A stretch of 59,401 nucleotides of DNA, from NCBI GenBank assembly GCA_027490255.1, contig JAIXYM010000118.1, forward strand, positions 1 through 59,401, in the 5' to 3' direction. The stretch is from Oxalobacteraceae bacterium. Its GTDB lineage: Bacteria; Pseudomonadota; Gammaproteobacteria; Burkholderiales; Burkholderiaceae_D. A program made the translations under genes and the position numbers. Positions 1 through 59,401 of the stretch are shown piece by piece; the stretch's first letter is position 1, and every line of letters begins with the position of its first letter. The notes under the pieces are model-generated. The model was not told the origin of the DNA and ran no database searches. It saw nothing but the letters and a program-made list of their open reading frames with translations.

Positions 1-725
1 CGTTGCTTCATCCACTCAGGTGTCGCTGCATGCGCATTCAAGCCGCGAATCACGCGACCGGAAAAGCGACCACATAAATCTTTGGCACTGATTTTTACCG
101 GCAGTACTTCATCGGAATCTGGTTTGACGACAGAAAAAGCGGGCGCTGTCAGTGCCGCACTGGTGAGCGCTGCAACTTCGCGAGCCACACCCAGCACCGA
201 CAAACAGTCAGCACGATTCGGAGTGAGCTTGATGGTGAACTTCAGATCATCAAGCTGATAAAAATCACGGAAATTTTGGCCCACCGTTGCTGTGTCAGAA
301 AGTTCGAGCAAGCCGGTATTTTCTTCCGACAAGCGAAGCTCACGCGCCGAACACAACATTCCCTGCGATTCAACACCGCGCAGCTTGCCAACACGAATTT
401 CGAATGGCTTGCCATCCTCACCGGGTGGCAACATCGCACCCGCCAGTGCGCAAGGCACTTTCAAACCGGGGCGCACATTCGGCGCACCACAAACGATATT
501 GAGCAAGGTACCGGTACCTGCATCGACCTGACAAACATTAAGCCTGTCGGCATTCGGATGACGTTCGACCGACATCACCTGCGCCACCACCACGTGAGTA
601 AATGGCGGCGCGACAGGTTCGACTTCCTCGACCTCTAGCCCGGCCATGGTGAGCAAATGCGAGAGTGCATCCGACGTAATGTCCGGATTCACTAAGGTGC
701 GCAACCATTGTTCAGAAAATTGCAT
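1..725 (-). CDS. pheT: Phenylalanyl-tRNA synthetase beta subunit, N-terminal part (runs off the window)
   Basis: Beta subunit of the alpha2-beta2 enzyme that charges tRNA-Phe in the cytoplasm. About 241 codons from the ATG at 725 are present; the C-terminal two thirds lie beyond base 1. The protein opens [14 protein letters not shown], the usual PheT start. The tRNA-binding OB-type domain follows ([18 protein letters not shown], then [10 protein letters not shown]), and then the start of the B3/B4 region ([21 protein letters not shown]). It begins 10 bases after the pheS stop, so the two subunits are almost certainly cotranscribed. The family identity is firm; only the truncation by the window edge limits it. 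Confidence 0.97.
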
Positions 726-735
726 CGCGTCGGAC

Positions 736-1752
736 TCAGTTGAATTGTTTCAGGAAACGCAGATCGCCTTCGTAAAACAGGCGCAGGTCATTGATCCCAT
801 AGCGCAGCATGGTCAGCCGCTCCAGACCGGAGCCGAAAGCAAAACCGATGTACTGCTCGGGATCGAGACCCATATTGCGAATGACCGTGGGATGCACCTG
901 CCCGGCACCAGAGACTTCAAGCCAGCGACCTTTCAGTGGCCCTGTGCCAAACGCGATATCTATCTCAGCGGATGGCTCGGTGAAAGGAAAATACGATGGC
1001 CGGAAACGCACCTGCAGATCATCCGTCTCGAAAAACGCCTGAACAAAATTCAGATACACGCCTTTCAAATCAGCGAAACTGATATCGGTATCGATCCACA
1101 GACCTTCAACCTGATGAAACATCGGTGAGTGTGTCGCATCGCTGTCCACACGATAAGTACGGCCTGGTGCAATAACTTTGATGGGCGGCTTGTGCATGCG
1201 CGCATAACGCACCTGCATCGGGCTGGTATGCGTGCGCAGCAGCAGCGGCTTGCCCGTGCTGTCTTTGGCGTCGATATAAAAGGTATCTTGCATCGAACGC
1301 GCAGGATGATTTTCAGGACTATTCAATGCAGAAAAATTAGTCCAGTCAGTTTCGATCTCGGGTCCGTCTGCCGTCTGAAAGCCAATCGACGAAAAAATTT
1401 CGCTCACGCGCTGCCAGCTGCGCATCACCGGATGAATGCCACCAACGCTGCGACCACGTCCTGGCAAGGTCACATCAATCGCTTCCGCATTCAGTCGTGA
1501 CTGCATCTGCGCGTCTGCCATCGCGGTACGACGTGCATTGAGCAATGCCTCGATTTTTTCTTTAGCCTGATTGATCACAGCGCCCTGCGTACGGCGCGCA
1601 TCCGGATCGAGCTGACCGAGACCCTTCATCTGCGCAGTAATCTGCCCGGTCTTGCCAAGGTATTTTGCCTTGGCGTTCTCGAGCGCGGCAGGATCATTCG
1701 CAGCAAGAAAATCGGCTTCTGCAGCGACAACGATTTGTTCCAGAGAGCTCAT
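736..1752 (-). CDS. pheS: Phenylalanyl-tRNA synthetase alpha subunit
   Basis: Catalytic alpha subunit of the class II aminoacyl-tRNA synthetase that makes Phe-tRNA. The 338 residues match the usual length. The N-terminal helical arm (about 1-85) is followed by the catalytic domain with class II signatures: [10 protein letters not shown], the motif 2 region around [13 protein letters not shown] and [14 protein letters not shown], and the motif 3 region [18 protein letters not shown] near the C-terminus. The start MSSLEQIV is typical. A 113-base gap separates it from rplT and contains a hairpin that could attenuate transcription, so synthetase synthesis may be tuned separately from the ribosomal proteins. 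pheT follows after 10 bases. Confidence 0.97.
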
Positions 1753-1776
1753 GCTGTGTAGACGCTATAGATCATT

Positions 1777-1815
1777 GAAAACAACAACGGGGCACAGGCT
1801 GTTCACCTCTGCCCC
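1777..1815 (-). terminator. Attenuator-like hairpin in the pheS leader
   Basis: On the minus strand GGGGCA (1815-1810) pairs with TGCCCC (1794-1789), and the stem can extend inward after one mismatch. The exit side reads GTTGTTGTTTTC. It lies between rplT and pheS, the place where E. coli carries the pheM leader and attenuator. A short open frame (MRCLCSFMAGQR) ends inside the hairpin, but it has only one Phe codon, so a classical Phe leader peptide is not supported. Weak terminator or attenuator is an inference. Confidence 0.45.
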
Positions 1816-1865
1816 GCCATGAAACTGCACAGGCATCGCATCAACGATACCTGGTGATAACTGTA

Positions 1866-2225
1866 TTACGCAGCGATGGTCGCCTTGACCTGATTGACGA
1901 TCGCAGCGAAAGCTGGCTTGTCCATCACAGCCATATCAGCGAGCACTTTACGATCAAGGCCGATCGATGCACGCTTCAAACCATTAATGAACACGCTGTA
2001 GGTCAGACCATGCTCACGCGAAGCCGCGTTGATACGGGTGATCCACAGTGCGCGGAATACACGCTTCTTGTTGCGACGGTCACGATACGCATATTGACCG
2101 GCACGCATAACCGCCTGCTTGGCGATACGATAGACTTTACTGCGACGTCCGCGATAGCCTTTAGCGGCATCGAGAACTTTCTTGTGACGGGCCCTTGCTG
2201 TGACCCCACGCTTGACTCTTGGCAT
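1866..2225 (-). CDS. rplT: 50S ribosomal protein L20
   Basis: Large-subunit protein L20 binds 23S rRNA early in 50S assembly. The 119 residues match the family length exactly. The basic N-terminus [18 protein letters not shown] and the block [19 protein letters not shown] are diagnostic. It sits 27 bases downstream of rpmI in the usual infC-rpmI-rplT order. In E. coli, L20 represses translation of rpmI and itself; a hairpin just before rpmI here could serve the same purpose. Confidence 0.98.
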
Positions 2226-2252
2226 AGTGTGCTCCTGTACTTGAGAGTGAGG

Positions 2253-2450
2253 TTAGGCGAAAGGCATCATGGCACGTACGGAATCCAAATTGGTCTCATG
2301 GACCTGGACCGCACCGCGCAAGTGACGTTTGTTCTTGGTGGTTTTCTTGGTCAGAATGTGGCGCTTGAAAGCTTGGCCACGCTTGACGGTACCGCCCGGG
2401 CGAACGCGAAAACGCTTCTTCGCGCTGCTCTTGGTTTTCATCTTTGGCAT
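2253..2450 (-). CDS. rpmI: 50S ribosomal protein L35
   Basis: Small basic protein of the large ribosomal subunit, 65 residues. The true start is [14 protein letters not shown] at 2450; the frame stays open 20 codons upstream, but that extension does not belong to the family. The body ([17 protein letters not shown], then the C-terminal SVRAMMPFA) is characteristic. A GGGTGGA sequence 7-8 bases upstream can act as ribosome binding site and lies in the 3' arm of a hairpin, which could make translation initiation switchable. It lies 172 bases after infC and 27 before rplT. Confidence 0.96.
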
Positions 2451-2458
2451 ACAAATAT

Positions 2459-2476
2459 CCACCCGATCGAGGGTGG
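2459..2476 (-). promoter_or_regulatory. Hairpin covering the rpmI ribosome binding site
   Basis: CCACCC and GGGTGG form a perfect 6-bp stem with a 6-base loop directly upstream of the rpmI start. The 3' arm contains the GGTGGA that would pair with 16S rRNA. Autogenous repression of rpmI by L20 is established in E. coli; that this hairpin is the equivalent site is an inference from position. Confidence 0.4.
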
Positions 2477-2622
2477 CTCCTTTATTGGACGATGACAGGT
2501 GGCAGAACAAACTGCTCTTGGATGCCTGCTCTCGCTTCTTTTAAACGACGAAATCGAGTCCGCCGTATCGTGCACTCCCATCCGAAAACGGGAGCGCGGA
2601 TTCTACCAAATTTTGCTACGAA

Positions 2623-3144
2623 CTACTTCTTCTTTTTGGGCGACAGCACCATCACCATCTGCCGACCTTCCATTTTTGGAAACTGTTCTATTTGACCATA
2701 CGGCTCGAGATCAAGCTTGAGTCGCTCCAGCATCCGCATACCGATTTCCTGGTGGGCCATTTCACGACCCCGGAAACGCAAGGTAATCTTGGTTTTATCG
2801 CCCTCATCGAGGAACTTGATCAGGTTACGCAGCTTGATGTTGTAATCGCCATCATCGGTGCCAGGACGGAATTTAACTTCCTTGACCAGAATCACCTTCT
2901 GCTTGAGCTTGGCTTCGTGCGCCTTTTTTTGTTCCTGATACTTGAACTTACCGTAGTCCATCAGGCGACAAACCGGCGGAACGGCTGTCGGTGCGATCTC
3001 TACCAGATCAACGTCAGCTTCCTCGGCCATTTTGAACGCCTCGGCCAGACTGACGATACCCAAAACCTCGTTTTCAACACCCGAGAGGCGCACTTCTGGC
3101 GCCGTAATTTCACCGTTAATGCGGTGCGACTTGTCAGTAGCTAT
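2623..3144 (-). CDS. infC: Translation initiation factor IF-3
   Basis: IF-3 binds the 30S subunit and rejects non-initiator tRNA and non-standard start codons. The 173-residue reading [13 protein letters not shown]...LSPKKKK matches the family: an N-domain with [19 protein letters not shown], the linker [13 protein letters not shown], and a C-domain ending [11 protein letters not shown]. The start chosen is ATA at 3144-3142, because AAGGA lies 7 bases upstream and the residues after it match the usual beta-proteobacterial N-terminus. The next in-frame start, a GTG at 3093, would cut off RINGEI. IF-3 genes are known for unusual start codons that give autoregulation. Another start (ATT at 3168) has no ribosome binding site. 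Confidence 0.95.
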
Positions 3145-3197
3145 TGCAGTGTCCTTAAAAAATCCAATAATTAAGCCGTGCTTCTGCAGCGGGCAAA

Positions 3198-3218
3198 CCT
3201 GACGGCAGATCCGTCAGG
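3198..3218 (-). promoter_or_regulatory. Perfect hairpin at the thrS end, before infC
   Basis: CCTGACGG (3198-3205) and CCGTCAGG (3211-3218) form a perfect 8-bp stem with a 5-base loop that overlaps the thrS stop codon. There is no good T-run after it, so it is more likely a processing, stability or weak pause site than a full terminator. It lies about 55 bases upstream of the infC start. Confidence 0.45.
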
Positions 3219-5121
3219 CCTTGCTGGTGAGCTCCTGCTGGAGTCGCTCAACCAGACTGTCGATGGACATGACGCCCAGATCGACATTGCCTCGTGCACG
3301 CACGGCCACGGTGTTCGCATCTCTTTCCTTGTCGCCGACCACAACGATGTACGGCAATTTCTGGACAGAGTGCTCACGTATTTTATAGGTTATTTTCTCG
3401 TTGCGCAAATCAGCATGTACTCTAAACCCTTGTTTTTTCAGGTTTTGCTCCAGCTTTTGCGCATAATCGGCCTGCCCTTCCGAAATGTTCAAAATGGCAA
3501 TTTGCGTCGGCGCTAGCCATAAAGGCAAAGCCCCGGCATGGTTTTCGATCAACATGCCAATGAAGCGCTCCAGCGAACCCAGAATAGCCCGATGCAGCAT
3601 CACCGGCACCTTGCGGGTGTTGTCCTCGGCCACATACTCAGCCTCCAGACGCACCGGCATCGAGAAATCCACCTGTATCGTGCCGCACTGCCAAGGCCGG
3701 CCGATCGCGTCTTTCAGCGTGTACTCGATCTTCGGACCGTAGAACGCACCCTCGCCCGGCGTAATCTCGTATTCGCAACCGGAACGCTCGAGCGAGGCAA
3801 TCAGCGCTTGCTCAGCCTTGTCCCAGAGCTCGTCCGAGCCGACTCGCTTTTCGGGGCGCGTTGCCACTTTATAAATAACCTCATTGAAACCGAAATCCCG
3901 ATAAACCTTTTGCAGCAAGGCGGTGAAGGCCACGCATTCGTCCAGGATCTGGTCTTCGGTACAGAAAATGTGTCCGTCATCTTGGGTAAAGCCGCGCACC
4001 CGCATCATCCCGTGCAGCGAGCCCGACGGCTCATTGCGGTGGCACTGCCCGAACTCGCCATAGCGCAGCGGCAGCTCCCGATACGAATGCATATTGGAAC
4101 GGAAAATCTGCACATGTCCCGGGCAATTCATCGGCTTGAGCGCGTAGTGGCGGTTCTCCGAATCCGTGGTGAACATATTGTCTTTGTAGTTGTCCCAGTG
4201 ACCGGACTTTTCCCACAGCGTGCGGTCTAGGATCTGCGGCGCCTTCACCTCCTGATAGCCATTGTCCTGGTACACATGGCGCATGTACTGCTCCACCTGC
4301 TGCCAGACCGTCCAACCTTTCGGATGCCAGAAAATCAACCCTGGCGCCTCATCTTGGAAATGGAACAGATCCAGCTGGCGACCCAGCTTACGGTGATCGC
4401 GCTTCTCGGCCTCCTCCAGCATATGCAGATAGGCGTCCTGATCTTCCTTCTTCGCCCAAGCCGTGCCGTAAATACGCTGCAACATCTCGTTCTTGGAATC
4501 ACCGCGCCAGTAAGCACCGGCCACCTTCATCAGCTTGAAGACCTTCAGCTTGCCTGTGGAAGGCACGTGCGGACCGCGGCACAGATCGGTAAATTTGCCC
4601 TCGCTGTAGAGCGACACATCCTCACCCGCTGGAATCGACGCAATCAGTTCAGCCTTGTAGGCCTCGCCAATCGACTTGAAATACGCCACAGCCTCATCAC
4701 GCGGCAGCACCTTGCGCCCGACCGGCTCATCCTTCTTAGCGAGGTCGGCCATCTTCTTTTCGATCGCCTCGAGATCTTCCGGCGTAAAGGGACGCTTGTA
4801 TGAAAAATCGTAGTAAAAGCCGCTATCAATCACCGGCCCAATCGTGACCTGCGCATCCGGGAAAAGCTCTTTCACCGCATAAGCCAACAAGTGCGCCGTC
4901 GAATGACGAATCACTTCAAGACCATCCGCGTCCTTGTCCGTAACAATCGACAAATCTGCATCGCGCTCGATCAGATACGAGGTATCGACCAGCTTGCCAT
5001 CCACCTTGCCCGCCAACGCGGCCTTGGCCAGACCAGCACCAATCGATGCAGCAACCTGTGACACGGTGATGGGAGCATCAAACTGACGCTGCGAACCATC
5101 GGGAAGTCGAACTGAAACCAT
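3214..5121 (-). CDS. thrS: Threonyl-tRNA synthetase
   Basis: Class II synthetase that charges tRNA-Thr and edits mis-charged Ser. At 635 residues it is full length. Domain order: N-terminal TGS domain (about 1-62, [14 protein letters not shown]), the editing domain with [16 protein letters not shown] (about 72-87) and the motif [14 protein letters not shown], then the catalytic core with [10 protein letters not shown] and [19 protein letters not shown], and the C-terminal anticodon-binding domain ([11 protein letters not shown]). It heads the thrS-infC-rpmI-rplT-pheST operon. Its 5' leader holds a strong terminator-like hairpin, so expression may be controlled by attenuation. Confidence 0.98.
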
Positions 5122-5174
5122 GAAGTGCTCCTACTCTGAGGGTAAGACCATCAAACTTAAAACATTAAAGACAT

Positions 5175-5228
5175 AAAAAAACGCGGGCTAGCCGCGTATT
5201 TCTCTCCAAGCGCGCCGGATCAGGCGCG
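5175..5228 (-). terminator. Terminator hairpin plus upstream stem in the thrS leader
   Basis: On the minus strand ACGCGG-CTAGC-CCGCGT (5197-5181) is followed by a run of T (5180-5175), a standard intrinsic terminator, about 53 bases before the thrS start. Just upstream is a second stem, CGCGCC with GGCGCG (5211-5228), and further up GCTGAC with GTCAGC (about 5247-5276). The terminator lies inside the presumed thrS leader rather than after an upstream gene, because the preceding dehydrogenase ends 250 bases away. This suggests attenuation of the operon. It could instead be the terminator of the 5474-12174 operon. Confidence 0.6.
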
Positions 5229-5473
5229 TGTCACTTCTAAAGAGGGGCTGACTAGCTGACCGATGACGAAGTCAGCGTACTAGTTCGCGGTGTCATAACC
5301 GGTTTGCCTTTCTCGCTCTTTTGAAGTGTTTTTGATTGTGCTGGCAAGCACGGCTGAATCAACCAACAACCCCGCCCTGTCAAACTGCCCCAGGCAATGC
5401 CAAGCTTGCATCTGCGTAGTATACGTCGAGCGCGCGTCCCTTGCCAACCGAATCACCCCCAAGTCCGCTTCCC

Positions 5474-6364
5474 CTACGAGCCACCAGACGGCCAGGTTTC
5501 GATCACACGGCTATCGTCACGCACGCCCAAGCCCATCTCTGCGGCCTGACAAAAACGCGCATGCGCGATATCCAGCAAGGGCAACTGCACACCGCAAGAC
5601 GCGCCGGCTTGCGACACTAATCCACTGTCCTTCACAAAAATATTGATAGCGCTAGTGACTTGCACATCCGTGCCAGCGATCATCCGGGGACCGCGATCCG
5701 ACAACATCCAAGAACCCGCAGCCCCCTTCTCCACCAGCGACAGCACCGCACCCGGATCCAGGCCCAGCGAACGCGCAAGGCTCAGTGCTTCTGCAGCGGC
5801 GGCAAGATGAACCGAGCACAAATGCTGATTCACCACCTTGATACTTTGCCCGTCACCGGGCTGCGAACCCGTCAGGTGCACCTTGCCCATCGTATCGAGT
5901 ACCGGTCGCGCTGCCTCCACGTCCTCGGCTGCACCGGCCGCGAAAATAACAAGCTCTGCCGTCTTCGCCCGAGCAACGCCACCCGTGACAGGTGCATCCA
6001 CCACGCGCGCGCCCAGTCGCCGCAAGATAGCGCCCTGCTCCCGCACCGACTGCGGTCCGACTGTAGACATGATCACCCATAACTGCCCGAACGGAAGTTC
6101 GGTAATACCCCCAACCAACGCCGCCAACTGCTCCGGCGTGGCCACCATCACAACCACCGTCTCTGCACGTGGCGCTTCAGACAAACTGCGCACCGTAGCA
6201 ACGCCGCTCGCTATCGCATTTGCAACAACCGCGTCCGATACATCAACACCCGTCACCTGATAGCCTGCTCGCTGAATATGAAGTGCCATCGGCAATCCAA
6301 TAGCGCCCACCCCTACGAAGGTGATGTTCATTCGGTTTTCCGGCTTCTGCGTTTGAGTCGTCAT
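5474..6364 (-). CDS. NAD(P)-dependent 3-hydroxyisobutyrate-dehydrogenase-like oxidoreductase
   Basis: A beta-hydroxyacid dehydrogenase family enzyme, oxidising or reducing a small 3-hydroxy acid or aldehyde. The Rossmann motif VGVGAIGLPMALHIQRAG is close to the N-terminus. The substrate-binding signature VDAPVTGGVARAKTAELVIF (family DAPVSGG) and the catalytic lysine region GQSIKVVNQHLCSVHLAAAAEA follow. The start used is MTTQTQ at 6364, because its ATG overlaps the stop of the upstream transketolase gene (ATGA). It is the last gene of the six-gene operon. The substrate is unknown; relatives include tartronate semialdehyde, sulfolactaldehyde and hydroxyisobutyrate enzymes. Confidence 0.85.
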   Translation of the reverse strand: MTTQTQKPENRMNITFVGVGAIGLPMALHIQRAGYQVTGVDVSDAVVANAIASGVATVRSLSEAPRAETVVVMVATPEQLAALVGGITELPFGQLWVIMSTVGPQSVREQGAILRRLGARVVDAPVTGGVARAKTAELVIFAAGAAEDVEAARPVLDTMGKVHLTGSQPGDGQSIKVVNQHLCSVHLAAAAEALSLARSLGLDPGAVLSLVEKGAAGSWMLSDRGPRMIAGTDVQVTSAINIFVKDSGLVSQAGASCGVQLPLLDIAHARFCQAAEMGLGVRDDSRVIETWPSGGS

Positions 6365-7371
6365 TTCAACCATTCCTTGATACGTGCAGACAGTGCATCG
6401 TAGCTGATGCCGTAGCGATCGTGCAGTGTCGGCAACGCACCTGCGTCAAGAAACACATCAGGCAAACCTGCCAACTTAAAACCGCCCGGCTGCGCCCAAT
6501 GACGCAGCAGCGCACTTGCGACTGCCTCGCCCAGTCCGCCAATGACCGAGTGGTTTTCAGCGACCACGACCAGACGCGATTTGGTGCGCACCGCATCAAC
6601 AATGGTCTTTTCATCCAGCGGCTTGATAGTCGGGCAATGCAGCACCGCGACATCCACCTTGTCGGAAGCCAGCACCTTGGCCACCTCAAGTGCGCGCATC
6701 GTCATCAAGCCCGACGACACAATCAGCACGTCAGCACCATCACGCAGCAGTTTGGCCTTGCCCAGCTCGAACTGGTAACCATCAATCTCATCCAGTACCA
6801 AGGGCACGTTACCGCGCAACAGTCGCATATACACAGGCCCGTTGTGCTGCGCGATCTGAGGCACCGCTTGCTCCAGATCCAGTGCATCGCAGGGATCCAC
6901 AATCGTCAGCCCTGGAATGCCGCGCATCATCGCAATGTCTTCAGTGGCTGCATGACTCGGGCCGTAGCCTGTCGTTAGTCCTGGCAATGCGCAGCAAATT
7001 TTCACGTTCAGATTTTCTTCAGCGATCACCTGATGAATAAAGTCGTGTGCTCGCCGTGTCGCAAACGCAGCATAGGTCGTCGCGAATGGCGTCAAGCCTT
7101 CTTTGGCCATGCCACCGGCAGCTGCCATCAACAACTGTTCGGCCATGCCCATTTGGTAAAAGCGTTCGGGGAAAGCTTGGGCAAACAGATGCAAATCGGT
7201 GTACTTCGCGAGATCCGCAGTCAGACCCACCACTTCGGGATGTTTGTCTGCATACGCCACCAGCGCCTTGCCAAACGGCGCAGCGGTCACACGCTGCCCT
7301 TCTGAAGCGATCGATGCAATCATCGCAGAGGTAGTCAAACGCGGCTTTTTATCAACAACAGGGGCATTCAT
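6361..7371 (-). CDS. Transketolase-like protein, C-terminal subunit (pyrimidine and C-terminal domains)
   Basis: Second half of a split transketolase, which transfers two-carbon ketol units using thiamine diphosphate. The 336 residues contain the pyrimidine-binding domain (ADLAKYTDLHLFAQAFPERF, then MGMAEQLLMAAAGGMAKEG with the conserved Glu that activates ThDP) and the C-terminal transketolase fold (VLIVSSGLMTMRALEVAKVL, VVVAENHSVIGGLGEAVASAL). The start MNAPVVDKK at 7371 has AGGAG just upstream and sits 11 bases after the N-terminal subunit. Split transketolases of this type act in special sugar or sulfosugar pathways as well as on ordinary pentose phosphates. Confidence 0.9.
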   Translation of the reverse strand: MNAPVVDKKPRLTTSAMIASIASEGQRVTAAPFGKALVAYADKHPEVVGLTADLAKYTDLHLFAQAFPERFYQMGMAEQLLMAAAGGMAKEGLTPFATTYAAFATRRAHDFIHQVIAEENLNVKICCALPGLTTGYGPSHAATEDIAMMRGIPGLTIVDPCDALDLEQAVPQIAQHNGPVYMRLLRGNVPLVLDEIDGYQFELGKAKLLRDGADVLIVSSGLMTMRALEVAKVLASDKVDVAVLHCPTIKPLDEKTIVDAVRTKSRLVVVAENHSVIGGLGEAVASALLRHWAQPGGFKLAGLPDVFLDAGALPTLHDRYGISYDALSARIKEWLK

Positions 7372-7382
7372 GCGAAGACTCC

Positions 7383-8210
7383 TCAAGATTGAGACTGATC
7401 GAGCACGGCCAGCGCCTGCTGCCACTCGGGTGGATCGACACGGATGAAGTGATTCTTCTCGCGCTGTTCAAGGAAAGGAATCCCCTTGCCCATCAACGTA
7501 TCAAACAAAATCACGCGTGGCTTGGCTTCAGTACAGTTGCGCGCCGCATCGAATGCAGCGACCACGGTAGCAAGGTCATTGCCATTCACACGCTGCACAT
7601 GCCAGCCAAAGGCCACCCACTTGTCCGCTAACGGCTCAAAGCCCATCACCTTGCCCGAGGGACCATCGGCCTGCTGATTATTGATATCGACCAGACAAAT
7701 CAGATTATCCAACCGATGATGAGCAGCACCCATCGCCGCTTCCCAAGTCGCACCTTCATCCAGCTCGCCATCGGACATCGAGTTGTAAACGAAAGCAGGA
7801 TTTTTTTTGTGTTTTAAACCCAGCGCCATACCCACCGCAATCGCCAAACCCTGACCCAACGAACCGCCAGAAATTTCCATGCCCGCCGTATAAGTCGCCA
7901 TGCCCGACATCGGCAGACGACTGTCATCACCACCATAGGTCTCGAGTTCGCTTTCATCAATAATGCCCGCCTCGATCAGCGCAGCATAATGTGCGATGGC
8001 GTAATGCCCGTGCGAGAGCAGAAATCTGTCACGACCTTCCCATTCAGGTTCTTTAGCGCGCAAATTCATCGCATGACAATAAGCGACTGCAAGTACATCA
8101 GCCCAACCCAGCGCTTGACCGATATAACCCTGGCCCTGCACCTCACCCATACGCAGCGCGAAGCGTCGTATGCGATAAGCATGCTTATTGAGTGCCGAGA
8201 GATCAGACAT
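7383..8210 (-). CDS. Transketolase-like protein, N-terminal subunit (ThDP pyrophosphate domain)
   Basis: First half of the split transketolase, 275 residues. It carries the pyrophosphate and metal binding domain: SHGHYAIAHYAALIEAGI, the GGSLGQGLAIAVGMALG loop and the ThDP motif with MSDGELDEGATWEAAM and LICLVDINNQQADGP. The start MSDLSALNKHAYR at 8210 is preceded by GGAGA; upstream in-frame residues do not look like the family. It is directly followed by the C-terminal subunit and preceded by the TRAP permease, so transport and metabolism are linked. Confidence 0.9.
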   Translation of the reverse strand: MSDLSALNKHAYRIRRFALRMGEVQGQGYIGQALGWADVLAVAYCHAMNLRAKEPEWEGRDRFLLSHGHYAIAHYAALIEAGIIDESELETYGGDDSRLPMSGMATYTAGMEISGGSLGQGLAIAVGMALGLKHKKNPAFVYNSMSDGELDEGATWEAAMGAAHHRLDNLICLVDINNQQADGPSGKVMGFEPLADKWVAFGWHVQRVNGNDLATVVAAFDAARNCTEAKPRVILFDTLMGKGIPFLEQREKNHFIRVDPPEWQQALAVLDQSQS

Positions 8211-8253
8211 GAAATTCTCCGTTGATAAGTAGTCGTGGCGAGATAGGGCTTGA

Positions 8254-10128
8254 TCAAAGAAATCCGGTAGATATCCAGGGGATGGCAGCAACAATAAGTA
8301 CCCCTATCATCAGGGCAATCATATAGCCCACAATGGGCTTCATGCCTTCGTGCGTTGGAATGCGACTGATCGCACAGGCCGCGTAATACCCGACGCCAAA
8401 AGGGGGAGCAAACAAGCCCATACCCATCGCAAATGTTATCACCATCGCAAAGTGCACTTCGTGAATACCCAATTGGCGAGCGATCGGAAACAGCAATGGC
8501 GCGAGCAGCACAATCGACGGAATTCCCTCCAAAACAGATCCAAGAATAACGAAAGCAATAATCGACACCGCCATGAAAGTAATAGCACCGCCAGGAAGCG
8601 ACTTCATCATCTCGGCCAAAGCATGAGAGAAACCGGACTGCGTCAGTGCCCAAGCCATACCTGTCGCTGCGCCGATAATAAAAAGAATCGCCCCAGACAG
8701 CGACGCCGTGCTGACCAGCATCGGATAAATACGCCGCCAATCAAACTGTCGATACACAACCAACCCAATCATGACCGCATACGCAATGCCAATCGTCGAT
8801 ACCTCGGTGGCCGTGGCAACGCCCTCAACGACAGCAGCACGAATCACCAACGGTAGCGCCAGCGCAGGAAGCGCCACAAAAAACAAGCGAACAATCTCTG
8901 ATCTAGTCGACTGCTGAATACCTTCGAGGCTCTCATCTCGGTAGCGCCACCAGACCACTACAGCCAACGCAACACCCACCACAACACCCGGCAAAAGTCC
9001 GCCGGTAAACAAGGCCGCAATCGAGACACCCGTCACCGATCCGATCGTAATCAATACGAGCGATGGTGGAACAGTTTCAGTCTGCGCACCCGTAGCCGAG
9101 AGCAGCGCAACCAATTCGCCCGGCTTGGCGCCGCGCTTGAGCATCTCGGGGAACAAAGCGGGTGCGACAGCCGCCATATCAGCAGCTTTGGATCCCGAAA
9201 TACCCGAGACCAGATACATCGCACCGATCAGTACATACGACAAACCGCCTCGCACATGCCCGAGCAGACTCGCAAGAAAATTCACGATCGCTCGAGCGAT
9301 ACCCGTCATCTCCATCAGCAACCCCAACAGCACGAAGAGCGGAACCGCCAAAAGAATGAGGTGGCTCATGCCTTCGTCCATGCGACCAACGATGACCATC
9401 GTCGGCGTGCTAGTAGTCAGAGAGATATATCCCAATGTCGCCAGCCCAAACGCAAACGCGATCGGCATACCTGACAACACCAGTACCCCAACACCAACGA
9501 CAAAGAAAATGAAAAGATTCCAGTGACCCAAAGACTTGAGTACCGGACCAGCAACATACAAACCCCCGATAATGAGCGCCACCATACCCATCGCCATCAG
9601 AACATCCTTGCGCGTACCGAGACTCAGCATCTTGAGAATGCCGATGATTAGCATCAGCCCGAGACCCACAGGCAGTGCGGCTGCACGCCAAGAATTTGCC
9701 AGCCCCATTGCTGGCGTAGTGACAAACATTTCGTCTTGCGCAAACTCGCAGGCTGGTTGAATAACGAAAGCAAGAAAAGCGATCGCAGCGACGGCGGCAA
9801 CCACATCCAGAAAGGCCCGCATTCGAGGCTCGAGCTTGCCCACCATCGCTGTCATGCGCATATGCTCGTCACGCTGAAACGCAATAAGCGCCCCCAACAT
9901 CGCCAGCCACAAAAATAAAATCGATGCCAACTCGTCAGACCAGACCAGCGGATCGTGCAGCAAATAGCGATGTACCACACCCGTCAGCAAAATAAAAACC
10001 TCGGCCAACACCAAGGCAGCCGCAGGAACTTCAACCAGCATCGCGATCACCCGCTGCATGGCGTCTGGTCCATACCAAGCACGACTCGACTGCACGGCCG
10101 TCAAATTCGATTTTGGAGAAGTAGACAT
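8254..10128 (-). CDS. TRAP transporter fused permease (DctQ-DctM)
   Basis: Inner-membrane component of a tripartite ATP-independent periplasmic transporter, driven by a sodium or proton gradient. At 624 residues it fuses the small DctQ-like subunit (about 1-190, with a conserved hydrophobic segment LVWSDELASILFLWLAMLGA) to the large DctM-like subunit (about 200-624). DctM features are IPIAFAFGLA-like MPIAFAFGLATLGY, SGISGSKAADMAAVAPALFPEM, SATGAQTETVPPSLVLITIG and the C-terminal FAMGMGLFAPPFGVGYYAAC. About 15 hydrophobic segments are visible. Its binding protein DctP is encoded just upstream. Confidence 0.92.
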   Translation of the reverse strand: MSTSPKSNLTAVQSSRAWYGPDAMQRVIAMLVEVPAAALVLAEVFILLTGVVHRYLLHDPLVWSDELASILFLWLAMLGALIAFQRDEHMRMTAMVGKLEPRMRAFLDVVAAVAAIAFLAFVIQPACEFAQDEMFVTTPAMGLANSWRAAALPVGLGLMLIIGILKMLSLGTRKDVLMAMGMVALIIGGLYVAGPVLKSLGHWNLFIFFVVGVGVLVLSGMPIAFAFGLATLGYISLTTSTPTMVIVGRMDEGMSHLILLAVPLFVLLGLLMEMTGIARAIVNFLASLLGHVRGGLSYVLIGAMYLVSGISGSKAADMAAVAPALFPEMLKRGAKPGELVALLSATGAQTETVPPSLVLITIGSVTGVSIAALFTGGLLPGVVVGVALAVVVWWRYRDESLEGIQQSTRSEIVRLFFVALPALALPLVIRAAVVEGVATATEVSTIGIAYAVMIGLVVYRQFDWRRIYPMLVSTASLSGAILFIIGAATGMAWALTQSGFSHALAEMMKSLPGGAITFMAVSIIAFVILGSVLEGIPSIVLLAPLLFPIARQLGIHEVHFAMVITFAMGMGLFAPPFGVGYYAACAISRIPTHEGMKPIVGYMIALMIGVLIVAAIPWISTGFL

Positions 10129-10270
10129 TCAGTTTGATCCACGCGGCTGTGTTGGGTCTTGTTCAGAAATGCGTTGAAATTTTATGTGGGTCATTACAAG
10201 CGATAGATCTGCAATGACTGATTTTTATTAAACCGCTGAAGACAGTTGTTTTACTTTTTTTGAGCCGAGA

Positions 10271-10310
10271 AAGACGCTGGATCCCAGCGAAAGCTGGGAT
10301 CCAGCGTCTT
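10271..10310. repeat. Perfect 18-bp inverted repeat with GAAA loop
   Basis: AAGACGCTGGATCCCAGC (10271-10288), GAAA, then its exact complement (10293-10310). It is a member of the palindromic repeat family seen again at 19813, 23745, 54028-54406 and 57756, but with longer perfect arms. It lies in the 210-base gap between the genes for the TRAP binding protein and the permease, where a hairpin could stabilise the upstream mRNA or lower downstream expression. Confidence 0.85.
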
Positions 10311-10338
10311 TTATTAAATTCACCACCTGCGACAACTA

Positions 10339-11361
10339 TCAACCAAGTTTCCCCGACACCTTCTCCAGCAAATCCCATGCCGTTGCGCCATATTTCGCTT
10401 TCCACTCGGTGTAAAAGGCAGTCGAACGCAGCTTGTTTCGGAAGTCATCCTGCCGCACGTCGATGATGTTTACACCCTTGGCTTTAAGATCAGTCGTCAG
10501 CGTGCTATTAAGCCTGGCAAGGTCGGCACGCTGATCGCTCGCAGATTTATCAAGCTCACGTTGGATGATCTGCTGAACGTCCACAGGCAGCCGCTGAAAC
10601 GATCGCTTGTTACCAAGCACCCAGTAGCCATCCCAGACATGGCCCGTGAGACTGCAGTTCTTTTGTACTTCATAGAGACGAGCGGTCGAGATGATCGCGA
10701 GCGGATTCTCCTGACCTTCCACCACTTTGGTCTGTAACGCGGTATAGACCTCGTTAAAATTGATCGGTGAAGGCGCCGCCTCCAGTGCCTTGAACAATGA
10801 GGTCAGTGGCGGTGCGGGTGGCACGCGGATCTTGAAGCCCTTCAGATCGGCAGCAGACTTGATCTCGCGATTAGATGAAGTGATGTGCCGGAACCCGTTA
10901 TCCCAAATTTTCGACACTGTAAAAATCGATGTCTTGGCAATCTCCGCACGAATAAGTTTACCCAGATCACCATCCATCGCCTTCCAGACATCGTCGTAGC
11001 TTTTGAACGCAAATCCTACGCTGGAAATACCCGAGATCGGCACAAAAGTCGCAAGAATCAGCGATGACAGATTCAGAAAATCCACCGAGCCATTGCGCAC
11101 CTGAGACAGCAGATCCGTATCGCTACCCAACTGATTCGCCGGAAAAATCTTGATATCCACACGACCCGATGTTGCCTCGCGAATTCGATCGTGCGCTTGC
11201 TTGGCTCGAACGTTGACCGGATGCGCAGGATCTTGCCCTGTCGCATACTTGAGTTCAAACTCGGCAGCGCGCGCAGGTCGATGTGCGATTGAAAATAGCG
11301 GCAAAGCCAAAGCGCCGGTCAGAATCTGTCGGCGCGTCATGCGAGGCTTGGATTGAGTCAT
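10339..11361 (-). CDS. TRAP transporter substrate-binding protein (DctP family)
   Basis: Periplasmic binding protein of the TRAP system, 340 residues. The N-terminus MTQSKPRMTRRQILTG followed by a hydrophobic stretch and PARAAEF is a twin-arginine-like signal peptide with cleavage probably after ARA. The mature part shows the DctP pattern: FELKYATGQDPAHPVNVRAK, IKIFPANQLGSDTDLLSQVR, the signature region around GFRHITSSNREIKSAADLKG with FKIRVPPAPP, and NFNEVYTALQTKVVEGQENP. The conserved arginine in KIRVP contacts a carboxylate in characterised members, so an organic acid is the likely ligand. Confidence 0.9.
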   Translation of the reverse strand: MTQSKPRMTRRQILTGALALPLFSIAHRPARAAEFELKYATGQDPAHPVNVRAKQAHDRIREATSGRVDIKIFPANQLGSDTDLLSQVRNGSVDFLNLSSLILATFVPISGISSVGFAFKSYDDVWKAMDGDLGKLIRAEIAKTSIFTVSKIWDNGFRHITSSNREIKSAADLKGFKIRVPPAPPLTSLFKALEAAPSPINFNEVYTALQTKVVEGQENPLAIISTARLYEVQKNCSLTGHVWDGYWVLGNKRSFQRLPVDVQQIIQRELDKSASDQRADLARLNSTLTTDLKAKGVNIIDVRQDDFRNKLRSTAFYTEWKAKYGATAWDLLEKVSGKLG

Positions 11362-11391
11362 TTTGATATTTTTAAAGGAAGAACTGCAGAC

Positions 11392-12174
11392 TCAGTGAAT
11401 CAGCATGCCACCGTTCACGTCTAGCGTGATACCGGTGCAGTAAGCCGAGAGTTCACTGCCCAGAAATACGCAGGCACCCGCCACGTCATCCGCACATCCC
11501 AAGCGTGCGAGCGGGATCGTGTCTTCGATCTCCTTTTTGCGTTCAGGACTTAGCTTGCCTTTAGTGATGTCAGTTTCAATCAGGCCCGGCGTGATGCAAT
11601 TGACGCGAATACCCTCGGCACCAAACTCGCGCGCCATCGCACGAGCCAGACCCAGCACACCCGCCTTGGCAGCAGAGTAATGCGGACCGCCAAAGATACC
11701 GCCACCGCGCTGCGCCGACACCGAAGAAATGCAAATGACGGAACCCGATTTCTGTGTACGCATCGTTGGCAGCACAGACTGAGACATGTACAAAGTACCG
11801 CGCAGACTGACATCCAAAATGCGATCGTAATCGGCGCCGGTAATGTCGAGAGTTTTAACCGGCTGCGTGATGCCGGCATTATTGACGAGGATGTCAATGC
11901 GGCCGAATGTCTTGACGACCGCCGCCACTGCTGCCTCGCATTGAGATTTGTCAGTGACATCGGCGACCAAGCCTAAGTGGCCCTCACCCAAACGTGCAGC
12001 GGCAGCACCCGGATCGGCAGGCGCCAGATCCAGAATCACCACGTGAGCCCCTTGGGCAGCCATCTGGCGTGCAGTGGCAAAGCCCAAGCCGTTAACGCCT
12101 GCGCCACCCGTAATGATGGCGACTTTCTCTTTCAGCAGCATAAAGGTCATCTCTGTCTGATGTGGCGCATTCAC
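11392..12174 (-). CDS. Short-chain dehydrogenase/reductase (SDR family)
   Basis: NAD(P)-dependent oxidoreductase, 260 residues. Rossmann glycine motif ITGGAGVNGLGFATARQM near the N-terminus, the NNAG motif (ILVNNAGITQPV), the catalytic Ser in ICISSVSAQRGGG, the YxxxK pair in HYSAAKAGVLGLARAMARE, and the usual C-terminal CADDVAGACVFLGSELSAYCTG with LDVNGG. First gene of the operon, 30 bases upstream of dctP. The start is uncertain: MNAPHQ at 12174 is listed, but MTFMLL at 12150 or MLLKEK at 12141 fit the family equally well and none has a clear ribosome binding site. Substrate unknown. Confidence 0.88.
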   Translation of the reverse strand: MNAPHQTEMTFMLLKEKVAIITGGAGVNGLGFATARQMAAQGAHVVILDLAPADPGAAAARLGEGHLGLVADVTDKSQCEAAVAAVVKTFGRIDILVNNAGITQPVKTLDITGADYDRILDVSLRGTLYMSQSVLPTMRTQKSGSVICISSVSAQRGGGIFGGPHYSAAKAGVLGLARAMAREFGAEGIRVNCITPGLIETDITKGKLSPERKKEIEDTIPLARLGCADDVAGACVFLGSELSAYCTGITLDVNGGMLIH

Positions 12175-12687
12175 AAGTTCGCGTAATTGTTTTGCAAAAA
12201 TGAAAACTCGAAATGCGCTGCGTTTGAAATCAAGTGTGAATTATAGACAGGCGCTGAGGGCTGATTGATTTTTGGCTAAATGAATGTGAAAACTGGTTAT
12301 GACCAATACTTCACATTACTTAAAAAGTGTGCCGTTACCCCTGCCGAATTGACTATGCACACCTCTTGCTCATCCTGAATTATGAAACTCGCAATATCTG
12401 CTTGGCGGGCACTTGCGTCGACGGACTTGATTTGATGGACTTGATTTGATGGACTTGAGTCGACGGACCAAAGATCATCTCTCTGCGAAGCGCAACGGTC
12501 ATGCTTTTGATCATGCAGTGCTTGTCGTTGGTTTTTTGGGCAAAATGCCACAGCACATTACGTGCGGTAGCTTGGCAGATCTAATCCGCTGGTCATCGGG
12601 CGGTGAATTAAGCTTCACCAAGTGCGTGAGCGCCCGTTTTGGACAGTGACCTTATTGCCGAGTTGGTCGCCGGGAGGGAACGAAGAT
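12175..12687. other. 513-base region without a recognisable gene; small tandem repeat
   Basis: Open frames here give no recognisable protein. It holds the promoter region of the minus-strand operon, not resolved by eye. A 14-base unit ACTTGATTTGATGG is repeated in tandem at 12425-12438 and 12439-12452, and the pair is framed by two copies of GTCGACGGAC (about 12417-12426 and 12459-12468). This region marks the change from conserved chromosome to accessory DNA. Confidence 0.5.
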
Positions 12688-13341
12688 ATGAAAAAAATGT
12701 ACCTGCTTGCTCTTCTGTTGGTTTTGTCCAGTACCGCGACCGCTGCCGGAAAAACAAAACTTGATCGACTACTGTCTGCCGACATGATCGGTCTGCAAAG
12801 GGCTTATTTTGAAAAAATTGCCGGCGCGGCCAAACGCATCAGCGACAAACGCCGTCAATATGACATTCGCGGCTGTTTGATCAACATTGTTGAGGACACC
12901 AATAAAACGATCTTGTCCATCGAACTCGAAAACATTTCAGAGCGATGTACTTTTGATACAGCGAATCTTTTTATGCAAGGACCTGCGCACAAGCTCACCT
13001 TTGCCCGGCTCAATGATGTGAACATAGGCGGTGGCGCAAAAGAAGCATGCCTAGGGTTGTGCGGCAATGCCGCGCCGCCTGTTTATGGGCTAACGGTTCA
13101 GACACCGCATGCGATGACGTTGATAGAATTCGATGCAGAGGTCAGCAACACCGAGGCTTCTACGCATGCAGCAGAACGACTGCGACAGCAATTAGAGAGA
13201 CGATTTCCCGGGGTTGAACTGTATGGCGACTATCTCGGAAAAAGCATTCCCGCCAAAGTTTTTACGGAAATGTGGCTGAAAGAATTTCAGCACGTGCGGA
13301 TCACTTCCATTCGATTTGGCTACAACATTTTTAATAACTGA
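12688..13341 (+). CDS. Secreted hypothetical protein
   Basis: 217 residues. The N-terminus MKKMYLLALLLVLSSTATAA is a clear Sec signal peptide with cleavage after TAA. No lipobox is present. The mature protein has four or more cysteines (RGCLINIV, ERCTFD, EACLGLCG) that could form disulfides in the periplasm, and no recognised domain. The start at 12688 was chosen over an upstream in-frame GTG because the signal peptide begins there and GGGAGG lies upstream. Its 3' end runs convergent into an antitoxin remnant. Function unknown. Confidence 0.7.
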   Translation: MKKMYLLALLLVLSSTATAAGKTKLDRLLSADMIGLQRAYFEKIAGAAKRISDKRRQYDIRGCLINIVEDTNKTILSIELENISERCTFDTANLFMQGPAHKLTFARLNDVNIGGGAKEACLGLCGNAAPPVYGLTVQTPHAMTLIEFDAEVSNTEASTHAAERLRQQLERRFPGVELYGDYLGKSIPAKVFTEMWLKEFQHVRITSIRFGYNIFNN

Positions 13342-13456
13342 TTTCACGACCAAGCTGAACCACCAATTTCACGCCCAGTACTTTGCAGACACGGGAAATG
13401 GTGTTGAAGCGTGGTTGATCATCCGCTCTCAGCGCTTCGTAGAGTGACTCGCTGAA
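13331..13456 (-). pseudogene. C-terminal remnant of an addiction-module antidote protein
   Basis: The minus strand reads SESLYEALRADDQPRFNTI then SRVCKVLGVKLVVQL, with a stop at 13331-13333. This matches the C-terminal half of the HTH antidote family, of which a full copy lies at 19995-20294 (REALYKALRADAHPRFDTI and YKVCKALGVRL). An in-frame stop lies immediately upstream at 13457, so the N-terminal half is missing. It is overwritten at the 5' end by the next gene in another frame. Interpreted as debris of a lost toxin-antitoxin pair. Confidence 0.75.
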
Positions 13457-13695
13457 TCATGCAAATAGGCCGCAACGCTCTCAGGCACATCCACCATAAC
13501 CCGGACGCCCAAGCCATCAAGCACTTGAAAGAGCTTGCCCCACTGAACGGATTCGCTGCCACGTTCAACCTTGCCAAGAAAGTTTTCGCTGACGCCGATA
13601 CTGCCTGCGGCATCGTCCTGACGGATCTTCTGTGCCTTACGGCTAGCCCGCACCACCCTGCCGATGGCGGCTGAATTATCGATGGGTATTTTCAT
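13429..13695 (-). CDS. HipB-like / y4mF-type HTH transcriptional regulator
   Basis: Small Xre-family DNA-binding protein of 88 residues. The helix-turn-helix covers about residues 10-65: IGRVVRASRKAQKIRQDDAA, then GVSENFLGKVERGSESVQWG and LFQVLDGLGVRVMVDVP, a pattern typical of HipB antitoxins. ATG at 13695 is used because GAGGA precedes it; an upstream TTG is possible. No hipA gene follows: downstream lies the antidote remnant. Its last residues (about 79-88) come from reading that remnant in a different frame, so the C-terminus may be a fusion artefact. Two dyad operators lie directly upstream, so autoregulation is likely. Confidence 0.75.
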   Translation of the reverse strand: MKIPIDNSAAIGRVVRASRKAQKIRQDDAAGSIGVSENFLGKVERGSESVQWGKLFQVLDGLGVRVMVDVPESVAAYLHDSASHSTKR

Positions 13696-13700
13696 GGTCA

Positions 13701-13770
13701 ATCCTCACGTTTGTGTGGATTTTGCACCAAATAGAGGTGTTTTAGAGAAAATCCTCAAGATCATGAGGAT
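13701..13770. promoter_or_regulatory. Two operator-like dyads upstream of the HipB-like gene
   Basis: ATCCTCA-N6-TGAGGAT at 13751-13770 is a perfect dyad, and ATCCTCA-N6-TGTGGAT at 13701-13720 differs at one position. The two centres are 50 bases apart, close to five helical turns. E. coli HipB binds TATCC-N8-GGATA, which has similar half-sites. The sites overlap the translation start of the HipB-like gene, consistent with autorepression. Confidence 0.65.
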
Positions 13771-13799
13771 TGCAGTCATGGCCAAGTGATGAAATCGGC

Positions 13800-13902
13800 G
13801 CTCATTGAGCAAGATCATATCAATATTTCAAAAGAAATACATATATAAACTCAAATATTGAATTTTTTATGCATAATATAGATATATTTATAAATATAAC
13901 GG
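13800..13902. other. Very A+T-rich promoter region
   Basis: Between the HipB operators and the ATPase gene the sequence is strongly A+T rich (runs such as ATATATTTATAAATATAAC at about 13881-13900), in contrast to the neighbouring coding DNA. It must contain the promoter of the ATPase gene, but no single pair of hexamers stands out. Such composition is common in transferred DNA and is a typical target of xenogeneic silencers. Confidence 0.5.
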
Positions 13903-15180
13903 ATGAATACGATGTTAGTCGAGTTCCGCGTAAAGAACTTCCGAAGCATGCGCGACGAGCAGGTGCTCAGCCTTGTCGCGTCGAAAGACAAGACCTTGGG
14001 AGACACCAACGTCATGTCCACTGACCTCAAGGCAGCCCCAGGCCTACTGCGTAGCGCGGTCGTTTATGGCGCCAATGCCGGGGGCAAGTCCAATCTCATC
14101 AAAGCCCTCCAGTACATGCGCGGCGTGGTACTGGAGTCGGCCACGGTCATCCAGCCCGGCCAAACCTACGGGGTACAGCCTTTCAGGCTGGATGATCTGT
14201 CTGCCAGCGAAGCGACCGAATTTGAGGTCACCTTCATTGTTGCGGGCGTGCGGTATCAGTACGGCTTTGCAATCACCTCACAGCGCATTGTTCGCGAGCA
14301 TCTGCTGGTTTACAAAGCCTTCAAACCGCAACGCTGGTTTGATCGGCACTTTGAAGTCGACAGTGGCAAAGATGTGTACGAATTCGGCCCCGGCCTGAAA
14401 GGTGCCAAGCATTTGTGGGAAGGCGCGACGCGTCCAAATTCCCTGTTTCTCTCGATGGCCGTTCAGCTAAACAGCGAAGCAATGCGCCCGGTATTCGACT
14501 GGTTTTCGACAGGACTCGTGATTTTCAATGAGCAAGCAAAGCTCAGCCCACAGACTTCGATTCAAATGCTTCAGCAGGCCGAGGGACGCAAGCAAATCTG
14601 CGCTTTTCTCACCGCTGCCGACATCAGCATTTCCGACATCGAGGTCATCACTCATAAAGTGCCAGGACACGCCGTGCATTTCGATCTGGACGCAAACAAG
14701 ACTGAGGTACGCAGCGAAGAGGTAGAAGAACATCAGCTGCGCTTCTCTCACGTGACAGAGCGCGGTAGAGCCGTCTTTGATCTGATTGACGAATCAAGCG
14801 GCACCCGGAATTTGCTTTTCCTGACTGGGCCCGTGCTCGATATTTTGACGAAGGGTTTGACGCTGGTGATCGACGAACTCGATACCAGTCTCCATACGCT
14901 CTTGGTACGAGAGCTGGTAAGACTGTTTCACAGACCCGACGTCAACACAGGGGGCGCGCAGCTCATTTTCACCACGCACGACACATCGCTGCTGGATGCT
15001 CCCAATTTATTCCGGCGTGACCAAGTATGGTTCATTGAAAAAGACAAGGATCAAGCCTCTACACTCGTGGCACTAGCCGAATTCAGCCCACGCAAGAACG
15101 AGGCTCTGGAACGCGGCTACCTAATCGGTCGCTACGGAGCCATCCCCTTCCTGAACCAATCATTGGGATTGCCTAACTGA
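13903..15180 (+). CDS. RloA-like AAA/SMC-type ATPase
   Basis: ATP-binding protein of the OLD/RloA/AAA_15-21 class, 425 residues. MLVEFRVKNFRSMRDEQ is the family N-terminus; Walker A is VVYGANAGGKSNLIKAL (about 54-70); the C-terminal ABC-type Walker B is LTLVIDELDTSLHTLLV with the following TTHDTSLLD. Start at 13903 is listed; the second Met (13912) may be the real one. It overlaps the next gene (TGATG), whose intact form is RloB, so the pair was an RloA-RloB unit. Such ATPase plus nuclease pairs occur in defence islands (OLD/Gabija and PARIS are related designs). With rloB cut short the system is probably inactive. Confidence 0.82.
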   Translation: MNTMLVEFRVKNFRSMRDEQVLSLVASKDKTLGDTNVMSTDLKAAPGLLRSAVVYGANAGGKSNLIKALQYMRGVVLESATVIQPGQTYGVQPFRLDDLSASEATEFEVTFIVAGVRYQYGFAITSQRIVREHLLVYKAFKPQRWFDRHFEVDSGKDVYEFGPGLKGAKHLWEGATRPNSLFLSMAVQLNSEAMRPVFDWFSTGLVIFNEQAKLSPQTSIQMLQQAEGRKQICAFLTAADISISDIEVITHKVPGHAVHFDLDANKTEVRSEEVEEHQLRFSHVTERGRAVFDLIDESSGTRNLLFLTGPVLDILTKGLTLVIDELDTSLHTLLVRELVRLFHRPDVNTGGAQLIFTTHDTSLLDAPNLFRRDQVWFIEKDKDQASTLVALAEFSPRKNEALERGYLIGRYGAIPFLNQSLGLPN

Positions 15181-15356
15181 TGGCGCGGGATAATTCCCCC
15201 GCAGAGCGTCAAAAGAAGCAGCTCGAGCGAAAGCTAGGCCAGCGTGCCAGTTACGACCGAATACTCATCGTGTCCGAAGGTAGCAAGAGCGAGCCCAATT
15301 ACTTTAAGGATATTCGTTCCGCCTATCGCTTGCAGACGGCTACTCGCTTCACGTAA
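15180..15356 (+). pseudogene. Truncated rloB, N-terminal fragment
   Basis: 58 codons reading MARDNSPAERQKKQLERK, then RASYDRILIVSEGSKSEPNY and FKDIRSAYRLQTA, the conserved RloB N-terminus. The ILIVSEGSKSEPNYF block is the first motif of the family. The frame stops at 15354 right after a small repeat (ACGTAACGTAACGTA, 15351-15365); intact RloB proteins are around 200 residues. The rest of the gene is absent and a DUF2130 gene on the other strand follows, so a deletion or replacement happened here. Confidence 0.8.
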
Positions 15357-15398
15357 CGTAACGTAGTGATATCAGCTCAAAAAAGCATATCCCCTGAC

Positions 15399-16580
15399 TT
15401 ACTCGGCCACCGATGCCGCATCGTTCTTGAGCTCGGCAAATTTGGCGGACATGGTTGGGTTGTCCTTGGTCAGCTTTTTAATCGTTACTTCCTGAGCCTT
15501 GTCGTTAGCTAGGCGCAAATTTCGGTCTGTTCCAAGCAATGCCTCTTTGGTTTTTTGAAGATGATCGATCGATTTATCTATCTCATCAATCGCAGTTTGA
15601 AAACGCCTTGACGCCAATTCATAATTTTTTCCAAATGCAGCCTTGAACGAATCAAGCTCATTTTCGAAATTCGTAACATCGATATTCTGAGCTTTTACGA
15701 TCGCAAGTTCTTCCTTGTATTTTAGTGAATTCATCGCCGCATTGCGCAACAGCGTAATGATCGTAATAAAGAACTGAGGGCGGACCACATACATCTTCGG
15801 GAATCGATGCAAGACATCAACGATTCCCGTGTTATAGAGCTCACTATCGGGCTCAAGCATGGACACCAGAACCGCATACTCGCAGCCTTTTTCAGTCCGG
15901 TCCTTGTCGAGCTCCTTTAGAAAATCGTCGTTCTTGCTCTTCGTAGTGGTTCGATCTGCCTCATTCTTCATCTCGAACATGATCGAAACGATCTCGGTGC
16001 CATTCTCATCGAAATCTCGAAAAATATAATCGCCCTTACTTCCGTTACGAGCATCATTATCTTTTTCAAAATACGCCCTCGGAAACGCTGTTGCTCGAAT
16101 TCGATTGAACTCGGTCTCGCAGTGCTGCTCCAGCGTCTCGCCAAGCATCTTGGTAGACAAACGAGATTTCAGGTCGCGCAAACGCTCGATCATGTCATCC
16201 CTATCCTTGATCTGTACTTCGTATCTCTCCTGGATAGATTTCTCGGAGAGCTGCTTCGTCAGCGCCAAGTGATCCAAGCTCGTCTTCAGCTGATCTCTTT
16301 CACTTTCGACAGCACGAACTGCCTCGGATAAAGCTAGTTTTTGATGAATCTCGCTTGCATCAATCTTCGCCTTGAGCTCTTGAATCAAAGCGTCCTTGTC
16401 GGCAGTCACTTGAGTAGTGGCGAGCTGAACGGCGTAATTCTTATCGCGTTCGGCCAACTCCAGTCGTTCATTCAATTGCTGTTCGAAATCACGATCGCGT
16501 ACCTGCTTGAGGATATCTGCGTAACCGGCCTCATCAATCTTGAAATCCTTAGTACAGTGGGGACATGTTATTTCGTTCAT
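15399..16580 (-). CDS. DUF2130 domain-containing protein
   Basis: 393 residues. N-terminal zinc-ribbon-like [17 protein letters not shown], a long coiled coil (about 35-140) rich in Glu, Lys and Leu, then the DUF2130 core with [41 protein letters not shown] text and [20 protein letters not shown], and a second helical region at the C-terminus. The pattern E...F..D....EI.SI.FE.K resembles a PD-(D/E)xK nuclease core, but activity is not established. Members are found scattered near restriction and defence genes. It stands alone, convergent with the rloB remnant. Confidence 0.85.
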
Positions 16581-16707
16581 TTTTTTCCTTTTAGCGCCTC
16601 GAAATCCTTCTCGAGGCCATTTGACGCGACTTATGTCTTTTTAAAACATAAAACTCTTTAGGGTAATGGGCGACGCTCGGATCCAATGCCCTCAAGCACC
16701 CACTCGA

Positions 16708-18039
16708 TTAATCTCGAGATCCAGATTGACGGCCTTGCTGAATTTTGCGCCGTAAAAAAGCCGCCTTTCCCGATTCGGCACTCTCGCTGAAATTCATCGA
16801 TTCACCAAGCTCGGTCAGTCGTGCCGACAGACTATGCGAGGAATACATCAATTCTTTCTCTAGACGCGCCTGATCTTTCTCTGCCAACAGCCGCCGCAGG
16901 AGAGTAACGGTCTGCATGAGCCAAGGGTTATCACGCGCCCGCAATTCCAGGTCATCCAGCATGTGAGAAATTTTCGACCAATTTCGCTGGCTGGCGGCCT
17001 GATAGGCTTCGCGCTGAAGATCAGCAGCCTCGATCTCATCAAAACGCCGGCGCACCATGGGATCATCAGTTATCGCGTCATATTCCGCCTGACTCACCAC
17101 CGGAAGCGCTGGCAGCGATGCTTCAAATGCATGAACGCCACCTTCAGTATTTTTTGCGCGGATTGAAATGGATAAGGCCGAACCATTATCCGAAGCATGT
17201 TGAGCTTCAACAGCACAGTCCATTGGGATAGAAAGTGCAACCCAAGCCTCCGAGTTGAACGCCAGCGAGGGCAGAATCCAGGTGTCCGGTTCGTGCGAGG
17301 GATAAGGGTTGTGAACCGTCCAGCGAGTCGATTCGCTTTGCAGCTTTAAGCTGACTTCCCTCCAGCCCAAAGCACTCAACAGTCCGACTTCAGCTTCAAG
17401 AGGTTCCGACAAATCACTAGCTCGGTCGCCGTACATCGCAGTGCCTTGCCCAGCGATAGCCATTGCCGTCATGAGGCGCTCATTGAAATCCAGTCCGATA
17501 CCCACCGTTGTGGTGGTCACCCCTGCTGCAGCCAGATGAGATACCTGCTCGCAAATCGTGTCGATATTTTGAATCCCGGCATTTGCTTTACCATCGGAAA
17601 GCAAAACAACGCGGCACATCCGATCCGTGCCACTACGCGGCGCCAACTGCTGGGCTCCCTCAAGCCATCCTGCGTGAAGATTGGTTGATCCACCTTCGTC
17701 AATGCTCGATAGCAGCTCGGGCAGCAATGGTTTGAAATTTTTTACAGCAATCAGATTAAGTGGCACTGACACTGAGTCGTCATACGCCACCAGACTCACC
17801 TCGTCATCCGCATGAAGCTGATTGACGAACTGCTTAGTAGCCTCTTTTGCAGCGTTCAGGCGACTGCCACGCATGGATCCAGAGCGATCAATCACCAGAG
17901 CTACAGAAAGTGGCGTGCGCGATGAAGATTGGTTAGCTGGTACGCCAATGCGAACCAGCACCTCCAGATGAAGTCGATCCGTGTCGATCAGCGCAGGCCT
18001 AAGTGGCGTAATCGATATATCAAGGTGGGAGGCGGGCAT
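16708..18039 (-). CDS. VWA domain-containing protein
   Basis: 443 residues, cytoplasmic (no signal peptide). The von Willebrand A domain has the metal site ALVIDRSGSMRGSRLNAAK (DxSxS at about 51-55), the Thr in DEGGSTNLHAGW and the Asp in VVLLSDGKANAG. A C-terminal helical region (about 330-443) follows a beta-rich middle. VWA proteins of this kind act as metal-dependent protein-interaction modules. It is transcribed with the MerR-like gene 51 bases upstream, from the promoter with a 13-bp dyad. A second VWA protein occurs at 51581, with a different architecture (VIT plus VWA). Role unknown. Confidence 0.85.
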   Translation of the reverse strand: MPASHLDISITPLRPALIDTDRLHLEVLVRIGVPANQSSSRTPLSVALVIDRSGSMRGSRLNAAKEATKQFVNQLHADDEVSLVAYDDSVSVPLNLIAVKNFKPLLPELLSSIDEGGSTNLHAGWLEGAQQLAPRSGTDRMCRVVLLSDGKANAGIQNIDTICEQVSHLAAAGVTTTTVGIGLDFNERLMTAMAIAGQGTAMYGDRASDLSEPLEAEVGLLSALGWREVSLKLQSESTRWTVHNPYPSHEPDTWILPSLAFNSEAWVALSIPMDCAVEAQHASDNGSALSISIRAKNTEGGVHAFEASLPALPVVSQAEYDAITDDPMVRRRFDEIEAADLQREAYQAASQRNWSKISHMLDDLELRARDNPWLMQTVTLLRRLLAEKDQARLEKELMYSSHSLSARLTELGESMNFSESAESGKAAFLRRKIQQGRQSGSRD

Positions 18040-18090
18040 AATCTTCTCCTGTCGTATCTTTATGTTCTATCGTTGTTGGGCAAAAAGGTA

Positions 18091-18906
18091 TCATTTGCCT
18101 GCAGAAAATTTCTCTAGTTTTTCTTCCATTGTTTGCAAGAGCTGCTGGTGCTGAGCCAGCATCGTCTCTTTCATAACGTTCTGCTCGAATTCATGCCGCG
18201 ATTCGTTTATTTTGTACTTTGCCATCATTTCCAACTGCATATGTTCTAGATTTTTTTGGTGATTCAGTGACTCATGCAACAGCTTTTCAAAATGTTGATT
18301 CGTGTCATGCAATCGCTCAATTAAATCTCTCATTTTGTAGTATCCCTCCTCACTTTTTTGTAACTGATCCATCAGCGCACGCCGCAAGCCCATTACCTCA
18401 TCTTTCAGATCACGGACACCTCGAATTTCATCCATCAAATCGCGCTTGATGGTTTGCACCTCAGCCAGCACATCCACCACAGCCATCGGCGGTCGCGCTA
18501 GCGAAGACTTTTGGCGCATTGACAGAGAAGACTTTCCGGGGTCCATCGATTTGAACCGCGACACCAACATCTCCGCCGCGTTGGGCAAGGGAGCGCGCAA
18601 ACTAGCCTCCAGCTCATCGGTACTACGATGGCTGTTTTGTTCCATTGCAAAAGCCAGAGGCAGGCCTTTGAGAACCATACGGCGGGCGTTCAAAAGCTGA
18701 GCCAAGTGACGGAAGTGATACGCCGAATCGCGACCCTGTCGGTCAGGTCGATCCAGCACCCCTTCGGACTGGTAATAGCGAATCAAACGCTCGTTGGTTT
18801 TGTCCGGATCGATGTCCAGCCCGATAGCCGCGGCGCAATCGACAGCTGCCTGGGCCAACTCAGCCGCATTTCCGGTAAAAGCTCGGTAATGCAATAAAAA
18901 ATCCAT
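18091..18906 (-). CDS. MerR-like regulator with C-terminal coiled coil
   Basis: 271 residues. The N-terminal half carries a MerR-type winged HTH: NERLIRYYQSEGVLDRPDRQ, then HFRHLAQLLNARRMVLKGLP with LAFAMEQ (about 38-88). The rest contains a long coiled coil (about 140-268) rich in Leu, Glu, Lys and Met, suitable for oligomerisation. It lacks the first-helix TIGEVA opening typical of MerR, having an unrelated 35-residue start, so it is a divergent member. Its own promoter contains a perfect dyad, so it probably represses or activates itself and the VWA gene. Confidence 0.7.
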   Translation of the reverse strand: MDFLLHYRAFTGNAAELAQAAVDCAAAIGLDIDPDKTNERLIRYYQSEGVLDRPDRQGRDSAYHFRHLAQLLNARRMVLKGLPLAFAMEQNSHRSTDELEASLRAPLPNAAEMLVSRFKSMDPGKSSLSMRQKSSLARPPMAVVDVLAEVQTIKRDLMDEIRGVRDLKDEVMGLRRALMDQLQKSEEGYYKMRDLIERLHDTNQHFEKLLHESLNHQKNLEHMQLEMMAKYKINESRHEFEQNVMKETMLAQHQQLLQTMEEKLEKFSAGK

Positions 18907-18927
18907 AAGCCACCTGAAAAGTTAATC

Positions 18928-18971
18928 AACACTGACACTGTCATATTGCCAGTGTCAGTGTTGGGTGTCAA
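18928..18971 (-). promoter_or_regulatory. Promoter and 13-bp dyad operator of the MerR-VWA operon
   Basis: AACACTGACACTG (18928-18940) and CAGTGTCAGTGTT (18950-18962) form a perfect 13-bp inverted repeat around a 9-base centre. On the minus strand TTGACA (18971-18966) and CAATAT (18948-18943) are separated by exactly 17 bases, an excellent sigma-70 promoter whose -10 box sits at the dyad centre. A further related site, GGTGTCAATATGCCAGTG, lies at about 18965-18981. A regulator bound here would directly control the promoter. Confidence 0.8.
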
Positions 18972-19278
18972 TATGCCAGTGCAAAAATAATGTGAATGCT
19001 TTTAAGTTAACTATTTTTAAAGGCTCGCCAACCTAAATAGAGTTTTCTAAAGTGCTGCAGACAAGAGAAGACCTCACGGCCCTGATTAGCCCTACTACGG
19101 CAGTTAGTTTGCAGGTGAGATGGCTCAGAAACTGAGCTTTGCACATCGGGGAGAAATTCCCTTAAAAAAGAGACGAGACCATTAGTCGGCGAACACAATA
19201 GGCAATGCAATTGCATTGACGCCGAGAAGGCATCTACATTACCGTCGGCAGACCACTGCTTACGTCACAGAGCGAACC

Positions 19279-19674
19279 ATGCCTTCCACCCTTAAAGCCG
19301 AATCCACACTAACCTGCCGCTACCAGGCTACGGTGCCGGGAATCGTGCGTCGCGCCCTGCAGCTGCGCAAGCGTGACAAGATTAAGTACATCACCCGCAC
19401 TGGTGGTGAGGTGGTGCTGACACGTGCCACTACAGGCGATCATGATGATCCAGCACTTAATCAGATCCTAGATTTCCTATCCCAAGACCGTACGGCTCTT
19501 CAGCACGACGCGGCGAGTGTACTTAATCAGATCCTAGATTTCCAAGTCCAAGACATCGTCGCCAATCCCGAGCGACTACAGGCTATCAACGACAGTTTGG
19601 CCCATCGACTCAAATCGTTAGTCGGCAACATTGACGTCGACCTGAACGCGCCGCAGTCGGAAAACGATGAATGA
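19279..19674 (+). CDS. prlF: PrlF-type antitoxin (SpoVT-AbrB fold), orphan with internal duplication
   Basis: 131 residues starting MPSTLKAESTLTCRYQATVP, with the AbrB-like swapped-hairpin domain (about 5-50: VRRALQLRKRDKIKY, GGEVVLTR). PrlF neutralises the ribosome-dependent RNase YhaV. The C-terminal part contains a second copy of LNQILDF about 22 residues after the first, produced by a 66-base in-frame duplication (23-base identical pieces at 19455 and 19521), so it is longer than usual PrlF. No yhaV gene follows: only a ten-codon frame ending in TAG. Start at 19279 rather than an upstream ATG because family homology begins there. Confidence 0.82.
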   Translation: MPSTLKAESTLTCRYQATVPGIVRRALQLRKRDKIKYITRTGGEVVLTRATTGDHDDPALNQILDFLSQDRTALQHDAASVLNQILDFQVQDIVANPERLQAINDSLAHRLKSLVGNIDVDLNAPQSENDE

Positions 19675-19697
19675 CGTTGCTCCCGGCGTGCGCCGGT

Positions 19698-19895
19698 AGC
19701 GAGCGAGGAATTCGGATCGCATGCGATTCGCCCAAACAGCAGTCATTACATGCAAGTGATGACCGTACTTGTTGAGATGACCATACTTGTTGAGATGACC
19801 GTAAAACTCCTACCGTCATCCCGGCGAAAGCCGGGATCCAGTGTCGTTCGTTGTGCAGCCACAGCCTTTCGCTTTATGCAGCAGCTGACTCTGAG
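19698..19895. repeat. Long dispersed repeat, copy A
   Basis: Nearly identical, over about 185-200 bases, to 23646-23830. From left to right: a palindrome (CGGATCGCATGCGATTCG), CAGCAGTCAT, GCAAGTGATGACCGTACTTG, the short palindromic repeat CCCGGCGAAAGCCGGG (about 19820) with flank CAGTGTCGTTCGTTGTGCAG, and TTTATGCAGCAGCTGAC. This copy has an extra 18-base tandem unit (19758-19793). The first palindrome differs between copies by a change that keeps most pairing. It follows directly after the PrlF gene. Confidence 0.85.
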
Positions 19896-19994
19896 AAAAA
19901 ACCGAAGCGTCCCGGATCATGAGGATTTTAATAAAGCATCGAACCCACCAGTAGCACAAGTCTCGCTCAACTGGAAAACCAATATAAATAAAAA

Positions 19995-20294
19995 TCAGGC
20001 TACCGTAGCCGTTAGCCGCACACCTAAAGCCTTACATACTTTGTAAATCGTATCGAACCGAGGATGAGCATCAGCCCTGAGCGCTTTGTAAAGCGCTTCT
20101 CTAGTCAATCCCGCATCCAAAGCAACCTGCGCCATCCCACGTGCTCGGGCAACATCGCCGAGCGCTGCCGCGAGTAACCCAGGATCACCATCTTCAATCG
20201 CCAGGCTAATGTAATGCGCCACCGCCTCATCGTCATCCAAGTATTTTGAAGGATCAAATTCCGATAATTCAGACAACTTAGTTTTTTTTATCAT
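19995..20294 (-). CDS. Addiction-module antidote protein (HTH, HigA-like)
   Basis: 99 residues, MIKKTKLSELSEFDPSKYL onward. The C-terminal HTH reads GMAQVALDAGLTREALYKAL and HPRFDTIYKVCKALGVRLTA, the signature of the probable addiction-module antidote family. The start at 20294 has GAGGAGT upstream and lies 4 bases after the stop of the toxin gene. It binds and neutralises the RelE-like toxin and represses the pair. A remnant of a second member lies at 13331. Confidence 0.88.
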   Translation of the reverse strand: MIKKTKLSELSEFDPSKYLDDDEAVAHYISLAIEDGDPGLLAAALGDVARARGMAQVALDAGLTREALYKALRADAHPRFDTIYKVCKALGVRLTATVA

Positions 20295-20298
20295 CTCA

Positions 20299-20592
20299 TT
20301 ACTCCTCGATTGACTGAGCCAAAATGATAGCTCTTTCAATATCACGGGCCTGAGTTGCTTTGGTTCCGCCGCCCAGCATCAAAATCAAAACCTCACCACG
20401 CCGCACGAAATACATCCGCCATCCCGGCCCAAAAAACTCCCGCATTTCAAAAACGCCATGACCGACTGGTTTAACATCACCAAGCTGACCCAGACTTGCC
20501 TTACGTATTCGAAGAACTAACCTTCGACGGGTTGGTGGATCTCGTAACTCGTCGAGCCATTTTTCGAATGTTTCTGTTTGAAGAATCTTCAT
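20299..20592 (-). CDS. RelE/ParE-superfamily toxin (addiction-module killer protein)
   Basis: 97 residues, of the HigB/RelE-like killer protein type. Family pattern: FEKWLDELRDPPTRRRLVLR, GVFEMREFFGPGWRMYFVRR and LILMLGGGTKATQARDIERA with a terminal helix. These proteins usually cleave mRNA at the ribosome. It is the first gene of a toxin-antidote pair, the antidote following by 4 bases, and diverges from the NERD helicase gene at 20659. Confidence 0.9.
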   Translation of the reverse strand: MKILQTETFEKWLDELRDPPTRRRLVLRIRKASLGQLGDVKPVGHGVFEMREFFGPGWRMYFVRRGEVLILMLGGGTKATQARDIERAIILAQSIEE

Positions 20593-20658
20593 CAGACCGC
20601 AATTGTAATCGATCGTTCACATCGGGTAAAGTAGACCAAATTTCGAAGAAAGTCACCC

Positions 20659-22299
20659 ATGGCCACCATCCATCCGCCCCTGCCCGACATCAAACTCACC
20701 AACAACGGCGCCTACCGCGAGCGCGAAATACTCCAGCAGCTCCAGCAAGGACTCCCCAATAGCTTCGACGCCTACCACAGCGTCCAGTGGTCCAGCCTGC
20801 ACGACCAGACCCAGCGCTTCGGTGAAATCGACATCGTCGTCCTCTCACCCCAAGGCCACCTAGTCCTGCTTGAAGTCAAAGCCGGCGCCGTCAGCATCGA
20901 TGAGCACGGCATCACCAAGCAGTACAGCAGCGATCCCAGCCAACCCAAAAACATCAATCACCAAATCCACGCCCAGGTCAACGCCATGCGGCAAGCATTA
21001 CAAAACAACCAGCTCCACGACGTACGCTTCGCCCACCTGCTCGTACTTCCTGATCAAAAAATCACCCACGGCAGCATCGCCTACCCCCGAGAGCGCATCG
21101 TCGACGCCACCCAGCAAGACCAACTCTGCCAGCACATCATCAGCAGCATCCCCACCACCGACCTCAGCAGCCAAACCCGAGACCGCGTCACCCTCTTTCT
21201 AGAAAACCGGTTCGAACTCATCCCCGATCCATCCGTACACATCAGCCAGATACAAAGCACCAACTCACGCCTCTCCGAAGGCCTGGCCACCTGGGTGCCC
21301 CGCATCAGCCATCAAAGCCACACCTACGTCATACAAGGCACCGCCGGCTCCGGCAAAACACAACTCGCCATCGCCCTCCTTCGCCAAGCCGCCGCCAACA
21401 AACAACACAGCGCCTACCTCTGCTTTAATCGCCCACTGGCCGATCACATACGCCAGATCGCACCCACCCACGCAGACGTAGCCAATTTTCATCAACTCGG
21501 CATAGAGCACTGGCGCAACACCGAAGGCGAGCCCGACTTCTCTGACAAACATCTATTCACCAAAGTCGCAGAAAAATACATCAACGACGCCCCTAATTTC
21601 AAAAGTGATCTCGACCTCATCATCGTCGATGAATCACAGGATTTTGAAACCGACTGGATCCAAGCAATCACTCATCGCCTAAAGCCCGAAGGCAAACTCT
21701 ATGTCATGGGCGACCCCGATCAACTCCTCTACGATCGTCCCCTGTTTGAACTTGATGGCGCCGTCTCCGTTACCTGCAACGATAATTTTCGGAGTCCACA
21801 AAAAATCGTCGACATCATCAACCTATTGCAACTAGCCACCACCCCCATCAAAGCACGCTCAGGCTACGCCGGAGACCACCCCGAATTCAGGCACTACACA
21901 CCCACACCCTCCGGCACCGAGAGCGCCATCGTTCAATGCGTCAGCGACCTGCTCGCTCAAGGTCACACGCTCGACCAAATCGCCTTGATCAGTTTTCATG
22001 GCAAAGAAAAATCACACCTGCTCGCCAAAGACACCCTCGGCAAATGGCCACTGCGCAAAGCCACCGGCACCTTCGATAAAAACCAAAACGCCCTCTGGAG
22101 AAACGGCCAGCTCTTTGCTGAAACCGTCTCGCGATTCAAAGGGCAATCAGCGCCCGTAGTCGTACTGTGTGAGGTAGATTTTGAAGAACTGCGCGAGAGG
22201 GAATTACGAAAGCTCTTTGTGGGATTTACCCGCGCACAGTACAAAGTCGTGTGCTTGATGAGTGAACGGGCGGAGTCAATGCTAATGGCGAGAGTTTGA
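20659..22299 (+). CDS. NERD nuclease-related domain plus SF1 (UvrD-like) helicase
   Basis: 546 residues. N-terminal NERD domain with nuclease-like residues FGEIDIVVL (EID at 56-58) and LLEVKAG (EVK at 72-74). A UvrD/Rep-like helicase follows: Walker A IQGTAGSGKTQLAIAL (227-234), Walker B LIIVDESQDFETDW (DESQ 323-326), motif III GDPDQLLYD, and motifs V-VI in SRFKGQSAPVVVLCEVDFEE and RKLFVGFTRAQYKV. It therefore combines an endonuclease-like fold with a DNA motor. Such proteins occur in defence islands, but DNA repair is also possible. It stands alone between two antitoxin-type genes. Start ATG at 20659. Confidence 0.88.
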   Translation: MATIHPPLPDIKLTNNGAYREREILQQLQQGLPNSFDAYHSVQWSSLHDQTQRFGEIDIVVLSPQGHLVLLEVKAGAVSIDEHGITKQYSSDPSQPKNINHQIHAQVNAMRQALQNNQLHDVRFAHLLVLPDQKITHGSIAYPRERIVDATQQDQLCQHIISSIPTTDLSSQTRDRVTLFLENRFELIPDPSVHISQIQSTNSRLSEGLATWVPRISHQSHTYVIQGTAGSGKTQLAIALLRQAAANKQHSAYLCFNRPLADHIRQIAPTHADVANFHQLGIEHWRNTEGEPDFSDKHLFTKVAEKYINDAPNFKSDLDLIIVDESQDFETDWIQAITHRLKPEGKLYVMGDPDQLLYDRPLFELDGAVSVTCNDNFRSPQKIVDIINLLQLATTPIKARSGYAGDHPEFRHYTPTPSGTESAIVQCVSDLLAQGHTLDQIALISFHGKEKSHLLAKDTLGKWPLRKATGTFDKNQNALWRNGQLFAETVSRFKGQSAPVVVLCEVDFEELRERELRKLFVGFTRAQYKVVCLMSERAESMLMARV

Positions 22300-22319
22300 C
22301 CGTCTGCATGTAAATTTAT

Positions 22320-23060
22320 TCATTTACTGAGACTTAGTGTTTTCGTGTCGCGCGTCACTGCAATCCATCGACTTGAACTACCCAATTGATCACTATATTT
22401 TCTGGCTATGTTTTGCCACGGCAGATTCATCTCTTCTGCAAACATTTTCGCCAGTCTCGCGACTTTGACACGCTTCGTATGCGCCAATAGCGTATCAAGC
22501 ACATCTGCTCGCAGATTTCGTACGCTGTCGACCAGATTTGCTGTTTCTTCAAAAGATTGCAGTTTCCCTGTATCGCTAAACAACTCCAGCAAGGCGCGCT
22601 CCGGAACGGAGACTAAAACTTTCGCGTGACCGCCGGGAAGTGGGGACAACCCATAGTCCTCAGGAAGCTCATCATCAAAGATTTGCGTGGACTGATAGCT
22701 GGTGTCAAAAAGCGTTGGAAGCCAATCCGGTAGACGGACAGCCTTCGGACCCCACAAGTTGATTCGCTCCCTGTGGGCAAGGTTATGACGCACTCCCCGC
22801 CATGCCAGCGCGGTCTTTCCGCCCACATGGATTCCTGGCAGCTTGTACGTCAAAAATACCAACACCTTGTCCCTGTCCAGAGTCCCGTTCGGGACCTTAT
22901 AGACACCCCTACCCAGACGTTTTAGCCAGCCAGATCCCGCTAAACGAGCAGTGTTTGTCGCGGGCATGCCCATAGCCTCCAAGTCTTGGGTGCTATAGGG
23001 CCTGTCCCACTCAAGCTGGGTCATCAGCTCTCTGATTGAAATATTTTCAGTAAATGGCAT
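22320..23060 (-). CDS. AbiEi-family type IV antitoxin, orphan
   Basis: 246 residues. N-terminal winged HTH (SIRELMTQLEWDRPYSTQDL, LAGSGWLKRLGRGVYKVP), then the AbiEi core with VGGKTALAWRGVRHNLAH, ERINLWGPKA, and VSVPERALLELFSDTGKLQS. AbiEi proteins repress their operon and counteract AbiEii, a nucleotidyltransferase toxin. No abiEii-like gene is adjacent on either side, and the gene ends 20 bases from the convergent helicase gene. It may be a solitary regulator or the survivor of a broken pair. Confidence 0.82.
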   Translation of the reverse strand: MPFTENISIRELMTQLEWDRPYSTQDLEAMGMPATNTARLAGSGWLKRLGRGVYKVPNGTLDRDKVLVFLTYKLPGIHVGGKTALAWRGVRHNLAHRERINLWGPKAVRLPDWLPTLFDTSYQSTQIFDDELPEDYGLSPLPGGHAKVLVSVPERALLELFSDTGKLQSFEETANLVDSVRNLRADVLDTLLAHTKRVKVARLAKMFAEEMNLPWQNIARKYSDQLGSSSRWIAVTRDTKTLSLSK

Positions 23061-23291
23061 TTGACGTTAACTATTGCATATAAACCAAACAGCAACAAGA
23101 CCTCCAGGAGCTTTTTGAATAAAATAATTGCAGAAGTTGACTCTAAGCATTGATTACAGCATATTTTTCAAACAATAGGTATCTTTGATAAAAAGCAACA
23201 TTGCCGGCGGTCTCGCCTGCGTTGCTAGTAGATAAATTGAGCGATTAGCGTAGCGGAGGCACTACAAACCACCATTAACTTTTTGACAGTA

Positions 23292-23405
23292 ATGCAAAAT
23301 TCTCCTGCCAAGCAGGGAATCGAAACACCGCGGCAGGATATTGATTTGATTCGCGCCCGTTTGAAGGTTGCGCAAGCGCATGCCAAAGGAGCTGAAAATG
23401 ATTGA
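23292..23405 (+). pseudogene. C-terminal remnant of a HigB/Gp49-like toxin
   Basis: 37 codons: MQNSPAKQGIETPRQDIDLI, then RARLKVAQAHAK. This matches the tail of phage-derived Gp49-like (RelE superfamily) toxins, typically a KK...GI.TP..DI.LI..R pattern. Its stop overlaps the start of the antitoxin by 8 bases, as in intact toxin-antitoxin pairs. Upstream in-frame sequence does not look like the rest of the family, and a stop occurs at about 23238, so the catalytic part has been lost. Confidence 0.6.
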
Positions 23406-23655
23406 AATCGAAAACGGATCAACCAACGTCTACGAAGATCTTGGTTTACCCGATGCCGCTGAAATGAAAGTCAAAGCGATTTTAGCCGCGAAGATCGGTG
23501 AGATTATCAAGCATCGTCACCTAACCCAAATCCAGGCCGCCGAGATTCTTGGTATACCGCAGCCAAAACTTTCAGGCATGTTGCGCGGTCAATTTCGAGG
23601 TATCAGCGAAGCCAAGATGCTTGAGGGTGTGAATAGACTAGGACGGAGCGAGTGA
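23398..23655 (+). CDS. Xre/HTH_37-type antitoxin
   Basis: 85 residues beginning MIEIENGSTNVYEDLGLPDA, with HTH (about 33-75) AAKIGEIIKHRHLTQIQAAE and ILGIPQPKLSGMLRGQFRGI. It is typical of antitoxins paired with Gp49-like HigB toxins. Start at 23398 is supported by AAAGGAG seven bases upstream and by the overlap with the toxin remnant. With the toxin gene truncated it is an orphan. Copy B of the long repeat begins within a few bases of its stop. Confidence 0.85.
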   Translation: MIEIENGSTNVYEDLGLPDAAEMKVKAILAAKIGEIIKHRHLTQIQAAEILGIPQPKLSGMLRGQFRGISEAKMLEGVNRLGRSE

Positions 23656-23830
23656 GTGATTCGGATCGAATGCGATCCGCCCACTCAGCAGTCATCAAAT
23701 GCAAGTGATGACCGTACTTGTTGAGGCGACTATAAAATTCCTACCGTCATCCCGGCGAAAGCCGGGATCCAGTGTCGTTCGTTGTGCAGTCACAGCCTTT
23801 TTCTTTATGCAGCAGCTGACCCTGAAAACA
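23646..23830. repeat. Long dispersed repeat, copy B
   Basis: Counterpart of 19698-19895. It has CGGATCGAATGCGATCCG (perfect 7-bp stem) where copy A has CGGATCGCATGCGATTCG, then the same CAGCAGTCAT, GCAAGTGATGACCGTACTTG, GTCATCCCGGCGAAAGCC, CAGTGTCGTTCGTTGTGCAG and TTTATGCAGCAGCTGAC blocks. Both copies lie just downstream of a plus-strand antitoxin gene and upstream of a minus-strand toxin-antitoxin pair. Confidence 0.85.
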
Positions 23831-23913
23831 AAAAAACCTATTCAGATCACACCAAGAACAAAACTAGCTAACCACCAACTCACGCGTAAAAAACCCAACC
23901 ACCAAAACCCAGA

Positions 23914-24210
23914 CTACCTATAACCATCTTCGCTTTGATGCTTTATCGCCAAAACAATCACCACATCCAAAGCTCGATCCACACGATACAGCGCAAGATA
24001 GCCACTCGCCCCGAAATCAATGACTAGTTCGCGAAGATCTGCAGCACCATCAACCGACCTGCCAAGCGAGGGAGTTTTCGCCAAAGACGCAAACGACCCA
24101 CGAATAGCCTGCGTCGCTCTCTGGGCAGCCTTTGCGTTTTTACTGAGAAGAAAAGAATGAAGTCGGGCTATGTCAGATTGCGCCCTTGCCGACAATCTTA
24201 CTTGTGGCAT
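23914..24210 (-). CDS. ParE/RelE-family toxin
   Basis: 98 residues. Pattern of the ParE branch: VRLSARAQSDIARLHSFLL, LAKTPSLGRSVDGAADLREL, VIDFGASGYLALYRVD and VVIVLAIKHQSEDGY. ParE toxins act on DNA gyrase, RelE on mRNA; sequence alone does not decide which. It overlaps the upstream antitoxin by 13 bases, so the pair is translationally coupled and probably functional. Confidence 0.88.
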   Translation of the reverse strand: MPQVRLSARAQSDIARLHSFLLSKNAKAAQRATQAIRGSFASLAKTPSLGRSVDGAADLRELVIDFGASGYLALYRVDRALDVVIVLAIKHQSEDGYR

Positions 24211-24503
24211 GTAGGCAGTGGCGCACTAGGATCCTGTTGAACTTGATCCACCCACGAATCAAACTCATCTAACGTAATGTGAAGCCCGGTTTCCTTGTAG
24301 TGCACGAAGGATGCTTCAGCCGCCGCAACAAAATTTTGTCGAGCTTCTTCTTTTTGTAAATACTCAAGAATAGCCGCCTTCATCAGATAATGCGGCGTGC
24401 TATTTTTTGCCGAAGCCAGTGACGCAAGACGATCCTGATCGGCATCGTCCAAATTAATAGTCACCGGCCCATGACGCGGCTTTTCTGGAGAAGAAATTGT
24501 CAT
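24198..24503 (-). CDS. Ribbon-helix-helix (CopG-like) antitoxin
   Basis: 101 residues starting MTISSPEKPRHGPVTINLDD. The N-terminal ribbon-helix-helix (about 13-50) reads GPVTINLDDADQDRLASLAS, then TPHYLMKAAILEYLQKEEAR. The C-terminal acidic tail (HITLDEFDSWVDQVQQDP) is the toxin-binding part. The start at 24503 is preferred over an open extension to 24554 because homology begins at MTISS. First gene of an antitoxin-toxin pair. Confidence 0.85.
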   Translation of the reverse strand: MTISSPEKPRHGPVTINLDDADQDRLASLASAKNSTPHYLMKAAILEYLQKEEARQNFVAAAEASFVHYKETGLHITLDEFDSWVDQVQQDPSAPLPTCHK

Positions 24504-24574
24504 CGCACAACCTTTAATCAAAACGTCTGCTAACTTTAATTCAGCCAACATCAATCGTCAATCGAACCCACCAA

Positions 24575-25174
24575 TCACGCAAGACTTTCCAGATAGGGAC
24601 GCATCACATTAGTCATCCGACATATCTCGGCGGATTCCCAAAGTTCATCCATCGTGACTCTCTTTTGATTCCATGCATCTCTAAGCGCTTCGAGCGCAAC
24701 ATCGAGTCCGATTTTATTTCTGAATTTAAAGCAATCGGCAATCGTTTTTGCGATTGACGTCACCGGAATGTGCACGACACCATCAACCGCAACCTGCGTT
24801 ATGCCATCGCCTGGGTCTGACATTCTCACGATTCGAAGAGGTGGAAAATCATATTTGGGGACTCTAGCCTTTGGCGAAATTGCCACCCAAACTTCGCTTG
24901 GAGATTGCGTTGTCAGGCCGTGAACCTGTAGTGCTGTGAGCAAACAAAACACCACCCTGGGATGTTTAATTGCGATTTGCGCCAGATGATCAAGTTCAGT
25001 CACGGTTCGATCTGGCGATGCGTAGAGTCCCCTGCCAATTCGAACAAGCCCACCCTTACGGAGAATTTGCTGAAGGGTCGCGCCCGACACGCCAACCTCG
25101 GCAAGTGATCGCGCACGGACGATCCCTTGGGTGAGAGCGAGCTCTTGAACGGGGCATTTAGGGGCGGATTCCAT
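24575..25174 (-). CDS. AbiEi-family antitoxin-like regulator (second copy), orphan
   Basis: 199 residues. Winged HTH near the N-terminus (ARSLAEVGVSGATLQQILRK, LVRIGRGLYASPDRTVTE) and the AbiEi core VVFCLLTALQVHGLTTQSPS, EVWVAISPKARVPKYDFPPL, VTSIAKTIADCFKFRNKIGL and ALRDAWNQKRVTMDELW. Here again no AbiEii nucleotidyltransferase gene lies downstream; the RHH-ParE pair follows 71 bases later. An inverted repeat directly upstream is likely its operator. Confidence 0.82.
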   Translation of the reverse strand: MESAPKCPVQELALTQGIVRARSLAEVGVSGATLQQILRKGGLVRIGRGLYASPDRTVTELDHLAQIAIKHPRVVFCLLTALQVHGLTTQSPSEVWVAISPKARVPKYDFPPLRIVRMSDPGDGITQVAVDGVVHIPVTSIAKTIADCFKFRNKIGLDVALEALRDAWNQKRVTMDELWESAEICRMTNVMRPYLESLA

Positions 25175-25184
25175 GGCCGGATAT

Positions 25185-25228
25185 TACTAAAAAGTCGGAG
25201 AAAGTCAATAACTACCGACATTTCAGTA
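25185..25228. promoter_or_regulatory. Inverted-repeat operator upstream of the AbiEi-like gene
   Basis: TACTAAAAAGTCGG (25185-25198) faces CCGACATTTCAGTA (25215-25228): 12 of 14 positions are complementary, with a 16-base spacer. It starts 11 bases upstream of the ATG at 25174. AbiEi proteins are known to repress their own promoters by binding inverted repeats, which fits this arrangement. Confidence 0.65.
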
Positions 25229-25292
25229 AGAAAGTAAACCCCACACCCACCCCATCCAGCACCGGCAGCTTAAAAAAGGGACGGAACAAGTG

Positions 25293-25456
25293 ACCTTGCC
25301 GGAACCATTGATCCAAGATAACATTCACTCACATCCAGAGCTGGGGTCACCCAGCACCAACCTGCCTACCCGGGCAAGGTGGTTCGCAAAAGCGGATGCG
25401 GCCGAGAGGCAACCAAGCGGGAGTCAATCAACCCTCCCGCTGTGGAGGGTTTTTTT
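25293..25456 (+). ncRNA. Structured leader RNA candidate with antiterminator/terminator switch
   Basis: Elements visible: ACCTTGCC (25293-25300) pairs with GGCAAGGT (25373-25380); inside lies GCTGGG-GTCA-CCCAGC (25340-25355); then CGC-AAAA-GCG (about 25385-25394) and GGCC-GAGA-GGC (25400-25410, GNRA-type loop); then AGCGGGAG (25416-25423) paired with CTCCCGCT (25434-25441), which excludes the terminator AACCCTCC/GGAGGGTT (25430-25451) plus T-run. This is the layout of a riboswitch or attenuator upstream of the Tat-signal gene at 25524. I could not match it to a known class. An open frame also crosses the region, but it reads like non-coding sequence. Confidence 0.6.
25430..25456 (+). terminator. 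Intrinsic terminator ahead of the gene at 25524
   Basis: AACCCTCC-CGCTGT-GGAGGGTT followed by TTTTT: an 8-bp perfect stem with a 6-base loop and a U-run, one of the best terminators in the window. Its 5' arm overlaps the 3' arm of the alternative AGCGGGAG/CTCCCGCT stem, so both cannot form together. Confidence 0.85.
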
Positions 25457-25523
25457 ATTGGGCGGATTTATTCCTACTTGCCGTGCCCAGACAGGTGTCA
25501 AAACGGCTAAACAGGAGCAGTCA

Positions 25524-26282
25524 ATGAACACCATCTCGAGAAGGCAATTTCTCAAACTCGCCAGTGGCATAGGATTGGGAATCGCCATCGCCCCACTCAA
25601 GCTTGAAGCAGCCAGCACCAGCACACTCAATCAAGTGTGGCAGCAAGCCAATCAAACACCCCTGCTCTTCGATGTCACCGAGTACGGCACCCTATCCGTC
25701 GCCGACTACCCTGAACCAAAACTACGAAGCGATGTTTACAACATCCACTCCGATTGGAACGCGAGCCCGGCAGCATTAGCCCTCGCAGCTGAAAGCTGTA
25801 TTCCCCTGTCATGGTTCGCCGCTGATTTGCACCGAGAAGCCGTAGAACAAAAGCTAGACTCAATCAGCGAAAGCCTCCATGAATTAATCGGCTGCCCAGG
25901 TGCCGCACAAAAGATCATGTCCAACGTTCGCAACAACTGCGGCGACAGCGATTGCCCTGAGGTTGTCCAAGAATGGCTTGGCAATCTAAATCACGGGGAA
26001 TTCGAGTCGGTAGCCCAAGACATAGAACGCTGGCTCGCGGCCGAACCCAATTGGGCCTATGAGTACGAATACTTCGACGATTGGGCAGACGGTCAGCGCG
26101 CGGCCTTGAACTTCTTCCGCAATCTCGACCTAGACAGTATCTCAGGGATCAACATCGAGATCATCGAAGGGGAACACCCCGGCAGCACCTATTACGCCGC
26201 CGAGCTGACCATGGACCCCGAAGAAGCAAACGCCATCGCCGAGAGCGAGGCCATCCCAATCAGGTTCAGAAGAGTCCTCTGA
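25524..26282 (+). CDS. Tat-signal hypothetical protein
   Basis: 252 residues. MNTISRRQFLKLASGIGLGI is a textbook twin-arginine signal (SRRQFLK), with probable cleavage near KLEAAS, so the protein is exported folded. The mature part has Cys residues in ESCIPLSW, LIGCPGAAQ and NNCGDSDCPE, suggesting metal or disulfide sites, and an acidic Trp-rich stretch (WLAAEPNWAYEYEYFDDWAD). No known domain is recognised. ATG at 25524 has AGGAG upstream. First gene of a three-gene set after the structured leader. Confidence 0.75.
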   Translation: MNTISRRQFLKLASGIGLGIAIAPLKLEAASTSTLNQVWQQANQTPLLFDVTEYGTLSVADYPEPKLRSDVYNIHSDWNASPAALALAAESCIPLSWFAADLHREAVEQKLDSISESLHELIGCPGAAQKIMSNVRNNCGDSDCPEVVQEWLGNLNHGEFESVAQDIERWLAAEPNWAYEYEYFDDWADGQRAALNFFRNLDLDSISGINIEIIEGEHPGSTYYAAELTMDPEEANAIAESEAIPIRFRRVL

Positions 26283-26314
26283 CATCACCATCAAAACGCC
26301 ATTGAGTGCCAAGC

Positions 26315-26617
26315 ATGAACATACAACTGATCAAGATTGAACCGCTGAGCCCTTCCCTAGCCAGAAGCATCCCCCGCCCTCCAGCCACCCCCGAGAATTG
26401 CTACTGGGCGCTCGCCATCGAGGATGACGGGAAGTTTTATTTCTGGGGGAGAGGCATTTCATTGCCGATTTCGGAAGAGGACTACGTCATGGTGAAAGCG
26501 AATCCTAAATTATTTGTGGGGTCTACCAGCTACTACTTGAACCTACGAATTAGCTTTTTGATTCAGAATAACTGTGACTTTGAAAACAATACAAAAAGTG
26601 AAAGGACACTCCAATGA
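26315..26617 (+). CDS. Hypothetical protein, 100 residues
   Basis: Begins MNIQLIKIEPLSPSLARS. No signal peptide or recognised domain; the middle WALAIEDDGKFYFWGRGISL suggests a small beta-rich cytoplasmic protein. The ATG at 26315 is preferred over a GTG three codons upstream. Its TGA stop overlaps the ATG of the HD gene (ATGA), so the two are translationally coupled. The function may be tied to the HD hydrolase. Confidence 0.65.
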   Translation: MNIQLIKIEPLSPSLARSIPRPPATPENCYWALAIEDDGKFYFWGRGISLPISEEDYVMVKANPKLFVGSTSYYLNLRISFLIQNNCDFENNTKSERTLQ

Positions 26618-27180
26618 TTACTCCCAGATTTTCTCAAGCAGTATCCCTGGCTATCCAAGCCCATGATGGCGACTTCAGAAAAGGCACCACCATCCCCTAC
26701 ATTTCGCACCCACTCGCCGTTGCTTCAATCGCTTTGGAATATGGCGCTGATGAAGATCAGGCCATTGCGGCACTGCTCCACGATGCCATCGAAGATGGCG
26801 GAAAAGAATATGCTCAGTTGATTGAAGCGCAATTCGGGCAACGGGTGCTCTATCTAGTAGAAGGATGCACCGATGGCGTACCGGATGCTCAAGGCAAAAA
26901 AGCAGACTGGCACGAACGCAAACGAAGCTACCTACAACATCTGAAACAAGCGCACGACGATGTATTGCTGATTTCAGGTGCTGACAAACTGCACAACGCC
27001 AGAGCGATCGTTTCTGATCTTAAATCGGTGGGGCAAATAGTATTTGAGCGGTTTTCTACAAAAAAAGACGGCACGCTTTGGTATTACGAAAGTCTGGCAG
27101 ATATCTTCGAGGCACGAAAAGCGCCGATGGCAAAACCAATCCGGGAAACCGTCAATGAAATATTGGAAATGACTCGATAA
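26614..27180 (+). CDS. HD-domain phosphohydrolase (SpoT/MESH1-like)
   Basis: 188 residues. Pattern of the RelA/SpoT-type HD hydrolase: AIQAHDGDFRKGTTIPYISH (first His of the metal site), then AIAALLHDAIEDGG (the HD pair and ED), DVLLISGADKLHNARAIVSD (final Asp and Lys-Leu-Asn). It lacks synthetase or TGS domains and is close in size to the small alarmone hydrolases that split (p)ppGpp; other nucleotide substrates are possible. Stand-alone hydrolases of this kind accompany toxic synthetases, but none is seen here. Confidence 0.85.
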   Translation: MITPRFSQAVSLAIQAHDGDFRKGTTIPYISHPLAVASIALEYGADEDQAIAALLHDAIEDGGKEYAQLIEAQFGQRVLYLVEGCTDGVPDAQGKKADWHERKRSYLQHLKQAHDDVLLISGADKLHNARAIVSDLKSVGQIVFERFSTKKDGTLWYYESLADIFEARKAPMAKPIRETVNEILEMTR

Positions 27181-27354
27181 GGTAATCTCCTGCCTCAGAA
27201 TCTCCTGACGTTTTCGCCGTGGTGCGACAGGAGGGAGCTTTGAGAAAAACTGGGGTTTTAGAGTCGCACCAATTAGCAGAAGATTACTTTTTGGCAGTAG
27301 CGTATGCCTAATATCACCTCCGCCTGAGTTAACAGTTTAATGAGGCTTGATAAT

Positions 27355-28386
27355 CTACCTTTTATTCGAGAAGCAACGCGAGCATTTTGCCAAATCGCAG
27401 GTGGGGGTTAGTTCGTGATTTACCGTTACCGGGCATATCGGCCCATCTCCGGTCATTCTGAAATTTATCCTTCCATGGTGCTCTAGGAAGTTTACAGTTA
27501 CCGATTCATATGCATGGCCGCCCCAAGAACTTGCAACCAGGTGCGCCCCCTTTGGCGCAAACCTTCTTCTTTTGTCCAGATCAGATTCAACAGTAAAATT
27601 TACAATCATCAACTTTGCGTCAAGTCTAGATGCGTTCGGATGGCGTGTGTACATTATTGAGTCCACCTCTCCATCGGATCTCTCGAAAATTTTCTGGGCT
27701 AACCAGTTTGACACCTCTGGAATTGCTGCCAATTCGCCAACGTGGGATAGCCGAATTCTAGGTCTCCTCGAGAAGCCATTTAATTCCGAATTTTTTGCAT
27801 CTATTTTCGCGTAACTAATAGCTTTGTCTATTTGATTATAAAAGGCCTGAAGGTTAGTAGGCGAAACTTTACTTAGATTGAGGTTTTCGAACTGCAGAAC
27901 CGCCAAATAGTTAAATACGCCTCTCGCGATCGACGACAAATGCTTATCTCGACCATCATGCGCGTAGCATCCACCACCGCATTTAGAAGTGGGCTTACAA
28001 GTACTAAGAGGGAACCTTACGGATACCCCCTGCTTTATAGAATAACCAAAAAATCCCCTTTTAAATATTAGTTCATGGAACGGCTCACTATCCGAAGAAA
28101 TAGCCTTAATCATGGAGTTTTCGATTAGAACTCGAGCGCGAAAAAGTTGGCTATCGATCTTTAGCCTCTCCTCTGGAGCACATGAAGCGGCGCGACTACG
28201 CGCCGCTAGAGAAAAATAAATCCTACCGGGCTCACTATACGCGGCAATTAATTGGTTGTAGTTCCGCGCGGGATTGTCGCTTGCGAATTTGCAAGCCGAT
28301 GCAATATCAGCAATCCAGCTATCAATCCCTCTGTCACTCCAGTTTATAGGCTTTCGGCGAAAGAAAATTTTACTTTTTGTGTTCAT
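27355..28386 (-). CDS. Uncharacterised cysteine-rich protein coupled to the C5 methyltransferase
   Basis: 343 residues. A cysteine cluster in the middle, FPLSTCKPTSKCGGGCYAHD (C130, C136, C140), resembles the CX5CX3CYA motif of Gp88-type phage proteins. The C-terminus has a second set (PICPVTVNHELTPTCDLAKC, then SRCFSNKR), so a metal or Fe-S centre is likely. Other conserved-looking parts: YNQLIAAYSEPGRIYFSLAA, SHVGELAAIPEVSNWLAQKI. Its start overlaps the methyltransferase stop by 17 bases, so it is coexpressed and may be the nuclease or accessory subunit of a type II-like system. No standard nuclease motif was recognised. Confidence 0.6.
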   Translation of the reverse strand: MNTKSKIFFRRKPINWSDRGIDSWIADIASACKFASDNPARNYNQLIAAYSEPGRIYFSLAARSRAASCAPEERLKIDSQLFRARVLIENSMIKAISSDSEPFHELIFKRGFFGYSIKQGVSVRFPLSTCKPTSKCGGGCYAHDGRDKHLSSIARGVFNYLAVLQFENLNLSKVSPTNLQAFYNQIDKAISYAKIDAKNSELNGFSRRPRIRLSHVGELAAIPEVSNWLAQKIFERSDGEVDSIMYTRHPNASRLDAKLMIVNFTVESDLDKRRRFAPKGAHLVASSWGGHAYESVTVNFLEHHGRINFRMTGDGPICPVTVNHELTPTCDLAKCSRCFSNKR

Positions 28387-29437
28387 AGCCTGTGACGCCT
28401 AAACGTGTGGCTATAGCGCTAGCCAGCGTAAATCCCAATTGAACTGGAACAGCATTAACGATTTGTTTGGCTACGTCAAGCGGCTTTCCAGCGAACTGAA
28501 AATCATCTGGGAATCCCTGAATTCTTGCGCACTCCCTGGATGTGAGCTCCCTCGGCAGGGTGGGGTGTATGTGGAACACAAACCCTCCGTCGCCTCCTGC
28601 CATCAGAGAATTAGATGGCTGATCGCTATCTAGTCGCCATCTCTTTCTCTTCTTGTCTTGCTCTCCAGGTCTCAATTGCTTAAATCGTTGAACAACCTCC
28701 TCCGTATGCGTTACCGCTGTGTGGTGGGTTGGAAAGTCGCTCCTGTTGATATTTGGCGATCGAAGTTGTCGTAAAGCGTCGGCGACTGTTTTCCACCGAT
28801 CGCTTACTAACGGATTTTTTTGTGTGGGGTTGAAGTTCGTAGGAAGAGGAAAAAATGGTACGTCACTGTTTATCAAGCAGTCGATCTTGATGCCAATCAC
28901 TATAAGCCGCCGACGCTTTGTAAATGCACCATAATCCGCAGCATTCACTATTTTCCACTCGATCTTATATTGCCCTTTATGTTCTAGTAATGAAATTAGA
29001 TCGTTCAAAACAGTCCCATGCCACTGCCAAGCGAGATTTGGAACATTTTCAAACAAAAAAAATTTTGGCCTTACAATACGAACCACTTCCGCGTAATCTG
29101 ATAAAGTCGTCGCCCTTGGGTCGGCCATCCCAAGCCTCTTGCCAATAGTTGAAAATGGCTGACACGGCGGGCCACCGATAACTCCATCAATATCTTTGAG
29201 GGCAAATTGACTTAGCTGTTCATCTATAAATTGCCTAACAGTGCAGTTCAGGATTAATGCTTTTTCGAGTAAAAATTCGGATCCAATTCGAAGGTCTTTG
29301 TTCAATCGTAAAGTTTCAGAATAGATTGTGTTGGCCTCTACACAGGCGATCGATTCAAAGCCTCCGGAACTTTCGAATCCGAGGTCAAGACCTCCCGCAC
29401 CAGAAAATAGCGATAGGGTTTTAAGTTTGCTTTTCAT
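28370..29437 (-). CDS. DNA (cytosine-5-)-methyltransferase
   Basis: 355 residues. Motif I TLSLFSGAGGLDLGFESSGG, motif IV IGGPPCQPFSTIGKR with catalytic Cys92, motif VI FENV (130-132), motif VIII near FTKRRRLIVIGI, the target-recognition region around 200-260, and motifs IX-X (RELTSRECARIQGFPDDFQF, and PVQLG). It methylates C5 of cytosine in a target that cannot be read from sequence. It lies 80 bases after the type III res gene and is coupled to the cysteine-rich gene downstream, so the type III operon and this methylase may form one extended block. Confidence 0.95.
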   Translation of the reverse strand: MKSKLKTLSLFSGAGGLDLGFESSGGFESIACVEANTIYSETLRLNKDLRIGSEFLLEKALILNCTVRQFIDEQLSQFALKDIDGVIGGPPCQPFSTIGKRLGMADPRATTLSDYAEVVRIVRPKFFLFENVPNLAWQWHGTVLNDLISLLEHKGQYKIEWKIVNAADYGAFTKRRRLIVIGIKIDCLINSDVPFFPLPTNFNPTQKNPLVSDRWKTVADALRQLRSPNINRSDFPTHHTAVTHTEEVVQRFKQLRPGEQDKKRKRWRLDSDQPSNSLMAGGDGGFVFHIHPTLPRELTSRECARIQGFPDDFQFAGKPLDVAKQIVNAVPVQLGFTLASAIATRLGVTGYEHKK

Positions 29438-29517
29438 TAGTCACTCGAAGCCCAAATTATATTGGGATTGATTATTATTTTGGAGGTGTATTGCACCCTA
29501 ATTCAAGCCATTTTTCA

Positions 29518-32500
29518 TTACAACCTGCATACTATCTCCATTAATCTATCGAAGTTATCTATTACATCATATTTAACTTTTCCATGAGAAGCAGGATTGT
29601 TTATGGACCGGAAGAATTTTCGAGCACAATCAATTTTGGCTTTTTCGATCTCCCGTAGATTCAAAGTTGACATCGTTCCTTTTGTCTCTGCGACAAAGTA
29701 GATATGTTTGACTAACCCTTCTCGAAAGGAGATGGCCCAATCAGGATTGTAGTCGCCAACAGGTGTCGGAATCATGAAACCCCGCGGAAGCTTAGCGTAA
29801 ACGACGACTTCAGCGCTGGACTCTAGAGCGTAAGCAAAATTACGCTCTGGCGTAGATCCAGAATCTGGCAATACGTAGTCATAAATGTGCCGTTTACTCG
29901 TTCTAATAGCGTTACTAAAATCCTGTTTAAGTTGTCCCGTAGTGAAGATATCCAGGTCGAACTTGTCCTCGACTGGGTCATAGGCCAGGTGTTCGATGAT
30001 CACAGCGGCCTTCTGCTCATTGATTAGGCGAGTCGCCTCTGCAATGAAGCTCTCTGGATTGGTCTTAAACTGCGCGAATACGGCAGCGTTAAGTCTCTTC
30101 AAAATCTCAGTCACCGTGCGCCGGGTTAGATGAGTGCTTTCTGTAAGCTTACCGATTAGATCGTACTTGACGGTCGAATGGCTCGATTTCTTACTGTCCT
30201 CTATTCTGGTTTCTGAAACCTCGAATCCCTGCCCGTTTTGGAGCAAATCTGCACTTATAGTTTTTTTTTGCTCGCCAACTTCAATGGTGTAGCGCAGCGG
30301 AGTCACCCGAAGGCCAGCATCCTTGTCGTTAAGGGTATTAGCCGCCTTTTGCACCAACTCGCCGGAGTCGAAGTCGACGCTGTATACAGCCTTGCGATTG
30401 ATACGATTCCAGAGCTCCTTAAACTCCGGCTTCTCGAAGTTGCCGTTGAGCGGGTTCTTCTTGGGCTTGCGGTCGTCGCCGATTTCGGGCAACAGGCTCT
30501 CGCTGAAAACGCTGTCGATGAGCTTGAATACCTGCTCGGGGTACGGTGCCAACTCGGGGGGCAACGCAGCTAGTGCGCCGTCTTTCTTTGCCTCATGGTA
30601 GGCGCTGGTGATTCGATCTGCACCGTCGGTGTAGTCATGCTTGAGAAGGTACTTGTAAATCTGCTTGGCGAGCAGCGGTGTAACTTCGACATCGCCAGAC
30701 TCCGTCTTAAGCACCTTGCCAGTAAAGTAGGCCTCACTCGCCACGCGTGGGCGCGCCGACAGCGACTCGCTGATGTCCTTCTGCAGCGCAGCGACAAAGT
30801 CCTTGTAGCTCTCGCTCGCCACCACAGTCAGCACGTTCAGTTCGTGTACCGTAACCGGGTGATCCATTCTTTCACCGCTTTGGTTGACGGACAGCCGCAA
30901 GCCGCGGCCCACCTCCTGGCGGCGCGAAATGGTGTTGTCGCTATGCTTCAGTGCGCAGATGACAAACACGTTCGGGCTGTCCCAGCCTTCACGAAGGGCG
31001 GAATGTGAGAAGATGAAACGCACCGGCTCATTAAGCGACAGCAGGCGCTCCTTGTGCTTCAGGATCAGGTCGTACGCATCCACGTCGTCCGACAGTCCTG
31101 CGTTCTCGCCACGCGCCGCGACCGTGGGATTAGCCAGTCGTTTGCTCTTTTTGTCGATTGAGAAATAGCCACTGTGGGTCTTGTAGACAGAAATGCCTTT
31201 TAGGTACTTGATGTACGGCGTCTCATCCAGAGTTAGCACCTCATTGAGGTAGAGCTGGTACTCCTCCTCGAACATACGGGCGTATTCGCCTTTCTCATCC
31301 GGCGCACTGTAGTCGCGGTACTTCACCACCTCATCAATGAAGTAGAGCGTGAGCACCTTTACACCTTGCTGGTACAGAGCCTGTTCTTTGTCGAAGTGCG
31401 CCTTAATGGCTTCGCGGATCTGAATTCGTCGCAGCGCGGTCTCGGTCACATCACCAGTCGCGTCCCCAACGGTCAGCTCAACGCCATTAGTGAAACTCAG
31501 GGTGTCGAAGTTGGCGTTGATGTCGGCCACGACAAAGCCGCCCCGATACTGATCTAGCCCGTTCGAAAGATCGAACAGGTTGTCGCCCTTGGAAAGCTTC
31601 CTGACGATTCTCTTGATATTGCCACCCGCCAACCTCTGCTCAAACTCGACGCGGGCCTCGGGGGGGGTCTTACTCGATATCTCGATCGACTGAAGGTACA
31701 GATAGCCAGCCGTTCCCGCCAGGTCCTTAACCGTGATACCGCGCACCGCGATCCTTTTTACCAGTTTCTGGTTGTAGGCGTCCAGCGCATCGAGGCGGTG
31801 AATCTTGTTGTGCGTGGTCTTGTGAGTGGCTGAGTATCGCAACACCATCAACGCCTTGAACTCCTCCAGTGAATTAAGCGTCATCGCGCCTTCCATCTTC
31901 TGCGGCTCATCCAGGATAAGAATCGGACGGTTGGCGCTGATCACGTCGATGGGTTTGCGCGACTGAAATTCGTCCAATACGTCATAAATGCGGCGGTTCT
32001 CGGCTCCTCGTGCGGCGAATGACTGCACGTTGATCACCATCACGTTGATACCCGCGTCGGATGAGAAGCTCTCCAGATGGTGCAGCTGCTTAGAGTTGTA
32101 TATGAAGTAGCGCGCCTTCTTGTGGTAAATCTCCAGGAAGTGCGCAGCAGTGATTTCAAGCGACTTGGCCACGCCCTCACGGATCGCGATGCTGGGCACC
32201 ACAATGATGAACTTGCTCCAGCCGTACTGCTTGTTCAGCTCGAAAATGGTTTTGATGTAGCAATAGGTCTTGCCCGTACCCGTTTCCATCTCGATGTCGA
32301 GATTGACCTTGGCCACTCTGGTCTTAACCAGCACATCTGACACCGGCAGGTTCTGGCCGTGCTGCACGGCTCGGATGTTGTCTAGCAGAGCTGCTTCCGG
32401 TAGCGTGAAGTCGGCGTTGCGGAAAGCAGCTTCCCGTTCCGCTAGACCTTCAGGCAAAGCTGCCTCCAGCGCGAGCGTCACTTGCAGGCTCGCAGGAGTT

Positions 32501-32631
32501 GTTTTCTGGCTGCCGGGGTCGATCCGGTAACGAATGCCGCCACAATGCGGAACCTGCCCCTTGAAACACTCGACTACTGCCTGTACCGCTGCGGTCTGGT
32601 AGACCTGCGTCTTGAATTTCAGCTGCATCAA
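29518..32631 (-). CDS. res: Type III restriction enzyme, Res subunit
   Basis: ATP-dependent restriction subunit, 1037 residues. SF2 helicase motifs: [20 protein letters not shown] (Walker A at 115-122), [10 protein letters not shown] (DEPQ), [19 protein letters not shown] region, and [18 protein letters not shown] with [11 protein letters not shown] (motifs V-VI). The C-terminal endonuclease domain shows [19 protein letters not shown] followed by AETKG, the D...ExK pattern of PD-(D/E)xK nucleases. It works as a complex with Mod, which follows the usual order mod then res with only 7 bases between them. Confidence 0.94.
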
Positions 32632-32638
32632 GCCCTCC

Positions 32639-34615
32639 TCAGATGCATTTCACTTCGGTGACAGGCGACAAAAGCTTAAAGATCTGCCCCACGTTGATCT
32701 TGACCGCACTGTCCTTAAAGCCAGCATCGCGGAACACCACTCGCAGCGGCTTGCGGGCGGCCAGTTCCTTTACCAACGCTTCATCCACACCGCCGCGCGC
32801 GTCGAAGCAGGCGGTAAGGACGTTGTCGTCCACGAAGAACACATCTTTGCCTTGGATAGCCGCCTTCTCAATAGGCAGCGCAAGATCAACGCCCCAGTCC
32901 AGCATCACCTGAAACAGCAAATCTTCCGGCGTGCGATCGGGCTTGATGTTGTCGACGAAAAGGTCAAGATTGGCCTTATCCAGCGCATCGGGCACGTAGT
33001 ACACGTCGGCCATGTTTGAAGTATCTATCTTGAAGACGCGGAAACCAACATCCTTTTTCCAACCCTCATGACAAGCACCGCTGATTACGCTCTTGCCGGC
33101 ACGGCGGATGCGCTCACGACTGACATCTGGAATAGTCTTAAAGCCCGCCTGATAAGCCGTTGAATCCTCATTTGTCTTTTCATTAATCTGCACCATCACG
33201 AAGCGACGGTTACCGCCGTCAGCAGCGTTCTGCAGAATGACCGAATGTGCGGTGGTGGAAGAACCTGCAAAGAAATCGACCACGATGTCTTCCTTTTCCG
33301 TCAGCATTTCGACCACTTCCTGAAGCACGAGCTCATCTTTCGGAAAATCAAACAAGTCGCCATCCATCAAAGCGCGCAGCCGCTTCGAAGCTGCGCGTCC
33401 ATCTTGATAAAAAACGCTGTAGGGCGTTTGCTGCTCTTTGTCTTTCAGGTAAGACTTGATGCATGGGACAGTACTTTCATCCTCGCCAAAATGCACGCGA
33501 TCATCAGCTACCCATTCCTGCATGCGTTTGGGGTCACTGGTCATCCAGCCCCTGGACGGTACCTTAACGGGCTTCTTTGTGATTGGATGAAGAATTTCGT
33601 ACTTAGGTCCTCCACCGCCGGGCCAGGAAATATCCGATGCGAAATAGACGCCACGTTTGTCAATATTGTTATAGTGCTTGTGATCCTTAGATGGATGACC
33701 GTCAGCAAGAGCTCGATACCAATCCCTTAAACCTTCAGTCATTGCCTTGAATTCTTGACCGTATTGACGTTTTAGTCGTTCATACTGAGTGTAGATTTCG
33801 TCAAGTCCTTTTTTACGCTGCCTCCAAGTGATCTGCTTCTCGCGAAGGTACTCGACATTGCGGGCATAACAAACGATGTACTCATGAGAGACCGACACCA
33901 GCCGTGAGTCATTCTTGCGCCCAGCGGCCCACACCATATCGGCAATAAAGTTGGACTGACCAAAGGCCTCATCCATCAGCAAACGCAGGCGGGGGTGCTC
34001 ACCCTCATCGCAGGAAACAAAAATTGCCCCATCCTGCTTGAGCATGTTCTTGGCTAAACGGATACGAGGGGCAATCATCGTCAGCCAATTGGAATGAAAC
34101 CGACCGTTTCCTTCTGGATTGGCAACCAGACGTGCACCTTCTTCACTGCGCTCGCCCGAAGATACCTCATGTGTGATCTGCCCTGATGCAAAACTATCCT
34201 TATAAATGAAATCTTTGCCCGTGTTGTACGGTGGATCGATATAGATCATCTTCACTTTGCCAAGGTAGGTCTCCTGCAACAGCTTCAACGCGTCCAGGTT
34301 GTCGCCTTCGATGAACAGGTTCTTGGTGGTATCGAAGTCCACGCTCTCCCCCCGGCAGGGGCGCAGCGCCTTGGCAATCGGAGTATTGGCCGCAAGCAAG
34401 GCTTCGCGCTTTCCTGGCCAGTTCAGTTGATAGCGCTCCTGTGGCCCCTCCACAATCGCCTCAGCAAGCTCTTGTCGCAACTGGTCGAAATCTACCGCCA
34501 GCTTCACGCTCCCGTCCTCGCCCTTGGCTTCGGTGATGCAGCCCGGAAACAGATCGCGAACGCGTTCTATGTTGTCCTGCGTCATGTTGCGAGATTGCAA
34601 TATCAATTTGTCCAT
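32639..34615 (-). CDS. mod: Type III DNA methyltransferase, Mod subunit (adenine-specific)
   Basis: 658 residues. Motif [22 protein letters not shown] (DPPY at 127-130), motif I in the C-terminal part [17 protein letters not shown], i.e. the beta-class order, and a central target recognition region (about 240-390). The N-terminal [20 protein letters not shown] is characteristic of type III Mod. It modifies one strand of its site and gives sequence specificity to the Res complex. It begins 38 bases after the DUF4391 gene and ends 7 bases before res. No phase-variable simple repeat was noticed in it. Confidence 0.94.
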
Positions 34616-34653
34616 GTTGATTCCTGTGATCGCTGTGCATCCGATATCGCGGT

Positions 34654-35343
34654 TCAGCGGCTTAATTGTTCAAGTTCTGATTTAAGTTGCCGCAGGGTCG
34701 CGTTGATCTCTACCTTGCGATTGAATTGTTTTTCCTTTTCCAGCTTGGCGGCGACGGTGGCCACCTCCCGCTTAAGGGCTCGTACCTGTTCGAAGCGCTC
34801 GACCAGCGCGACCAGCGGTTCGAGTGTGCGAACTGGCAGGGGAATCAGTCGATACAAAAGCTGCTGATACAAGCTTGCAAGATCCAGCGCCAGCGGCATG
34901 GCGCTGCGCTTGCCCGCAGTAGGCACCCAGTCTGTCGAAAAATAGTCTGAGAGCACCCAGCGACTGGCGTCAGCTTCGCTCGGGCGCTTGTAGCAGGCGA
35001 CGACCTGCGTGCAGCTCTCGAAACCCAACTCGAAAACTATCGGGAACTGCACGGCACCGTCGATCGCGCGCAACACATCGTGGTTGAGCGCTGGCGTTTT
35101 GAGCTGGATGCTGAATACTTGGATCTCTGGAACGCCCGGCCTTGTCGGCAGGTTGATGGTTTCGGGGGCAAGCTTGTATTGCCAGACGATCTGCTCGACC
35201 TCTTTAACGAACAGATCCTTGAGCCTGGTATTGGCGTTACTGTGTTCGTAGAGCTTATTCTTGGGCAGGGGCCGGCCGAAGGCGGCCTTGGCAGGGTATC
35301 TGACCATTGCGGGATGCGCGTGCAAGGTGCCGAATTGAGTCAT
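34654..35343 (-). CDS. DUF4391 domain-containing protein
   Basis: 229 residues. Conserved DUF4391 features: LYEHSNANTRLKDLFVKEVE, QIVWQYKLAPETINLPTRPG, IQVFSIQLKTP, and AIDGAVQFPIVFELG. The C-terminal 60 residues form a coiled coil (VERFEQVRALKREVATVAAK). It begins in an ATGA overlap with the helicase gene and so is cotranslated with it. Members are recurrently found between a large SNF2-type helicase and type III Mod/Res, implying a fixed accessory role. Function unknown; a PD-(D/E)xK-like fold is conceivable but not shown. Confidence 0.85.
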   Translation of the reverse strand: MTQFGTLHAHPAMVRYPAKAAFGRPLPKNKLYEHSNANTRLKDLFVKEVEQIVWQYKLAPETINLPTRPGVPEIQVFSIQLKTPALNHDVLRAIDGAVQFPIVFELGFESCTQVVACYKRPSEADASRWVLSDYFSTDWVPTAGKRSAMPLALDLASLYQQLLYRLIPLPVRTLEPLVALVERFEQVRALKREVATVAAKLEKEKQFNRKVEINATLRQLKSELEQLSR

Positions 35344-38300
35344 TCAGTCCCCTTGATAACCAGAAAACCGATCAACTCGAAGTCATCGAGACCGGAGATG
35401 TTCTGAGTTAGCGCCGTGGTCCTTCCCCCGGCGAACAGACTGTCGAGGTCCTTTTGTTCTTTGACCTCGATCATCGAGCGAACAGCTTTGTTGAGGAGCT
35501 CGGAATAAGGCTGCATCATCCGACCGTCGGCCGTTTCTCGGTTAAACCTTTGGCATACTTCCGTGATGGGAAGCGTCTGTCCTTTACAACAGCTACGCAC
35601 CAGATCCAGAAGGCGTTTGACCTCGGTGTGATCATGAACAACTTCGCCCTTGTGGTTGATATAGATGAGGTAGTACGGGTGCAGCCGATTATGTTGGGGC
35701 AAGTGGGCGGGCGGGTTGACGCCTGCATTTTGATTACGTAACGTAAAGATCACACCAGGCTGCAGTCCCAAGTCTGGATTCGCGGCCACGACCGCGTGCA
35801 GGCCGCGTGGCATGTTGTTGAGGTCGCCGTGGACCTTGACGTAGTTCAGCAAGTCCATGCGGAAGTCATTAAGGCCAAGGTCTGTAATGGACACGCCAGT
35901 TTTAAGCTCTTCCAGCTCAATGACTTCATCTTGCATACGACGCAGCTGTTCTTTGCGGTATGAAACGTCGTTTGCTTGGGCGGAGAGCACGTTATCGTCG
36001 CCGGTGGCGGTAACGTCGGCGATCATCATGCGACTCTCGACGCGCTCCTTGAGATTGATGTACTCATCCAACGAAATGTCCGGCCAGTAGTTCACTAACT
36101 GGATGCTGGCATTTGGCGATCCGATGCGGTCTATGCGACCGAAGCGCTGGATGATTCGCACCGGATTCCAGTGGATGTCGTAATTGATGACGTAGTCGCA
36201 GTCCTGAAGGTTCTGGCCTTCCGAAATGCAGTCAGTGCCGATCAGTAGATCTATCTCAGCTGCTTCGTTTGGCAGTACGACAGCCTTTTCCTTTGCGCGG
36301 GGCGAGAACAGAGTTAGGAGTTCCTGAAAGTCATAGCCCTTGGTCAGGGTGGATTTAGGCGTGTCCGTGCCGGTAACTTTGGCTGTATGGAGGTTTTGGT
36401 TGACAAGAAGCTCGGTCGCCAGGTTGGCGTACAGGTAGTCCGCAGTGTCGGCAAATGCAGTGAAAATCAGTACCTTGCGATTACCGGGGTTGATCGGGTG
36501 GGCGATCTTTTCCAGCAAGTGCGCCTTCAAATGCTGCAGCTTGGCGTCGTTATCTGCACTGATCTTTCGCATCGATGTAAGCAGCGCCACGATTACCTCG
36601 AGGTCGTTTTTGAGCTCATATTCCCATGAGGGCAAGTCCATGTCGGCAAGGCTCACCTTGACCTTGCCACCAATCTCGCCGCCGCCTTCAAGTCCTTCAG
36701 GCAGTTCATCTTCGTCGACGCCCAGGGATTCGAGCGCATCGGTCAGGTCGCTCACGCTCACGGCGCTGCCGGTTTGATTGAAACTGGCGATCTTAGCCAG
36801 ATTCCCCTCGTAGTTTTCGCGCAAGGATTGAAGCGTGAGGCGAAACGCGGCTACCGAGCTTTCCAGTCGCTTCAGCAGGTTGACCGTCATCAGCGCCTGC
36901 AGGCTTTTTTCACGGTCAGCCTGCCGTAATGTGCCCTTAACTCCGACCTTCGTATCGTACAAATCTTCGTACTTCTTTAGCCGGCTAGGCAAGATGTAGC
37001 TTACTGGAGCATAGACAGCGAGTTTTAGCCGGGATAGCTGTTCGAAGATTTCGTTGAAGCCCATCACGTCCGTCTGCTGGGTCAGGGGTCGATGGAACGA
37101 TAGGGGTTTGCGGCGCTCCGGGAAGTGGCCGATATCCTTGGTGTCGTAAAAAGTCTGAATATGCTTGCGTGAGCGCGCGATTGTGACGCTATCGAGTAGT
37201 TCGAAGAAGTCGAAATCCAAAGCATCCAGAATGGCGCGCACGGTGCGTTGTTCCGGCGGCAACTTGGCCCAAGCGTTGAATGCCTTCTGAGCGTTGCGGA
37301 AAACCTCTTCGACCGACTTGCTGGTCCGCAGCTTCTTGTTCAGGCTTTCTGAGTCACCTTCATAAGCCAGCGCCAGCTGGTTGCGCAGGTCATTGAATCG
37401 GTTATTCACAGGCGTCGCGGAGAGCATCAGCACCTTGGTCTTTACACCCTCACGGATGACCTTATTCATTAGCTTCTGGTAGCGGGTCTCCTTTTCCTTA
37501 AAGGCGTCGTTGTTGCGAAAGTTGTGTGACTCATCGATGACGATGAGGTCATAGTTTCCCCAGTTGATGCGGTTCAGCGGTGTGCCGAAAGACTCCCCGC
37601 TAGTGCGGCTCAAGTCCGTGTGGCAAAGGACGTCATAGTTGAAGCGATCTTGTGCAAAGATGTTTGTCTTTAGGTTGCGGTTGTAATTGAGCCAGTTATC
37701 GGCCAACTTCTTGGGACACAGCACCAGCACCGAGCGGTTGCGCAACTCATAGTACTTGATCACTGCTAGAGCCGTGAAGGTCTTGCCCAGACCGACGCTG
37801 TCGGCAAGGATGCAGCCGCTGTAGGTGTCCAGCTTATTGATAATCCCAGTCGCGGCGTCTTTCTGGTAATTGAAGAGCTTGTTCCAGATGATCGTGTCCT
37901 GGTAGCCCGTGCGGTCGTTGGGCAAGAGGTCCTCATCGATATCATCTAGGAACTCATTGAAGATGTTGTAGAGCATCAAGAAGTAGATGCTCTCTGGGGA
38001 GTTCTCCTGATAGACGGACGAGATGTGCTCGCAGATTTGCGTGGTTACGTCTTCCACTTTCTGGGGGTCATTCCAGATCTGTTCGAATAGATTTAAGTAG
38101 GTGGAAGTGAACTGCGGGTCATCCAACTTGTTTACCAAATTAGAAACTGCGTTGCCTCGCTGGTAGCCCAGATCGACTGCCGTGAATCCGTGCAATGGCA
38201 TGTAGGCGACGTCGGTGTCCGCAGACTGCACGCATGCAAATGGCTGCATGGGGGCCCTGCTTCGATTGCTCTTGAAAGTCGCCTTGCGCCGTAGCCAGTC

Positions 38301-38627
38301 GGCGCATTCCTTTGCGATGGCTCGCTGATTGAGCTTGTTTCGCAGCTTAATCTCGAACTCGCTGCCGTAGAGGCTATGTTGGCGGTCGAGTCGGGGAATG
38401 TGAAACTCACGGCGCTCCCGGCGAATCTCATCGGTCACTTCATCGGCGATGAAGGCGGGCGCGGTAAAAATGAAGCTCAGTTCGTCGATCTTTTCCAGCT
38501 CTGCCTTCAGTGCTTCGAACGCGTACATCGAAAAGCAGGAAGCCGCGACCTTCAGCCGGGCTCCCGGTTTGAGAGTCTGCTTGAGGTCGTCACCGAGCAG
38601 GTGGCTGATGTTGTCAATGAGTTCCAT
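35340..38627 (-). CDS. Large SNF2-type helicase with N-terminal PLD-like domain
   Basis: 1095 residues. The N-terminus (about 1-150; KVAASCFSMYAFEALKAELE, ELSFIFTAPAFIADE) resembles the phospholipase D-like domain found before such helicases. The motor has Walker A ILADSVGLGKTFTALAVIKY (275-283), DESH at 365-368 (LIVIDESHNFRN), motif III MLSATPVNNRFNDLRNQLAL, and motifs V-VI in LIGTDCISEGQNLQDCDYVI and QRFGRIDRIGS. The C-terminal 250 residues are unassigned. Second gene of the restriction operon. The helicase may move along DNA or remodel protein complexes for Res; this is unproven. Confidence 0.9.
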   Translation of the reverse strand: MELIDNISHLLGDDLKQTLKPGARLKVAASCFSMYAFEALKAELEKIDELSFIFTAPAFIADEVTDEIRRERREFHIPRLDRQHSLYGSEFEIKLRNKLNQRAIAKECADWLRRKATFKSNRSRAPMQPFACVQSADTDVAYMPLHGFTAVDLGYQRGNAVSNLVNKLDDPQFTSTYLNLFEQIWNDPQKVEDVTTQICEHISSVYQENSPESIYFLMLYNIFNEFLDDIDEDLLPNDRTGYQDTIIWNKLFNYQKDAATGIINKLDTYSGCILADSVGLGKTFTALAVIKYYELRNRSVLVLCPKKLADNWLNYNRNLKTNIFAQDRFNYDVLCHTDLSRTSGESFGTPLNRINWGNYDLIVIDESHNFRNNDAFKEKETRYQKLMNKVIREGVKTKVLMLSATPVNNRFNDLRNQLALAYEGDSESLNKKLRTSKSVEEVFRNAQKAFNAWAKLPPEQRTVRAILDALDFDFFELLDSVTIARSRKHIQTFYDTKDIGHFPERRKPLSFHRPLTQQTDVMGFNEIFEQLSRLKLAVYAPVSYILPSRLKKYEDLYDTKVGVKGTLRQADREKSLQALMTVNLLKRLESSVAAFRLTLQSLRENYEGNLAKIASFNQTGSAVSVSDLTDALESLGVDEDELPEGLEGGGEIGGKVKVSLADMDLPSWEYELKNDLEVIVALLTSMRKISADNDAKLQHLKAHLLEKIAHPINPGNRKVLIFTAFADTADYLYANLATELLVNQNLHTAKVTGTDTPKSTLTKGYDFQELLTLFSPRAKEKAVVLPNEAAEIDLLIGTDCISEGQNLQDCDYVINYDIHWNPVRIIQRFGRIDRIGSPNASIQLVNYWPDISLDEYINLKERVESRMMIADVTATGDDNVLSAQANDVSYRKEQLRRMQDEVIELEELKTGVSITDLGLNDFRMDLLNYVKVHGDLNNMPRGLHAVVAANPDLGLQPGVIFTLRNQNAGVNPPAHLPQHNRLHPYYLIYINHKGEVVHDHTEVKRLLDLVRSCCKGQTLPITEVCQRFNRETADGRMMQPYSELLNKAVRSMIEVKEQKDLDSLFAGGRTTALTQNISGLDDFELIGFLVIKGTE

Positions 38628-38635
38628 GACTACTT

Positions 38636-38848
38636 TCAGATCTGGTCTCTGTTCACAGAATCAATTGCCGACTGAATCTTGATCCACCCATCGATATCGG
38701 CCTTCGAAAATCTCCAACTACCGCCCACCTTGAAGGCCGGAATCTGCTTCGCCCCAGCCAATCGGTAGATGGTTCGCTCAGTGACCTTGAGGTAGTCGGC
38801 GACTTCCCCGATGGTCATGATGGCATTGTCCGCTGGGCTCGCTGGCAT
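38636..38848 (-). CDS. Helix-turn-helix (excisionase-type) DNA-binding protein
   Basis: About 70 residues of HTH_17 type: MTIGEVADYLKVTERTIYRL, AGAKQIPAFKVGGSWRFSKA and DIDGWIKIQ. Start uncertain: MPASPADNAI at 38848 is listed; the frame is open to an ATG at 38884 and MTIGEV at 38818 is the minimal family start. None has a good ribosome binding site. It is the first gene of the restriction operon, 8 bases before the helicase. Such proteins act as small regulators or recombination directionality factors; an upstream 9-bp dyad suggests autoregulation. Confidence 0.75.
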   Translation of the reverse strand: MPASPADNAIMTIGEVADYLKVTERTIYRLAGAKQIPAFKVGGSWRFSKADIDGWIKIQSAIDSVNRDQI

Positions 38849-38894
38849 GGTCTTGGCCAGGTGGTTGGTATAAAACAACAGCATAGTGCAAAAT

Positions 38895-38992
38895 TTTCAA
38901 TCTGTAATTGAGAGATTGAAATATTGTTCTGGCTCCTAGGCTCACCGGATGAGCCTGGGGGCGGTTCACCCAAAGAGGAAGACGTTCAATCT
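38895..38992. promoter_or_regulatory. Operator candidate upstream of the restriction operon
   Basis: TTTCAATCT (38895-38903) and AGATTGAAA (38913-38921) form a perfect 9-bp dyad with a 9-base spacer. A third half-site TTCAATCT is at 38985-38992. Between them is another hairpin, AGGCTCA-CCGGA-TGAGCCT (about 38938-38956). The HTH protein encoded immediately downstream is the natural candidate ligand. The rest of the interval 38885-39177 holds no supported gene. Confidence 0.6.
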
Positions 38993-39177
38993 CGAAACTG
39001 CAAATCTGATAATCACCAGTATCGTCACACATGGCTGAGGACCTGATGGGGCGATTTTAATTATCTGAAATCGAGGTCGGCTACGGTAAGCTGAAACTTC
39101 AATGACCTCAAAAGCAAGGATCTCGACAAATGCCTTAATAGGCTGAAAGTATGCCGCGCGAATATTAAAAACCTCAT

Positions 39178-40317
39178 TCACCAAGTAACTTGAAGCGTCC
39201 GCTTGTCATTTTGCCTTTCGGTCAAGCTTGTTTTTAAGCCTTGGTGCTGGATCCATTTTATCAAGCCATCAATTCCGACAAAATCTGGCAAATACATGAA
39301 TCTGGATCCGATGCGTACGCCCTCTAATCCGTGCTCATTGAACTTGAACCAGATTTTCAGGCTGCCTTTCTTAACGTTTGCTAGCAGACTCCGCCGAATT
39401 TCCAGAAGTAGCTCATGGGAATCGCCTTCCGCAAACCAGTAGATTTTCCGATAATCACCAGAGAATGCTTTTCCGCTCCTCGGTTTACGCCGCCAACAGA
39501 CAATTATTTTACTTTTTTTCCTGTCTTTTAAAGACTTCTCTACCGATCTTTCTTCTCGCAAAAGTTTATCGTGCGTCGCAACGATTCGGGCCGTAGCATC
39601 GATAACTTTGCGCGCCCGGTCGAGCAAAATATGTTCTTCGCTCGGCAAAGTCTTGAGAGCAAGAAGGCGCCCCCTGATAAATTTTCTCATACGGACGTCG
39701 TCCCAACCAAGAAGTCCATAGTGCAAGCGCAGGTCGTCCACTGATCCGGTCGCGAGCAAGTCGCGCTCGACTGTCAAAGGATGATCGCTCACCCATTGCG
39801 ACAACCTTCGGAGCTTGTTCTCTACCATTCGCGATGAAAAAAGTTGATGTATCGGTTCTTCCTCGTCGATCTGAGGTTGTATATTGATTGGTGAATAAAC
39901 CCTGCCGTAAACTTCGGAAAAATCGTTGATCCACTCGCGACTTTGGGCGCAGAGTTGGGATTTCTCACTTTTTATGAGCGCCAACCTTCCCTCCAAGTTT
40001 TTATAACCCACTTCATCATTATCTCGGTAGATCGCTACCGACCTGAACTCAAAACCTAGTTGTTCGAGATGATCTTGATACGCTAGGGCTTCGGACGTGG
40101 CATCGATAAATTGTTTATGCAGATATGACGCAGATATGCATTTTTTAAGTACTGACCTGATTGCCCGTGCCTGATCCAGCTCATGCTTTTTAAGAGCAGC
40201 AGCATCGGCTTTGGCGCGTGCCGCTTTTCTGGCCGCATTAGCTTTTTTCAGGCGTTCGGCACGCTCCAGCTCGGAAAGCCTGGTCCGGATTTGGTCAATG
40301 ATTAATTCGGCAGCCAT
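39178..40317 (-). CDS. Uncharacterised protein at the end of the dynamin/Hsp70 cluster
   Basis: 379 residues, no recognised domain. The N-terminal 55 residues are a charged Ala-Lys-rich helix (AARKAARAKADAAALKKHEL). A helical middle has several Arg/Lys-rich segments (MRKFIRGRLLALKTLPSEEH). The C-terminal 110 residues look beta-rich and basic: IIVCWRRKPRSGKAFSGDYR, KIYWFAEGDSHELLLEIRRS, GVRIGSRFMYLPDFVG. The gene begins 273 bases after the Hsp70 stop and has the same direction, so it may belong to the same operon or have its own promoter. Function unknown. Confidence 0.65.
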   Translation of the reverse strand: MAAELIIDQIRTRLSELERAERLKKANAARKAARAKADAAALKKHELDQARAIRSVLKKCISASYLHKQFIDATSEALAYQDHLEQLGFEFRSVAIYRDNDEVGYKNLEGRLALIKSEKSQLCAQSREWINDFSEVYGRVYSPINIQPQIDEEEPIHQLFSSRMVENKLRRLSQWVSDHPLTVERDLLATGSVDDLRLHYGLLGWDDVRMRKFIRGRLLALKTLPSEEHILLDRARKVIDATARIVATHDKLLREERSVEKSLKDRKKSKIIVCWRRKPRSGKAFSGDYRKIYWFAEGDSHELLLEIRRSLLANVKKGSLKIWFKFNEHGLEGVRIGSRFMYLPDFVGIDGLIKWIQHQGLKTSLTERQNDKRTLQVTW

Positions 40318-40590
40318 AACTCAAACTTATTCTCTATCGCGCTTAGGCCCTACAAATAGTCGCCGGCTAACGAGTGTTGCCACCTGAAAAATTTGCTAGC
40401 TCGTATCTGACCTAAGGCTTTCATTCAAAGAAACATTTTTATCCAGTCACCGGCAAATCGCCGGACTAGAAGTTTTCTGTTCTGCTGCCTAGATACCCGT
40501 TAAATCGGACGACAGTCGGGAGCGACCAAACCCAAACTTGCCATTCCCGCTGATACGCCATCATCATGCAGGCTGGTACCGGCCGTATCT

Positions 40591-42405
40591 TCAGTTTGCC
40601 TGATGGCCTACCGTATTTACCGAACCGTTGTCGACGGGCAGCCCGGATGCACATCGACAAAGGGGGTCATTTGATGAACGGCCGCAAATCGAGCAGGGAA
40701 CGTAATAAAGGTGCTCCTCGATCTGAATTTTCGGAGGGCACCGCTCCACCCTAAAATAAAAAGGGTTATCACGATAAAGCACCTCCCCGGGGATGAGGCT
40801 GTAGTCCTCGCGGTCTGCAATATTGGATCGGATGGCCAGCGATCCAATCTCGCGAGCCTCCGGCTTTCCATCCTCGCCCATTGGGGTCGCACTGCCCCAA
40901 GGACTTCGGGACACGGGTGTTGCCAACGCAAATTCGAGATCGTATACCTCGGCAACAGCCTGCCCTTTTTGGTTCAATGACCAGGCAATTGCCGTTAGCA
41001 CAAGGTTTTCATCGATGCTCACTTCTAAGGCAAGCCTCTCGCGAAATGGACTAGCTTTACTGTCCACCTTAACGACCATATTGCATAGGGGACGGCGCTG
41101 ATCATTGTCGGGGACACGCGGGCCAGGGCGGTGCGGAGCGACCAAGTTGAATTTCCCATATCCGTCGCTTGGATCTGTGCAATACAAGTCGAACCGGTCG
41201 CTCCGTCTCTCTCGCTCGGTAGGCATTTCAGTACCCGCCGGGATCAGGGAAATGTATGAATTTCTAGCCAACGCGAGCTCGATGTTTTTCGACAGGTGCA
41301 GCCGGGATTCATCGTGCGCGACCCAAGCCGCTCCCTCCGCAATCGCCGATGCGCTCTGCTTGGAAACATGTACTCGTCCGGGTCCAAACAGCTCATCAAG
41401 GCGATTTTTCACTAGCGGCATGTTCACCATTCCACCGGTCGCCAAGCAGAGCTCGACCGACGCTGTAGAATACCCCTCGCGCTCCAGTAGCCGCTCTATT
41501 CGGGTGATTCCTTTTTTGACGAGGTGTCCGACGATTGAGTGGAGATCATCGCGGGACATATTCACCGATAGTGCCGCTTGCTCATCATCTTGATAGTAAG
41601 GATCAACATCAATATTCCATGTGGTTCGCTCGCTCAGGCGTATCTTGGCATCCTCACATTGGTGCAACAGCCGTTTCCGTGCGTCAGGAAGAACTTCGAT
41701 ATCGTCTTCTAGGCCAAGCTCCAACCGGGATCGCTTCTCAACCTCATTGCGCAACTCCTCATCAAAGATGTCCCCACCTACTTCTTCTGTCCCGTCATTG
41801 GCAATCTGGATCAACAGTCCGTTCAAGACGCGACACAGCGTGAGATCCAATGTGCCGCCGCCCCAATCGAAGACTAGCAATAGCTTTCCTTCATAACGCC
41901 GGATGAGATCATCGGTGTCCCGAGAAGTTCGGAAATAACCGTATAGAGCCGCCAGCGGTTCATGAACAAACTGCACTACGCTCATGCCAGCCTGTCTAAA
42001 GGCTTGTCGTAGAAGGGCACGCCGCTGTCCGTCCATGTTAACCGGTATGGTGGCAACAACGCGATCAAAGGCCTTGTCGCTACCTGCGCTCGTCTGGCGC
42101 GCGAAGTCCCTGACGTGGGTAAGCACGTATTCGACAATCTTAACTGGATCCCTGCGCACTCCCTCGATTATTTGCTCCTCTCGTCCCAGCAGCGTCTTCG
42201 GTGAGCGGACGATGCTCCCCTGGACGCCCAAACCTGCCGACGTCAACCTATCGCGAGCTTTACGGCCCACCTCAACCTTGCCTCCCTCGAAGCTTACAAC
42301 GGAGGGGATAGGTCGATTGTTGTCGAGAAATGTAATTACCTCATCTCCGTTGACCATCGAGATCAGGCTGTTTGTTGTTCCGAAATCAAATCCCACGACC
42401 GCCAT
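40591..42405 (-). CDS. Hsp70-family protein with divergent C-terminus
   Basis: 604 residues. Actin-like ATPase motifs: VVGFDFGTTNSLISM (phosphate 1), VVATIPVNMDGQRRALLRQA, FVHEPLAALYGYF (connect 1), VFDWGGGTLDLTLCRVLNG (phosphate 2), ATGGMVNMPLVKNRLDELFG and SAIAEGAAWVAHD (adenosine). A short beta-rich part (FRERLALEVSIDENLVLTAI) recalls the substrate-binding domain, but the usual lid is absent. The last 30 residues include CSICGRSSNDPLCRC, which could bind zinc and is not normal for DnaK. It overlaps the coiled-coil gene by 20 bases. It is probably a dedicated component of this cluster rather than a housekeeping chaperone. Confidence 0.88.
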   Translation of the reverse strand: MAVVGFDFGTTNSLISMVNGDEVITFLDNNRPIPSVVSFEGGKVEVGRKARDRLTSAGLGVQGSIVRSPKTLLGREEQIIEGVRRDPVKIVEYVLTHVRDFARQTSAGSDKAFDRVVATIPVNMDGQRRALLRQAFRQAGMSVVQFVHEPLAALYGYFRTSRDTDDLIRRYEGKLLLVFDWGGGTLDLTLCRVLNGLLIQIANDGTEEVGGDIFDEELRNEVEKRSRLELGLEDDIEVLPDARKRLLHQCEDAKIRLSERTTWNIDVDPYYQDDEQAALSVNMSRDDLHSIVGHLVKKGITRIERLLEREGYSTASVELCLATGGMVNMPLVKNRLDELFGPGRVHVSKQSASAIAEGAAWVAHDESRLHLSKNIELALARNSYISLIPAGTEMPTERERRSDRFDLYCTDPSDGYGKFNLVAPHRPGPRVPDNDQRRPLCNMVVKVDSKASPFRERLALEVSIDENLVLTAIAWSLNQKGQAVAEVYDLEFALATPVSRSPWGSATPMGEDGKPEAREIGSLAIRSNIADREDYSLIPGEVLYRDNPFYFRVERCPPKIQIEEHLYYVPCSICGRSSNDPLCRCASGLPVDNGSVNTVGHQAN

Positions 42406-43756
42406 GGTCTACCCCCTGAAGGTTATTCATCTCTTTACGAAGCTCATCGAGCACATGTTCGGCCCGTTCCGTCATGACCCGGAACCGGGGCGGATCACTG
42501 CGCATCGCTGTTAATCCCACCTCCAGCATGTCGATGCTCTCGGACAAGCGATTCGCTACCCTCCCCTGAAGCTGCTCTAAATGGTGTAGAGCCCTGGTAA
42601 GTTCAATCGCGTGCTGGCGACGCAAGTCAGCCGCCTCGACTTCCTTTTGCTCCCGCAGGGCACGAAGTTCAACCAACAATTGGTCTCGACTTTCTACCAG
42701 TTGATCACGCGAAGTTTCCAATAAAGATAGCTGGTTTTGCAAATCAACCTGCAGACGTTGACTTATCTCTTTTTCATTTCGCGCTTCGATCGCTTGCTGT
42801 CGGAAGCGATAGCACGCTAAACCAGCACCGGCAACATGCTCTATTTCGGTAAGTACCTGAAATCGTGCTGTATCGTCAGGTAATATGCGACTAGCCGGAA
42901 GCCAGAGCCCCTCGAACAGCAGGGCAACAAGTTCTTCACTACCAAAGCCGCGGTGGATCGCAGTCCAGGTGGCAAACAAATAACACGCATTGCGCTTCAG
43001 CTGGTTTAGGTCCGACTCCTTGAAATGCATGGAGCTGCTGTCAGTCGGAATTGCAAGATTTTTTATCTTCTCCAACGCGGCAGATGGCGCGGGGCCATCC
43101 GGAAGGTTTCGTATCGCGGCCTGGATGCCGGTATCGGAAAATGCTGGATGTCCCGTAATTACTTTGAAAACGAAATCGGTGATTGAGGACCTAATCTCCG
43201 GAAACCCGTTGATTTCACGGGTAAACAGCAGAAGCTGTCTCGGAACTGCCAAAACCTTGTCCATGGAGGCCAACTGAAGGAGCCGTGCGGTCGCTAAATC
43301 GTCGAGGCGGCTGTTTTTAGATATACGCCTCTCAGCTCTCGGCTTCATGGAAATTCGTTGTCCCTTCCGGCCGTACGCATACTCAATGAATTGCTCGAGT
43401 GTCTCGACCTCGCTCTTGGGCACCTTAGTTACCGGACGGCCTTCCCGGCCTCCTCGTCCCTGCAGATCCCCAGAACTGACAACCTCTACCTCGGACAAAA
43501 GCCCGGTAGAAGCAACCGAGGCCATAGCTTCTACCGGTTTTGTCGCATCAGGTTGCCGCGCCAGAGAATCGTTTTTCGCCGGAAAACTTTCTAGCTCGGA
43601 ATTCCCGCTGACGAACGAAATGGTCGGAGGCACGCAGTCGTTGCTGTCGCGCTTCGCCCGATCGTGGCCGGCGCCAAGCGCATCATTTACCGAACGCATC
43701 TCACCAGTTTTGACATTGAATACGCGCCCCTCTCGCTTTTTTGGTTCATCGTTCAT
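42386..43756 (-). CDS. Hypothetical protein with C-terminal coiled coil, next to the Hsp70 gene
   Basis: 456 residues. A low-complexity N-terminal 130 residues precedes a helical region (about 140-330; FIEYAYGRKGQRISMKPRAE, ITDFVFKVITGHPAFSDTGI). A long coiled coil follows (about 320-420; LQVDLQNQLSLLETSRDQLV, ESRDQLLVELRALREQKEVE). Its last residues resemble GrpE in layout (coiled coil then short helices) and the gene is coupled to Hsp70 by a 20-base overlap, so a dedicated nucleotide-exchange or adaptor role is conceivable but not shown by homology. It overlaps the upstream C2H2 gene by 11 bases. Confidence 0.65.
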   Translation of the reverse strand: MNDEPKKREGRVFNVKTGEMRSVNDALGAGHDRAKRDSNDCVPPTISFVSGNSELESFPAKNDSLARQPDATKPVEAMASVASTGLLSEVEVVSSGDLQGRGGREGRPVTKVPKSEVETLEQFIEYAYGRKGQRISMKPRAERRISKNSRLDDLATARLLQLASMDKVLAVPRQLLLFTREINGFPEIRSSITDFVFKVITGHPAFSDTGIQAAIRNLPDGPAPSAALEKIKNLAIPTDSSSMHFKESDLNQLKRNACYLFATWTAIHRGFGSEELVALLFEGLWLPASRILPDDTARFQVLTEIEHVAGAGLACYRFRQQAIEARNEKEISQRLQVDLQNQLSLLETSRDQLVESRDQLLVELRALREQKEVEAADLRRQHAIELTRALHHLEQLQGRVANRLSESIDMLEVGLTAMRSDPPRFRVMTERAEHVLDELRKEMNNLQGVDHGGRGI

Positions 43757-44930
43757 GGTTTTCTAGTCGCTCCATAATTGCTTTATTCCAGACGGTCGTC
43801 TCATCCATCGCACCCAACTCTCTCGCTAATTTTCTTGCCTCAGCGTACGACCTTTCATCATTAGTTGCCGCAAGTGCCTCGCAAGTCAGGAGTATCCGCT
43901 TCATGCGATCATATCCGCCGGTTTTGTATCTACGGGTCCTCTTCAATAATTCTACCGACTTCCCCTTCAACGACAACAGCCCCAAGCCGGCATCTGTCAG
44001 GATTTCAAGGGTATCCTGGTCCGTGAGCAGATTTTCTACCGTTCCTACTGACTGGGCATCGAGGGTTTCATCAAAATGCCAAGGAAATCCCTCGAGGAGC
44101 CCGCCGAATGCGCCAGCGACATTACGTAAAATGCCGTCGCATGCTATTGCCTCAGCCAAGTTGAATTGATTGAAATGAAATGCAATCAGGCTCCGAATGG
44201 CGCGCGCCAGTGGACGGTCAATACCGGACAATTCATCTACTGCCTGCAGGTAGCGCTCCGCATACTGCTCATATTTCAAGCCGCTATCCGGCAATCGTTC
44301 CTTCGCCATTACGCCGTAAAGATAATGACACACACCATCGCAATATGAACCGGCACTCGGAAATGATTTGCAGTCATTGATGAAGCGAGCTATAGAATCA
44401 AGGCTTAGGTCTCGCCCATGAGCAAGGCGGCTCAATGCATCCTCAACGCCCGCTAGGTCGAAACCGTCTGCAATCCGGAAATCGAGCTTAAGTCGCGTCC
44501 GCGCACTCCCGTTACGAAGTTCAAGGTCTAAAAATGCAAGTTTTTTTTCTGATAGTTGCCAGCCCAATGAGGCCGGCTCAATTTTTTTCCCATTAAGGAA
44601 GCATTCCGTCACATCCTCGAGCGATACACTCGAAACATCGAGAGCGGTCAAGATCTTTATGGAAGCCGAGCCTTGTGGATGCCCACCAATTAGCAAAGTC
44701 GGTTGACGAAGCGGATGCTTTTCGAATCTATGTTTTCGCAACCTCTCAAGATTTGTATACGATTTTGCGCATACTTCGCAAATATATCGTTTTGGCGGAG
44801 GAGGCGCATAAACCATTTCACCAAGCCCAGTGGGCTCATGAAACTCCGCGTAGCCCGTGTGCCAAAAACCCATCTTTAAAATCCCCTCATACATGCCCCA
44901 AGCTTTGCCCAGCTCGGATAGCTTGGTCAT
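43746..44930 (-). CDS. Hypothetical protein with a C2H2-type zinc finger
   Basis: 394 residues. Near the N-terminus lies YICEVCAKSYTNLERLRKHR: C51, C54, H67 and H72 fit the C2H2 pattern C-X2-C-X12-H-X4-H, which is uncommon in bacteria. A beta-rich segment follows (about 75-150), then a helical repeat-like C-terminal half (EQYAERYLQAVDELSGIDRP, AEARKLARELGAMDETTVWN). The finger may bind DNA, RNA or another protein. It starts 29 bases after the dynamin gene and overlaps the next gene, so it is part of a tightly packed operon. Function unknown. Confidence 0.7.
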   Translation of the reverse strand: MTKLSELGKAWGMYEGILKMGFWHTGYAEFHEPTGLGEMVYAPPPPKRYICEVCAKSYTNLERLRKHRFEKHPLRQPTLLIGGHPQGSASIKILTALDVSSVSLEDVTECFLNGKKIEPASLGWQLSEKKLAFLDLELRNGSARTRLKLDFRIADGFDLAGVEDALSRLAHGRDLSLDSIARFINDCKSFPSAGSYCDGVCHYLYGVMAKERLPDSGLKYEQYAERYLQAVDELSGIDRPLARAIRSLIAFHFNQFNLAEAIACDGILRNVAGAFGGLLEGFPWHFDETLDAQSVGTVENLLTDQDTLEILTDAGLGLLSLKGKSVELLKRTRRYKTGGYDRMKRILLTCEALAATNDERSYAEARKLARELGAMDETTVWNKAIMERLENHER

Positions 44931-44959
44931 GGACTACAGCCCGTTCACCTGAAACTTCT

Positions 44960-47878
44960 CTACGCGACATTTGCAAGACGATGACCCGGCCGGCAAAACA
45001 CATCGATCTCGGCCTCCCGGACGCGCCGGCTAGCAGCGCGGTGTTCCGCCAAGCCTACCGCGGGCTTGAAAATATCCAGGCCCCGGCCTAATTTGAAAAG
45101 TATGCCGTGATCCAGAATCAGGAAGCGGTCATGAAGGCCACCTTCACGTTGCAGCGACAAAGTGACGCCGTAATTCTTGAACAAATCCTTGACAACGTTC
45201 TCCACAATTTTGTTCTGGTATTCGACGCGGTCAGCCGGGGCGAATGCAGTCACCACCTCGATTTCGCGCGGATGCGCAGATTCGGCTACATGGAGAAAAA
45301 ATTCTCTGAGGTTACGTAACTGGTGTGGACTGGCGAGATAAGGATCCACAAGCCTGATTCGGTTCGCACCGGCCAGAAACTTGTGATCAAAGACTTTTTC
45401 GAATGGCCAACCAGTCATCCCATCCCGCAACCGAAGTCGATGAACTGTCACCGTTGCCTGCTCGCGGATCTCATCGGCCCAACTCATAAACGAACCAGCG
45501 AAACCGTTTCCACTGCCATCTGGGTATGGGCTCATCGAATGTTCCAACTCCCGGATGGATTTCGCTGATCGCAGAGACTTATCCTCGTCGGACCGCTCTG
45601 CCACATTTTTCTCTGCGGATTCGACACTTAAGCTCCGGCTCGCATCGGGCCCTTCAATAGCGCCTACGTTCGGCTCTGCCATCTCGCCAGCGAAAACCAA
45701 TAAGGCACGAAACTCATTCTTGATCACATTCACCTGAGCCTCGGTCGACTGCTTTTGACCAGCAATGAGGGCCACAGCAGCGGCACGTATGTTGTCGTCT
45801 GCTTGCTCCAAGAGCACATGAACTTCGTTTAACGCATGTCGTGGCGCGCCTTTGGCCTCATCAACAAGGAAATCACCAAACGCCCGTATTCTTTCCAGCA
45901 AGTGATGCTGCAGCGCTTCAGTCAACAGATTTTTGACCTCGCGATAAAAGGTTTGTACTTCGGCAGATTGCGTGATGGTAGTTCCCTTGCCAAACACGCT
46001 CGCAACATTGAAGCGCGCGGCATCAATCAGCTCCGACACTTCCTCTGTCACGAAATCATCCAGCAGAGAAATCACCCGTTGCTCTTCAGCTTCGGTAATC
46101 TCCTGCGCCCGCGATAGGGTTCGCTGCAGGGATTCTTTTAGCTTCGAGGTCACGTCCAACGGTATTGTCGCCCCCAGTTCCAAAGAGTCCGAAATTCGCT
46201 CTCCATCGTCCGCCAGTGCTTTCAAGTAGGTCTCGAAACTCTTAGCAAAGTCGGCGAACGCTTCTGTGTATTGGCCGAGCATTTCCTGGACTTTTGGAAA
46301 GATTCTGTTCGCAACCTTTTTTTGGAAATCGAACATGTAGCCCCAATACCCGGATCGCCTGGAACGCCAGTGGCGCCCGATGTCGAGCGTCTCGAAGGCT
46401 GCAATCTCCTTTTCTGCCAACAGGGATACATTTTCAATCAAAATGGCATGGTATTTCCGCTGGGTTTGAAGCAACGCGGTCAATTGCTCCGTCCGCTGAT
46501 GGGTGGCACCTGCAAACCTTTGGCTAGCCTGCTCAAATTCCTCACGAAAGGTACGAAGCTTCTGCTCCGCCACCTCCCTATCTTTGATGTTGGTGATTGC
46601 AAGCAACTTGGTTTCCAATACGAGCTGGAGATCCAACAATGCTGCTCTCGAACCTAGCGCCAGTCGCTGGGCTGCCACTGCAATTCGAGACTCGACCGAC
46701 AGCATGTGCAACAATCGGCTAGTGAGCTCAACTACGCCCCCGGGATCGGAGTCGTAAATTGCGCAGGATGTGGGCTTTTTGGCTGCCCAGTCGCGATGAA
46801 GCTTGGCGGAAGTAAAGGCGATCTCTACGTCTCCTAATTGTTCGCGGTAGCGCCGTATCGCAGGGGAATCATCCTGGCCCATTTCATCAAGCGTCGCATT
46901 AAGCTCCTTGGCCAAACGTTGCCGTTCGCGTTCAATACGGCAGCTTACGCTTTCAGGATCCTCATCGTTAGCTTCAGCGTTATCAAGATGCTGTTGATAG
47001 GTGACATCTAATTGAGTAATTACGATGATTAGCTGTTTGACGTTGCCTTTCCTTAGCAGGGAAAGGAGAAAGTCCTTGTCTGATTGTCCGTAGGATTCCC
47101 CTGATTTCGCCAAAAATAATACGGCATCAACGTCTTCAACGGCCTTTTCGGTCAGACTGACTCGGAAGCGCTCCGTATCATCGAGCCCCGGCGTATCGAT
47201 GAGCATGACTCCTTCATCTAGGATTGCCGCAGTTGATTCGATGTCGATGGACTTGACCAAGCAGTGATGGGGCTTGGTTCCTGACGTAAATTCCTTCAAA
47301 CGTCGCCGAAATTCGGTTTCATCTTTCTTGCTTCCTTCGGCACCAAGTTCAATGGTCAAGTTGAAACCATCCTGTTTCAGATAATGATCTTCGATAGCCT
47401 TGAGGTCGAACACTTGCTCTAATTCGCCATCTTTGTTTTTCCTAGGTTTTTCAAAACTACTCCACATTTTTATCCGATGAGCGTCGATATGCTTGGGATC
47501 CTCTCGGTACAGAATTTGGAGCTTCTCCCAATCTTCCAGAGAAACAAAGCGGACCGTTGCCTTTACCCGCGGGCCGTGCCGGAACGTCGTGATTGCTGCC
47601 GTCTCCGGATTAGTGTCCTCACTGGCAAGCCTCGCTCCGAGCAGTTCGTTTACAAAAGACGACTTTCCAGTCTTAAAACGCCCCACAACAGCTACTTTGT
47701 AATGCTCCGGCAGCTGCTGGGATTTCAGCAGCTCTGAAAGGATGTCTGCCGTTCGTCTGCACTCCTTCCCTATTTGCGCTATTTCGATATCCGCCTTACT
47801 GGTCAAGGCGTCTCGCACCTGGGTCACATGGCTGACAAGCGTGCGAATATCATTTCGAATCTGGCGGGGGGACTTCAT
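44960..47878 (-). CDS. Dynamin-like GTPase with C-terminal MITD1-type domain
   Basis: 972 residues. GTPase domain: G1 VAVVGRFKTGKSSFVNELLG (66-73), G2 around TNPETAAITT, G3 LIDTPGLDDTERF (228-231), G4 VITQLDVTY (288-291). A long helical stalk-like region (about 400-780) includes many Glu/Lys/Arg heptads. The C-terminus (about 807-972) resembles the phospholipase-D-like C-terminal domain of eukaryotic MITD1: IRLVDPYLASPHQLRNLREF, EGGLHDRFLILDHGI (HDR at 916-918), FKLGRGLDIFKP and EIDVFC. In MITD1 this domain binds phosphoinositide membranes. The fusion suggests a membrane-acting GTPase. First gene of the cluster, start MKSPRQIRN at 47878. Confidence 0.85.
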   Translation of the reverse strand: MKSPRQIRNDIRTLVSHVTQVRDALTSKADIEIAQIGKECRRTADILSELLKSQQLPEHYKVAVVGRFKTGKSSFVNELLGARLASEDTNPETAAITTFRHGPRVKATVRFVSLEDWEKLQILYREDPKHIDAHRIKMWSSFEKPRKNKDGELEQVFDLKAIEDHYLKQDGFNLTIELGAEGSKKDETEFRRRLKEFTSGTKPHHCLVKSIDIESTAAILDEGVMLIDTPGLDDTERFRVSLTEKAVEDVDAVLFLAKSGESYGQSDKDFLLSLLRKGNVKQLIIVITQLDVTYQQHLDNAEANDEDPESVSCRIERERQRLAKELNATLDEMGQDDSPAIRRYREQLGDVEIAFTSAKLHRDWAAKKPTSCAIYDSDPGGVVELTSRLLHMLSVESRIAVAAQRLALGSRAALLDLQLVLETKLLAITNIKDREVAEQKLRTFREEFEQASQRFAGATHQRTEQLTALLQTQRKYHAILIENVSLLAEKEIAAFETLDIGRHWRSRRSGYWGYMFDFQKKVANRIFPKVQEMLGQYTEAFADFAKSFETYLKALADDGERISDSLELGATIPLDVTSKLKESLQRTLSRAQEITEAEEQRVISLLDDFVTEEVSELIDAARFNVASVFGKGTTITQSAEVQTFYREVKNLLTEALQHHLLERIRAFGDFLVDEAKGAPRHALNEVHVLLEQADDNIRAAAVALIAGQKQSTEAQVNVIKNEFRALLVFAGEMAEPNVGAIEGPDASRSLSVESAEKNVAERSDEDKSLRSAKSIRELEHSMSPYPDGSGNGFAGSFMSWADEIREQATVTVHRLRLRDGMTGWPFEKVFDHKFLAGANRIRLVDPYLASPHQLRNLREFFLHVAESAHPREIEVVTAFAPADRVEYQNKIVENVVKDLFKNYGVTLSLQREGGLHDRFLILDHGILFKLGRGLDIFKPAVGLAEHRAASRRVREAEIDVFCRPGHRLANVA

Positions 47879-48431
47879 TAAAAGTTATCTCCCAATAACA
47901 GGTTTACGCTAGAAGCAAATCGTATTTTTTGTGTCAAACAAAAATGGTGGGCGTTCGTAATCACATTCGCAGCAGCCCGTCGAAAACCGCTCTTTTCATA
48001 TATGAAAGGCGCTTGCGCTCCCATAATGCCCCACTTAATCAAATACGACTGCGACTATTCCAAATTAAACAATAGACCAATACCGCCGTACGACCAGAAA
48101 ACTTAGCGCACTCCTTCTAGTTCGGAACGCACTGACGTGAGACCTTTCTTGAATCTTAATTGGAAGACGCCCTTCGGCGCAGAAATAGTTCAATGCGTAA
48201 CGCTCCATAATCGTTTCAGCTTGTCCCAAAAGTTGATTCAGGAAGACCTTCACATTTATATATTTTTCTTTTGTTTTTTATCGTAAAAAATTAATTTAAT
48301 TTTTTCGATTTCGCCTATAGTCTTTACATCGACATAATTAATAAATAAGGTTGGTAGAATGCGTTTCACTATTTCCGATCCATTCTTCCATTTGATATTA
48401 CAAAGGTGCTGATAATTTTTCTATTAAACCA
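47879..48431. other. Divergent intergenic region between the dynamin gene and the WYL gene
   Basis: No supported gene. It contains the palindrome TTTCATATATGAAA (47994-48007), about 116 bases upstream of the dynamin start, a candidate operator. The right half (48254-48431) is strongly A+T rich, suited to a promoter for the WYL gene. A possible 62-codon frame at 48065-48253 with a GTG start has no supporting features. Confidence 0.5.
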
Positions 48432-49409
48432 ATGAACCGCCTAGAACGCTTCTACAAAATCGACCAACTCCTCCAAGACCGCAAGGTCATCAGTCGAGAC
48501 GATTTTCTATCGATCCTTGAAATCTCCCTAGCCACCTTCAAGCGCGATCTCGAATACATGCGCGACCGGTTCAACGCGCCCGTCATCTACGACCCTGAAC
48601 TTCGCGGCTACCGATACGAGAAGTCTTCATCCAACAAAACCAAATTCTCCCTGCCCGGTCTTTGGTTCTCAGAGCAAGAGATCTTTGCTCTAATCACCAT
48701 GCAGCAATTGCTTGAGAATCTTGACCAGGGCAGCATCATCGGTCCCCACATACAGCCTTTTCTTGCTCGTCTCGACGCCGTCATCGGCGAAGGTGAATCC
48801 TCGTCCAAAGAAATCCGCAAACGCATCAAGCTCGTTGAGATGGGCCGCCGGGTTCAGGGCAGTCATTTCTTCTCCGAAGTAGGTGTTGCACTCTTCAAGC
48901 GCCAGCGCATCAAAATCCAGTACTACGCTCGCGCCAGTAACCAAATCACGCTGCGAGAAATCTCGCCCCAGCGCCTGATTCATTACCGCGACAACTGGTA
49001 CCTCGATGCCTGGTGCCATATGCGTGATGGTCTGCGGGGGTTTTCTCTTGACGGTATCCGCGCCATCACGACGGTTAACAAAAAAGCTACGGAAGTCCCC
49101 ATCAAATCGCTCGATCAGTTTCTCGCTGCCAGCTACGGCATTTTTGCGGGCGAATCCAAACATATTGCCAAGCTTAAATTTACCCCTGAACGCGCGCGTT
49201 GGGTAGCGGCTGAGCTTTGGCATCCGGACCAGAAGGGCTCATTTGATGAGTCTGGTGCCTATATTCTTGAATTCCCCTACTCCGATGACCGTGAGCTGCT
49301 GCTTGATATCGCCAAGCACGGCGCAGCAGTTGAGGTGCTGTCGCCCAAGGCGCTGCGTGACAAGGTGCGCCAAGAACACGAGGCGGCTTTCTTGCAATAT
49401 CAGCATTGA
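48432..49409 (+). CDS. WYL-domain transcriptional regulator
   Basis: 325 residues. N-terminal HTH of the HTH_11/DeoR-like type (LERFYKIDQLLQDRKVISRD, LEISLATFKRDLEYMRDRFN), then the WYL domain: RIKIQYYARASNQITLREIS, PQRLIHYRDNWYLDAWCHMR, GLRGFSLDGIRAI; and a C-terminal WCX extension (LKFTPERARWVAAELWHPDQ, LEFPYSDDRELLLDI). WYL proteins sense nucleic acid or nucleotide ligands in characterised cases, and BrxR and CapW of this family repress anti-phage systems. It diverges from the dynamin cluster with a 553-base spacer, so it is the likely regulator of that cluster. Confidence 0.88.
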   Translation: MNRLERFYKIDQLLQDRKVISRDDFLSILEISLATFKRDLEYMRDRFNAPVIYDPELRGYRYEKSSSNKTKFSLPGLWFSEQEIFALITMQQLLENLDQGSIIGPHIQPFLARLDAVIGEGESSSKEIRKRIKLVEMGRRVQGSHFFSEVGVALFKRQRIKIQYYARASNQITLREISPQRLIHYRDNWYLDAWCHMRDGLRGFSLDGIRAITTVNKKATEVPIKSLDQFLAASYGIFAGESKHIAKLKFTPERARWVAAELWHPDQKGSFDESGAYILEFPYSDDRELLLDIAKHGAAVEVLSPKALRDKVRQEHEAAFLQYQH

Positions 49410-49410
49410 T

Positions 49411-49992
49411 TCAACCGATATCCCAATCGCCCACCGCTTCCATGTCGATGCGGTCTTTGGGGCAGATGGGTGGTCCGTAATGCAAAAAATCTTTAAGCAT
49501 CGGCACTGTGAATCCACACTTACTGCACTTGGCTCGCGGGCGGGGTGATCTGGCTGCTGCCTTTCGGGGTACGGATAGTCTGGCGTGGGGATAGGTGCCT
49601 AGTTTGGTCGCCAGTTCTTTCAACTTCTCTTTTAGTACGGGTCCGGCACCCGCGCTGCGCATGGGCCCCACCATGCCTAGGCTTGTTGCTATTTTTTTAA
49701 ATTCCTTGCCGTGCTTGTGCTTGCAGTCATCTACGGCGTGGACTAGCTCATGTACTAGGGTGTCGAGTACTTCGACCGCATCTTCCAGGGCGGGCGATAT
49801 GAAGATCTGGTTGACGCCATCCTTGCTGGACTTGGTGCTCCAGCATTGCCCGATGTGGCCGCTTCGCGCGCCGGTGCTGGCAAAGCCGCATGAGACCCGG
49901 CATGAGGGGATTGTGTGGCCGGCTTTGGTGAAGATGGGTGTTAGTTCTTTTACTGCGGCTTCTAGCCAGGATTCTCGGGTGATTTGTCTCAT
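49411..49992 (-). CDS. SprT-like metallopeptidase-domain protein
   Basis: About 193 residues from MRQITRESWLEAAVKELTPI at 49992 (an upstream ATG at 50022 is also possible). The zinc-protease site HELVHAVDDCKHKHG is seen, followed by EFKKIATSLGMVGP. The C-terminus has a zinc ribbon, AKCSKCGFTVPMLKDFL and PPICPKD. SprT proteins belong to the Spartan/SprT metallopeptidase group. The gene is convergent with the WYL gene, ending 2 bases past its stop. It could be a chromosomal gene or part of the island; both are possible. Confidence 0.85.
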   Translation of the reverse strand: MRQITRESWLEAAVKELTPIFTKAGHTIPSCRVSCGFASTGARSGHIGQCWSTKSSKDGVNQIFISPALEDAVEVLDTLVHELVHAVDDCKHKHGKEFKKIATSLGMVGPMRSAGAGPVLKEKLKELATKLGTYPHARLSVPRKAAARSPRPRAKCSKCGFTVPMLKDFLHYGPPICPKDRIDMEAVGDWDIG

Positions 49993-50150
49993 GGGGAAGA
50001 GACTAACCGGGCGATAGCTCAAATAATGAGCTTCGCATACTGGATGTACTGAGAAAACTGCTTATTTATTGGTGGCCAACACAAATTTTTGTGACATGTT
50101 TAATCCTGTTACGAACCAAAATGTTAACAACGCTATTGAGTGGCGTAGCG

Positions 50151-50453
50151 TCAGTTTATGGCAGGTGCAATCTCAGGATTGTTTTTGAATTTCATCTCCA
50201 CCTCCCAAATATCCAAAGCCTCTTGCATACGAAGCCAGCTCTCAGGTGATCCACCCACTGCCCGCGAAATACGAACAGCCATCTCGGCAGTAATCGCTTT
50301 CTTCTCGTGCAAGATATCTGACACCGTGACTCTACTTACCAAAAGACGCGCAGCAAGTTCACCTTGTGTCCATCCTAAGTCAGGCAACACATCTTCTCTT
50401 AGTACCGCACCGGGATGCGTCGGCCTCCGATTCGGATCGCGTAGTGTTTTCAT
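50151..50453 (-). CDS. higA: HigA-family antitoxin
   Basis: 100 residues: MKTLRDPNRRPTHPGAVLRE, DLGWTQGELAARLLVSRVTV and ISRAVGGSPESWLRMQEALD. The HTH and the conserved HPG and SPE-W blocks mark the HigA/VapI family. It follows higB with a one-base overlap (TAATG) and acts as antitoxin and autorepressor. The operator upstream of higB is described separately. Confidence 0.92.
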   Translation of the reverse strand: MKTLRDPNRRPTHPGAVLREDVLPDLGWTQGELAARLLVSRVTVSDILHEKKAITAEMAVRISRAVGGSPESWLRMQEALDIWEVEMKFKNNPEIAPAIN

Positions 50454-50731
50454 TAGTGATAATCCTCTAAATTGACGTTGGCAGCGTCTTGTCCATCGAA
50501 CTCAAAAGTAATACGCCAGTTACCGGTAACAGACACCGCATACACTCCCTTGCGATCGCCCTTCAAGGGATGAAATTTATAGCCGGGAACATCCATATCT
50601 TCCGGCCCTTTGGCAGCATCAAGTCGGTCCAGGATTCGCTCTATCTTTGCCGCGTACTGAGCAGGTATGCCCTTGTAGTTGCTCTTCGTAAAGAACAACT
50701 CTAGACCTTTGTGCTTGAATGTGGAGATCAT
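50453..50731 (-). CDS. higB: HigB-family toxin
   Basis: 92 residues: MISTFKHKGLELFFTKSNYK, AAKIERILDRLDAAKGPEDM, GYKFHPLKGDRKGVYAVSVT and NWRITFEFDGQDAANVNLED. This is the Graphis/HigB type of RelE-like mRNA interferase, with conserved Lys, Arg and the C-terminal D-Y-H. In HigBA systems the toxin gene precedes the antitoxin gene, as here. The TGTAAA/TTTACA dyad lies just upstream. Confidence 0.92.
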   Translation of the reverse strand: MISTFKHKGLELFFTKSNYKGIPAQYAAKIERILDRLDAAKGPEDMDVPGYKFHPLKGDRKGVYAVSVTGNWRITFEFDGQDAANVNLEDYH

Positions 50732-50741
50732 TGATTTAAAT

Positions 50742-50760
50742 TGTAAAGCAACTATTTACA
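50742..50760. promoter_or_regulatory. Operator-like dyad upstream of higB
   Basis: TGTAAA (50742-50747) and TTTACA (50755-50760) form a 6-bp dyad with a 7-base spacer, starting 11 bases upstream of the higB start. HigA or HigBA typically binds such a site over the promoter. The remaining interval up to 51040 shows no gene. Confidence 0.55.
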
Positions 50761-51040
50761 TTGTCAACCGAATGCTTACAACTCATACGGTAGCCGGGTC
50801 TGTGAGAAGCTGGGCAGCTGCATGTGACGGAAAACCTGCATTAGCAGTAGCGGCCAAGCCAGACAACGGCACGTCAACCGCTTGGATGAGGACGGCTCCA
50901 AATCATCGCAGCGCTGGAAAAGTTTTTTGGGTCGCTCACTCTTTGAGCTAGCAATCCCGTAAAACGTTTACTTGCGCCTTAACTCGCTTTCCAGATTAAC
51001 GCGCCTTTGTTTTTAATTCAACAACCATCCAGGGATCGCC

Positions 51041-51430
51041 GTGGCCATTCAAACCGAATTCATTGACTTCATCGTCAGCGTTGCCGCCATCCGCGCTAAA
51101 TACCCCGGTGGTTGGGAGGCTTGCCTCAAAGACCACGCTCCGCTGATTGGTGGGCGTGTTTGGTATGACGACTATCTGTTCCGAGACGGCGCGATGGGCC
51201 CGCAGGGCATTGAGGCCTTGGTCGAGGAATGGACTGCGCTTGGGCTGGTCGGTCGCGCGCAGGTGGATGGGCAAGACTGCTGGATCGACTTTTGTGTGTA
51301 CGAGTCAATGTTTGGTGGCGCCACCCTGCCCTGTGCTTGGCTGGTTCCGCAAGACGGTCGGTCGGTCGCGCACGTTGATGACCCAGGCTCGGCTGTTGTC
51401 GGCCGCGGTACCCCGGGTCTCAATGCTTGA
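51041..51430 (+). CDS. Hypothetical protein upstream of the VIT/VWA gene
   Basis: 129 residues from a GTG start (VAIQTEFIDFIVSVAAIRAK). It is rich in Trp, Gly and acidic residues (PGGWEACLKDHAPLIGGRVW, YDDYLFRDGAMGPQGIEALV), with no signal peptide and no known domain. It precedes the VIT/VWA gene in the same direction by 150 bases, so they may be coexpressed. The C-terminal end (VVGRGTPGLNA) abuts an 18-base tandem repeat array. Confidence 0.55.
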   Translation: MAIQTEFIDFIVSVAAIRAKYPGGWEACLKDHAPLIGGRVWYDDYLFRDGAMGPQGIEALVEEWTALGLVGRAQVDGQDCWIDFCVYESMFGGATLPCAWLVPQDGRSVAHVDDPGSAVVGRGTPGLNA

Positions 51431-51434
51431 GCCT

Positions 51435-51506
51435 GTATTGCGCGTATTAAGCGTGTTGCGAGTGGTACGTGCATTGCGCGTGTTGCATGCATTGCGTGTG
51501 TTGAGC
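51435..51506. repeat. Four tandem 18-base units
   Basis: Four imperfect units: 51435-51452 GTATTGCGCGTATTAAGC, 51453-51470 GTGTTGCGAGTGGTACGT, 51471-51488 GCATTGCGCGTGTTGCAT and 51489-51506 GCATTGCGTGTGTTGAGC. The unit length is a multiple of three, and one frame reads repeats of LRVL-type, but no gene with a plausible start is placed there. The array fills most of the gap between the gene ending at 51430 and the VIT/VWA gene. Confidence 0.75.
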
Positions 51507-51580
51507 CTGTGACTTGACTTGCGGTCGTTTGGCTTATTGCGCGCTTTTTCTTTTCGCTGTTCTCTCATCAAGGAGACATC

Positions 51581-53980
51581 ATGAGCACTACTTCTGAATC
51601 CTCACGCGACGCCCTTCTCAGCACCACTATGGGCAAATCCGTTCTGCTGCAACGCGTTGATATCACCGCCAGCGTTGATGGTTTGATTTTTACGGTCAAG
51701 GCACGTCAGTTTTACAAGAACACCACCAGCAAAAATGTGGAGACGATCTATACCTTTCCACTGGCCTGGGGCTGCACGCTGCTGGGTTTGACGGCGACGA
51801 TGGCCGGCAAAGTCTGGCAAGGCACGGTGCTATCCAAATCCGAAGCCGAAGAAAACTACGAAAAAGCCATCAAAGACGGCGACACGCCCATCATGGTCGA
51901 GCAATCCGGCAAAGGTCTTTATACGGCGCATATGGGCAATCTGAAGCCTGATGAAGAAGCAATCATCGAGATCGAATACGCGCAACTGCTGCGAATCGAA
52001 CAAGGACAGGTGCGGCTCTCCATTCCCACCACGGTCGCACCTCGCTATGGCGATCCCGTCAAGACCGGCAAGCTCAAAAAACCTGCCTCGGTTGGTGCGA
52101 GCCGCGGGGCGTCTTATCCCTTGTCGTTTGATCTCGCCATTACAGGGCCGCTTGCCAAAGGCGCGCTTGCTTGCCCTAGCCATCAGGTCAGTGTTCGCTC
52201 GGATGAGGGCAAGACGCTCGTTAGTTTGAGTCGTGATGGCTATCTGGATCGTGATCTCGTGCTGGTGTGCGATGGTGTGGAGAGCGCCGGTGTATTTGCG
52301 CTGGCCGAACATGGCGGCGAGTATCCGGCGCTACTGAGCTTCACGGCTGAGGCCAGCGCAGAGGTGCGTCAGCAAGCCACTGAAATTGAACTCAAGATTC
52401 TGGTGGACTGCTCGGGCTCGATGGAGGGTGACAGTATCGAGCTCGCCCGCAGGGGTCTAAAGTCGCTGCTGCCGCTGTTGAGCTCTGTCGATAAGGTGTC
52501 TTACAGCCTGTTTGGCTCAAATACCCAGCGCAAGGTGGCGCGCATGACTGCGGCAACGCCTGAGTTCAAGGCTCGCACATTGACACCTGCGATCGCTAAA
52601 ACTACTGCTGATCTGGGTGGCACAGAGATGCATTCGGCATTGAAAGATACCTTCGCGATTGTGGCCGATGGTAGCGAGCGTCCGGTGAATATCCTTCTGA
52701 TTACAGATGGCGAAGTCTGGGATATTGAAAACACGATCCAATCCGCCAGAGAATCTAATCATCGGATTTTTGCAATCGGTGTGGGTAGCTCGCCGGCCGA
52801 TAGTCTTTTACGTGAGATTGCTGAACATAGCGATGGCGCGTGCGAGCTGGTGTCACCCAATGAAGATATGGCCGCCGCGATGCAACGTATGGTGACGCGC
52901 ATGCGTCAGGGTGTGGTGGCTGGCGTATCAGTGGATTGGCATGCACCGGTTGTCTGGCATGCGCCTATTCCGAAGGTGATTTATCCAGGAGAGACGATTC
53001 ATCTTGCGGCGGTGTTGGGTAGCCGACCTGCTCAAGCGCCTGTGCTTTCTGCGAGTGCGTCGCTTGTATCTCTGGTGGCAGTGGCTGATATGGCTGTGGG
53101 GGCGGTGGGTTTGACAGCGTCAAGCACCTCGCCATCAGACCCAGCGGAGAGTACGCCGCGTGTATCTCCTTCTGCAGTGGCTGAGTTGGCAGAAGGCTCT
53201 GCAGCTTTGTCGGGTTCAAGCACTCCGGTATCAGCCCTCACGCGTATCGTGGGTGCCAAGCGTGTACGCGATGCAGCGACGACCGAGGCCGCAGGTCAGC
53301 TGGCGGTGAAGTACCAGCTGGTGACAGAGCACACGAATCTCTTCATGGTGATAAACCGTGCCGCTGACGACAAGGCGCTGGGCTTGCCGGCACCGCATCA
53401 GATAGAACAGATGGTGGCTGCGGGTTGGCACGGGATGGGGTCAGTCAGACCTTCACAGGCATCGGCTGGTCGCGTGCTGTACTCAATGTCGCGTTCGTCG
53501 CTTTTGTTGAGTGCCGTTAGCTACTCGCGGAAGAGAGAAACACCGCGTTATATGCGCCGTGCTGATGAACCCGACATGCTCGGCATGGAGCCTATGGCCT
53601 TGCTAAGTGTGCTGGAGGATGTGTCGCTGTCGTGTACGGATTTTGAAGATGCCATGACGCGGTTCTTGAATTGCGATCTGCCTTCGGAAATCGATGATGT
53701 GATTCAATCAGTGGCCGATACCTTGAGTGATCGGGTGCTGGCTTGGGCAGTGTTTTTGGAATGGCTGATCAAAGCGCTCAATCAGTACAAACTCGCGCCG
53801 CGGCAGGTGAAACGGCTGCTGGACCATACGCTGTCGGGTGTGATGGATGATGTGAAAGACGATATCCATCGAGATCTGAGTAAGCGACTGCCAGGGGTTA
53901 CTGAAGGTGGCTGGGGGACGCTTGCTTCGGGTGATGATGAGTTGGATTTTGAGGCGTTGATTGCTCGGCAGAGTATTTGA
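51581..53980 (+). CDS. VIT and VWA domain protein (inter-alpha-trypsin inhibitor-like)
   Basis: 799 residues. The VIT domain is N-terminal (about 15-145; VLLQRVDITASVDGLIFTVK, FPLAWGCTLLGLTATMAGKV, EENYEKAI). The VWA domain has the metal motif LVDCSGSMEGD (DxSxS at 276-280) and ADLGGTEMHSALKDTFAIVA, LLITDGEVW. A low-complexity Ala/Ser/Val/Pro linker follows (about 480-550), then a C-terminal helical region. There is no signal peptide or transmembrane segment, so it is cytoplasmic in appearance. ATG at 51581 has AAGGAG upstream. The role is unknown. A smaller VWA protein without VIT is encoded at 16708. Confidence 0.88.
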   Translation: MSTTSESSRDALLSTTMGKSVLLQRVDITASVDGLIFTVKARQFYKNTTSKNVETIYTFPLAWGCTLLGLTATMAGKVWQGTVLSKSEAEENYEKAIKDGDTPIMVEQSGKGLYTAHMGNLKPDEEAIIEIEYAQLLRIEQGQVRLSIPTTVAPRYGDPVKTGKLKKPASVGASRGASYPLSFDLAITGPLAKGALACPSHQVSVRSDEGKTLVSLSRDGYLDRDLVLVCDGVESAGVFALAEHGGEYPALLSFTAEASAEVRQQATEIELKILVDCSGSMEGDSIELARRGLKSLLPLLSSVDKVSYSLFGSNTQRKVARMTAATPEFKARTLTPAIAKTTADLGGTEMHSALKDTFAIVADGSERPVNILLITDGEVWDIENTIQSARESNHRIFAIGVGSSPADSLLREIAEHSDGACELVSPNEDMAAAMQRMVTRMRQGVVAGVSVDWHAPVVWHAPIPKVIYPGETIHLAAVLGSRPAQAPVLSASASLVSLVAVADMAVGAVGLTASSTSPSDPAESTPRVSPSAVAELAEGSAALSGSSTPVSALTRIVGAKRVRDAATTEAAGQLAVKYQLVTEHTNLFMVINRAADDKALGLPAPHQIEQMVAAGWHGMGSVRPSQASAGRVLYSMSRSSLLLSAVSYSRKRETPRYMRRADEPDMLGMEPMALLSVLEDVSLSCTDFEDAMTRFLNCDLPSEIDDVIQSVADTLSDRVLAWAVFLEWLIKALNQYKLAPRQVKRLLDHTLSGVMDDVKDDIHRDLSKRLPGVTEGGWGTLASGDDELDFEALIARQSI

Positions 53981-54027
53981 GTCAGGGCTTGTTCGTTATT
54001 GCTGGAGTCATTGGGTTATCGATTAAC

Positions 54028-54406
54028 GACGCTGGATCCCAGCTTTCGCTGGGATGACAGTTTTGAAGTTAACGATTTTTTCAAATTTCTACTTGCGCAC
54101 GCCGGGATGACGGTAATTTGTTGAGGCGCCGGTAACATTCCCACCGTCATCCCGGCGCAGGCCGGGATCCAGTGTCTTTCGTTGAACACAAGTCGGCCCA
54201 ATAATCGTGATCCCGAACCAGCGCAAGAATCTACCACTGACCTCAAAATCGTCATCCCAGCGAAAGCTGGGATCCAGCGTCTTTCGTTGCATACAAACAG
54301 CTTAATTACCTAGGATGACGGTGGGAATGTTACCGACGCATCATCAACTCCCGTCATCCCGGCGCAGGCCGGGATCCAGCGTCTTTCGTTGCATACAAAC
54401 AGCTTA
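54028..54406. repeat. Cluster of palindromic repeats
   Basis: At least four copies of the CCCGGC-GAAA/GCAG-GCCGGG or CCCAGC-GAAA-GCTGGG family in mixed orientation: 54028-54058 (reverse), 54144-54183, 54250-54290 and 54351-54390. The last two continue with the same GCATACAAACAGCTTA. A 22-base sequence at 54131-54152 recurs inverted at 54313-54334. The flank GTTGAGGCG before the copy at 54144 also occurs in the long repeat at 23725. No gene is placed between 53981 and 54484. Some of these hairpins may act as terminators. Confidence 0.85.
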
Positions 54407-54484
54407 TTTACTAACTTCTATCAGCCAAAAGTTAATATCCAAAACCATTAACCACGCACCCATTAAAAATAACACCGCACCCAA

Positions 54485-55360
54485 ATGACCCGATTCGACG
54501 GCTACCGCCTCCTCGCATGCCCCCTGTGCCACACCATTCACGCCACGGTAAACATCGTCTCATTCAACTTCATGGCCCCAGAGTATTGGTCTGACAGTTA
54601 CAGCGCTTCCTCGCTGTTTGACAATCGGCAAGGCCTGAGGCGATGCACCGCCTGTCATGACTTTTATCTGCAGAGTGATGCGCCATACATAGGTCACATC
54701 ACCAGTGAGCAAGCGTCGCGCCTGGTAGAGACCCCACCCCCCTACATACCGCCATTTCTCCGGCACAAAATTGGCAGTGAAAGCTCGACACCCAATACAA
54801 GCAGTGACACCCCAAACACCGGTCAATCCTGGTTAAAGCGATTAAAAGAATGGTGGCGCAGTACACCCCACGATCAACCTCAGCCAGAAAATACAAAAGA
54901 TGCTCCAGCAGAGGAGAGAGAGCAGTCCAAAAAATACCCACGCTTGGAGTCTGTCAATGACAAAGATCTGGCCGGTATTCTTGAAAATCAGGAAAAATAT
55001 TCCGTAAATCTGATCCAGGCAGCCCGCACTCTCTATTGGGTGTATCTTAACGATGCCTATCGCGAGACCGCCAAAGTGCTGACTGAAAAAAGACAGTTAC
55101 CATATTCTGCTTTCCAGCCGAATGAGACTCAAATAAACAACATGAGAACGCTACTCGCCCTGCTTGAGTTTGCCGATGGTGGCTCTCGCGCGATCACCAT
55201 CGCGGAGCTGCACCGCGAGCTTGGACAGTTTGACCGCGCAATCGACATATTGCAGAAGATATCGGCACCCAGCCTGAAGTCAGAAACGATTCTTGACGCA
55301 GCTCGGCAGGGTATCAGCGCGCCGATACCGATCGTCTATTCCTATCAGAAGAAAAAATAA
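54485..55360 (+). CDS. Zinc-ribbon-like hypothetical protein
   Basis: 291 residues. N-terminal LLACPLCHTIH and RRCTACHDFYLQ form a pair of CxxC motifs, likely a zinc ribbon. A proline/serine/acidic linker (about 80-145) follows, then a helical C-terminal half with TPR-like text (LYWVYLNDAYRETAKVLTEK, ELHRELGQFDRAIDILQKIS). It ends 6 bases before the DUF3857 gene, in the same direction, so an operon is likely. No signal peptide. Function unknown. Confidence 0.65.
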   Translation: MTRFDGYRLLACPLCHTIHATVNIVSFNFMAPEYWSDSYSASSLFDNRQGLRRCTACHDFYLQSDAPYIGHITSEQASRLVETPPPYIPPFLRHKIGSESSTPNTSSDTPNTGQSWLKRLKEWWRSTPHDQPQPENTKDAPAEEREQSKKYPRLESVNDKDLAGILENQEKYSVNLIQAARTLYWVYLNDAYRETAKVLTEKRQLPYSAFQPNETQINNMRTLLALLEFADGGSRAITIAELHRELGQFDRAIDILQKISAPSLKSETILDAARQGISAPIPIVYSYQKKK

Positions 55361-55366
55361 TCAGAT

Positions 55367-57223
55367 ATGAAAATAATTTTTAAATCACTGATCATTTCAA
55401 TTTGGCTTGCTTATGCCGTCACATCGTTTGCCGAGCCTTTCGAGCCGCCAATCGCCCATGAAAAAATTCACCGTACGATCGTCATTGACGAGCGCGGCCG
55501 CTACACAGAAACCGTCGAACATGTTTCTCGCATTACAAACGAATATGGCGCAGATAGACTGGGGCGGCATTCGTTTGATCACAAGACAACACAAGAGACG
55601 CTGAAGATACTAAGCGCGCATAACCGACTCCCTAGCGGCAAGATCCTTCAGCTTGAGTCCGATTGGATCAAAAAATCCGAAGAAGGAAAAACGGATGGCC
55701 GAAATTTTGATGATCAGAAAACCACAACAATCGTTTTTGCTCAAGTAGTCGTTGGCAGTCGCCTTTATAGCAAGCATGTTTTAAATCACTTCAAGCCTGA
55801 AAAACCCGGTGAATTTCAGCTCACATTCAGCCCATCACCCCACGGTACCTATGAAGACATAGTCAATACCGTCCGTGCACCAAAATCGTTGAAGCTTCTC
55901 ATTAACCAGCGCGGCTTTGAGGGTGGCGTGATTGCCGAAACAAAAACGCACATCACTTATCAATATCGCATTCGACAAGTGATTGCGCACAAGCGCGAGG
56001 ACGGTAGCATTGATTCTTCTGATTTCGCTCCGTTTCTTGTCTTTACCCAGGCAAAAAACTACCTTGAAACCGGACGTCAGTACCTCCGCTCGGCGGCACC
56101 TAAAGTCAGGGTCACTGCCGAGATACGAAAGCTCGCGAATGAGCTGACGGCTCAGGCATCTACTGAAGAAGAAAAAATAAAAGCACTTTATATTTGGGTG
56201 TCGAAAAACATTCGCTACATTTCAACAACCGTTAACGACGGCGGCTTTGTTCCAAGAGATTCGGCCTATATTTTGAGCCGCCGGTTTGGCGACTGCAAAG
56301 ACCATGTGGTTTTGCTGGAAGCACTGCTGAAATCTGTAGGCATTGAAAGCACTGCGGCACTGGTAAATCTAGGCGATGCCTTCGAGCTCCGCGATGGCCC
56401 TGCAGGTAGCGGCCCTATCAATCACGTCATTACTTACATTCCATCCCGGGATTTGTATCTGGACTCCACAGCGCAGTTTGTCCCATTCGGAAAATTGGAT
56501 GATCAAGTCCTAGACAAGCCTACGATTCTGGTGGCGCTCAATCGCTATGGTCGCACGCCAAAAATGCGTGCAGAAGAGAACACGCTTATTTCTGATACCC
56601 ACATGACAATCAAGCCGGACGGCAGTATTGAGGGTAAAAACGAATCTGCCTTGACCGGGACGATGGAAATCAATTCACGAATTTTCCGTTTTTCGGAACA
56701 AACTGAGACCATGGAAAAGACCGTTAATGACCTGCTCTATCGGTTTAATGAGATAGGCTCAGGACAGATTCGATATACGCCGCCAAAAAATATTGACGCC
56801 GCTTATACCTGGGGCTCTGATTTCAAGCTAGATTCAATCACCGACTTTACGCGCTCAGGAGCAATCATCATTCCAGTTGGGGTGTCGCCCGGATACATCG
56901 CCTCCATGACGATTTACAAGCCCCTCGACCGTCGAGAGTTCCCCTACGTTTGCGATTCGACATCGACCGAAGACAGATACACAATCAATCTGCCTGAGCA
57001 TATTGCAATCAGTAGTATGCCAATCAATGTGCAGCACCAGACCGAGCATATTAACTACCATGCCACCTACCAATTGGAGGGAAACTTGATGAAAGTTTCT
57101 CGCAAACTGACTGTGCAATATCCAAGCCGTAAATGTTCGCCGGATATGTATCCGGAAATGCTTGAAGCTATCCGAGTCGTCAGGGCAGATCATCGATCGT
57201 CTGTCGTATTCTCGGTCAAATGA
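55367..57223 (+). CDS. DUF3857 and transglutaminase-like domain protein, exported
   Basis: 618 residues. A signal peptide MKIIFKSLIISIWLAYAV ends near SFAEP, so the protein works in the periplasm. The DUF3857 domain (about 35-210) precedes a transglutaminase/protease-like domain with catalytic Cys310 in SRRFGDCKDHVVLLEALLKS, His353 in INHVITYIP and Asp366 in LYLDSTAQ. The C-terminal 230 residues are beta-rich. Such proteins may act as proteases or peptide-modifying enzymes at the envelope; the substrate is unknown. It is central in a three-gene operon with the zinc-ribbon and the 57242 gene. Confidence 0.85.
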   Translation: MKIIFKSLIISIWLAYAVTSFAEPFEPPIAHEKIHRTIVIDERGRYTETVEHVSRITNEYGADRLGRHSFDHKTTQETLKILSAHNRLPSGKILQLESDWIKKSEEGKTDGRNFDDQKTTTIVFAQVVVGSRLYSKHVLNHFKPEKPGEFQLTFSPSPHGTYEDIVNTVRAPKSLKLLINQRGFEGGVIAETKTHITYQYRIRQVIAHKREDGSIDSSDFAPFLVFTQAKNYLETGRQYLRSAAPKVRVTAEIRKLANELTAQASTEEEKIKALYIWVSKNIRYISTTVNDGGFVPRDSAYILSRRFGDCKDHVVLLEALLKSVGIESTAALVNLGDAFELRDGPAGSGPINHVITYIPSRDLYLDSTAQFVPFGKLDDQVLDKPTILVALNRYGRTPKMRAEENTLISDTHMTIKPDGSIEGKNESALTGTMEINSRIFRFSEQTETMEKTVNDLLYRFNEIGSGQIRYTPPKNIDAAYTWGSDFKLDSITDFTRSGAIIIPVGVSPGYIASMTIYKPLDRREFPYVCDSTSTEDRYTINLPEHIAISSMPINVQHQTEHINYHATYQLEGNLMKVSRKLTVQYPSRKCSPDMYPEMLEAIRVVRADHRSSVVFSVK

Positions 57224-57241
57224 TTTTATATAAAGGCAATC

Positions 57242-57718
57242 ATGCTGATTGAGTCTTATGTGGTCGGCTTCAGCGAAGTCAAGCGCTGCATTTCCAGCTT
57301 GCGGCCAAATGACTTTGTGGTCGTCAGCGAGAATGTTTTTATTCTGCGAGAAAAAGCTTCACACGTTCCGGAGGATCTGCTTACCGCAAGCACACCAGAA
57401 AATCACCCTGAGGCACTGATCATCATCAACAAGCATTATGCAAGGGATCTCATCATAGATTCAGATGCCTTTGCTTTCCGAAAACCTTCGAATGATGTGC
57501 CAAACCTTGCGGGTGTGACTTTGCATCTTTCATTTGCTGGTTCAGATCTGATTGAGGATTTGATGTTACTGGCAAAGCCGGGAAACCTGGATGGTATTCC
57601 GGTCAAGACGGCGACGATGGAGGCTATTTTGTTGGCAAGACAAAATCAGAAAAAACGGTTTGAAGAGCACCAAGAGATTTTGAAGAAATCTGTGGCGGTT
57701 TATCGTAAGGATATGTAG
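57242..57718 (+). CDS. Hypothetical protein, 158 residues
   Basis: MLIESYVVGFSEVKRCISSL onward, no signal peptide and no recognised domain. It has a mixed alpha/beta composition (FVVVSENVFILREKASHVPE, DLIEDLMLLAKPGNLDGIPV) and a terminal basic helix. It starts 18 bases after the DUF3857 gene, so it is probably cotranscribed. The short palindromic repeat at 57756-57783 lies immediately downstream and may act as a terminator. Confidence 0.6.
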   Translation: MLIESYVVGFSEVKRCISSLRPNDFVVVSENVFILREKASHVPEDLLTASTPENHPEALIIINKHYARDLIIDSDAFAFRKPSNDVPNLAGVTLHLSFAGSDLIEDLMLLAKPGNLDGIPVKTATMEAILLARQNQKKRFEEHQEILKKSVAVYRKDM

Positions 57719-57755
57719 GCTGGGGTCACGATTTTTAGGCAAGCAGACCTTAAAA

Positions 57756-57783
57756 CGTCATCCCGGCGAAAGCCGGGATCCAG
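57756..57783. repeat. Palindromic repeat copy
   Basis: CGTCATCCCGGCGAAAGCC with the matching GGGATCCAG forms CCCGGC-GAAA-GCCGGG. It is the same unit as in the repeats at 19820 and 23750. It lies between the convergent 57242 gene and the helicase gene, where it could terminate transcription from both sides. Confidence 0.85.
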
Positions 57784-57851
57784 TGTCGTTTTGTAAATAG
57801 CCGAAAAAATCGTTACCCCTGATTTTTTAGCAAGCACTACGGTCAACGAAT

Positions 57852-59401
57852 TCAGTCTGCCTGACCATATGCGTGATATAGCCAACACAAAGTATTCACC
57901 AACGCGATCTGCTCAGGCGTCCGACAATTCACCGCCAATAGCTTGGGTGAGGCCACCAACACCGCCAGACACTTGGCTCGCGAGATAGCTACATTCAATC
58001 GGTTCTTACTAAACAAAAAATCGATATTTCTCGGCATCTCATCACCGCTGGACGTCGCCATGGAGATGATGACCGCCTCGGCCTCCTGCCCCTGAAATTT
58101 ATCCACCGTACCAACACGCGCATCAGGACCCAGCCGCTGTTTCAATAAATTGACCTGCATGTTGTAGGGCGAAACCACCAGAATGTTATCTGGGCTCATG
58201 GGCTGCTTTACACCATTGTCGTCAATGAAATGCTGCTCTAACAAACTGTCATAAATTTGCTTTACACGTACCGCCTCTTCTTCACTGTCTTGCGAGCAGC
58301 CCTCGTGATGAATTTCTTCAAAATGAATACCTGCCGCCTTGAGTGCTGGGTCAGCATGTTGATTCAACACCAGATACCGGAGCTCGGTATCCTGATGAGC
58401 TTTCAATCTGCCGTTATAAATAGCCTCGGAAATAAAGCCGCACACGGCTGGGTGCATGCGCCAGGTGTTTTCGAGAAAAATACCTTGCTCCGGCGGTATG
58501 GTGGACTGTCCCTGCAGCAGGTAGTCCAACACTGAATCGCCCGAGTCACCGGGGTGGACACCCTCCACTGGCTGTGCCAGTTGCATTTGGTCGCCCAGTA
58601 GCACGATGTTTTTAGCCGAAGTTGCCATGGGTACCAACATGCCCAATGCCACCTGCCCTGCCTCGTCAACGAACAGGTAATCAAGTTGCTGGTCCAGATC
58701 CAGATCGGCAAACAACCATGCCGTACCGCCAATCAGTTGCGCATTAGCGCCGATGACACCATCACGCTCTTTGATGTCCACAATAAATTCGCCGTTGACC
58801 AATTGACCGGGATCGATGGGATCGGATTTTTTGACTCCCTTGAATTTAAATCCCTCGGTTTTTGCAGTTTTCTCGACGGCCTGAAGCAAGTTGACGATCG
58901 CCTTGTGGCTGTTGGATGAAACACCGATGCGCTTGCCGGCTCTCAGTAGCGATACGATTACTTTGGAGCCTGTATAGGTTTTTCCCGCGCCCGGCGGCCC
59001 CTGTATAAAAATCGCACTTTGGTTCAAGCGACTCACGACCGAGACAATATCCGCGGTTGTGGGCTGCTCGGGCAACAGGGCTTGCCCGGGTGTGATACCT
59101 GTGATCGATGGAATATCCCGACGGAGCAATGCGGAAATAGCTGGGTATCGGCTGCTACTGCCTTTTTTCACCGCGATGAAGTCGGCCGCGTACCGCAGCA
59201 GGGCTTGTTGCAGTGGTTTCGGGTCAATCGGCTTGCCGGCACCAATGTCGATCGCGCCCGGCGGCAGCGACCGCTGCTTGCCGACCTTGAAGGTAATCAG
59301 CTGCTGCTCATGGTCAATGGTGAAATCCGATACTCCCTCAAGGCTATCAACGAGCACAGGTTTGTCACCGCTTTTGAGCTTGACCTCTTGTGGCGGGTAG
59401 C
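57852..59401 (-). CDS. SF1 DNA helicase, C-terminal part (runs off the window)
   Basis: 516 codons, open to the window edge; a GTG at 59357 is only an internal codon, because the frame continues YPPQEVKLKSGDKPVLVDSL. Helicase motifs: AIFIQGPPGAGKTYTGSKVI (Walker A), LDYLFVDEAGQVALGM (DEAG Walker B), LLGDQMQLAQPVEGVHPGDS, TVDKFQGQEAEAVIISMATS and LNVAISRAKCLAVLVAS (motifs V-VI). This pattern fits the SF1B helicases that often carry a RecB-like nuclease at the N-terminus (TM0106 type), which would lie beyond the window. Role in DNA repair or processing. Confidence 0.9.
   Translation of the reverse strand, partial: YPPQEVKLKSGDKPVLVDSLEGVSDFTIDHEQQLITFKVGKQRSLPPGAIDIGAGKPIDPKPLQQALLRYAADFIAVKKGSSSRYPAISALLRRDIPSITGITPGQALLPEQPTTADIVSVVSRLNQSAIFIQGPPGAGKTYTGSKVIVSLLRAGKRIGVSSNSHKAIVNLLQAVEKTAKTEGFKFKGVKKSDPIDPGQLVNGEFIVDIKERDGVIGANAQLIGGTAWLFADLDLDQQLDYLFVDEAGQVALGMLVPMATSAKNIVLLGDQMQLAQPVEGVHPGDSGDSVLDYLLQGQSTIPPEQGIFLENTWRMHPAVCGFISEAIYNGRLKAHQDTELRYLVLNQHADPALKAAGIHFEEIHHEGCSQDSEEEAVRVKQIYDSLLEQHFIDDNGVKQPMSPDNILVVSPYNMQVNLLKQRLGPDARVGTVDKFQGQEAEAVIISMATSSGDEMPRNIDFLFSKNRLNVAISRAKCLAVLVASPKLLAVNCRTPEQIALVNTLCWLYHAYGQAD

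Follow-up and report, generated by a model that had tools for sequence, protein, structure and literature searches.

A conserved gene trio encoding a C2H2 protein, a coiled-coil protein and an Hsp70-family ATPase, and its dynamin-like and defence-related neighbours

Related defence and conflict systems

In Dynamins/Eleos defence, which comprises the LeoA/LeoBC gene pair, a bacterial dynamin-family GTPase is the presumed membrane effector. We know of no trio with an Hsp70 in this type of defence. Dynamins/Eleos systems are named in PMC11811056. The DO-GTPase/HSP70/tubulin systems (Kaur et al., 2020; PMC7159879) are mobile conflict clusters that likewise unite a GTPase with an HSP70. DO-GTPases and GAP1 define them, accompanied by GASH or FNIII proteins, and the idea common to them and the locus described here is chaperone thresholding; chaperone-controlled conflict systems are in this respect an already known kind (PMC7159879). 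In CoCoNuT systems, an Hsp70-like nucleotide-binding domain (NBD) is likewise found beside coiled coils in restriction islands. According to the consulted part of their description, the Hsp70-like units are fused to McrB or McrC homologues, have a degenerate Walker A-like motif and are predicted to bind RNA (PMC11090510). Lastly, type 1 BREX has six core genes, encoding BrxA, BrxB, BrxC, PglX, PglZ and BrxL, and no Hsp70 is among them in the consulted sections of PMC13326643. The text on BREX in PMC12839542 contains no Hsp70, and a survey of BREX from 2026 does not mention an Hsp70 or a dynamin. BREX can be accompanied by WYL regulators of the BrxR kind, one of which was shown to repress its defence operon, as stated in the part of PMC9122601 that was consulted.

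The locus described here lies in a stretch of 59,401 nucleotides from an Oxalobacteraceae bacterium (contig JAIXYM010000118.1), which we call the window. Compared with the DO-GTPase systems, its GTPase belongs to the dynamin family instead, and no GASH, FNIII or GAP1 proteins are recognised; its genes 2 and 3 match no Pfam family above cut-off (Pfam not being confirmed to hold GAP1 models). The locus differs from CoCoNuT in that the catalytic residues of its Hsp70 are intact, and Pfam, applied to 18 window genes, shows no McrB or McrC homologue, which places it outside that class. With type 1 BREX it shares a WYL protein and, in its dynamin, a tail of the MIT_C type that some BrxL proteins have, but the trio and the dynamin are not BREX core genes and the window has none of the latter: six BREX proteins from one of the loci discussed below (L006) have no match in the whole window at 1e-10, and the locus does not classify as type 1 BREX. 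In the window's genome, no PglZ was found by PF08665, a model that matched two of 14 control genomes and was not tried on L006, nor was an L006-type PglZ or BrxC found in searches run without a positive control. The original prediction knew of no named defence system with this gene set. This agrees with the absence of PADLOC-DB matches (2023 version) for genes 2 to 5 at E ≤ 0.01, and no description of the trio was found in the literature and the defence catalogue searched.

Gene layout of the window locus

Five minus-strand genes and a divergent WYL gene had been described at this locus, a layout that the ORF positions bear out. Gene 1 (44960-47878, 972 aa), an optional component, encodes the dynamin-like GTPase, with Dynamin_N and a C-terminal MIT_C (PLD-like) domain. 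The three core genes follow: gene 2 for the C2H2/TPR-like protein (first listed as an ORF at 43746-44930, 394 aa), gene 3 for the coiled-coil protein (42386-43756, 456 aa) and gene 4 for the Hsp70-family ATPase (40591-42405, 604 aa). As originally described, genes 2 and 3 overlap by 11 bases, genes 3 and 4 by 20, and genes 1 and 2 are 29 bases apart with the ORF as first listed. The start of gene 2 is most likely at 44873, because its relatives start at MGFWHTG, and a GAGGGG stretch lies shortly 5′ of this ATG. Judged by sequence, gene 2 most likely spans 43746-44873, encodes 375 aa and is separated from the dynamin gene by 86 bases.

Gene 5 (39178-40317, minus strand, 379 aa) is an orphan ORF, 273 bases from gene 4. 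A protein search covering 5.77 billion proteins, from which 7,997 candidates were scored, retrieved nothing other than the query, and the ORF has no match in the 37 loci searched; it is probably outside the system. At the other end, the divergent gene (48432-49409, plus strand, 325 aa) encodes a protein with WYL (2.5e-17) and WCX (1.4e-15) matches above the Pfam cut-off and a weak HTH match below it (0.084). In the intergenic region between the dynamin and WYL genes (47879-48431), short inverted repeats are present at 48285-48305 and 48296-48341, while promoter and terminator scans gave no excess compared to shuffles.

On the same strand as the trio, which lies upstream of it, a type III restriction-modification (RM) island identified by Pfam and PADLOC (29518-38884) begins 293 bases past gene 5. 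It consists of genes for an HTH_17 protein (38636-38884), an HKD+Snf2 helicase (35340-38627), a DUF4391 protein (34654-35343), a type III Mod (32639-34615) and a type III Res (29518-32631), all on the minus strand. Beyond the WYL gene, the plus strand at 51581-57223 encodes a VIT/VWA protein, an unassigned ORF and a DUF3857-transglutaminase protein.

The conserved trio and its neighbours

The C2H2 finger of the gene 2 protein falls under the Pfam cut-off (E 0.04). Its C-x2-C-x12-H-x4-H pattern is invariant in all 20 relatives from the protein search, and in 41 of 41 sequences when rows from the loci are added. The predicted structure comprises the zinc finger, a beta domain and a TPR-like solenoid. 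This modelled fold would suit an adaptor at least as well as the C2H2 sensor proposed earlier. The coiled-coil protein is predicted to have a low-confidence N-terminus, a helical domain (120-303), a 112-residue helix (308-419) and a further helix (425-452). It has no Pfam family over the cut-off (a single chance-level match) and no PADLOC or NCBIfam family. For neither predicted model did Foldseek return a PDB match at E ≤ 0.001. The coiled coil finds no support as a GrpE exchange factor: the hhalign probability against GrpE is 5.5%, and reversed-profile controls score no worse part by part. A J-domain gene did not come to light either, short of a dedicated search.

Gene 4 encodes an Hsp70 NBD, as the Pfam HSP70 model matches residues 3-363 with 4.9e-42. 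The match ends at profile position 372 of 599, and the C-terminal part of the protein is without a Pfam match. Residues D7, K70, E149, D180 and T185, whose catalytic roles we take to be those of their DnaK counterparts, are kept in 25 of 25 rows. A CxxC...CxC motif at 571-585 is conserved as well, with C571, C574 and C583 in all 25 rows and C585 in 24.

A profile of gene 2, run against one genome per species for 84,980 species, yielded 33 loci. C2H2, coiled-coil and Hsp70 genes occur in the same order and on the same strand in 27 of the 28 loci with a full-length gene 2, one of which (L005) has its Hsp70 gene split into two ORFs; at the sole exception (L027), the contig ends about 700 bases past gene 2. 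The five remaining loci are one cut by a contig end (L030) and four with only N-terminal pieces of gene 2 (L032-L035). The 27 trio loci, many of them metagenome bins, belong to Pseudomonadota, Candidatus Binatota, Nitrospirota, Acidobacteriota and Actinomycetota. Moreover, the distances of the trio proteins correlate, with Mantel r values of 0.89 (22 loci), 0.92 (20 loci) and 0.93 (19 loci), each computed for loci that occur as locus rows in both alignments and none equalled in 9999 permutations. Within the window's kin, a relative of gene 2 is absent from the other 55 of the 56 genomes searched; it is therefore an accessory element.

The proposed unit of five genes was not recovered in these comparisons. 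Genes 2 to 4 recur as neighbours in other genomes, often in or by BREX or restriction genes, whereas no relative of gene 5 was found, dynamin relatives are present in seven of the 27 trio loci, and WYL relatives, searched with a three-sequence profile, in two of 37 loci, once before BREX genes (L004) and once divergent from a dynamin gene (L010). The WYL-WCX protein is likely a regulator of the window locus and not part of the conserved core.

Several further occurrences were observed. In L032, a 98-aa ORF (10007-10303) located after a BrxL-like gene, whose tail is of the MIT_C type, has MGFWHTG and the C2H2 part only; a partial stretch in L033 matches this ORF. These may be cases in which the N-terminal module of gene 2 occurs alone, or remnants. 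The trio is also found on two viral contigs. One of these, from a viral collection (L036), has the trio together with a complete BREX operon, and its Hsp70 is nearly identical to that of L006; the contig may be a mobile element or may have been misassigned. On two Paenarthrobacter plasmids (L042, L043), gene 2 of the trio is broken by an IS3 element in both, and the trio adjoins genes for a GIY-YIG nuclease, a helicase and a DNA methyltransferase.

Counted raw, without a random-locus control for enrichment, seven of the 27 trios lie inside type 1 BREX operons with at least three BREX core proteins (L003-L006, L011, L012 and L017; PADLOC identities of the BREX genes were checked on L006). Recurrence inside BREX operons extends to a remnant in L014, where a PglX remnant of 112 aa and an Orf5/DUF262-type gene stand next to the trio, and to the viral contig L036. 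The C2H2 gene starts 2 bases past the PglX stop in L003-L006 and L036, and in L004, L006 and L036 there is an overlap of 4 bases between the Hsp70 stop and the first possible start of PglZ. With L014 counted as BREX, 19 of the 27 trio loci are without type 1 BREX genes. Eight further loci have a PADLOC-named gene in the fetched DNA: a type II methyltransferase (L008), a DUF1156 methyltransferase (L009), a BrxC-like piece of another kind than type 1 BREX together with PsyrTA (L010), a DrmD-like, DISARM-like helicase and a IIG-type enzyme (L018), a type I restriction enzyme beyond one integrase (L021), HmaB, with the trio between a helicase and HmaB (L023), a type III-D Cas7/Csm3 (L025) and an MkoA-like gene (L029). 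In the other 11, the proteins checked revealed no named defence system; PADLOC was applied to 40 chosen proteins across the loci, with none from L020, a 4.7-kb contig. These 11 include a locus with a PADLOC candidate HEAT-ARM_XIII and an HNH protein (L031), one with a fragment clustering with helicases (L013) and one with an ABC-type ATPase (L015). In L021 (8051-15752), the trio is located between two same-strand integrase genes, one recognised by Pfam and the other by reading of the sequence, like the cargo of an integrative element.

The Hsp70 tree (30 rows, L005 left out) places all 13 rows labelled dynamin or BREX, including the L014 remnant and L036, within one clade of 14 with support of 100/100. 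The window Hsp70 pairs with that of L003, an Aquabacterium locus with both BREX and dynamin (support 98/99, 78% identity).

Possible functions of the trio and the dynamin

Together, the genes at 40591-44873 make up a cassette of three whose order is conserved over five phyla. We tentatively read it, with a confidence somewhat short of even, as a dedicated chaperone machine that would hold or remodel proteins of a neighbouring defence system. The observations behind this reading are the gene order, the correlated divergence, the insertion in BREX operons, the Hsp70 residues and the GTPase and MITD1-like domains of the dynamin. The zinc-finger/TPR-like protein would be the adaptor that chooses the client, and the coiled coil would likely dimerise and bridge it to the Hsp70. 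The latter may act as an ATP-driven holder, whose ATP turnover would set the threshold for client release. The client in a BREX locus would be PglX or PglZ, produced alongside the trio; in the window, it would be the dynamin. The WYL protein would repress the window locus until infection.

The strongest rival, to which we give a rather low probability, is that the trio is an assembly chaperone that folds or assembles the very large BREX-like proteins without any sensing, and that lingers or serves another large partner after the partner system has been lost. Such a role is consistent with the embedding of the trio between pglX and pglZ, including the start and stop contacts, and with its retention in L014 beside the PglX remnant and the Orf5/DUF262-type gene. 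However, the type 1 BREX systems studied so far have six core genes and no Hsp70 in the consulted parts of PMC13326643 and PMC12839542, so BREX can work without it. The 19 trio loci without type 1 BREX genes, such as L021 with its flanking integrase genes, argue against this role as well.

A stand-alone defence module is unlikely in our view. In that case, the trio would sense infection, by the zinc finger on nucleic acid or by the Hsp70 on viral RNA or protein, and would have no fixed client, BREX and RM genes being mere neighbours in the island. Its partners do vary widely, L021 has no adjacent partner (its type I restriction enzyme is on the far side of one integrase), and the Hsp70 homologues of CoCoNuT are RNA binders by prediction in the part of PMC11090510 consulted. 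The exact position within BREX operons nevertheless argues against mere neighbourhood, and the intact catalytic residues of the Hsp70 stand against the degenerate Walker A-like motifs given for CoCoNuT in that same part.

For the chaperone machine proposed here, the dynamin is the candidate client in the window. Gene 1 belongs to the dynamin family (Dynamin_N, 1.2e-22 by Pfam), and the residues of G1 (GxxxxGKS) and G3 (DxPG) are present in nine of nine rows. Its tail, overlooked in the original prediction, matches MIT_C with 1e-21 (residues 823-961) and aligns to MITD1 (2ymb) with 1.6e-11. PADLOC gave a BrxL profile (2.4e-19, residues 807-961) and two weak profiles, all over the tail, and no Eleos or Dynamins match, the presence of such a model in the library being unconfirmed. 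As in the window dynamin, the C-terminal PLD-fold domain of MITD1 has an HDR...GRGLD motif; MITD1 has an MIT domain and binds ESCRT-III, whereas the PLD-like domain of the window is fused to a dynamin GTPase. The PLD fold of MITD1 binds membranes, as indicated by the title of Hadders 2012 and a PI(4,5)P2 table entry in PMC9776629. The MITD1-like tail strengthens the earlier claim that the dynamin is a membrane effector, which we regard as likely. Once released during infection, it would assemble on the membrane by this tail.

The dynamin relatives in seven trio loci adjoin gene 2 in L007-L010 and L012 (at 22 or 33 bases) and occupy another position of the BREX operon in L003 and L011. The other 20 trio loci have no relative of the window dynamin within the fetched DNA, and the membrane-effector step therefore covers a minority. 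L025, outside the dynamin/BREX clade of Hsp70, has another dynamin-family gene (14764-16248) after the trio and a GTPase fragment (9334-9717) before it, with type III-D CRISPR genes near; these GTPase genes are a second link of trio and dynamin. A Thiodictyon plasmid (L002, 15001-17844) carries a dynamin-MIT_C gene of 51% identity and no trio within 15 kb.

That the C-terminal domain of the dynamin is a DNase of the HRD type, like the one proposed for BrxL-HKD, is quite improbable; the GTPase would then be a nuclease effector instead of a membrane effector. The PADLOC BrxL profile covers this domain, section 19 of PMC12839542 predicts activity for HRD variants of BrxL, and the window dynamin has the H, the R and the D. 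Across the family, H916 and R918 are present in nine of nine rows, but the third residue is D in six (including the window) and G in three, and the complete H-x-R-x4-D motif is not kept. MITD1, a known membrane binder, has the same HDR...GRGLD motif, its third residue being N.

That the trio consists of proteostasis genes without a defence link, carried by chance on mobile DNA, is the least probable explanation, as the intact Hsp70 ATPase site and the 11 loci in which no checked gene is a named defence gene would allow it, but seven trios are internal to BREX, eight more have RM, Hma, DISARM-like, toxin-antitoxin or CRISPR neighbours, and the genes are missing from the 55 other kin genomes searched, as expected of an accessory island gene.

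A bolder form of the chaperone proposal, which we regard as doubtful, is a portable Hsp70 immune switch: a self-contained cassette that would plug into DNA-modification defences of unrelated kinds (BREX, Hma, DISARM-like, type I and III RM), firing whichever effector is coupled to it, including a dynamin with a membrane-binding PLD tail of the MITD1 type. To our knowledge, the restraint of BREX effectors is an open question, and a chaperone cassette between pglX and pglZ would offer a direct handle on it. The trio provides a testable context for two protein families that no Pfam, NCBIfam or PADLOC model matches above cut-off. If the proposal is true, this Hsp70 would have evolved for immunity and not for protein folding, and the MITD1-tailed dynamin would link a bacterial defence effector to the ESCRT-III abscission domain.
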